Notes: a model not told the origin generated them from the sequence alone. Positions 1 through 34,059 are shown, counted from the first letter of the stretch. The stretch: 34,059 nt of DNA from Candidatus Neomarinimicrobiota bacterium (GCA_022567655.1 JADFGO010000013.1:1-34059); one strand, 5' to 3'. Numbers and translations: made by a program.

Positions 1-2589
1 TGACAGCCCCAATCCGGTCCCCACACCCACGCCTTTAGTCGTATAACCGGGATCAAATATTTTATTCAAATCAGCTTCCGGAATACCGACTCCGGAATCG
101 GTAAATTCGATATGGATTTTTTTTTGTTTGAGTTTAGTTTTTATTCGCAGGGTGCCCTTTAATGGCATAGATTGAACAGCGTTTATGATCATATTAAGAT
201 AAACCTGATTTAGTTTCGCAGGGTAGCTGTTTATAGGGGGAAGTTTACCAAATTCTTTTATCACTTTAATCCGATTTTTCATCTCATAAAGGCTTAACAT
301 CAGAGCTTGTTCAATTCCCTCATGAATATCCGCTTTTTGAAGTTCAGCCTCGTCCAGGCGGGCAAAACTCTTTAGCTGTTTTACGATCAAACTGACTCTG
401 TCGGCTCCTAATTTTATTACTTCATTTGCCTTATCTATTACGCTGAGAGTTTTATCAATCTCCTTTAATTTCGCGGAAAGGTCCTTCTTTTTGTCTCTTA
501 ACAACAATTTTAACTTATTTATAGCCCGGACCGAAGTATCATGCATGCTTTGGAGAGCGCCGATGGGATTGTTTATTTCATGCGCGACTCCAGCAACAAG
601 CATTCCGAGAGAAGCCATTTTTTCCGATTGTACCAGCTGAGTTTGAGCGTTCTTAATATTTTCATTAGCCAATTCAAGACCTTCGAGAGCATTTTTTAAT
701 TTTGTGACATCGTACAAAGCTCCAATGGTCACCTTTTCTCCTGCAATCGTAGTTATGACCAGTGAAAATATCATCCAGATAGGTTCGCCTTCCACTCTTA
801 ATATCTGTGTTTCAAAATTATTGAGGTATCCGTCTTTCTTGAGCGCTCTCAGAACTATCTCACGATCAGATTTCTTATAATAAAAATCAGGAGTTTTCCT
901 TCCGATTAGATCTTTGACGGAATAGCCGAGAAGATCGGCGAGAGGTTTGTTGACGAACAGGATTTTCCCGTCATGAACCTTGCTGATCACGTACGGAATC
1001 GGAGAGACTTCAATGATCGCATGGATTTGTTCATCGGACTCTTTTTCCAAAGTAACGTCGGTAAATGCCCAGACTCGCCCGAAAATCTTGTTATCTCTGT
1101 CCGTAACCGGTGCGGAATATATGGAGATATATCTTTCAGCGGGCTTTACGGTTTTGAGCGCATTTTTAAAAATAGCAGCATGGTCGTGAGATTCTCTCGT
1201 CGGACGCTTTAATTCCTTAAGCTTTTTAACCTGCTTGGTGTAATGAATCGGATGTTCGAAATTTGACTTTATAGCGCTACTGAATGAATCGAAGCTTTTA
1301 TTGATCAATTTATCGATATCAACGCCGAATAATTTATTAATAGTCGGATTTGCTGCTACAATTTTATTTTGTGGATTTACCATGATAATCCCGGAGACTG
1401 AACTGTCCAACAGCGCCTGAAGTTCATCTTTGCTTCGAGAAAGATCGGATAGAATATCTTTCATTTCTTCGTTTTTTGATTCCAGCATCTCCTGAATTGA
1501 CAGCAGCTGGATGTTTCCTTCGGCTAAGTTCATGGTCGTTTTCTCAAGTTGTTTTGCCTTGGAATTAAGCATCGTATTTGCGTTTTTCAGGTCTGCTGTC
1601 CTTTCTCTGACTCTAATTTCGAGGTTTTGAAAAGATCGGATATTAGCTAAGGTTAATCCTACCATGTTTGCAAATGTCTCAAATCTCTCAATATCCTGAT
1701 CGTCCAGTTCTCTCGCATGATACTGAATGTTCCCCGAGAGTACTCCGATGGGTTCGTTCTTAATGCGAATCGGTGTCAGAACGAATGAAATAGGTAATGT
1801 TCCTTTTAATTTCCACAAGTCGCTTTTATTCCAGTAATCAAACTTTTTTGGATTCAGTATAAATATGGTCTTATTCTTTTTGAAACACTCTATCATAGGA
1901 GGGATTACGGGAAAGTTGCCGTCACGGATATATCTCTTAAAAGTATTATTCAGTTTTTTGCTGTCATGAAGCAGCTTGAAGGAGCGTAAAACGAATTTTC
2001 CGTCCTGTTCGAGGATGAGTAGTGATCTGTCAAAGTCGAGACTGCGTGTCAGGAAGTGAGGTACGTTATCGAGAAGCTTTTCTTCATCATGGAATCTCGA
2101 TAGGCGGCTGGACAATTTGTTCAATGCCGAGAGCTGCCTGTTTGCGTATTTGAGTTTCTCAGTTCTCTCTTTTATTGTATTTTTGAGCATGTAAGAATAG
2201 GATTGAACCTCTTTTTCCAATTTCTTTAGCTCAAACGCTCTGTTAAGAGAAGTTTTGAATTTTTCGACATGCAAAGGTTTGGTGATAAAATCGTAGGCGC
2301 CCATTTTTATTGCTTCCAATGCACTGTCTATAGACCCGTGTGCTGAAGTTACAATGCAGATAACGTCGGGATTCACTTTTTTGACTTCAGCGAGAACTTC
2401 TATACCGTTTATCTCCGGCATATTGAGGTCGCATAAAATAACGTAGGTTGGATTCTTCAGGAATTTTTCGAGTCCCGTCTTTCCCGAAGACGCCACAACC
2501 ACTTTGAAACCGTTTTGCCTGAGCTTTCGAGCGAAACTGATTCGCTGCCGTGCATCGTCCTCAACATAGAGAATGGTTTTCCGGTTCAA
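1..2589 (-). CDS. Hybrid sensor histidine kinase, REC-GAF-PAS-PAS-HisKA-HATPase (3' end cut by window)
   Basis: This frame is open without a stop from 2589 to the window edge (863 codons) and lacks only the last part of the ATPase domain. Residues ~5-120 are a receiver domain with phospho-acceptor D54 in CDLNMPEING. Residues ~160-315 look like a GAF domain, followed by a coiled linker, a PAS domain from ~395, a second PAS from ~524, a HisKA H-box GVAHEINNP with H670, and a HATPase with the N box near NMIINAV, then DSGVGIP and GVGTGLGLS at the edge. There is no membrane segment, so it should be cytosolic. The receiver is N-terminal, as in kinases that take a phosphoryl signal from another kinase. 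The start is probably TTG at 2589, 8 nt after AGG; an in-frame TAA lies 24-26 nt upstream and no in-frame ATG lies between. The partner and signal are unknown. Confidence 0.93.
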   Translation of the reverse strand, partial: MNRKTILYVEDDARQRISFARKLRQNGFKVVVASSGKTGLEKFLKNPTYVILCDLNMPEINGIEVLAEVKKVNPDVICIVTSAHGSIDSALEAIKMGAYDFITKPLHVEKFKTSLNRAFELKKLEKEVQSYSYMLKNTIKERTEKLKYANRQLSALNKLSSRLSRFHDEEKLLDNVPHFLTRSLDFDRSLLILEQDGKFVLRSFKLLHDSKKLNNTFKRYIRDGNFPVIPPMIECFKKNKTIFILNPKKFDYWNKSDLWKLKGTLPISFVLTPIRIKNEPIGVLSGNIQYHARELDDQDIERFETFANMVGLTLANIRSFQNLEIRVRERTADLKNANTMLNSKAKQLEKTTMNLAEGNIQLLSIQEMLESKNEEMKDILSDLSRSKDELQALLDSSVSGIIMVNPQNKIVAANPTINKLFGVDIDKLINKSFDSFSSAIKSNFEHPIHYTKQVKKLKELKRPTRESHDHAAIFKNALKTVKPAERYISIYSAPVTDRDNKIFGRVWAFTDVTLEKESDEQIHAIIEVSPIPYVISKVHDGKILFVNKPLADLLGYSVKDLIGRKTPDFYYKKSDREIVLRALKKDGYLNNFETQILRVEGEPIWMIFSLVITTIAGEKVTIGALYDVTKLKNALEGLELANENIKNAQTQLVQSEKMASLGMLVAGVAHEINNPIGALQSMHDTSVRAINKLKLLLRDKKKDLSAKLKEIDKTLSVIDKANEVIKLGADRVSLIVKQLKSFARLDEAELQKADIHEGIEQALMLSLYEMKNRIKVIKEFGKLPPINSYPAKLNQVYLNMIINAVQSMPLKGTLRIKTKLKQKKIHIEFTDSGVGIPEADLNKIFDPGYTTKGVGVGTGLGLS

Positions 2590-2856
2590 ATCATTGACCT
2601 GTTTAATGCTATCATTTCCTTATTGAATTGAAAAATAACGTACATAATAAAATCGCCGGAATTTATACATAATCACGGGAGAAATCAAGTGAGCAAAACG
2701 GGTGGTCGTTTCAGGGAAATGTATGGTACAACAGTTTAAAGATATTGTCATCACTGAGGAAGTTTGTTGTAAGTTGTGAATATATCTGATTTCAAATCTT
2801 CGTAAAGCGTATGTTACACTCAAGTACGTGGATATTAAGACAGGGCACAAAGCGAA
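2590..2856. other. Divergent intergenic region, histidine kinase / cusA
   Basis: This 267-nt gap between two divergent genes must hold the promoters of both. I see no gene in it: the one minus-strand frame here lacks a ribosome site and recognisable protein features. I found no convincing sigma-70 or sigma-54 promoter and no CopY or CueR-like operator that I could name. Confidence 0.5.
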
Positions 2857-5800
2857 ATGATCGAAAAAGTAATTGAATACTCGGTTAATAACCGATTCAT
2901 AGTAATCCTTGCTACTCTATTAATGATACTGATCGGAAGTTACAGCGTTTATAATACTCCGCTTGACGCTATTCCAGATTTGAGTGACGTTCAGGTGATC
3001 GTTTTTACAAATTACCCCGGTCAGGCGCCGCAGGTAGTGGAAGAACAGGTCACTTACCCTCTGACCACTGCCATGCTCTCAGTTCCGTTCGCCAAGTCGG
3101 TGAGGGGCTATTCCTTTTTCGGGCTCTCATTCGTCTATATAATATTTGAGGATGGCACCGATTTGTACTGGGCGAGGAGCAGGGTGCTTGAGCAGCTTAA
3201 CGTTGTTTCGAAAGGCCTGCCGTTGGGAGTGACCCCAAGTCTCGGCCCCGATGCGACAGGAGTCGGCTGGGTGTACCAATACGTGCTTCAGAGTGACCGG
3301 CACAATCTTCAAGAGCTGCGTTCGATACAGGATTGGTTTTTGCGCTACGAACTTGTCAGTGTCGAGGGTGTATCCGAAGTGGCGAGCATAGGAGGCTACG
3401 TAAAGCAGTATCAGGTAGAAGTGGACCCGAACAAACTTTTAGCATACAATATTCCGTTGAACAAAGTAAGAGAAGTGATTAAGCGAAGTAATAATGACGT
3501 TGGCGGGCGTGTGATCGAAATGGGGGAGACGGAATTCATGGTACGCGGATTGGGTTATATCAAGGGAATCGAAGATATAAAAAATATTCCGCTCAGCGTA
3601 AGTGAAAACGGGATTCCGATATTGATCAGTAACGTTGCGGATGTGCATATAGGTCCCGAGATGAGGAGAGGGATCGCCGAACTCAACGGAGAGGGAGAAG
3701 TTGTCGGCGGTATCGTTATTATGAGATTCGGCGAAAACGCTTTGGCGACAATCGAAAGGGTCAAACAAAAATTAGAAGATCTCAAAAGCGGACTCCCCGA
3801 AGGAGTAACCATAAAAACCGTATATGACAGATCGGGTTTGATACTGAACGCGATAAAATTTCTTAAGGAAAAGCTGATAGAAGAAACTATCGTAGTCGCA
3901 ATCGTGTGCCTTGTGTTTCTCCTGCATATCAGAAGCGCTTTTGTAGCGATATTTACACTGCCGGTAGGGATATTGATGGCGTTTATCGTCATGAATCAGC
4001 AAGGATTGAATGCCAACATAATGTCGCTGGGTGGAATCGCCATAGCTATCGGAGCAATGATCGATGCGGCGATAGTTATGATAGAGAACGTTCATAAACA
4101 CATCGAGCATGATCCGGGAAAAAACAGATGGCAATTGGTTATCGACGCCTCGAAGGAAGTAGGTCCGCCTCTTTTTTATTCACTGCTGATAATAACGGTC
4201 TCCTTTATACCCGTGTTCACTCTCACCGGACAATCGGGAAGGCTGTTCAAACCGCTCGCATTCACAAAGACGTATGCGATGGCAGCGGCAGCAATACTTT
4301 CAATTACGATAGTACCGGTTCTCATGGGTTACCTCATAAGAGGGAAGATCATGTCCGAACATAAAAACCCTGTAAACCGGTTTTTACTTTTTTTGTACCG
4401 CCCTCTAATACGCACCGTACTAAAATACAGAAAAGCTACAATTGCAATATCTCTTTTGCTTGTTGTTGTAACCTACCTTCCTTTCAGCAAATTGGGTTCG
4501 GAATTTATGCCTCCGTTAAACGAGGGTGATCTGCTGTACATGCCGACGACACTTCCGGGAATTTCAATATCCAAGGCGAAAGAGATTCTTCAGCAAACGG
4601 ACAAGATAATCGCCTCGTTTCCTGAGGTAGAAACTGTTTTCGGCAAGGTAGGCAGAGCTGAAACAGCCACAGACCCCGCCCCGCTCTCCATGATAGAGAC
4701 TATAATCACTCTCAAACCCGAAGATGAATGGAGGGAAGGAGTAACTACCGAGTCACTCATTGAAGAGATGAATAATGCAATTCAATTTCCGGGTTTGACC
4801 AACGCCTGGACGATGCCGATTAAGACGAGAATAGACATGCTTAGCACAGGTATTAAAACACCTGTCGGTATCAAGATAATGGGTGAAGACCTCGAAGTTT
4901 TGAACCGCATCGGACAAGAGATCGAAGGAGTTGTCAGGGATATACCGGGTACATTAAGTGTCTATGCCGAGAGGGTAGTAGGAGGTAATTTTCTTGATTA
5001 TAATATCGACAGGAAGGAAGCAGCGCGCTACGGCCTCACAGTCGGTGATATTCAGGACGTAATCATGACCGCCGTCGGAGGAATGAACGTAACTTATACG
5101 GTCGAGGGTCTGGCAAGATATCCTGTAAACGTCAGGTATGGAAGGGAATTGCGAGACGATTTCCAGAAATTGGAGCGGATTTTGATACCAACTCCCACAG
5201 GGGCGCAAATACCGATAAAACAGGTTGCAAACATTTCAATCAAGAAAGGCCCTCCTGTCATAAAAAGTGAAAACGCGAGAAGAACCGCGTATGTTTACGT
5301 GGACCTGGCTGGAATTGATATCGGGACTTATGTAAAAAACGCAAAAGAGATCTTAAGCAGGGAAATAAATCTGCCGGAAGGGTACAGCCTTGTGTGGAGC
5401 GGACAATACGAGTATATGCAGGCTGCAAACGAAAAGCTTCGCTTACTCATACCGCTGACTTTAGTAATAATATTCCTGTTACTGTATTTCAATTTTAAAA
5501 ATGTTATCGAAGCCAGTCTTGTGATGCTTTTGGTGATTTTTCTTGCTCCTATAGGGGGCATATGGCTCATCTATTTCTTGGGGTACGAGTTCAGCGTGGC
5601 AATATGGGTCGGCTTTATTGCGCTTGCCGGTGTGGCGGCGGAAACCGGAGTCATCATGTTCATCTATCTGGACCTCTCTTATAAAAAATGGAAGGAAGAA
5701 GGAAAGATAAAAACGTTAGAGGACATCAAGGAGTGCGTGTATGAAGGAGCTGCGCTCAGATTAAGACCGAAGATAATGACGGTGTCGGCGATAATAGCCG

Positions 5801-5970
5801 GATTGCTTCCGATCATGTGGGGTCACGGAACGGGAGCGCAGGCTATGAGGAGGATAGCTGCTCCGATGGTGGGGGGAATGATATCCTCGACAGTTCTGAC
5901 GCTACTTCTGATACCGGCGATCTATGTTTTATGGAAAAGTTATCTGCTGAAGAAAGAGTTAAAAAGCTGA
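2857..5970 (+). CDS. cusA: CusA-type heavy-metal RND efflux pump (Cu(I)/Ag(I))
   Basis: This is an inner-membrane, proton-driven trimeric pump that exports monovalent copper or silver. At 1037 aa it is full length (E. coli CusA is about 1047) and closely follows CusA, with segments such as PLDAIPDLSDVQVIVFTNYPG, GPDATGVGWVYQY and RIDMLSTGIKTP. The three methionines of the CusA metal site are present at M562 (DLLYMPTT), M612 (PLSMIET) and M661 (RIDMLSTG), with the same 50/49 spacing as E. coli M573/M623/M672. The proton-relay TM4 motif GAMIDAAIVMIEN is present. This supports Cu/Ag rather than Co/Zn/Cd (CzcA). CusA normally works with a periplasmic adaptor (CusB) and an outer-membrane channel (CusC); neither is adjacent, the neighbours being a divergent kinase and a convergent permease. 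The start is ATG 2857, with a weak AGGG upstream. Confidence 0.95.
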   Translation: MIEKVIEYSVNNRFIVILATLLMILIGSYSVYNTPLDAIPDLSDVQVIVFTNYPGQAPQVVEEQVTYPLTTAMLSVPFAKSVRGYSFFGLSFVYIIFEDGTDLYWARSRVLEQLNVVSKGLPLGVTPSLGPDATGVGWVYQYVLQSDRHNLQELRSIQDWFLRYELVSVEGVSEVASIGGYVKQYQVEVDPNKLLAYNIPLNKVREVIKRSNNDVGGRVIEMGETEFMVRGLGYIKGIEDIKNIPLSVSENGIPILISNVADVHIGPEMRRGIAELNGEGEVVGGIVIMRFGENALATIERVKQKLEDLKSGLPEGVTIKTVYDRSGLILNAIKFLKEKLIEETIVVAIVCLVFLLHIRSAFVAIFTLPVGILMAFIVMNQQGLNANIMSLGGIAIAIGAMIDAAIVMIENVHKHIEHDPGKNRWQLVIDASKEVGPPLFYSLLIITVSFIPVFTLTGQSGRLFKPLAFTKTYAMAAAAILSITIVPVLMGYLIRGKIMSEHKNPVNRFLLFLYRPLIRTVLKYRKATIAISLLLVVVTYLPFSKLGSEFMPPLNEGDLLYMPTTLPGISISKAKEILQQTDKIIASFPEVETVFGKVGRAETATDPAPLSMIETIITLKPEDEWREGVTTESLIEEMNNAIQFPGLTNAWTMPIKTRIDMLSTGIKTPVGIKIMGEDLEVLNRIGQEIEGVVRDIPGTLSVYAERVVGGNFLDYNIDRKEAARYGLTVGDIQDVIMTAVGGMNVTYTVEGLARYPVNVRYGRELRDDFQKLERILIPTPTGAQIPIKQVANISIKKGPPVIKSENARRTAYVYVDLAGIDIGTYVKNAKEILSREINLPEGYSLVWSGQYEYMQAANEKLRLLIPLTLVIIFLLLYFNFKNVIEASLVMLLVIFLAPIGGIWLIYFLGYEFSVAIWVGFIALAGVAAETGVIMFIYLDLSYKKWKEEGKIKTLEDIKECVYEGAALRLRPKIMTVSAIIAGLLPIMWGHGTGAQAMRRIAAPMVGGMISSTVLTLLLIPAIYVLWKSYLLKKELKS

Positions 5971-6012
5971 CAAAAAGCGAATGCTGACAAACCGGAAGTG
6001 TTTGCACAGTTT

Positions 6013-6891
6013 TTAATCCTGCTTCTTTTTCAATTCTGATATTATCATGCCCCCGAATATCAGTGCGCCTCCGATAATTCCACGAATTCCTAAAACCTCT
6101 CCAAGGATTATGTATGCTATGAGCGCGGCTGCGACCGGTTCGAATGAATATATAATTGCCGCTCTTGTCGATGAAGTATATCGCTGGTATTTTGTAATTA
6201 TGTAAAAATTTAACACAGTAGGAAAAAGCGCAGTGCCGATGATAATCGATAACAGGGTTACGTTGATTTCAAAGCGGGGTGTTTCAAATAGAATTGTGGT
6301 AATGAGCCCTATCAGTCCGGTAACGAATACTTGAAGGAATGTTAGCTGAATAAAATTATACCGCTTACTGTAAATCTGCAACGCCACCGTATGTGCGGCG
6401 AAGGCTACCGCACCGACAGCCGTGAACCGATCGCCGTAGTTAAAGCTGTTTCCTTCAGGAGACGTTAGAAAATATAATCCGATTATAGCAAGGAATACAC
6501 CAACCCAGAGTAATTTCCGCGGTATGATTTTTTCGAATATCATGGAAAAGAACGGGACCATAACAACGAACGTTCCGGTTACAAAAGCAGATTTCGAAGC
6601 AGTTGTATAATCGAGTCCGTAAGTCTGGGCTCCGAATCCAACGCCCAATAGAAAACCCATGATAATTCCCGCACGAAGGGTATCCTTATCTAACTTGAGA
6701 ATTACTTTTCTAAACAGGATAAAAAGTATTATCGAGGCTAAAAAGAACCGGAACGTCAGAAATAATAACGGTGAACTAAAGTCTAAGGCGACTTTCACGG
6801 CGATGAAGGAAGAACCCCAGATGACGGTAATCCCGAGAAGATATAAATCTGCCCGCAGCTTAGAAGGAATATTTGAATGGTTTTGTATCAT
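6013..6891 (-). CDS. EamA/DMT-family membrane transporter
   Basis: This 292-aa protein has about ten hydrophobic helices in two homologous halves, the usual size and layout of the drug/metabolite transporter superfamily. The first repeat opens with DLYLLGITVIWGSSFIAVKVAL, and the second carries the typical end AALIAYIILGEVLGIRGIIGGALIFGGMIISE. Family members export amino acids, nucleobases or other small metabolites. The substrate cannot be told from sequence, and none is suggested by the neighbours. It converges on cusA with a 42-nt gap and is divergent from the small response regulator. The ATG start at 6891 has no strong Shine-Dalgarno site. Confidence 0.88.
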   Translation of the reverse strand: MIQNHSNIPSKLRADLYLLGITVIWGSSFIAVKVALDFSSPLLFLTFRFFLASIILFILFRKVILKLDKDTLRAGIIMGFLLGVGFGAQTYGLDYTTASKSAFVTGTFVVMVPFFSMIFEKIIPRKLLWVGVFLAIIGLYFLTSPEGNSFNYGDRFTAVGAVAFAAHTVALQIYSKRYNFIQLTFLQVFVTGLIGLITTILFETPRFEINVTLLSIIIGTALFPTVLNFYIITKYQRYTSSTRAAIIYSFEPVAAALIAYIILGEVLGIRGIIGGALIFGGMIISELKKKQD

Positions 6892-7049
6892 GAGTTAAAA
6901 ATATGAATAAAGAGTTGGAGTTCATAATGATAAGAATAAGGCGGGGAATGAGAGACACACTGTAAAGAGATAAATACTCATATTTCAGTTGCCGGCTAAA
7001 TCTACCGATAAGATTAGTTAAAGGGATAAATAGAAAGCTGGTTTAGCTG

Positions 7050-7436
7050 ATGGAATATACCTGTAAGATTCTGGTGATGGATGATGAAGCCGCATTAAGA
7101 CAACTCCTTAATCGGATGTTAAATCATTTCGGCTATGAGGTCGAACTCGCGAGTAACGGAGAAGAAGCTGTTGAAGCTTACAGGAATGCTTTCAAGAGTG
7201 ATGACCCATTCGATATTGTAATAGTTGATCTGACAGTAGCCGAAGGTATGGGTGGTATTGAAACAGTTGAGCAAATCAGAAAATTTGATAAGAATGTAAA
7301 AGTCATAATAGCAAGCGGGCATTTGACGGACTCAATAATGGACGAAATCGAAAGCGGGAAATTCAATGGTTCCCTGCCTAAACCTTTCAAGATGGACGAA
7401 TTAGAAGCTGTATTGACAAAAGTTTTGAATTCTTAG
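7050..7436 (+). CDS. Single-domain response regulator (CheY-like receiver)
   Basis: At 128 aa this is one receiver domain with no output domain. The acidic pocket is at D11/D12 (MDDE), the likely phospho-acceptor is D60 (VIVDLTVAEGMGG), and the conserved lysine is in the LPKPF motif near the end. The LTV.EGMGG.E sequence is typical of receivers fused to PAS-type hybrid kinases, not of chemotaxis CheY. It may therefore be a phosphorelay intermediate, perhaps for the large kinase at the window start, but no link is proven. arsC follows 133 nt downstream, with an AT-rich palindrome between. The start is ATG 7050, with a poor ribosome site. Confidence 0.9.
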   Translation: MEYTCKILVMDDEAALRQLLNRMLNHFGYEVELASNGEEAVEAYRNAFKSDDPFDIVIVDLTVAEGMGGIETVEQIRKFDKNVKVIIASGHLTDSIMDEIESGKFNGSLPKPFKMDELEAVLTKVLNS

Positions 7437-7451
7437 GATAAATATTTATCC
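7436..7451. terminator. Palindrome after the response regulator, possible weak terminator
   Basis: A perfect 16-nt palindrome, GGATAAATATTTATCC, begins at the last base of the stop codon and is followed by CGTTTT. The stem is AT-rich and the T-run short, so it would be weak as an intrinsic terminator. It could equally be a protein-binding site upstream of arsC. Confidence 0.35.
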
Positions 7452-7569
7452 CGTTTTGATATAGTCCGACCGGAACGATTAATCAATGATTCGATTCTTC
7501 AGGTAAGAAGAATATACTTTTAATCGATCTGTTTAATTATCTTTTCATAACAATAATCTGTCGAATAAT

Positions 7570-8001
7570 ATGAAAAAGATAAAACTATTACTTTTGTGCA
7601 CGGGTAATTCGTGTAGAAGCCAGATGGCTGAAGGGTGGGTAAAGTCAAAACTGAGTCGTTTTGTTGACGTTTATTCCGCCGGAACCGAGCCGAAGGAGAT
7701 AGATAACAGAGCAATTAGCGTTATGGCGGAGGTAGGAATTGATATTTTCGGTCAATCTGCCAGCAATGTAGACGAATATCTAAATAAAGAATTCGATCTT
7801 ATTATTACGCTGTGCGACGAAGCGCGTGAGAGCTGTCCCCTGTTTCCATCACAGGCAGAGGTAATCCATATGGGATTTAGGGACCCCGCGGATGCAATCG
7901 GAAGTGAGGAGGAAGTTTTAGGCGTATTCCGTGAAGTTAGGGATCAATTAAACCAGAGATTGATTACTCAGTTAAGAGAAAAATTTTCTCGAATTGACTA
8001 A
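7570..8001 (+). CDS. arsC: Arsenate reductase, thioredoxin-coupled (low-MW phosphatase fold)
   Basis: This protein reduces arsenate to arsenite in the cytosol, using a cascade of three cysteines recharged by thioredoxin. At 143 aa it is the normal length. The P-loop CTGNSCRSQMAEGW starts at C10, and the redox pair is C82 and C89 in TLCDEARESCP, the same numbering as the Staphylococcus plasmid pI258 enzyme. The RDPAD segment near the C-terminus holds the aspartate used as general acid. The redox cysteines separate it from plain low-molecular-weight tyrosine phosphatases. No arsR or arsenite exporter is adjacent, so export must be encoded elsewhere. It converges on hutH with a 4-nt gap. The start is ATG 7570, with no clear Shine-Dalgarno site. 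Confidence 0.93.
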   Translation: MKKIKLLLLCTGNSCRSQMAEGWVKSKLSRFVDVYSAGTEPKEIDNRAISVMAEVGIDIFGQSASNVDEYLNKEFDLIITLCDEARESCPLFPSQAEVIHMGFRDPADAIGSEEEVLGVFREVRDQLNQRLITQLREKFSRID

Positions 8002-8005
8002 GTTC

Positions 8006-9862
8006 CTACTGTCTTTCAGCCTCAAGAACGACTTTGCCCCAGTGAATTAATTGCGCGGCTCTTTCTATTGATTCGTTAGGAGGATGTTCGTAAAAATCTG
8101 CATCGGTATTTATAAACGGAATGCTCTGAAGATTATCGGTGCCGTTACGAACCAATTCGAGCACGCCGGCCGCTACACTGTTCAGCTTATACTCTCCGTC
8201 GAGCTTTCTGCCATTGTGGGCGGTTAGCGGAAAATCTCCTCTTATCCTCAAATCGAGCGCCTGGAGTGATACGAGAAGTTCCGCAGCCAGGACTTTTGTA
8301 ACGTTTTCTACAACCATTCTCAAATGACGCGCCGCTGTCGTTGACATTGCATTGTGGTCTTCGATATTTGCTGAGGTAGGGATGCTGTCAACGGACGAAG
8401 GGTGACATAATATTTTATTTTCCGCAACGAGGCTTGCAGCCATGTACTGATAAAGCATCATTCCGGAATCGAGTCCATCTGTTCCTGACGACAGATTCGC
8501 CGGCATCCCCCTGTTGTTTTTGGGGTCAAGAAGGAGCTGCATACGCCTTTCGGATATGCCGCCCAATTCTGCTATAGCTATTTTAAGGTAATCCGCCGCG
8601 AACCCTACCGGTTCGCCGTGAAAATTAGCGGCGGAATAAGTCTTCCATTCGCTGATGGAAGAGCTGTCATCGACACTGTCCGGGCTGTCCTCATCTTCGA
8701 TGAAGATGAGAGGATTATCAGTTGCAGAATTTATCTCTATCTCTATCTGCTCGTGCGTATGTGAAAGTGCGTCATGCACAGCGCCGTGTACTTGAGGTAT
8801 CGCTCGTATTGAATATTCGTCTTGCTGATGATGACCTTCTGCCGCTCTGTCAATAAGATTTGAGTCTTTTATATACCTGTTTATATCTTTTGCAACGGAA
8901 ATTTGTCCGCGGTAAGGTCTTGCTCTGTGAACTTTTTCATCGAACGCCCTGCTGAATCCCCCTAACGATTGAAGCGAGAGTGAACCGATAATGTTAGCAG
9001 TTTTAAGCACGACCGAAGAATCGAATATAGAAATAGCGGTTATCGCTGCGGAAATTGTTGCCCCATTGGTAAGAGCCAATCCTTCTTTTGGTGCGAGATG
9101 GATATTGACCTCACCCGAGTTTTTTATCGGTTCCGGCACGGGTGGAATCTGGAGACCCGCCGAGCTGAGGGCTTCATTTCCACTGACGGGGGGAGAATCT
9201 TTTTCGCCGTTTGATAGAAAATCAGGCTCGTGCCACGCTTTGCCCCCTCCGATCATCACTACCGCGAGGTGGGCTAATTGACAAAGGTCGCCTGAGGAAC
9301 CGAGACTTCCCTGCGACGGTATCAGCGGATGAACACAGTTATTCAGCATATCCCTCAGCAAGAATAGAATTTCCGGCCTGACTCCAGAGCGTCCTTCCGC
9401 AAACGCTCTCAGCCGTATCAGTATTGCCGCTCGAACTATTTCTACTGGAAGCGGATCACCAACGGCAGTTAAATGACTGTAAATCAAATTCACTGAAAGA
9501 CGGCATGCATCGGCATAACTCTTGATCGGCTTATCCTTATTGTTGCCGAAGCCGGTATTTACACCGTAAATCAGCTGGCGATAATCGATCTCGTCATCAT
9601 CGCCCAAACTTTTGGACAATTTTGCAGCAATATGAACGGCGTCGCTTATATATTCCGCGCTGCGTTCACATCTTGCAATGCTGAGGGGGTCTATTTCAAC
9701 CGTTGCGAAATTATTATTCGAATTCCCGCATGCGACCGCTATAAGTTGATTTATTGTTAATCTATGCTCGGGAAGATGGCTTAGAATGATGGGATAAGCC
9801 ACTTTCTCACCCATTATATCAATGAATTTCCCCCCGTTTTCACTCACTCTGATATCTCGCAA
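8006..9862 (-). CDS. hutH: Histidine ammonia-lyase-like MIO enzyme with Ser-Ser-Gly cofactor site
   Basis: The enzyme should deaminate histidine to urocanate and ammonia using the self-formed MIO electrophile. Conserved landmarks are YGVNTGFG (Y99), SH at 129-130 (the Ser-His pair typical of histidine over phenylalanine or tyrosine lyases), LTNG, QDEYSIRAIPQVHG, ATDNPLIF, NFHGEPVGFAADYL and SIPTSANIEDHNAMS. The MIO tripeptide at 189-191 is Ser-Ser-Gly in GSLGSSGDLCQLAH, where most relatives have Ala-Ser-Gly followed by DLAPL; the usual Pro is Gln. At 618 aa it is about 100 longer than typical HutH, with an N-terminal extension of about 47, an insertion before the LTNG segment and an acidic insertion (~400-420) before NFHGEP. 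The TTG start at 9862 overlaps hisS by 23 nt; GTG at 9847 or ATG at 9814 are alternatives. No hutU or hutI is nearby, so a non-catabolic role is possible. Confidence 0.85.
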   Translation of the reverse strand: MRDIRVSENGGKFIDIMGEKVAYPIILSHLPEHRLTINQLIAVACGNSNNNFATVEIDPLSIARCERSAEYISDAVHIAAKLSKSLGDDDEIDYRQLIYGVNTGFGNNKDKPIKSYADACRLSVNLIYSHLTAVGDPLPVEIVRAAILIRLRAFAEGRSGVRPEILFLLRDMLNNCVHPLIPSQGSLGSSGDLCQLAHLAVVMIGGGKAWHEPDFLSNGEKDSPPVSGNEALSSAGLQIPPVPEPIKNSGEVNIHLAPKEGLALTNGATISAAITAISIFDSSVVLKTANIIGSLSLQSLGGFSRAFDEKVHRARPYRGQISVAKDINRYIKDSNLIDRAAEGHHQQDEYSIRAIPQVHGAVHDALSHTHEQIEIEINSATDNPLIFIEDEDSPDSVDDSSSISEWKTYSAANFHGEPVGFAADYLKIAIAELGGISERRMQLLLDPKNNRGMPANLSSGTDGLDSGMMLYQYMAASLVAENKILCHPSSVDSIPTSANIEDHNAMSTTAARHLRMVVENVTKVLAAELLVSLQALDLRIRGDFPLTAHNGRKLDGEYKLNSVAAGVLELVRNGTDNLQSIPFINTDADFYEHPPNESIERAAQLIHWGKVVLEAERQ

Positions 9863-11333
9863 GAATCTGACTGACTGTTTTTATCAGGTCTGAACGGGGG
9901 ACAGTCACTTGTGAAGGTTGTTCTGCGAGCCACTCTTTGCGCTCCTGAAAACTCTCGGACAATTCCTTGCCGAGCATGAGGTCTTTGACTGTAACCTGAT
10001 CTTTGGCAAACTCATCAGATCCGACGATGACCGCTACGGCCGCTCCTCTTTTATCGGCGTATTTCATCTGTTTGTTGAAACCTCCACTGCCGAGATATGT
10101 CTCAGCTGAAATTCCGGAAGAGCGTAATTCGGATGTAATTTTTATATAGTCACTGATCTTATCGCTATCCATAACGGTTACGACAACGGGTGCGTTAATC
10201 AGAGTGTCTTTATTCTGTTTTATGGTTGATAGCGCAGCAAGAAGTCTATCCACGCCGATGGAAATACCGGTAGCTGGAGTTTTTTGTCCGGTAAACCGTT
10301 CTATAAGATCGTCGTACCTTCCTCCCCCGGCAACGCTGCCGAATTCTCTTTTACGGTTTTTCTCATCTTTGATTTCGAATGTCAAATTAGCCTCGAATAC
10401 CGGTCCGGTATAATATGCCATGCCTCTTACAACTGTCGGAGCAAACAAGATAGTGTCCTCGTCATATCCCATATCGTTCAGGTATGAGTCCATCTCACGG
10501 AGCTCCTCTAATCCTGTATGACCTTCGGGGCTCTCTTTCATAAATTCAGATAACGCATCGAGAACCTCACTCCTCGAATTTCGAGGAACCTCGAGAAACT
10601 GAACGATGACATCAACCTCCCGATCGGATAATTCAGCCCCTTTGATAAAAGCACCCGATTTGTCCTTCCTGCCGGAAGTAAGAAGTTGAGTTACGCCGTT
10701 AATACCCAACCTGTCCAGTTTATCAATACTTCTTAATACGTTTTGAGCAAGGTCCGAAAGCGAACCGTCGTTGTTTCTCACTTCAATACCGGCGGATTCT
10801 AACACGCCATTCACTATTTTGCGGTTACTTATTTTTACTTCAAAATCCTTTTTCTCGATCCCGAGCGCTTCGAAAGCATCAACCAGGGCAGCACAAACTT
10901 CACAATCAGCCAGGATTGAGGTAGTGCCGACCGTGTCAATGTCGAACTGAGTAAACTCCCTGAATCTTCCCGCTCCCGGTTTTTCAAGTCTCCATACTTT
11001 TCCTATCTGATATCTTCTGAAAGGTGTCGGAAGGTTCTGGTATTGGGCGATGACTCTTGAAAGAGGAGCGGTTAGATCGTACCGCAGCGCCACCCATTCA
11101 TCCTCAGATTCAAAGGCAAAAATGCCTTCCTCCGGTGTGTCACCGTCGGGTAGAAACTTTCCTAACACGTCCACATATTCAAGCGCCGGAGTCTCTATCT
11201 GTTGGAAGCCGTAAAGTTCGTAAACGGCTTGAATTCGCTCCAGCATCATTCTACGGTTGAAAGACTCACCCCAGAGCGAGTCTTTAAATCCTTTGACGGT
11301 ACGAGGTTTAGGTTTGATTGGTTTTTTTGTCAA
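9840..11333 (-). CDS. hisS: Histidyl-tRNA synthetase, alphaproteobacterial-like type
   Basis: This class II synthetase charges tRNA-His with histidine in the cytosol. At 497 aa it has motif 2 around PTPFRRYQIGKVWRLEKPG and GRFREFTQFDIDTVG, a histidine-binding segment GMAYYTGPVFE, the motif 3 region TGISIGVDRLLAAL, and a C-terminal anticodon-binding domain from ~400. The combination LGKFLPDGD, LRYDLTAPL, EKPGAGRFR and FDIDTVG matches, from memory, the divergent HisRS of Caulobacter and other alphaproteobacteria rather than the E. coli type. This fits the adjacent tRNA-His, which lacks G-1. The start is TTG 11333 with a weak ribosome site, about 106 nt after the tRNA. The 3' end overlaps hutH. 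Confidence 0.95.
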   Translation of the reverse strand: MTKKPIKPKPRTVKGFKDSLWGESFNRRMMLERIQAVYELYGFQQIETPALEYVDVLGKFLPDGDTPEEGIFAFESEDEWVALRYDLTAPLSRVIAQYQNLPTPFRRYQIGKVWRLEKPGAGRFREFTQFDIDTVGTTSILADCEVCAALVDAFEALGIEKKDFEVKISNRKIVNGVLESAGIEVRNNDGSLSDLAQNVLRSIDKLDRLGINGVTQLLTSGRKDKSGAFIKGAELSDREVDVIVQFLEVPRNSRSEVLDALSEFMKESPEGHTGLEELREMDSYLNDMGYDEDTILFAPTVVRGMAYYTGPVFEANLTFEIKDEKNRKREFGSVAGGGRYDDLIERFTGQKTPATGISIGVDRLLAALSTIKQNKDTLINAPVVVTVMDSDKISDYIKITSELRSSGISAETYLGSGGFNKQMKYADKRGAAVAVIVGSDEFAKDQVTVKDLMLGKELSESFQERKEWLAEQPSQVTVPRSDLIKTVSQILARYQSE

Positions 11334-11414
11334 TTTCTATATGGTATCCTTGCGAGTGAAGTTCTAAAAGCAAATGGAATCAGACTTATTCTGCACCCAA
11401 TATACACCAAACTT

Positions 11415-11437
11415 GATTACGGCTATCTATCGTAATC
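11415..11437 (-). other. Hairpin just after tRNA-His
   Basis: A perfect 7-bp inverted repeat, GATTACG/CGTAATC, with a 9-nt loop begins 3 nt after the tRNA 3' end on the minus strand. No T-run follows, so it looks like a processing or stabilising stem between the tRNA and the hisS message and less like a terminator. Confidence 0.45.
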
Positions 11438-11439
11438 AG

Positions 11440-11513
11440 TACTGGAGGCGGGAATCGAACCCGCGACCTCCTGATCCACAGTCAGGCGCTCTATCCATCT
11501 GAGCTACCCCAGC
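11440..11513 (-). tRNA. tRNA-His (GTG), lacking G-1 and with U72/A73
   Basis: This is a full 74-nt cloverleaf. The acceptor is GCTGGGG/CTCCAGT, the D stem GCTC/GAGC, the anticodon arm CCTGA-CTGTGGA-TCAGG with anticodon GTG, and the T arm GCGGG-TTCGAAT-CCCGC. Unlike nearly all bacterial tRNA-His there is no encoded G at -1 (the base there is T). Position 1-72 is G-U, the discriminator is A73, and the D-loop AGATGGATA places U at 20a. CCA is not encoded. These are the identity features reported for the Caulobacter crescentus tRNA-His. It lies directly upstream of hisS on the same strand. Confidence 0.95.
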
Positions 11514-11523
11514 ATCTGGGAAA

Positions 11524-11552
11524 AATATAGGCTGGATAACGATATAAATCAA
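11524..11552 (-). promoter_or_regulatory. Sigma-70-type promoter for tRNA-His (and possibly hisS-hutH)
   Basis: Read on the minus strand, the site has TTGATT (-35), a 17-nt spacer and TATATT (-10). The -10 ends 10 nt before the tRNA 5' end, giving a leader of only a few nucleotides. Confidence 0.6.
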
Positions 11553-11642
11553 ATATTCTTTGCTCTTTCCGGTTAGTCCCGCAATGTAAATTTAATTCTG
11601 ATTAAATAGGTTGTTCTACGAAAGATGCGGCAAAAAAATTAT

Positions 11643-11671
11643 TTGCAATATCACATGAAGCTTAGTACATT
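11643..11671 (+). promoter_or_regulatory. Possible sigma-70 promoter for tRNA-Glu
   Basis: TTGCAA, a 17-nt spacer and TACATT lie 17 nt upstream of the tRNA 5' end. Spacing and position are right, but both hexamers deviate from consensus. Confidence 0.45.
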
Positions 11672-11688
11672 TCCCAGCGCAGAGAAAA

Positions 11689-11763
11689 GTCCCCATCGTC
11701 TAGCCAGGTTTAGGACTCAGGGTTTTCGACCCTGCAACAGGGGTTCAAATCCCCTTGGGGACA
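11689..11763 (+). tRNA. tRNA-Glu (TTC)
   Basis: This is a 75-nt cloverleaf with acceptor GTCCCCA/TGGGGAC and discriminator A. The D arm is GTCT/GGAC, the anticodon arm CAGGG-TTTTCGA-CCCTG with anticodon TTC, and the T arm AGGGG-TTCAAAT-CCCCT. CCA is not encoded. It is divergent from tRNA-His. The 220 nt after it, up to the next gene, show no further tRNA. Confidence 0.96.
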
Positions 11764-11983
11764 CAGAATGAAGTCATGGGAGGAGACAAGGATGTGCTCA
11801 ATAAGCACCAAAACGGGGCTCGCTAACAATTTATTTTTCCGTTGCGGCGCGTAAAAATGTTTAAACGAACACATCTGATTTTATATTCCGTGAAAACCTG
11901 TACCTTATTATTCAGGGTACTAAATATGGGAAAATAGATGAACCTATTCAGAAACAAAAAGACCTTGGGGATTAAATCCGGGT

Positions 11984-13396
11984 ATGGTTAACGTGAAGAC
12001 CAAAAAGACGGATTCTGAATTAAAGCCTTCACTCCTTATCGTGGATGATGAACCACTGGTGAGGAAGTCTTTGGCAAGAATCTTAACGAAAGAAGGATAC
12101 GAGGTTAGAACTGTAGACAGCGGTGCAAAGGTATTCAAAAATGACCTGCTATCGAAAACGGACGTAATATTGCTGGACCTGTTTTTAGGTAAAGAAAGCG
12201 GTTTCGACGTCCTTGAGAAAGTGAGGGAAATCGCTCCCCACGTAGTTGTAATAGTCGTTACGGGTCATGGGGATGTCAGGTCTGCAGTCGAAGCTATGAA
12301 AAAAGGAGCTTACCAGTTCATAGAAAAGCCGAGTGATAAAAAGACAATTGTCGATATTGTCAACAGGGCAACGTATAAGGATATACCTCAAGACGGTAAG
12401 CAAAAATTACAGAAAATCACTATCTCCATCGGGAGAAGGAGAGAGCAATTTTTTTATGGTGAGGCGTTCGAACCTACGATCAAATTAGCGCGTAAAGCAG
12501 CCAAAGGAGGAAATTCCACGATCCTCATCCAGGGACAAAGCGGTACGGGAAAAGAGCTCTTAGCAAGATATATTCACAACCAATCGAGCAGGAAAGATAA
12601 GCCGTTTGTAGCAATTAATTGTGCGACACTGCCGAAAGATTTAATTGAGAGCGAATTATTCGGCTATGAATCCGGAGCATTTACCGGTGCGAGACTAAAA
12701 GGTAAAGTCGGATTCGTCGGGCAGGCGGAAGGCGGAACACTGCTTCTCGATGAAGTGGGAGAGCTTCCTACCGAACTACAAACAAAATTTCTAAGATTTC
12801 TGGAAACAAAAGAATATTATCAATTGGGCAGCGCCGAGCTTCAATATTCGGATGTCAGAATAATGGCTTCAACTAATGCGAACCTTGCGGCACGGGTAAA
12901 GGAAAAAAAATTCAGAAAAGATCTCTTCTATCGGCTGAACGTCGTTCACTTGAATATCCCTCCGTTAGCGGATCGGAAAGATGAGATTTTACCGCTTGCA
13001 GAATATTTTCTTGAATATTTTAACAGAAAGTATAACAATCATATCAAGGGTTTTAAGGAGAGGGTTAAAGCGTATCTTCGGGCGCTCCCGTGGGATGGCA
13101 ACGTCAGGGAGTTAAAAAACCTTGTCGAAAGGGCTATAATAATCAGTAGCAGCAATTATATAACCTTTGAAGACGTAGATACTCAGATTTCAAGCAAAGA
13201 GTTCGACATCATAAAAATGGACATAAACCTCGACCTTCTTAACAATGAAAATCCTCTCTGGGAAGCTCGTAAAGAAGTGATTTCCAAAGTACTTGAACTA
13301 ACGAACGGAAATAAAAGTAAAGCGGCAAAGCTGCTGAAAATCCCGCGCAGCACGCTCCGGTTTTATCTTAATAAGGGGTCTGCGGGGCAAGAGTAA
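11984..13396 (+). CDS. Sigma-54-dependent response regulator (NtrC family)
   Basis: This activator hydrolyses ATP to open promoters bound by sigma-54 RNA polymerase. The receiver domain (~15-130) has acceptor D65 in VILLDLFLG. The AAA+ domain (~150-390) has Walker A GQSGTGKE from residue 184, the sigma-54 contact loop GAFTGA at 231-236, and Walker B GGTLLLDEVGELP. The C-terminus (~425-470) has a Fis-type helix-turn-helix with NGNKSKAAKLLKIPRSTLRFYL. At 470 aa it is the normal family length. It stands alone, after tRNA-Glu and convergent with the small gene at 13490, so its kinase and targets cannot be read from context. The start at ATG 11984 is a choice; the ribosome site is weak. Confidence 0.94.
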   Translation: MVNVKTKKTDSELKPSLLIVDDEPLVRKSLARILTKEGYEVRTVDSGAKVFKNDLLSKTDVILLDLFLGKESGFDVLEKVREIAPHVVVIVVTGHGDVRSAVEAMKKGAYQFIEKPSDKKTIVDIVNRATYKDIPQDGKQKLQKITISIGRRREQFFYGEAFEPTIKLARKAAKGGNSTILIQGQSGTGKELLARYIHNQSSRKDKPFVAINCATLPKDLIESELFGYESGAFTGARLKGKVGFVGQAEGGTLLLDEVGELPTELQTKFLRFLETKEYYQLGSAELQYSDVRIMASTNANLAARVKEKKFRKDLFYRLNVVHLNIPPLADRKDEILPLAEYFLEYFNRKYNNHIKGFKERVKAYLRALPWDGNVRELKNLVERAIIISSSNYITFEDVDTQISSKEFDIIKMDINLDLLNNENPLWEARKEVISKVLELTNGNKSKAAKLLKIPRSTLRFYLNKGSAGQE

Positions 13397-13489
13397 TGCC
13401 CGGCTATACTAAACCAATCCCGCACATGTGGAATTAGCATACGAACGCATGCCGCCACAATCCGATAAGTTAGGTGTCAAATATAATTT

Positions 13490-13807
13490 TTAATTCTGAG
13501 AACTGAAAAAGGTACTGTCTTTCAGAAGGTCTTTCAAAATGTCACGTTCGTTCAACTGAACGGAGGTTTTATCCGAGATTTCTTTAATTCGAGCTTTCTT
13601 TTCCGAATCCAAAGATACGATTTTCGAAACGGATTTATCAAGGACTTTTAACGATAGATTTATTGACTCGCGAGCATACTCGATTGTCTTAGCATATTGC
13701 TCCATTGCCTCTTTAAATTTACCCTGATTTTGAAGTTCATTGAATTTTTCCAGGTGCGCCTCAAGGGCTTTTTGTCGTGCATCGAATTTCTCGCTCTCAG
13801 GACTCAA
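13490..13807 (-). CDS. Small helical protein of unknown function
   Basis: I do not recognise this 105-aa protein. It is highly charged and predicted helical through most of its length, with a segment ELQNQGKFKEAMEQYAKTIEYARESINL that resembles a single TPR-like helical pair, followed by a second helical stretch. It has no signal peptide or membrane segment. It is probably a real gene: a TTG start at 13807 is preceded 7 nt upstream by GAGGAACAG, and a near-consensus sigma-70 promoter lies just before it. It converges on the sigma-54 activator and is divergent from the fapA operon across 480 nt. Confidence 0.7.
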   Translation of the reverse strand: MSPESEKFDARQKALEAHLEKFNELQNQGKFKEAMEQYAKTIEYARESINLSLKVLDKSVSKIVSLDSEKKARIKEISDKTSVQLNERDILKDLLKDSTFFSSQN

Positions 13808-13825
13808 ATCTGTTCCTCAATTTAG

Positions 13826-13846
13826 AATCGTTTATTAAGAACGATT
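13826..13846. promoter_or_regulatory. Operator-like inverted repeat at the start site of the small gene
   Basis: AATCGTT and AACGATT form a perfect 7+7 inverted repeat with a 7-nt centre. It overlaps the -10 edge and the expected transcription start near 13837. Because transcription should begin inside the repeat, a DNA-binding site for a repressor is more likely than an RNA hairpin. Confidence 0.45.
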
Positions 13847-13872
13847 ATAAATTATTAGTTTCAATAAGTCAA
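13844..13872 (-). promoter_or_regulatory. Near-consensus sigma-70 promoter for the small gene
   Basis: Read on the minus strand, the site is TTGACT, a 17-nt spacer and TATAAT. Only one base differs from the ideal hexamers. It lies 37 nt upstream of the TTG start at 13807. Confidence 0.75.
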
Positions 13873-14198
13873 CAGCTTTTAAAACAACTTTCACAATGAT
13901 CCGAGAATTCCCAATTTGATTCTAAAATGAGAAGAAGATATTATCGAGAGGTAATCTGCTCCGGGTTTATAAACGCTTCTAATTATATGGCAGTATTCCG
14001 CCATTATGATAATCATATGTCGAAATATTCGTATCGGTAAAAATCACCTTTTACTATCTTGCAGGATAATTTCCGGTCTATGTAAGAGAGAAAGAATTAT
14101 TAAGGATGTTCAAAACTCACTGAGCGAGAGCAAATTAAACCTCCCTGAGAATTAGTTAAATTTAATTCACAATGGGACTGACATCAATTGAAGAATAC
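13873..14198. other. Intergenic region upstream of the fapA operon
   Basis: This AT-rich stretch holds no gene with a ribosome site and coding character. It lies upstream of a sigma-54 promoter, so enhancer sites for an NtrC-type activator are expected, but I could not single out a repeated motif. Confidence 0.4.
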
Positions 14199-14214
14199 TG
14201 GCATAGTAATTGCA
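14199..14214 (+). promoter_or_regulatory. Sigma-54 promoter of the fapA-regulator-activator operon
   Basis: TGGCATAGTAATTGCA has GG and GC exactly 10 nt apart, the -24/-12 geometry of sigma-54, and matches the consensus TGGCAC-N5-TTGCA except at the sixth base of the -24 element. Transcription should start near 14225, leaving a leader of about 60 nt before fapA. Confidence 0.75.
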
Positions 14215-14287
14215 AACAGTTTGACTCGAATGTGTATGCACCTAATATAAAATAAGCAAAAAAATTAATTTAGAGAACGGCCATAAC

Positions 14288-15724
14288 ATGAAAGTTTTAA
14301 ATCAGATAGATAAAGAGGAAATAGAGAAAACAGTAAATGAGGGAGGGCTTACCCTCTTATTATCCGTTGACGAAATGCGATTATACATGACATATGACCC
14401 GGAACTTAATGAGGGAACTCCTTCGTTAGACGTTGTGTACGCTCTTGCCGGAAAGCTTGGAGTGACTGGCGGTTTAATGGATAGCGTTGTCGAACATTAT
14501 ATCAATAACGAAGAATCATCCAATCATATTTTGATAGCCGAAGGATCACCGCCTAAAAATGGTTTTGACGCAAAAATTTTGTATGAATTTGATCTTTTAT
14601 CAGAAGGCGATTCACAGTATTTCCCAAGTAATACAATAGGAAAGACGCACTCTTCAGGGAAAATCCAAATTAGAAAAGGAGAGCTGATTGCCCAGAAACT
14701 TCCGGCAAGTAAAGGTTCGCCCGGAAGAACTCTCACCGGGGGAAAAATCGAATTTCAACCCGAAGATATTCCTCTTCCTTCAGGCAGAAATACACTGAAA
14801 TCAGCGGACGGTTTATCGTTAACTGCAGCGAAGAGCGGGATTATATCCACAGAAAATGATTTGGTGCATGTTGAGGATACATTCACCGTAGACGGAGATG
14901 TAGGTTACGATACGGGGAATATAGACTTTCTTGGAAATATAAAAATCAACGGCGACGTGAGACCGGGTTTCATAGTTGAAGCGGATGGTGATATAGAGAT
15001 TACGGGCTGCGCTGAATCTGCGAGGCTGATTTCGCGAAAAGGCAGTATCAGAGTATTACACGGGATATTAGGTAAGAACAAATCCAAGATCATCGCAGCA
15101 AAAGATCTGGAGACGGGATTTATTCAAGACGCAAATATCACTGTAGGGAATAACGTAATAGCCGGGAGATATATTTTGAATAGTGAATTAAATGCTGAGG
15201 GCTGTATCAGAGTACTCGACAGCGAAGGAACTATCAGGGGAGGGAAGATCAGTTCAAAAGAAAGCATAAGAGCGAAAGTTGCCGGATCTACAAAGAGGAT
15301 ACCGACACAGCTTAAGATCGGAAGGAACCTTGACGGTGCAGCGCTACAGAGAGTATTAGAATTAGATAAGCAGCTGAAAGAATTATCTCAAAAAATGAAG
15401 ACAAATGAAAGACAAATACAGTTTATCGAGTTGTTGGAAGAGCGGGTAGAAAAACTCCCGAGAGATAAGAAATCCGGTAAGGAACTATTAATTCATGCCA
15501 ACGAAGAAATCAGAGCTGAATTGGAAAGAATGAAAGAGGAGAAGGTCGGACTACTTGCCAATTCGCTGAACAAGGACGTCGAAAAGAAAATTGAGATCGT
15601 GTCAAAGGTATTTCCGGGTGTGATCATTAACATTGATACGGAGGAATATCTTGTGCAACAAGAGCTATTGGGATCGGTTTTCAAGCTCGAAGAAGGGGCT
15701 ATAACGGTTGAGCACAGAAAATAA
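14288..15724 (+). CDS. fapA: FapA / DUF342-family protein
   Basis: At 478 aa this matches the DUF342 (FapA) family: an N-terminal domain, then a glycine- and beta-rich region (~130-345) built of short repeats such as VDGDVGYDTGNIDFLGNIKINGDV and VEADGDIEITGCAESARLISRKG, typical of a polymer-like beta-helix, and a C-terminal coiled coil (~350-450). In Vibrio, FapA affects flagellar assembly and polar localisation; other members are linked to sporulation or cell-surface assembly. It is the first gene behind a sigma-54 promoter, overlaps the next regulator by 17 nt and lies just upstream of the flagellar genes, so a flagellar role is likely here. Biochemical function is unproven. The start is ATG 14288, with a weak ribosome site. 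Confidence 0.85.
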   Translation: MKVLNQIDKEEIEKTVNEGGLTLLLSVDEMRLYMTYDPELNEGTPSLDVVYALAGKLGVTGGLMDSVVEHYINNEESSNHILIAEGSPPKNGFDAKILYEFDLLSEGDSQYFPSNTIGKTHSSGKIQIRKGELIAQKLPASKGSPGRTLTGGKIEFQPEDIPLPSGRNTLKSADGLSLTAAKSGIISTENDLVHVEDTFTVDGDVGYDTGNIDFLGNIKINGDVRPGFIVEADGDIEITGCAESARLISRKGSIRVLHGILGKNKSKIIAAKDLETGFIQDANITVGNNVIAGRYILNSELNAEGCIRVLDSEGTIRGGKISSKESIRAKVAGSTKRIPTQLKIGRNLDGAALQRVLELDKQLKELSQKMKTNERQIQFIELLEERVEKLPRDKKSGKELLIHANEEIRAELERMKEEKVGLLANSLNKDVEKKIEIVSKVFPGVIINIDTEEYLVQQELLGSVFKLEEGAITVEHRK

Positions 15725-17096
15725 CACTGAACGAGTAATAATAATTGATGATGAAGTAGAAGTCGTATCCAGCCTCGTCGATCTTTTGAAAAGCAGCGGG
15801 ATTGAGGTTGAAGGGGAAACGGATTCTGAAAAATTTATCAAAAGGCTCGATGAAGAGCATTTTGATGTTATCGTCACGGATTTTAAGATGCCCCGAGTCT
15901 CAGGTCTTGATATTGCCCGCAAGGTGAACAAGGAGCGTTATGAGAGTGACGTAATAATAATCACCGGTTACGGGACGATGGATTTGGCAATACAATCGTT
16001 AAAACAGAATGTTTATGATTTCATACTGAAGCCTTTTAAGTACGAGGAGCTTATCCATACGATAGAGCTGGCGTTCGAAAGAAGAAGGTTAATAAATGAA
16101 ATCAAACAACTCTCTATAGAACGTGAAAAACATTTAAAAGAGTTGTCTACCTTGTATGACATCAATGACATCGTCGTAAATTCATCGAGCCGTGATGCTG
16201 TCTTGAGTTTTGCGAAAGATACACTCAGCATCGGAATAGGAATAAATTCCGCAGGGATTCTCTTGAATTCTAATGGATCCAACATTTACACACCTGCAAG
16301 GGGAGTCGGTGATTTTGAGAAGACCTTTCCGGATTTGTCAATAGACACAAACGACGAGAAGTTAATGACACTGATTAAAGGTAAAGGAATTGCCGAAATA
16401 GACGATCTCTCGATGCTCAATCATAGCTCTTATGATAGGAACGTAACCGATAACAGTAAGGTTTGGCTGATTCCAATGAATGTCAGTTCGCGGTTAGCAG
16501 GATTTATTTGCGTAGTTACCGATTCGAGTGAGGGACCCCTTTCTACCGAAAAACAGAAGCTATTAAGAGTTCTCGCAAACCAACTCGGTCCGCAACTAAG
16601 AATTATCGAAGAAGAAAACCGCATACCCTCTTATAGACAGGGTACTCTGGTTCGATTGAAAAAACGAATGAAGAAGTCAACGCAAATCGTTGATGCGTAT
16701 GGTGGGTCAGTAGCATTCGTTTTTTTCAGAGTAATTTTAAACTCCGATTCCCGTTTATCGGGTGAGACATTTTTAAAGGGTATGGAAACTTTAGGTTCTT
16801 TGATCCAGGAAAAAATTAATGAAAACGATGATCTGATGCAGATAGGTATAGACGCATTCTTAACATCATTATACGGAAGAAGTAAAATTGAAACTGAGCT
16901 TGTCGCGAACAGTATGAGCTATGATTTCCAATCAATATTGTCGGAATCCGTATCAAAAGAGATGGTGATAAATGTAAGCTCCACCTCGTATCCTGAGGAC
17001 GCCGATGATGTAATGCGCTTATATCATCAGCTGGTACATGAATACTCCTCATTTATAAATCAACCAACAATAAAGAAACAGAGACATGAGAATTAA
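15708..17096 (+). CDS. Response regulator REC-GAF with degenerate GGDEF domain
   Basis: The receiver (~8-125) has acceptor D58 in VIVTDFKMP and an ILKPF lysine motif. A coiled linker leads to a GAF-like region (~160-305). The C-terminal ~320-455 keeps the outline of a GGDEF cyclase, ending in VSSTSYPEDADDVMRLYHQL, the usual last strand and helix. The signature, however, is GIDAF at residues 380-384 instead of GG(D/E)EF, so it is probably not a diguanylate cyclase; it may bind nucleotide or act as a dimer scaffold. The GGDEF assignment is my own fold-pattern reading. The TTG start lies inside fapA, and its stop overlaps the next ATG by one base (TAATG), so the three genes are translationally coupled. 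Confidence 0.8.
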   Translation: MSTENNTERVIIIDDEVEVVSSLVDLLKSSGIEVEGETDSEKFIKRLDEEHFDVIVTDFKMPRVSGLDIARKVNKERYESDVIIITGYGTMDLAIQSLKQNVYDFILKPFKYEELIHTIELAFERRRLINEIKQLSIEREKHLKELSTLYDINDIVVNSSSRDAVLSFAKDTLSIGIGINSAGILLNSNGSNIYTPARGVGDFEKTFPDLSIDTNDEKLMTLIKGKGIAEIDDLSMLNHSSYDRNVTDNSKVWLIPMNVSSRLAGFICVVTDSSEGPLSTEKQKLLRVLANQLGPQLRIIEEENRIPSYRQGTLVRLKKRMKKSTQIVDAYGGSVAFVFFRVILNSDSRLSGETFLKGMETLGSLIQEKINENDDLMQIGIDAFLTSLYGRSKIETELVANSMSYDFQSILSESVSKEMVINVSSTSYPEDADDVMRLYHQLVHEYSSFINQPTIKKQRHEN

Positions 17097-18448
17097 TGAG
17101 AAAAAGAGAAATTTTGGTAGTAGATGATGAACCAAAAATCGGTCATTACCTTACAAAAGCATTAAATATAAAAAATTATCAAGTTCAAGTGGCTTCCCGC
17201 GGCAGCGAGGCATTAGAGATACTCAAGAAAAAATCGGTAGATTTGGTTATTACAGACCTTAAAATGCCAGAGATGACCGGATTGGATCTTTTAAAGAAAA
17301 TAAAAATGGAATCACCGCCTGTGGGAGTAATAGTAATGAGCGGTTACGGGACTATCGAAGAAGCGGTGGAGTCAATTAAATTTGGCGCATTCGACTTCAT
17401 TACAAAGCCGTTTACCATAAAAAAAATCTCGGAATTGACTAACAATTACTTTAAGTCGTATCAGGACAAGACGATTAATTCATTTAATACAGGTGACAAC
17501 CATTACGGTGATATGCTCGGGCGAAGCGACGCTATGAAGGAGATTTTTAATACTATAGACCACATAGCCCATACAGACGTTACTGTCTTTATTCAGGGGC
17601 CGACGGGAACCGGAAAAGAGATGGTGGCCAACGCACTGCAAGAAAGAAGTAAATTAAAAGATAAACCATACGTAAGAGTAAATTGCGCGGCATTGCCTGC
17701 CGGTCTTATGGAAAGTGAACTCTTTGGGCACGTAAGAGGTGCATTTACCGGAGCCGTGAAAGACAGAAAAGGAATGTTCGAACTTGCAAACGGGGGTACC
17801 ATTTTATTGGATGAAATAAGTGAAATGGAATTGGCGCTCCAGGCAAAGTTGCTTCGTGTGCTTCAAACAGGTGAAATCCAGCGTGTGGGCGACGAAAATT
17901 TCAAAAAGGTAAAAGTGAGGGTCATAGCCACTACTAATCGAAATATCGAGGATGAGATCAATGATGGTAACTTCAGGGAAGACTTATTTTATAGGTTGAA
18001 TGTCGTCCCGATATTTCTGCCGTCATTAAGTGAAAGGAAGGAGGACATACCCCTGTTAGCACATTATTTTGTCAGAAGAGTGGCGAGTAAATATGGCAAA
18101 CCCGAACTGCGTCTTTCGGAAGATTCTATCAAGACACTACTATCAATGGACTTCCCGGGTAATGTCAGGGAGTTGGAGAATAAGCTGGAACGAGCGGTTG
18201 TCCTGTCCAAAAATGATGAGTTATCGCCTGAGGATGTGCTTGAAGCGCTCGACGGTCGAGTAAGGGAGAAGAAACGCACACAGAATTCTTTTACTACCGG
18301 CACTATCGAAGGAGCGGAAAGAGAACTGATCTTAAACTCACTAAACTTCAACAACGGGAATAGATCCAAGACGGCAAAGGAACTGGGCATTACCGCCCGG
18401 ACGCTGCGTAATAAGATTAATCGGTACAGAAAAGAAGGCGTTCTCTAA
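17096..18448 (+). CDS. Sigma-54-dependent activator, probable flagellar master regulator
   Basis: This 450-aa NtrC-type protein has a receiver with D54 (VITDLKMPEM), an AAA+ domain with Walker A GPTGTGKE from residue 168, the GAFTGA loop at 215-220, Walker B GGTILLDEISEME, and a Fis-type helix-turn-helix at the end (NGNRSKTAKELGITARTLRNKI). It is the third gene of the fapA operon, and flgB follows after 198 nt. Sigma-54 promoters precede its own operon, flgB and flgD, so it most likely turns on flagellar genes as FlgR, FleQ or FleR do elsewhere, and may activate itself. Which kinase phosphorylates it is not visible here. Confidence 0.9.
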   Translation: MRKREILVVDDEPKIGHYLTKALNIKNYQVQVASRGSEALEILKKKSVDLVITDLKMPEMTGLDLLKKIKMESPPVGVIVMSGYGTIEEAVESIKFGAFDFITKPFTIKKISELTNNYFKSYQDKTINSFNTGDNHYGDMLGRSDAMKEIFNTIDHIAHTDVTVFIQGPTGTGKEMVANALQERSKLKDKPYVRVNCAALPAGLMESELFGHVRGAFTGAVKDRKGMFELANGGTILLDEISEMELALQAKLLRVLQTGEIQRVGDENFKKVKVRVIATTNRNIEDEINDGNFREDLFYRLNVVPIFLPSLSERKEDIPLLAHYFVRRVASKYGKPELRLSEDSIKTLLSMDFPGNVRELENKLERAVVLSKNDELSPEDVLEALDGRVREKKRTQNSFTTGTIEGAERELILNSLNFNNGNRSKTAKELGITARTLRNKINRYRKEGVL

Positions 18449-18463
18449 AATAATCAAGTCTTT

Positions 18464-18479
18464 GGGGAAGTTTTTCCCC
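18464..18479. terminator. GGGGAA/TTCCCC hairpin between the activator and flgB
   Basis: GGGGAA-GTTT-TTCCCC is a perfect 6-bp stem with a 4-nt loop, 16 nt after the activator stop. No T-run follows at once (ATTTTTCC comes 12 nt later). It may end the fapA operon, or be an activator site about 140 nt upstream of the flgB start site. Confidence 0.4.
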
Positions 18480-18600
18480 TGTACAAGGCAAATTTTTCCT
18501 ACTCGATGAATTAGATTCTGTTCAAAAAGAGAGATCCACAAATCTCTTAAACAATTAAATATCAACCAGATAGAAACTCTTGGTTATGCACAGATATTTG

Positions 18601-18616
18601 TGGCATACTAATTGTA
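18601..18616 (+). promoter_or_regulatory. Sigma-54-like promoter of the flagellar operon (variant -12)
   Basis: TGGCATACTAATTGTA is almost the same sequence as the fapA promoter at 14199, with identical spacing, but the -12 dinucleotide is GT instead of GC. Expected start near 18627, 20 nt before flgB; the flgB ribosome site GGAG follows. Confidence 0.6.
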
Positions 18617-18646
18617 ATCATTGATTTCGATGGAATGGAGACTTGA

Positions 18647-19060
18647 ATGATTAACGATATTATCGGTAATAAGACACTAATACCCATTCTAAAAAAAATC
18701 CTTGATTTAGGAGCTGTCAGGCACCGGGTTATCGCACAGAACATTGCGAACGTATCTACGAACGGCTACCGGAAAAAATCAGTAGATTTCGAGGAAAGTT
18801 TACAATCTCTATTACAGATGCATCGAGAGGGATCAATGACGGAAGCCGGAGATTTTGATGACATGGAAAACGCGGCTGTAGTTGATTTTAAGATAGTCGA
18901 GTCCAGCAAAAAACCCGATGCCGGCGCACCCAACAATGTAAATATAAATGAGGAAATGGCTGATTTGGCAAGAAACCATTTGTATTACAAGTTTGCGGTG
19001 AATATGATGAGAAGGCAGCTTGCCAGTCTCAAATCAAGTATAACAGGAAGGGTAAGGTAG
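18647..19060 (+). CDS. flgB: Flagellar proximal rod protein FlgB
   Basis: FlgB forms part of the proximal rod that crosses the periplasm. At 137 aa it has the rod-protein N-terminus (HRVIAQNIANVSTNGYRKKSVDFEESL, ~27-53) and the C-terminal helical segment NINEEMADLARNHLYYKFAVNMMRRQLASLKSSI, which gives its coiled-coil packing. There is no signal peptide, as expected for a substrate of the flagellar export system. The ATG has GGAG 6 nt upstream. It is the first gene of the cluster, 3 nt before flgC. Confidence 0.95.
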   Translation: MINDIIGNKTLIPILKKILDLGAVRHRVIAQNIANVSTNGYRKKSVDFEESLQSLLQMHREGSMTEAGDFDDMENAAVVDFKIVESSKKPDAGAPNNVNINEEMADLARNHLYYKFAVNMMRRQLASLKSSITGRVR

Positions 19061-19062
19061 TT

Positions 19063-19518
19063 ATGCCGAGGTTAAGCGGAATATTCGGAGCTCTCGGTAT
19101 CAGTGCAAGCGGTATGACCGCTCAAAGGGCAAGGATAGATGCAATATCCTCGAACGTCGCAAATATTCACACAACCAGGGTTGAAGGCGGGTCTTACTAC
19201 AAGAGGCAAACTGTAATACTTAAGGAAAAAAAGAATGCCTCGGACTTTAGCAGTCTTCTCATTAGCGAATTAGGATCAAACTTCGGCAAAGAGTTTTCAG
19301 GCGTTGAAGTTCTGAGCATTCAAAGGATTAACGAATCCCCGAAACTGATATATGAGCCCGATCATCCGGACGCAGACGAAGAGGGAATGGTGAGTTATCC
19401 AAATATTAATATTATCGAAGAAATGGTAAACATGATTATGTCGTCGAGAGCATTTGAAGCGAATCTGACGGTATTTAATACAGCTAAAGAGATGATATCG
19501 CAATCCCTGGAAATTTAG
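19063..19518 (+). CDS. flgC: Flagellar proximal rod protein FlgC
   Basis: This 151-aa rod protein has the conserved N-terminal FlgC motif (ALGISASGMTAQRARIDAISSNVANIHTTR) and the C-terminal INIIEEMVNMIMSSRAFEANLTVFNTAKEMI, shared by the axial rod and hook family. The YPNIN motif before the C-terminal helix is typical of FlgC. It is exported through the flagellar apparatus and has no signal peptide. It follows flgB by 2 nt and precedes an unknown small gene. Confidence 0.95.
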   Translation: MPRLSGIFGALGISASGMTAQRARIDAISSNVANIHTTRVEGGSYYKRQTVILKEKKNASDFSSLLISELGSNFGKEFSGVEVLSIQRINESPKLIYEPDHPDADEEGMVSYPNINIIEEMVNMIMSSRAFEANLTVFNTAKEMISQSLEI

Positions 19519-19533
19519 GAGAACTGTTATACA

Positions 19534-19860
19534 ATGAAAATTAATCCTATTGCAGCACAATATTTAAAACTAAGCTCGAACGCAATTTCGCTTTATAAGC
19601 CGGATCAAACTTCGGAGAGTCCGGAAAGCCCGGAAGAAAATCCTGCGAAAAAAAACAGTCCTCTTCACACTAAATCGGCCAGCAGTGATCCAACTTCAAG
19701 TAACAGCATTTTAAGGGAATTATTAAGCGCCGATGAGCAGAGTTCCATAAAAAAACTATTCGGCTCCGATGCGTTACTGAAAGTCAAAAGCTTGATTGAT
19801 AATAATGAAGAAAAAATCAGTGATCTGCCAAGAGGCATGCTTGTAAACATCAAGATTTGA
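19534..19860 (+). CDS. Small unknown protein in the flagellar operon (between flgC and fliE)
   Basis: I do not recognise this 108-aa protein with confidence. It has a polar, Ser/Pro/Lys-rich middle (~24-60, probably disordered), a short helical part ELLSADEQSSIKKLFGSDAL and a C-terminal GMLVNIKI. The LLS..EQ...KKLFG pattern recalls small uncharacterised proteins coded next to rod genes in some other phyla, and the N-terminus MKINPI recalls anti-sigma FlgM, but its C-terminus does not match FlgM. The ribosome site AGGAG is 11 nt before ATG 19534. fliE follows after 12 nt. Its position suggests a rod or early assembly role. Confidence 0.75.
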   Translation: MKINPIAAQYLKLSSNAISLYKPDQTSESPESPEENPAKKNSPLHTKSASSDPTSSNSILRELLSADEQSSIKKLFGSDALLKVKSLIDNNEEKISDLPRGMLVNIKI

Positions 19861-19872
19861 TTTACGCATTCG

Positions 19873-20166
19873 ATGAAATCAATAGATCAAATAAGACACG
19901 TAATACCGGGAATAAAGCTTCCTGCAAAGATAAGTCATGATCAAAAAACCGGCAGCGGAATTTCATTTAGCAGCTTTCTCGGAGAGGTGAATGCGGCACA
20001 AAAAGCCGCCGGAGAAAAAATAATCGGCGTTGTGAGCGGAGAAGTCGAAGATCTGCATGATGCCATGATAGCCGTAGAAAAGGCTGGGCTGAGCTTTCAG
20101 ATATTGTTGGAGTTTAGAAATAAGCTTATGGAAACATATCAAGAAATAATGCGAATGCGTTTTTAA
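19873..20166 (+). CDS. fliE: Flagellar MS ring-rod junction protein FliE
   Basis: FliE joins the MS ring to the rod and is the first export substrate. At 97 aa it is the usual size. The N-terminal half is polar with ISFSSFLGEVNAAQKAAG, and the C-terminal end has the diagnostic VEDLHDAMIAVEKAGLSFQILLEFRNKLMETYQEIMRMRF. It sits between the unknown gene and fliF as in most flagellar operons. The ATG at 19873 has only a weak ribosome site, so coupling to the upstream gene is possible. Confidence 0.95.
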   Translation: MKSIDQIRHVIPGIKLPAKISHDQKTGSGISFSSFLGEVNAAQKAAGEKIIGVVSGEVEDLHDAMIAVEKAGLSFQILLEFRNKLMETYQEIMRMRF

Positions 20167-20184
20167 TTTATAGGAGAATGAATT

Positions 20185-21750
20185 TTGGCTGAACAATTCG
20201 GAAACATATTTTCCGGTCTTTCGGGTGTCTTCTGGCAGATGACCGCTCGTCAAAAAGCGGAATTGCTGATGATAACGATCCTGACCATAACAGCCCTTGT
20301 GCTTGTGGCGTGGTGGGCTGGTCAAACGGAGTATGAGGTTCTATTCTATGAAATGGCAGCAAGCGATGTAGGCTCCATTGTAAACAAATTAAAAGAGAAT
20401 GATATCAGCTATAAGATCGACCAGGGCGGAACCAGGATTCTTGTTCCTACCAAAATGGTTCAGGAATTAAGGATCGACTTTGCTCAACAAGGGTTCCCCG
20501 AGTCAGGTCTCGTAGGATACGAAATATTCGATCAGTCAAATTTAGGGATGTCAAATTTTGTCCAAAAAATAAATTACAGAAGAGCTCTTGAAGGTGAATT
20601 AGCCCGTACTCTGATTCATATGACCGAAATAAAAAATGCGAGAGTTCATATTGTTATACCCGAAGAAAAGTTGTTCAAAGAAGACAAACAATCCCCTTCG
20701 GCTGCGGTGATATTGACCTTAGCGCGTTCCAATAGCCTGTCGCAAAGTCAAATTAAAGGAGTAGCGCGACTTATCGCCAGCAGCGTTGAGGGGTTGCGGT
20801 CTGATCAAATAACGATAGTGGACTCACACGGCAACGTGCTTTCAAAAGGTGAAGAATCGGGTGAACTATTAGCGAGTACGGGAAATCAATTGGAAATCCA
20901 GATGGCTGTGGAGACAGAGCTGATGAAAAAATCACAAGCGATGTTAGAAAGCGTAGTAGGAGTCAATAATTCCATAGTCAGAGTGAATGTCGAGCTTGAT
21001 TTCGAGAGCATCCAGAAGACAAGCGAATCGTACGATCCGGACGGGCAGGTGATCAGAAGCGAACAGTTCACGACTACGGCGTCAACCGCAACCGATACAT
21101 CTCAATCGAGTAAAGAGACGAGTACGACAAAGTATGAAATAAATAGAACCGTCGAAACTGTGATGAATTCCGGAGGAGGAATAAAAAGGATGACTATTGC
21201 CGTACTCGTTAACGGCAAATATGTCGAATACGATGATCCCGATGGCGGAGAGAAACCAGTGATAAAGTATGAACCTCGCACCCCGAAAGAAATCACCAAT
21301 CTGACGAATATAGTGAAGACCGCCGTAGGATTTGATGAGGAGAGAGGTGATAAAATCGAAGTTATCGGTATGCAATTTGAAAATTCAGGATTGCTCGCAA
21401 ATCTTGAAACATCAGAGGACGATGGTTTCCAACTCGATTACATGAATCTCGCAAAAAACGCCGGCATGGTATTAGTCGCTTTGGCAGCTCTTTTCATACT
21501 GCGTTCGATGTCCAAAAAAGCGGGTCCAATAAGAATGACTTCATCCGGTCAGTCTAATTACGCTTCTTTGAGTGCAGCGAACGTTGGTACGATAGCTCTG
21601 CCCAATGAATCCGACCTACCGAAATTAGGGGAATCGGTGCTGCCCGAAGCTATGGAGCGGACGAAAATACATAATCAGATTGAGAGATATTCAAAAGAAA
21701 AATCTTCAGAAGCCACCAGTTTACTGAGAAGTTGGCTTATGGAGGATTGA
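20185..21750 (+). CDS. fliF: Flagellar MS-ring protein FliF
   Basis: FliF forms the ring in the inner membrane on which the flagellum is built. At 521 aa it is at the short end of the normal range. A transmembrane helix lies at ~28-48 (ITILTITALVLVAWW), then the YscJ-like ring domains (EYEVLFYEMAASDVGSIVNKLKENDI; the VHIVIPEEKLF strand), a ring domain ending in KIEVIGMQF, a second transmembrane helix (~430-450) and a C-terminal tail ending RSWLMED that binds FliG. The TTG start at 20185 has TAGGAG about 9 nt upstream. fliG follows after 3 nt. Confidence 0.96.
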   Translation: MAEQFGNIFSGLSGVFWQMTARQKAELLMITILTITALVLVAWWAGQTEYEVLFYEMAASDVGSIVNKLKENDISYKIDQGGTRILVPTKMVQELRIDFAQQGFPESGLVGYEIFDQSNLGMSNFVQKINYRRALEGELARTLIHMTEIKNARVHIVIPEEKLFKEDKQSPSAAVILTLARSNSLSQSQIKGVARLIASSVEGLRSDQITIVDSHGNVLSKGEESGELLASTGNQLEIQMAVETELMKKSQAMLESVVGVNNSIVRVNVELDFESIQKTSESYDPDGQVIRSEQFTTTASTATDTSQSSKETSTTKYEINRTVETVMNSGGGIKRMTIAVLVNGKYVEYDDPDGGEKPVIKYEPRTPKEITNLTNIVKTAVGFDEERGDKIEVIGMQFENSGLLANLETSEDDGFQLDYMNLAKNAGMVLVALAALFILRSMSKKAGPIRMTSSGQSNYASLSAANVGTIALPNESDLPKLGESVLPEAMERTKIHNQIERYSKEKSSEATSLLRSWLMED

Positions 21751-21753
21751 TAA

Positions 21754-22782
21754 TTGCCCGGAATTTCTAATTCAGGTACATCGGCGCTCAACCTTTCGGG
21801 CTTGAGAAAGGCAGCTATACTCTTAGTTGCTATGGGTGAAGAAGCTTCTTCACACATATTTAAAAATCTGAGCGATTCTGAAATAGAATTGCTCACGAAA
21901 GAGATATCTATTCTAAACAACATTCAGGCTAACGTAATCTCCAACGTAACTGAAGAATTTTATAACATGGTCTTGGCACAGAATTACATCGCCGCCGGTG
22001 GGCCAAAATACGCAAAAAGAATTCTCGAAAAGGCACTTGATAAAGAAAAGGCGAAAGAAGTTCTTAAGAAGGTCCAGAGATCTTTAGAAGTCAAAGGATT
22101 TAATATCCTGAAGGACGTTGATTCAAACCAGTTGTTGGCATTTATTCAAAAAGAACACCCTCAAACGATAGCTCTCGTACTCACACAGATCGAAATAGAA
22201 CAGGCATCAAGTATATTAGCTGACCTGCCGGCGGAACTGAGGAAAGACGTTGTGCATAGGTTTGCTACAATGGATACAGTACCGCAGGATATGGTCACGG
22301 AGATCGAAAAAATACTTGAATCCCGGATTGATTTTGGCCAGGGAGGTCATAAGCTGGGCGGGGTTAAGGCTACAGCCGAGATATTGAATATGGTTGGCAG
22401 GTCTGTCGAGAAAAATATCCTTGAAGGGTTAAGCAAATTCGATCCGGAGCTAGCCACAGAGATAAAGAATTTGATGTTCGTCTTCGAGGATATTCTGATA
22501 TTAGACGATAGGTCGATACAAAGAGTGTTGAAAGAAATCGACAGCAAAGAACTCTCACTCGCCCTCAAAGCTGTCAGCGATGAGGTGAAGGAAAAAATTC
22601 TTTCCAACATGTCCGAGAGAGCTTCTCAAATGGTGATTGAGGAGATGGACTATCTCGGTCCGGTAAGACTCAGGGAAGTCGAAGAGGCACAACAGAGAAT
22701 TGTCGAATCGATTCGGATGCTTGAGGATGAAGGAGAGATCGTGATACTAATGGCTTCAAAGGGTGAAGAATTAGTTGTATAG
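21754..22782 (+). CDS. fliG: Flagellar motor switch protein FliG
   Basis: FliG is the rotor part that receives torque from MotA. At 342 aa it is the normal length. Visible parts are an N-terminal FliF-binding domain (LSGLRKAAILLVAMGEEASSHIFKNLSDSEIE), the middle EHPQTIALVLTQIEIEQASSILADLP with the EHPQ motif, and the C-terminal charged torque helix (DDRSIQRVLKEIDSKELSLALKAVSDEVKEKILSNMSERA). The TTG start at 21754 has GGAGG in the fliF 3' end as ribosome site. The stop lies within the start of fliH. Confidence 0.97.
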   Translation: MPGISNSGTSALNLSGLRKAAILLVAMGEEASSHIFKNLSDSEIELLTKEISILNNIQANVISNVTEEFYNMVLAQNYIAAGGPKYAKRILEKALDKEKAKEVLKKVQRSLEVKGFNILKDVDSNQLLAFIQKEHPQTIALVLTQIEIEQASSILADLPAELRKDVVHRFATMDTVPQDMVTEIEKILESRIDFGQGGHKLGGVKATAEILNMVGRSVEKNILEGLSKFDPELATEIKNLMFVFEDILILDDRSIQRVLKEIDSKELSLALKAVSDEVKEKILSNMSERASQMVIEEMDYLGPVRLREVEEAQQRIVESIRMLEDEGEIVILMASKGEELVV

Positions 22783-23464
22783 CACCATCATTAAGTCGAC
22801 GGCTACGAAGGATAGCGTCCGGCGGCTGTCGAGACGAGCCAGATCCGACAAAGGGGAATTCACCGATCCAATAGAGGAGATGGATTCTGTTATAGCCGAG
22901 GGCGGCTACATGTGGAAGCTCTGGTCTGAAGTCAAAGAACAAATTCAACAGATGGTTGATTCAGCGAAGGATGGTGGATTTAAAGAGGGCAAAGATGCCG
23001 GATTCTCTGAGTTAAAGGATCAAATGAATGAATTTAATGAAATGGTGTTAACATTTAAGGCGGGTACACTGAGTTTCTTCGAGGAAACCGAGAAGTTTGT
23101 ATTGCGCATGTCCATCAAGATCGCTGAGAAAATTCTTCAGAAGAAGTTTGTTGAAGAAGATGACTTCACACTTACTATAGTTCAAAATGCGCTGAAAACA
23201 GTGCGGGATAGTATAAATTTATTCATCAGGGTTAATCCGGACGATTACGAATTTATTAAAAGTATGGACTCGCAGTTATCCTCAGAGAGTTCGAATGTCA
23301 AAATTTCCGGCGATGAAGAAATTGAGAGAGGGGGGTGTAAAATAGAATCTGATTGGGGGCTGGTCGACGCCCGGATCGATACTCAGCTGGAAAAAATCTA
23401 TTCTGAACTCGTTAAACCGAAAAACAAAGAACCGGCTTCTATCGATGACAGCGATACTGGATAA
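22775..23464 (+). CDS. fliH: Flagellar export ATPase regulator FliH
   Basis: FliH binds and restrains the FliI ATPase and links it to the C ring. At 229 aa it has a polar N-terminus, a GFKEGKDAGF segment (~72-81) that is a short form of the GxxxG repeat of FliH, and a C-terminal HrpE/YscL-like domain with VLRMSIKIAEKILQKKF and FIRVNPDDYEFIKS, ending GCKIESDWGLVDARIDTQLEKI. The TTG at 22775 overlaps the fliG end by 8 nt, and fliI starts within its 3' end by 20 nt, so translation is coupled. Confidence 0.92.
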   Translation: MYSTIIKSTATKDSVRRLSRRARSDKGEFTDPIEEMDSVIAEGGYMWKLWSEVKEQIQQMVDSAKDGGFKEGKDAGFSELKDQMNEFNEMVLTFKAGTLSFFEETEKFVLRMSIKIAEKILQKKFVEEDDFTLTIVQNALKTVRDSINLFIRVNPDDYEFIKSMDSQLSSESSNVKISGDEEIERGGCKIESDWGLVDARIDTQLEKIYSELVKPKNKEPASIDDSDTG

Positions 23465-24806
23465 GTACTTAGATAATCTTGATACGATTCAGTCTCAAAA
23501 TTTTAGCGGAATTGTAACCAACGTTGTAGGGTTAATCATTGAATCGAAAGGACCGAAAGCTTTTGTAGGTGAGATATGCAATATAGTTTCAGAAGACGGT
23601 ATAAATAAAGGGAAAGTCGAGGTAATCGGGTTCAGAAATAAATTTTTGATTTTAATGTCGTTAGGTAGAATAAATGACATCAAACTCGGTGACCGTGTGG
23701 TGGGAGAATCTGAAAAGTTTGTTATACCTGTCGGCAGATCATTGTTAGGCAGAATTTTAAACGGAATGGGTGAGCCAATCGACGGCTTAGGCCCACTCCA
23801 TGTGGAAGAGATGAGACCTGTTCATAATTCTCCGCCAAATCCCTTGGACAGAAAGCGAATCACGGAACAATTATATACCGGCGTAAGGAGTATAGACGTT
23901 TTTAATGCCTGCGGAAAAGGTCAGCGAACAGGGATATTTGCAGGAAGTGGCGTAGGTAAGAGCGTGATCCTGGGGATGATAGCAAGAAATACGAGTGCTG
24001 ATGTGAACGTTATCGCATTGATAGGCGAGAGAGGACGGGAAGTAAAAGAGTTTATCGAAAATGATCTGGGGTCGGAGGGGCTGAAGCGTTCTGTTGTAGT
24101 TACTGTAACCTCGGACGAAGCCGCACTTTTAAAGATAAAAGCTATTTTAACGGCCAATACGATAGCGGAATACTTCAGGGACGAAAGACTCGACGTAATG
24201 TTATTAGTAGATTCACTCAGCAGAACAGCGACTGCGCAGCGTGAAATAGGATTGGCGGTAGGGGAACTCCCAACTACAAAAGGCTATACCCCGTCTGTTT
24301 TCTCCATGCTGCCTAAGATAGTTGAAAGAGCCGGCTGCAATTCTGAAGGAAGCATCACGGGCTTTTATACTGTATTAGTTGAAGGGGATGAGATGGACGA
24401 TCCGGTGGCAGACGCTGTTCGATCATACCTTGACGGACATATAGTGTTATCAAGGAAATTGGCTCTTAAAAACAGATTTCCCGCCATCGACATATTACAA
24501 AGCATGAGCAGGCTGATGAAAGACATTTCATCCGATGACCATAAGTTATTAGCGGATGACGTCAGGAGTAACCTGGCATATTATGAAGAAGCGGAGGATT
24601 TAATTAATATTGGAGCTTATACAAAGGGCAACGATCCAAAGATAGACCGCGCAATGGATGTGATCGATAATCTCACAGCATTTATGATTCAAAAAATCGA
24701 TGAAAAATCCGACCTGGAATCTGATTTGAAATCGTTGGCACAGATATTGCGACCTATTGAATTAAAAACGGAAAATATAAGTGAAGAAGTTCAGGTTCAG
24801 ACTTGA
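23445..24806 (+). CDS. fliI: Flagellum-specific export ATPase FliI
   Basis: FliI is the hexameric cytosolic ATPase of the flagellar type III export gate, related to F1 beta. At 453 aa it is normal length. It has Walker A GSGVGKS at 167-173 in GIFAGSGVGKSVILGMIARN, the segment IGERGREVKEFIE, Walker B LDVMLLVDSLSRTATAQREIGLA, and the export-ATPase segment FTVLVEGDEMDDP with DGHIVLSR. The first ~100 residues form the N-terminal beta barrel. ATG 23445 lies within fliH. The 3' end overlaps fliJ by 26 nt. Confidence 0.97.
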   Translation: MTAILDKYLDNLDTIQSQNFSGIVTNVVGLIIESKGPKAFVGEICNIVSEDGINKGKVEVIGFRNKFLILMSLGRINDIKLGDRVVGESEKFVIPVGRSLLGRILNGMGEPIDGLGPLHVEEMRPVHNSPPNPLDRKRITEQLYTGVRSIDVFNACGKGQRTGIFAGSGVGKSVILGMIARNTSADVNVIALIGERGREVKEFIENDLGSEGLKRSVVVTVTSDEAALLKIKAILTANTIAEYFRDERLDVMLLVDSLSRTATAQREIGLAVGELPTTKGYTPSVFSMLPKIVERAGCNSEGSITGFYTVLVEGDEMDDPVADAVRSYLDGHIVLSRKLALKNRFPAIDILQSMSRLMKDISSDDHKLLADDVRSNLAYYEEAEDLINIGAYTKGNDPKIDRAMDVIDNLTAFMIQKIDEKSDLESDLKSLAQILRPIELKTENISEEVQVQT

Positions 24807-25257
24807 AAAAGTGCTACAGGCGAAGATGATTCAAGAGAGAGTGAAATTGAAAGAAGTAACCAAAATAGAAAATGAAATTCAAAAGTTGAGAGACGCTCTC
24901 GAAGCTATCAGGAGTCGATATAGGGATACGATTCAATCGATCATAACTCAACGCCTCGGAAATTTATCAAGCATAGAATTGAAGCGCACTTTAGCTTACA
25001 AAGAACGATTGACATCAAATGAATCGGCTCAGCTGCTCGACATTCAAAGTGCTGATAAAAAAATGGAAGAGATCAAGAAAGAGTTAGCAACTGCTAATAT
25101 GGAACGTAAAGCGATCGAGAATCTAAAAGAGAAAAAGAAGCACGCGTACAAAAAGAATTACCTTAAATCAGAACAGACTATAAACGACGATATTTCAGTG
25201 CGAAATAGAGGGTCAGTTTTTCCGGTTCAAACCGTTATAGAGGAAAATATTGCCTGA
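24781..25257 (+). CDS. fliJ: Flagellar export chaperone FliJ
   Basis: FliJ is a two-helix coiled coil that inserts in the FliI hexamer and escorts export chaperones. This 158-aa protein begins KKFRFRLEKVLQAKMIQERVKLKEV and remains charged and helical throughout, as in FliJ. Sequence conservation in the family is low, so the call rests on size, the start motif and position right after fliI. The start is GTG at 24781, inside the fliI 3' end. The motE-like gene begins inside its own 3' end. Confidence 0.88.
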   Translation: MKKFRFRLEKVLQAKMIQERVKLKEVTKIENEIQKLRDALEAIRSRYRDTIQSIITQRLGNLSSIELKRTLAYKERLTSNESAQLLDIQSADKKMEEIKKELATANMERKAIENLKEKKKHAYKKNYLKSEQTINDDISVRNRGSVFPVQTVIEENIA

Positions 25258-26005
25258 AGAGAAAATAAAAGTTTCCGAGAAAGAAGAGATAAAAAAGCCT
25301 GAGTCAAAAAAGGGTTTGCCCATAAAACTCATCTTGCTTGGATCAGCCGGGTACCTGGTAGTTCTTGGCTTAATGATCGCCGGAATGATATTAGTATTGA
25401 AACCCGATGCGCCGCCGTTAGAGGAGGTTGCCTCAATAGCGGAGAGCGCTCCTCCTGTAACTCAGCCGCCTGTAAAAGAGCCCGACGTTGCCGATCCCGC
25501 CACGACATTCCTTGACTTAGCGGAAAATGTCGACATAACCGATTTAGTGGATGAATTAAAGGAGATAGAATATAAAGGCAGACTGCGGCAGAGAATGGAA
25601 GTAGATTCCGTGGCAAGACTTCAAGCCGAAAACGAAACAAGAATAGCCAAAGCTAAACTTGAAAAATTGAAATTAGAGACGGCAAAACTAATCGCAGCCA
25701 GATATAAACCCGGCTTTAATGTAGGCAGCGCCGCAATTCAGGAAGCTGCAGGAATCTTTGAAACGTCATCGGATAAGATGGAAAAGTCAGGATCGAAGAA
25801 GGGTTATCAGCATCTTGCAAAGATATATGCCTCTATGAGACCGGCGGAAGCTGCAAAAATATTGGATAAGATGGAGACCAATCTCGTGGTGAACTTATTG
25901 GCGAACATGAAAAACAGAAACGCCGCAAAGATACTAAGCTCGTTCAAACCTCAAAAAGCAGCGAGAATAAGCAGAGAGATGAGCACTAAATTAGCTCAGA
26001 TTTAA
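25250..26005 (+). CDS. motE: MotE-like membrane protein (MgtE-N/MotE-type)
   Basis: At 251 aa the protein has one transmembrane helix (~25-50), a proline- and acid-rich stretch (~52-80), a coiled coil (~105-160) and a C-terminal helical domain (~180-250) with MRPAEAAKILDKMETNLVVNLLANMKNRNAAKILSSFKPQKAARI, the helical repeat shared by MgtE-N and MotE. MotE is a periplasmic stator chaperone or partner in Helicobacter and others, and YlxF in the Bacillus operon is its counterpart. Its place between fliJ and fliK matches that of ylxF. The TTG start at 25250 overlaps the fliJ end. Confidence 0.8.
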   Translation: MPEEKIKVSEKEEIKKPESKKGLPIKLILLGSAGYLVVLGLMIAGMILVLKPDAPPLEEVASIAESAPPVTQPPVKEPDVADPATTFLDLAENVDITDLVDELKEIEYKGRLRQRMEVDSVARLQAENETRIAKAKLEKLKLETAKLIAARYKPGFNVGSAAIQEAAGIFETSSDKMEKSGSKKGYQHLAKIYASMRPAEAAKILDKMETNLVVNLLANMKNRNAAKILSSFKPQKAARISREMSTKLAQI

Positions 26006-26006
26006 G

Positions 26007-28001
26007 ATGAAACAGAGCGCTCAAATATTAAAAATATTGGATATCCTATCCACAAGCTCAAAAGGGTTGGGGGTGAAAAAGTCGTCCTTAAATAAAAAAG
26101 GGGAACAGGAATTTGAATCGCTGCTAACCGATACGGACGATAAACTCTATTCTGTAAATTCATCGGGTATCATCCTGGAGAATCCACCAAGTAAAGCAAA
26201 AAACATTCTGAACTTACCGTTTTCGAATACAAGTCCCGATAATTCTGAAATTATAATTGGAGAGGCAAAAATAAGCGCTCAGGAAAATCTGAAAGTTGGT
26301 GTTATAAAATCCACGCAAAAATCAGATATTATTTCGCCTCAGAACGGTACTCGATCAAAATTAAATTCTCTGAACTTTGCATCAAATCAGATGAAAAACA
26401 CAGAACCGATCAAGGTTTCAAAAGGAAAGAGCAATTTAGTCAATAGCAAGCGCCTTATCCTGAATAAAGATTCCGCGAAAGAACTGATCGTTGGTTTACA
26501 AAAAGATGATAAGCAAAAAATTGTAAACGATTTAAAGATGAAGACAAAATTATCGGCCGGCGCATCAAAAGCAGTGAGCAACAAAGAGGGCTCTGTTGTG
26601 CCGATTGATTCGATGAAGCAAGTAATAGCGGCCACCGGGGGAATGAAAGCGGGCGAAAAGAACGAAGAGGTAGTTGATGTGAACCCGCTGATAAAGTCGG
26701 GAAAGAGCTCCGCAATAGATAGAGGGCATCGGACGGTTATTATGGACTCTTCTGAAAATACTTCTTCGCGCATTGAAAACGGGAAAGTTGAAACTTCGTT
26801 ACAGGGGAATCACACCAAATCGATTTCCAAGATAAAATTATCTCCCGTAATTAACTTAGATAAAGGAGTGACCCCGAAAACAGGAAATCCCGGTGGTACT
26901 CCGGTAACCGATATCGGAGATGGTCCGCCCATCGAAGAAAATGAGAATCAGGCTCAGAGTAAATCATCTATATCGAATCATAAGTTAAAATCAGAGGGCG
27001 ACGTCAAAGGGGCGAAAATTTCTGTCCCGGATGTTGTTCCCGTCTCAGAAAAAGCCGTTAAAACCGTTTCTTCGCCGGGAGTACAAATTGATGATGGGGA
27101 TGAAGAAAGGGCGATGAGTATACTGAATAAGAAACTATATAACCCGCGTCATGCATTATCGAACTTCAGGGAAGATAATGCTTTGTTTATTCCGGGAGTG
27201 AGGAAGAGCGCTATAAGTTCTTTAGAATCCTTAAGTGCGATCTCAATCAACAAACAATTGAGTGACTTTCAGTCAACAGGAAAAAGATTAAACACTAAGT
27301 TCAGGACAAAAGGAAAGCCTTTAAGTAAATTAGGTTTAAAAAGAAAAGTTAGTCTTAAACAGAGTAGTCTAATAAACCAGAAGGTCCTCCGAAACAGCTA
27401 TTTAGCTCGGAACGAATCGCCCGGTTCAGCTGATGGAAAATCTATATTGATTAACGTTGAAAATAATAGCGTTACATCTCTGCCGGTAGAATCAGAAGTG
27501 CGAGAATTTTCACTTCCCAAATTGAATACTACATTTACAAAAAACGGGGTTTCGGTTACTCATACGAATCTGCCCGAATCTGATCCGATGAAGTTTTCAA
27601 TAAAAGCGTTAAATGAGGAATTGAATAAGATTCAGTTACGGTTGTCTCCAAAGGGGTTAGGAAACATTACTATCGATATACATCAAACTGGAAAATCCCT
27701 TTATACGAAAATTTATGTTGAGAGTGCAGAGGTGATGCGAATTCTTCAGGATTCGCTTCCGGAGTTAAAAGAAAATTTGTCACAACAGGGGTTGAATTTA
27801 GAAGAAGCGAATATTTCCGCAAGAAGAGACGAGGGGCATCATCAGCGTTCACTTATGAATGGGGAAAGATTCAAGGAGGATCGGCAGGATAAGAATTCCG
27901 GTTCAGCTCAACCCCCGGAGACGGAAGTTCCTCTTGAAGTACTCGGTCGAAACCAGGTTCGAGCGACAAGCCCGTACAGCACAGTCGAATACTTAGTATA
28001 A
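26007..28001 (+). CDS. fliK: Flagellar hook-length control protein FliK
   Basis: FliK measures hook length and switches export from hook to filament subunits. This 664-aa protein is long for the family (often about 300-500). Residues 1-500 are polar, low-complexity and rich in Ser, Lys, Asn and Asp, like the elongated ruler. The conserved switch domain lies at ~530-610 with LNKIQLRLSPKGLGNITIDIH and VMRILQDSLPELKENLSQQGLNLEEANIS. It starts 1 nt after motE and ends the first part of the cluster; flgD has its own promoter. Confidence 0.92.
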   Translation: MKQSAQILKILDILSTSSKGLGVKKSSLNKKGEQEFESLLTDTDDKLYSVNSSGIILENPPSKAKNILNLPFSNTSPDNSEIIIGEAKISAQENLKVGVIKSTQKSDIISPQNGTRSKLNSLNFASNQMKNTEPIKVSKGKSNLVNSKRLILNKDSAKELIVGLQKDDKQKIVNDLKMKTKLSAGASKAVSNKEGSVVPIDSMKQVIAATGGMKAGEKNEEVVDVNPLIKSGKSSAIDRGHRTVIMDSSENTSSRIENGKVETSLQGNHTKSISKIKLSPVINLDKGVTPKTGNPGGTPVTDIGDGPPIEENENQAQSKSSISNHKLKSEGDVKGAKISVPDVVPVSEKAVKTVSSPGVQIDDGDEERAMSILNKKLYNPRHALSNFREDNALFIPGVRKSAISSLESLSAISINKQLSDFQSTGKRLNTKFRTKGKPLSKLGLKRKVSLKQSSLINQKVLRNSYLARNESPGSADGKSILINVENNSVTSLPVESEVREFSLPKLNTTFTKNGVSVTHTNLPESDPMKFSIKALNEELNKIQLRLSPKGLGNITIDIHQTGKSLYTKIYVESAEVMRILQDSLPELKENLSQQGLNLEEANISARRDEGHHQRSLMNGERFKEDRQDKNSGSAQPPETEVPLEVLGRNQVRATSPYSTVEYLV

Positions 28002-28169
28002 TTCTCTAAGAAATAAGGAAAAAGTTCCCCTATTAGGTCGGAAAAATCTTCCACCACTTTATCAGAACTGTCCAGAAGTAATTTAGACACATATTATTAA
28101 ACCTTTAAAAACCTTACGAATATTAGCTTTCCCGGAGATACCAATCATCAACGCAAGTGATTCGAGATT
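28002..28169. other. Intergenic region fliK-flgD
   Basis: This AT-rich spacer has no gene. It ends at the sigma-54 promoter of flgD. I see no clear terminator after fliK; enhancer sites for the upstream activator would be expected here or within fliK. Confidence 0.4.
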
Positions 28170-28185
28170 TGGCACGTAACTTGCC
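28170..28185 (+). promoter_or_regulatory. Near-consensus sigma-54 promoter of flgD
   Basis: TGGCACGTAACTTGCC has the full TGGCACG and TTGC elements with the proper 10-nt gap between GG and GC. The start should fall near 28196, ahead of the ribosome site AGGAGAGGAG. It rules out an upstream start for flgD at 28189. Confidence 0.85.
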
Positions 28186-28215
28186 TTTATGTCTGTGAAA
28201 TACAAGGAGAGGAGT

Positions 28216-28908
28216 ATGGTCGAGACAATATCTACATTTAATGCGCTGCAAGGCGGAGCACAATTATCCAATAGTAGGGATAGAAATGCTATGGGAAGAG
28301 ACGCATTTATGAAGCTTCTTTTAGTACAATTAAGAAATCAGGATCCTAATAATCCACTTAAATCGCATGAATTTGCCAGCCAATTAGCGCAGTTCACATC
28401 TGTAGAACAACTCTTCAACATAAATGAGAAACTTGACAGGAATCTCGAATTGGATTTCAATATGAGCCAGTCGTTAGGTAATTCGCTCGCCACCACAATA
28501 GTCGGTAAGGACGTAAGAGCGATTGGAAATGAGATAAGCTATGAGAATGGTGAAGCAAGCGATGTGTTCATTGATCTTAGCCAGAGCGCAGCAAATGTCG
28601 TCGTGAGCATTTATGATTCGAATAATACTCTCATGAGAAGGGTTGATATGGGGGCGATGACAGGCGGCGAGAGCATATTCAGATGGGATGGTAAAAATAA
28701 TAATGGGGTCGAGATGGCAGATGGTATTTATACTTTTTCAATAGATGCCAATGGCAATAACGGCGTGCCGGTACCTGTGGCATTCTACATAGGAGGGCAT
28801 ATTACCGGTGTGAAATTCAGTCAAGATAACGCAACGACCTTTATCGTAGGCGCTTTAAACATAGGCGTAGCGGACGTAATTATGATTACAGAACCAAGAG
28901 GAAATTAG
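28216..28908 (+). CDS. flgD: Flagellar hook cap / hook assembly protein FlgD
   Basis: FlgD caps the growing hook and is shed at its completion. The N-terminal motif MGRDAFMKLLLVQLRNQDPNNPLKSHEFASQLAQFTSVEQL (~25-65) is diagnostic. The C-terminal half holds a beta-sandwich with the FlgD Ig-like sequence FRWDGKNNNGVEMADGIYTFSIDA. The start is ATG 28216: AGGAG lies just upstream, and the sigma-54 start site near 28196 leaves no room for the longer frame from 28189. This gives 230 aa, the normal size. The stop is directly adjacent to the next start (TAG-ATG). Confidence 0.94.
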   Translation: MVETISTFNALQGGAQLSNSRDRNAMGRDAFMKLLLVQLRNQDPNNPLKSHEFASQLAQFTSVEQLFNINEKLDRNLELDFNMSQSLGNSLATTIVGKDVRAIGNEISYENGEASDVFIDLSQSAANVVVSIYDSNNTLMRRVDMGAMTGGESIFRWDGKNNNGVEMADGIYTFSIDANGNNGVPVPVAFYIGGHITGVKFSQDNATTFIVGALNIGVADVIMITEPRGN

Positions 28909-29310
28909 ATGTCAGAAAGTGATCTGATAGCAAGAATCAGTGCTGCGAGTATATCCGGAAAAGCCGAATCAATCGCCCCGAAGCCTGTAACACCGGATGT
29001 AAAGCGAGGGAGATTAAAGGGTAAGGAGTCATTCAGGGATGTACTTAACGATCAGATGAGCGTAAGGTTTTCTTCTCACGCGCAGAAAAGACTTGAACAG
29101 CGTCAAATATCGCTTGAACCCGCAGAAATGATAAGACTTCAAAAAGCAGTGGACGCTGTTGATTCCAAAGGAGCGCGAGACGCATTGGTCTTACTGAATA
29201 ATAAAGCATTCATAGTCAGTGTCGCCAACAGGACAGTTATTACAGCTCTCGACAGCGAAGAGAAATCGGGTAAAGTATTCACAAATATAGATTCAGCAAT
29301 AGTTGCATGA
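28909..29310 (+). CDS. Flagellar operon protein, TIGR02530 family
   Basis: At 133 aa it has a polar N-terminal third and a conserved C-terminal part, FSSHAQKRLEQRQISLEPAEMIRLQKAVDAVDSKGARDALVLLNNKAFIVSVANRTVITAL. The SxHAxxRLxxR motif and the NRTVITA strand mark the small family found between flgD and flgE in Firmicutes, Spirochaetes and other bacteria. Its function is not established; position suggests a hook assembly accessory role. Its start directly abuts the flgD stop, so it is in the flgD operon. Confidence 0.82.
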   Translation: MSESDLIARISAASISGKAESIAPKPVTPDVKRGRLKGKESFRDVLNDQMSVRFSSHAQKRLEQRQISLEPAEMIRLQKAVDAVDSKGARDALVLLNNKAFIVSVANRTVITALDSEEKSGKVFTNIDSAIVA

Positions 29311-29422
29311 AATTAGTAAACAATAACAAAAACCGCACGGAGCCGGACCTTTTTTTCGGAGGAGGCTCAGTTTTGAGGAATGATAGAATCAAAACACACA
29401 GCGGGTCAAGGAGGTCAAGAAA

Positions 29423-31492
29423 ATGATAAGGAGCTTATTTGCCGGTGTATCGGGATTAAGAAATCACCAGGCTTTTATGGACGTAATCGCGAATAACATC
29501 GCTAACATAAACACGGTTGGATTCAAGGCATCAAGGATAACGTTCAAGGAATCTTTAGCCCTGCTCATAAGGGGTGCACAAGCCCCCACGAGTGATCTCG
29601 GCGGAAAAAACCCACTCCAGATCGGTTTGGGTATGACCGTGGCAAGTATCGACCAGGTGTTTTCGCAAGGTAATTTAGAGGCGACAGGACAGGAAACCGA
29701 TCTTGCGATTCAGGGAGAAGGATTCTTTGTAGTCAGAGACGGCTCAAGGAGATTCTATACGAGGGCAGGGTACTTCAAATTGGACGCCCAGGGAAGATTA
29801 GTCAGTCCTTCCACCGGTTTCCTGCTTCAGGGAAAGAGAGCAAATGCCAAAGGCGTAATCTCTGAGGGCACATCGATCACAGATATCACTCTTCCGTTCG
29901 GACAAAAGACACCGGCTCAAGCTACTTCGATTGTAGGATTTGCCGGTAACCTTGATGCGGGAGGTATCTCTAAAGGGACGATCTTTACAAGCGAAGCGGT
30001 TTATGGTATAGAGACTGACGGCACAAGCGACGTGAACAACCTTTATGCAAACGGAGCAGCAGATTCTTCCATTACAGGAATGACGAACAACTCCACGCAG
30101 GTAACGGTCACAGATGGAACGACAACAAAGACCTATACCTATGTAGAGGGAACTGCCACGAGTACGGAGTTTCACACGCTTGCAAATCTCATCAGCAACA
30201 TAAACACTGACTTCTCCGGCAGTTTAAGCGCTGCTATGGTTGCGGCTACTGGAGAGATCGAATTCACCAATGATTCTGGGAGCAGTCTTACGCTTGCGAT
30301 AACAAGCACGAATCTGAATCTGGATAAAGCGCTTGCCGCCGCTGACGGTACTTTAGCAGCTTCGGCAACAAGCCAGACCGATGAGTTTTCACATGTTGGA
30401 ACAGATACAGACCTATTAATCAATTTGAGGGACGATACAGGGACTTCGTTAGGATTGGTAGCGACAGATGTGATCAAGGCAAACGGGTCAATAGGCGGGA
30501 CAGCGATTACCGAAGGGACGGTAACAGTCACATCGTCAATGACTTACAGCGAACTTGCGGAGGAGCTGGAGACAATTTTCAGAATCAAGAGCTCCGACGG
30601 CGTCACTATAGACTCCGACAATGGCAGTATAGCCATAAACGGAGACGGTGGTCTGGTAAATGAGCTTTCGGGCTTGAAGATCACAGCAGAAGACAGCGGT
30701 GGAACGCCAAGAGCCAACTTTAACGCAATATTCGATGATGGTGCCGGAAATTGGTTCGAGGCTCAATCCGCGACTGACTTTGCCCAGAGCGCATCAATCA
30801 CGGTATTTGACTCCAAAGGTGAACCCCATGTTGTATCAATCAAGTTTATCAAGGACCCTGTAGAGGTAAACAAATGGAGATGGGAAGCTTCGATTGAGGG
30901 GCTTAGCGAGGACAGGTTAAGCGGAGATACCGGCGAAGTTACCTTTGACAGCGAGGGTAATCTGAAAACCTATACATATGACGACGGAGCGTCGTCATTC
31001 AGGTTCTTACCCGAAAGCGGAGCGAATGTAGTTGAGATCAAATTCGATTCGGGTACGTTTGGAGAGATTGACGGATTATCTCAATTCGACGGTTCACCGA
31101 ATGCTATAGCTAACGAACAGAACGGTTACACGGTGGGTGAGTTAAGTCATATTACTGTGGACAGTACCGGAGTCATTTCGGGAGTCTATACCAACGGTGT
31201 AGCTCAGAAATTAGCGCAGGTGGTGCTTGCCACGTTTAACAACCCGACAGGTCTGGTGAGAGTCGGAGACAACCTTTACGATGTCTCCGGTAACTCCGGA
31301 CAAGCCGTTGTAGGCGAAGCAGGCTCTACGATTCAATCCACGATAACTTCAGGAGCTCTCGAGCTCTCAAACGTGGATCTGGTGGAAGAATTTACGAAGA
31401 TGATCATCGCTCAGCGTGGATTCCAGGCTAACGCCCGGGTGACTACGGTGAGTGACAGGATTCTCGAGGAAGTAGTAAGACTCAAACAGTAA
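29423..31492 (+). CDS. flgE: Flagellar hook protein FlgE (large form)
   Basis: FlgE builds the hook. The N-terminus MIRSLFAGVSGLRNHQAFMDVIANNIANINTVGFKASR and the C-terminus VDLVEEFTKMIIAQRGFQANARVTTVSDRIL are the conserved D0 parts, and the SQGNLEATGQETDLAIQGEGFFVV segment is typical. At 689 aa it is much longer than the ~400 aa of E. coli; the extra material lies in the Thr/Ser/Asp/Gly-rich surface domains (~190-470). Two stretches in it resemble each other: one with TLANLISNINTDF and one with TYSELAEELETIF. AAGGAGG lies 9 nt upstream of ATG 29423. A 112-nt gap from the preceding gene may hold its own promoter; I found no sigma-54 site in it. Confidence 0.95.
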   Translation: MIRSLFAGVSGLRNHQAFMDVIANNIANINTVGFKASRITFKESLALLIRGAQAPTSDLGGKNPLQIGLGMTVASIDQVFSQGNLEATGQETDLAIQGEGFFVVRDGSRRFYTRAGYFKLDAQGRLVSPSTGFLLQGKRANAKGVISEGTSITDITLPFGQKTPAQATSIVGFAGNLDAGGISKGTIFTSEAVYGIETDGTSDVNNLYANGAADSSITGMTNNSTQVTVTDGTTTKTYTYVEGTATSTEFHTLANLISNINTDFSGSLSAAMVAATGEIEFTNDSGSSLTLAITSTNLNLDKALAAADGTLAASATSQTDEFSHVGTDTDLLINLRDDTGTSLGLVATDVIKANGSIGGTAITEGTVTVTSSMTYSELAEELETIFRIKSSDGVTIDSDNGSIAINGDGGLVNELSGLKITAEDSGGTPRANFNAIFDDGAGNWFEAQSATDFAQSASITVFDSKGEPHVVSIKFIKDPVEVNKWRWEASIEGLSEDRLSGDTGEVTFDSEGNLKTYTYDDGASSFRFLPESGANVVEIKFDSGTFGEIDGLSQFDGSPNAIANEQNGYTVGELSHITVDSTGVISGVYTNGVAQKLAQVVLATFNNPTGLVRVGDNLYDVSGNSGQAVVGEAGSTIQSTITSGALELSNVDLVEEFTKMIIAQRGFQANARVTTVSDRILEEVVRLKQ

Positions 31493-31508
31493 TCCTAGGG
31501 TGAACGCA

Positions 31509-31554
31509 GGGGCAGGTTAACACCTGCCCCTCATCCTGCTCTAGGAAGGAGCAG
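31509..31554 (+). other. Two tandem hairpins between flgE and motA
   Basis: The first is GGGGCAGGT-TAAC-ACCTGCCCC, a perfect 9-bp GC-rich stem with a tetraloop (31509-31530). The second, CTGCTC-7 nt-GAGCAG (31536-31554), hides a purine tract AGGAAGGAG. No T-run follows either. They may be an mRNA stability or attenuating element that separates hook from stator levels. Confidence 0.55.
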
Positions 31555-31565
31555 ACTACAGGCAT

Positions 31566-32348
31566 ATGGATATTGCCACACTGATCGGAATATTTTCGGG
31601 TATAGCGCTCGTACTTTTAGCTGTAATCCGAGGCACATCGCCGGCCACTTTTTTTGATGTCAACTCATTGATCATTGTTATCGGTGGAACCGCAGCAGCA
31701 ACGTTTACGAATTTTCCTCTTAAGGACGTATTCAGCCTATTCGGAGTCGTTCGAAAAGCGTTTTTTAATAAAGCGCCTGTCTTCCAGATAAAACTTGAAA
31801 GAATAGTTGAGCTTGCCAAGAGGGCACGCAGGGAAGGGATACTTGCTCTCGAATCGGAGATGGAATCGGAGGAGGAGGAATTTCTGGTAAAAGGTATTCA
31901 GCTGGCTGTGGACGGAACGGAGCCCGAAATGATAAAATCTGTTTTAGGCGCGGAGTTATCAAATATAGAAGAACGGCATTCACTCGGTGCAAGTATCTTC
32001 AAAGCGATGGGCGCATACGCTCCGGCACTCGGAATGATCGGAACTCTTATCGGTCTGATACAGATGTTAAGTTCCTTGGAAGACCCTACTCAGATAGGTA
32101 CCGGTATGGCTGTGGCTCTCGTAACGACGTTTTACGGCGCTGTGTTGGCAAATCTCATGTTTCTGCCGATAGCGGGGAAGCTCGAGACTCTTTCTACCCA
32201 GGAGATGCTGCAGATGGAAATGATTCTGGAAGGTATTCTTTCTATCCAGCAAGGAGATAATCCGAGAATGATAGAAGAAAAATTGATCTCCTTTGTACCT
32301 CCAAAATTCAGAAAAATGGCTTTAGACTCAGTTGCCGAGAAAGAATAG
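31566..32348 (+). CDS. motA: Flagellar stator protein MotA
   Basis: MotA, with MotB, forms the ion channel and torque unit. At 260 aa it has two N-terminal helices (DIATLIGIFSGIALVLLAVI; SLIIVIGGTAAATFTNFPL), a cytosolic loop with acidic and basic charges, and a C-terminal pair of helices with APALGMIGTLIGLIQML and GAVLANLMFLPIAGKL. The conserved Pro in APALGMIG is present. The start is ATG 31566 with a weak AGG close upstream. motB follows after 5 nt. Confidence 0.95.
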   Translation: MDIATLIGIFSGIALVLLAVIRGTSPATFFDVNSLIIVIGGTAAATFTNFPLKDVFSLFGVVRKAFFNKAPVFQIKLERIVELAKRARREGILALESEMESEEEEFLVKGIQLAVDGTEPEMIKSVLGAELSNIEERHSLGASIFKAMGAYAPALGMIGTLIGLIQMLSSLEDPTQIGTGMAVALVTTFYGAVLANLMFLPIAGKLETLSTQEMLQMEMILEGILSIQQGDNPRMIEEKLISFVPPKFRKMALDSVAEKE

Positions 32349-32353
32349 ATTTT

Positions 32354-33148
32354 ATGGGAAACTGGACCAAGAAAGCAAAATCAGAATCGGGAGGGGCGCC
32401 TTTGTGGATAGTCACTTTTAGTGATTTGATGACGTTGTTGCTCACCTTTTTTGTGCTTCTGCTATCATTCTCGGCAATTCAGATGGACGATTTTCGCGCA
32501 GCAATGGGGTCATTAAAAGAGGCGCTTGGGGTATTCCAGGGCTCCCAATCAGTGATGTATGCTCCTCACGACATAACATCGACTATCCCCACAAAAGCTG
32601 AGATCCTTAAATCTACAGGTGAAGTCAGGGAATTTCTGAGAAAAAACAAACTCGAAAAAATGGTAGAGATGGAGTTGACGGGAGAAGGTATCCGGTTTAA
32701 TCTGAATAGTACCTTGCTATTCGGTTCCGGAGAAGCAGTACTGTCGATAGAAGCGAGTGATCTCCTTGAGAGCATCGGTTACCTTATTAACCGCTTCGCT
32801 TCCCACGTCATTGTTGAGGGTCATACGGATGACCTTCCCCTCGCAAGGGGGAATTTTGAATCAAACTGGGATTTGTCCGCTGCAAGAGCGATCTCGGTTT
32901 TAAATTTTTTGTCGAGCTTGGACAAAGCAAAAAGTGGGTTGTTTCATGCTGCGGCATATTCACAATACAAACCGCGTGTCCCGAATGATTCAGCCTACAA
33001 TCGATCAATTAATCGTCGGGTAGAGATAATGATAAAGCTTCACGATCCTCCGAAAAACTATACCGATAAAGAGATCGATATGCTCTTGAAATTCATCGAA
33101 CCGGAGAATACGGAAAAAGGTTTTGCAGATACTTTGAGGAGTTATTAG
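32354..33148 (+). CDS. motB: Flagellar stator protein MotB
   Basis: MotB anchors the stator to peptidoglycan. At 264 aa it has one helix (~17-40) with the ion-binding aspartate D24 in WIVTFSDLMTLLLTFFVLLLSF, a plug and linker, and a C-terminal OmpA-like peptidoglycan-binding domain with IVEGHTDDLPL, NWDLSAARAISVLNFL and NRRVEI. The ion used (H+ or Na+) is not clear from sequence. It is between motA and fliL, 1 nt before the GTG of fliL. Confidence 0.95.
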   Translation: MGNWTKKAKSESGGAPLWIVTFSDLMTLLLTFFVLLLSFSAIQMDDFRAAMGSLKEALGVFQGSQSVMYAPHDITSTIPTKAEILKSTGEVREFLRKNKLEKMVEMELTGEGIRFNLNSTLLFGSGEAVLSIEASDLLESIGYLINRFASHVIVEGHTDDLPLARGNFESNWDLSAARAISVLNFLSSLDKAKSGLFHAAAYSQYKPRVPNDSAYNRSINRRVEIMIKLHDPPKNYTDKEIDMLLKFIEPENTEKGFADTLRSY

Positions 33149-33149
33149 G

Positions 33150-33554
33150 GTGGAAGCTGAAAGCGTCATAACGGATGTTCTGGAAAATGGTGAAGAAACC
33201 GCTCTGGATAATCTCAGAAAAAATCCCAAAAAGATGGCTATTATCGGAGTCGGCGTGCTTCTGAGTTTGGCTCTAAACGGATTATTGGCTTATTATCTTA
33301 CCAAGTCCATTGTGTTACCTGTATTTTACGGTTCTTCTGCTGAAAGCGAAGCGTCAAAGGAAGTCATAGAATCTCCCTCCGGGCAAAAACCGGAAGCTCT
33401 TCCTGTGCAAGCAGATGGTAATTCTGAGACTGGGTCGGACGAGCGATTTAGCATCTTTAAGGTTGAGCATATAGTAATTAATCCTTACGGAACCAATGGC
33501 AGGAGATTTTTAGCTCTTAATTTGAGCATTGAAGTAATACAGTGGCAGAACTAA
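33150..33554 (+). pseudogene. fliL: FliL, N-terminal part, apparently truncated by frameshift/deletion
   Basis: FliL is a single-pass stator-associated protein that normally ends in a conserved periplasmic domain. This frame (134 aa) has the expected start, one transmembrane helix (~30-52), a polar linker, and the first conserved strand FKVEHIVINPYGTNGRRFLALNLSIEV, but then ends in IQWQN and a stop. The conserved end lies immediately downstream in another frame (33545-33667), and about 25-30 residues typical of the middle helix are absent. A deletion of a length not divisible by three, or an assembly error, explains this. GTG 33150 follows motB by one base. Confidence 0.7.
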
Positions 33555-33667
33555 CGAATATAATATCAAAACGAAAGATCAAAATGGATATCAAGAGATT
33601 GCTGAACAAAATGGTAGATAAAGGAGAAGTACGAGAGATTTACTTCACGAAGTACGTACTTCAATAA
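33545..33667 (+). pseudogene. fliL: FliL C-terminal remnant in a shifted frame
   Basis: This frame reads AELTNIISKRKIKMDIKR, then LLNKMVDKGEVREIYFTKYVLQ and a stop. The end matches the FliL signature, where family members finish in a basic amphipathic helix followed by V.xVYFTxFVxQ. A GTG at 33542 could initiate a 41-codon peptide, but a free C-terminal domain without signal would not reach the periplasm. It lies 13 nt before fliM. Confidence 0.75.
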
Positions 33668-33680
33668 GGGGAGAGATTAG

Positions 33681-34059
33681 ATGACCAAATTGTTGTCACA
33701 AGAAGAAATTGATACACTGCTTACCAGAGATAGTATCTCGGATGCGGGCGTTATGTCCACCGGGACTCAAAAGATAGTTAGTGTCTACGATTTTCGTCAT
33801 CCCGATAGAGTGTCAAAAGATCAAATGCGCGCGCTTAGGACGATTCATGAACGATTCGGAAGAATGTTTGCGACTTATTTATCCAGTACTCTTCGAATGA
33901 TGGTCGACATCAAGGTGAATTCAATAGATCAGGTAACGTATTCGGAGTACGCAATGTCACTGACAACCCCCGCGTGCATCTACGTTATAGAGTTTGAAAA
34001 TTTGGGAGGCAGTGGATTGATTGAACTCTCTTCCGATCTATTTTTTATCTTGCTTGACC
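33681..34059 (+). CDS. fliM: Flagellar motor switch protein FliM (5' part, cut by window end)
   Basis: FliM is the C-ring protein that binds phospho-CheY and controls rotation direction. The 126 codons seen have the N-terminal CheY-binding peptide LSQEEIDTLL and the start of the middle domain with YDFRHPDRVSKDQMRALRTIHERFGRMFATYLSSTLRMMVDIKV and YVIEFENLGGSGLIELSSDLFFILLD. The reading frame is open to the window edge. ATG 33681 follows a GGGGAGAG ribosome site. Its place after fliL is the usual one. Confidence 0.97.
   Translation, partial: MTKLLSQEEIDTLLTRDSISDAGVMSTGTQKIVSVYDFRHPDRVSKDQMRALRTIHERFGRMFATYLSSTLRMMVDIKVNSIDQVTYSEYAMSLTTPACIYVIEFENLGGSGLIELSSDLFFILLD

What the first reader, a model, noticed from the sequence alone, without database searches (positions are those of the whole stretch)
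9840..11513. Alphaproteobacterial-type HisRS and G-1-less tRNA-His side by side in a lineage that does not look alphaproteobacterial
Seen: tRNA-His has T at -1, G1-U72, A73 and U20a, and no encoded G-1:C73 pair. The adjacent hisS has segments such as LGKFLPDGD, EKPGAGRFR and FDIDTVG. Known: Caulobacter HisRS is divergent, needs no G-1, and reads the anticodon, A73 and U72, helped by U20a; this was thought to belong to alphaproteobacteria and a few suspected recipients. Inferred: the gene pair moved together, or the trait arose more widely. Linkage of the tRNA to its synthetase would give a simple vehicle for such co-transfer.
Basis: partly seen in the sequence, partly recalled or inferred. Interest (0 to 1): 0.8.

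Follow-up and report, generated by a model that had tools for sequence, protein, structure and literature searches.

The report
Transplanted histidine tRNA–synthetase gene pair
A family of Neomarinimicrobiota bacteria reads histidine codons with a tRNA lacking the near-universal extra G and with the matching unusual enzyme; the two genes sit side by side, and the same pair, side by side, turns up in other bacterial phyla, so a tRNA identity rule thought special to some Alphaproteobacteria has probably spread as a linked gene pair.

Summary
Confirmed. The window holds the only tRNA-His (11440-11513, minus) and only hisS (9840-11333, minus) of a 96.6%-complete Neomarinimicrobiota genome. The tRNA has no G-1 and has G1-U72, A73 and U20a. 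The genome has no Thg1. All four family genomes in which this hisS was found have the same linked pair; the rest of the phylum has canonical HisRS and G-1:C73 tRNA-His. The enzyme belongs to the Caulobacter (RRCH) type (clade support 100/99) but is not nested in Alphaproteobacteria, which form their own clade (99/99). The same HisRS type occurs in five genomes of other phyla. Two of these, and one SAR11-like alphaproteobacterium, also have a G-1-less, A73 tRNA-His directly upstream of hisS. On the HisRS tree the tRNA trait changes once; on an rpoB tree it needs at least five changes. The window's tRNA is 88% identical to that of another phylum and at most 75% to its own phylum's. Best reading: a linked tRNA-His/HisRS pair that entered horizontally and replaced the native pair; 'alphaproteobacterial' names one user, not the source. 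Charging was not tested, donor and direction are unresolved, and the other phyla are unnamed in the data.

The parts
11440..11513 (-). tRNA-His (anticodon GTG), 74 nt without CCA; T at -1, G1-U72, A73, U20a
   Evidence: the only tRNA-His in the genome
9840..11333 (-). hisS, histidyl-tRNA synthetase of the Caulobacter (RRCH) type, 497 aa, TTG start
   Evidence: the only hisS in the genome; tree
10965..10985 (-). HisRS motif-2 loop EKPGAGR (residues 117-123), Gly where canonical enzymes have Gln (RPQ-KGR)
   Evidence: alignment; Gly/Gln covariation with tRNA-His described in PMC3937112
10635..10673 (-). Extra segment GRKDKSGAFIKGA (residues 221-233) of the insertion domain; overlaps two short strands (221-223, 229-231) of the model, a possible beta-hairpin; found only in HisRS of this type
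   Evidence: alignment; model
10404..10427 (-). Histidine-specific motif RGMAYYTG (RGLDYYTG in canonical HisRS)
   Evidence: alignment
11524..11552 (-). Promoter-like TTGATT-17-TATATT just upstream of tRNA-His; TATATT present at this place in all four family members; no terminator-like site before hisS, so joint transcription is plausible
   Evidence: (one site found, 1.1 expected by chance)
11689..11764 (+). tRNA-Glu (TTC), divergent neighbour conserved in the family; landmark, not part of the pair

Best explanation
This is a G-1-independent histidine charging pair of the Caulobacter type, held as a two-gene unit (tRNA-His, then hisS) and the only histidine pair of its host. The inferred mechanism: RNase P cuts at position +1; HisRS, with Gly in the motif-2 loop and an extra segment in its insertion domain, recognises the GUG anticodon, A73 and U72 and needs no G-1:C73 pair. 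An ancestor of this Neomarinimicrobiota family received both genes together. Because the incoming enzyme and tRNA fit each other and (by the Caulobacter precedent) ignore the native pair, the unit worked at once and the native canonical pair was lost. Linkage removes the usual barrier to transferring a synthetase with foreign tRNA rules. Shown: anatomy, sole-copy status, family restriction, kinship of both genes with other phyla, repeated linkage. Inferred: RNase P cleavage, charging, order of events, donor.
For: tRNA features. One hisS, one tRNA-His, no Thg1. In the phylum search only the own genome and three family members carry this HisRS, none of the 195 other genomes; the others have canonical HisRS, and all 28 tRNA-His read from them have G-1 and C73. 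HisRS clade 100/99, with shared motif-2 Gly and insertion. The same type in G454, G481, G566, G537, G463, which the rpoB tree places in lineages apart from alphas and apart from Neomarinimicrobiota. tRNA-His is G-1-less with A73 in all four of these where it was found; the RRCH alphas read all have G1-U72 and A73, and position -1 is not conserved in them; the other HisRS types read have G-1:C73. One change on the HisRS tree, at least five on the rpoB tree. Linked tRNA-His in f1 4/4, G481, G566 and a SAR11-like alpha, against 1 of 50 hisS loci of other types (Fisher p 0.003 with f1 counted once and non-alpha lineages only). Window tRNA-His is 88% identical to G481's and 87% to G454's, against at most 75% for the own-phylum tRNAs compared (at most 79% for any family member), the same grouping as the HisRS tree. 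The native tRNA-His/tRNA-Pro neighbourhood common in the phylum has no tRNA-His or recognisable relic here.
Against: No biochemical test. After dropping the recognition positions, the tRNA body advantage is small (56/65 against 51/66 for the window, 53/65 for the closest family member), and one canonical-type tRNA (G486) is nearly as close. In G454 the pair is not linked, and in G463 and G537 no tRNA-His lies within 500 bp upstream of hisS, so linkage is not universal. G481 and G566 were not checked for a second, canonical pair.
Confidence: 0.75

Rival explanations
1. Only the HisRS gene was transferred; the native tRNA-His was then adapted in place (loss of G-1, C73 to A73, C72 to U72) and later moved next to hisS. 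This is the model Ardell and Andersson proposed for Alphaproteobacteria.
For: tRNA bodies are alike across bacteria, so the kinship signal is weak once recognition sites are removed. Most alphas have the two genes apart.
Against: The whole f1 tRNA-His, including acceptor stem GCTGG and anticodon arm, is closer to G481 and G454 than to its own phylum. The linked order recurs in unrelated lineages. A separate adaptation and a separate move would be needed each time.
Confidence: 0.13
2. Direct transfer of the pair from an alphaproteobacterium.
For: Nearest named HisRS are alphaproteobacterial, about 52%; f1 as sister to alphas is not rejected (AU 0.41); a SAR11-like alpha has the linked order.
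Against: RRCH alphas are one clade without f1 (99/99); other phyla are equally close (52-53%) and their tRNA-His is closer; no linked pair in any of the 75 named alpha loci with enough upstream sequence.
Confidence: 0.1
3. Ancient vertical inheritance of the type in many phyla with loss almost everywhere.
For: G454, an rpoB neighbour of Neomarinimicrobiota, also has it.
Against: Found only in the own genome and three family members among 199 genomes of the phylum; five or more changes on the rpoB tree; both an identity-rule change and a synthetase swap would be needed at each loss.
Confidence: 0.05
4. The reader's features are real but G-1 is added after transcription, so the charging system is ordinary.
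For: Eukaryotes add G-1 opposite A73 with Thg1.
Against: No Thg1 homologue in the genome, while the control search rings in Methanosarcina; the HisRS is of the type whose Caulobacter member needs no G-1 (PMC9976931).
Confidence: 0.03

Closest known systems
Divergent HisRS/tRNA-His pair of the RRCH Alphaproteobacteria (Caulobacter, Sinorhizobium; Wang 2007, Yuan 2011, Ardell and Andersson 2006)
   Same: No conserved G-1, G1-U72, A73, no Thg1, Gly in motif-2 loop, extra insertion-domain segment, HisRS in one clade
   Different: Host is Neomarinimicrobiota; tRNA and synthetase genes adjacent; sequence lies outside the alphaproteobacterial clade; CCA not encoded
SAR11 HisRS/tRNA-His, for which Wang et al. 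discussed co-transfer (PMC3937112)
   Same: Same trait; one SAR11-like genome (G296, L243) has tRNA-His 5 bp before hisS
   Different: There the recipient is an alphaproteobacterium; here the pair crosses phyla
Archaeal TyrRS/TrpRS with matching tRNA identity in CPR bacteria (PMC5370408)
   Same: A bacterium using a foreign synthetase together with foreign tRNA identity rules
   Different: Different amino acids and source; no adjacent tRNA-synthetase pair of the histidine kind was compared here
G-1-less tRNA-His of Acanthamoeba and Trypanosoma (PMC4284800)
   Same: HisRS acts without G-1
   Different: Eukaryotic enzymes said there to lack similarity to the bacterial ones

Membership tests
Caulobacter-type (RRCH) HisRS/tRNA-His pair | tRNA-His gene without G at -1 | tested here: met
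   T, T, T, C at -1 in four family members
Caulobacter-type (RRCH) HisRS/tRNA-His pair | A73 and U72 | tested here: met
   G1-U72, A73 in all four
Caulobacter-type (RRCH) HisRS/tRNA-His pair | Gly instead of Gln in the HisRS motif-2 loop | tested here: met
   EKPG-AGRFR in window against RPQ-KGR in canonical enzymes
Caulobacter-type (RRCH) HisRS/tRNA-His pair | HisRS groups with RRCH enzymes | tested here: met
   clade 100/99
Caulobacter-type (RRCH) HisRS/tRNA-His pair | no Thg1, sole histidine pair | tested here: met
   (genome 96.6% complete)
Caulobacter-type (RRCH) HisRS/tRNA-His pair | charging without G-1; mature tRNA starts at +1 | not testable with these tools
   needs in vitro charging and 5'-end mapping
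Alphaproteobacterial lineage of this HisRS type | sequence inside the alphaproteobacterial clade | tested here: not met
   alphas monophyletic without f1, 99/99
Canonical bacterial pair | encoded G-1:C73 | tested here: not met
   T-1, A73
Eukaryote-like A73 with Thg1-added G-1 | Thg1 gene | tested here: not met
   no match to PF04446
HisZ (HisRS-like regulatory subunit, no charging) | scores above the HisZ family cut-off | tested here: not met
   TIGR00443 173 bits against 271.65; TIGR00442 370 against 286.75

The most novel reading that the evidence does not exclude
The G-1-less histidine system of Alphaproteobacteria did not arise there. It is a linked tRNA-His/HisRS unit that arose in another bacterial lineage (the basal G463 form has no G-1 and A73 but still C1-G72) and spread between phyla as a ready-made identity-rule swap, Alphaproteobacteria being one recipient in which the two genes later came apart.
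Probability: 0.45. Interest if true: 0.85.

Novelty: new member of a known kind. Interest (0 to 1): 0.72.

Why it matters
G-1 of tRNA-His is among the most conserved tRNA identity elements, and its loss in bacteria is described in the papers read as a peculiarity of some Alphaproteobacteria. Where that system came from (eukaryotic transfer, convergence, in-place adaptation) is disputed. Finding it as an adjacent gene pair in several phyla, with the tRNA trait following the enzyme rather than the organism, makes co-transfer of an identity rule testable and supplies new outgroups to root the alphaproteobacterial case. It also offers further candidates for orthogonal histidine pairs.

Tried and rejected
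Contamination by an alphaproteobacterial contig: rejected, since four family genomes share the locus and the 4-mer make-up of each hisS stretch best matches the rpoB locus of the same genome (only marginally for G566). Viral carrier: an IMG/VR scan found no relative, phage records hold only distant HisRS, and the closest plasmid hits are alphaproteobacterial replicons. Origin of the tRNA from another tRNA of the same genome: all own tRNAs are less alike. Relic of the native tRNA-His at the tRNA-Pro locus: none. tRNA-Glu covariation (U15/G48): not pursued, because the one alpha sequence looked at did not show it clearly. Search for the G537 tRNA-His in 0.96 Mb of its genome: not found. Naming the other phyla from RpoB against PDB: shows only that G481 and G566 are distant from solved RpoBs. 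First HisRS tree, which lacked the other phyla, left f1 at the base of the alphas, with nesting inside them allowed; superseded.

Full report
Observation. The tRNA-His gene lies at 11440-11513 on the minus strand. Read 5' to 3' it is GCTGGGG...CCTCCAGTA, with T at -1, G1-U72, A73, U20a and no encoded CCA. The hisS gene (9840-11333, minus, TTG start) begins 105 bp downstream and passes the hisS family cut-off, not the HisZ one. A promoter-like site precedes the tRNA and no terminator-like site separates the two genes (the single promoter match is no more than chance would give, but TATATT is kept in all four relatives). Joint transcription is therefore plausible, not shown.

Host. The window is contig 13 of a 2.14 Mb genome, 96.6% complete. 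A genome of the same family is named Candidatus Neomarinimicrobiota (L050; its contig has the same length as G008:C38), and rpoB places the window genome with other genomes of the phylum. The genome has one hisS, one tRNA-His among 42 tRNA matches and no Thg1. A refuting second pair was not found.

Family restriction. Among 199 genomes of the phylum this HisRS occurs only in the own genome and three others of the same family (the fifth, 69% complete, gave none). In all four a tRNA-His lies 90-139 bp upstream of hisS, and tRNA-Glu further out. The other genomes carry canonical HisRS. All 28 tRNA-His genes read from them have G at -1 and C73, and many stand next to tRNA-Pro. In the window genome the tRNA-Pro(TGG) locus has no tRNA-His or recognisable relic of one.

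Kinship of HisRS. A named-genome scan returned Rhodobacteraceae and other RRCH alphas at about 46-53% identity. That scan is peptide-biased, so wider sampling was needed. A search reaching other phyla found the same type at 43-53% in G454, G566, G481, G537 and G463. Their rpoB genes place G454 beside Neomarinimicrobiota, G537 outside E. coli plus alphas, and G566, G463 and G481 elsewhere; none is an alphaproteobacterium. In the careful tree the whole type is one clade (100/99) with G463 at its base, alphas are one clade (99/99), and the window family joins G454 and G481 (86/95). The order among G566, the window group and the alphas is open, and AU tests do not decide it. The type shares EKPG-PGRFR in the motif-2 loop (DKPE in G463; one alpha, L249, deviates) and an extra segment GRKDxSGxFxxGA in the insertion domain, absent from the other HisRS types aligned. 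The model (mean pLDDT 86.8) is a standard HisRS fold closest to Elizabethkingia, Nostoc and human enzymes, and two short strands lie in the extra segment.

The tRNA follows the enzyme. tRNA-His of G454, G481 and G566 has no G-1 and has G1-U72 and A73. G463, the basal enzyme, goes with T-1, C1-G72 and A73. RRCH alphas read here all have G1-U72 and A73; a few happen to have G at -1, but that position is not conserved in them. Genomes with sister HisRS types, including alphas with a third HisRS type, have G-1:C73. The trait changes once on the HisRS tree and at least five times on the rpoB tree; the rpoB sample was chosen to include carriers, so five describes this sample only. The window tRNA-His is 88% identical to G481's and 87% to G454's, 69-82% to those of six alphas, and 70-75% to its own phylum's; the highest own-phylum value for any family member is 79%. 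With recognition positions removed the lead shrinks (window: 56/65 against 51/66), so co-transfer is favoured but not proven by sequence alone.

Linkage. tRNA-His within 500 bp upstream of hisS and on the same strand: window family 4/4, other phyla of this type 2/5 (G481 79 bp, G566 84 bp), named alphas 0/75, sampled alphas 1/29, canonical Neomarinimicrobiota 0/30, other HisRS types 1/20. The one alpha is L243, a 1.2 Mb, 29% GC genome that looks like SAR11 (inference), with a G-1-less A73 tRNA-His 5 bp before hisS. PMC3937112 reports that co-transfer into SAR11 had been discussed by Wang et al..

Mechanism. From the Caulobacter work, as reviewed in PMC9976931, this kind of HisRS reads A73, U72 and the anticodon; that G-1 brings no gain, and the role of U20a, are my recollection of Yuan 2011, which is not held here. 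The window pair has the same determinants, so the same mode of recognition is inferred. A linked, mutually matched and probably orthogonal pair can be taken up without first retraining a native tRNA, which explains how an identity rule could cross phyla. The C. crescentus and E. coli pairs are reported to be orthogonal (PMC3875453).

Literature. Reviews read here limit bacterial G-1 loss to a group of alphas (PMC4284800; PMC6471195). One paper leans to convergence rather than eukaryotic transfer (PMC5370408). No held paper ties the trait to Marinimicrobia. The three primary papers are not held, so exceptions they may list outside alphas could not be checked.

Verdict.

Noticed in passing
L370 1411-1486 (G463) and L283: The basal member of the HisRS type goes with a tRNA-His that has T at -1 and A73 but C1-G72: a possible intermediate step in loss of the G-1:C73 rule.
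   Followed up: partly
L282 3043-3118 (G537): A tRNA-Ala(GGC) stands 87 bp upstream of hisS, exactly where other lineages have tRNA-His; the genome's own tRNA-His was not found.
   Followed up: partly
L299 1118-1192 (G574): A different HisRS type (about 37% identical) has a canonical G-1:C73 tRNA-His 314 bp upstream, so tRNA-synthetase linkage is not confined to the G-1-less type.
   Followed up: no
L250-L263: A third HisRS type (32-42% identical to the window enzyme) occurs in part of the Alphaproteobacteria sample, with canonical G-1:C73 tRNA-His in the five such genomes whose tRNA-His was read.
   Followed up: partly
L243 1419-1495: A SAR11-like alphaproteobacterium keeps tRNA-His 5 bp upstream of hisS, next to tRNA-Phe; its relative L249 has tRNA-Phe there but no tRNA-His.
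   Followed up: partly
window 14288-33554: A long run of flagellar genes (FapA, FliF, FliG, FliI-type ATPase, FlgE, MotA, MotB by Pfam) with sigma-54 regulators in a Neomarinimicrobiota genome.
   Followed up: no
window 8006-9862 (minus): An aromatic amino acid lyase next to hisS that resembles histidine ammonia-lyase but scores below the curated cut-offs; its ORF overlaps the end of hisS by 23 bp.
   Followed up: no
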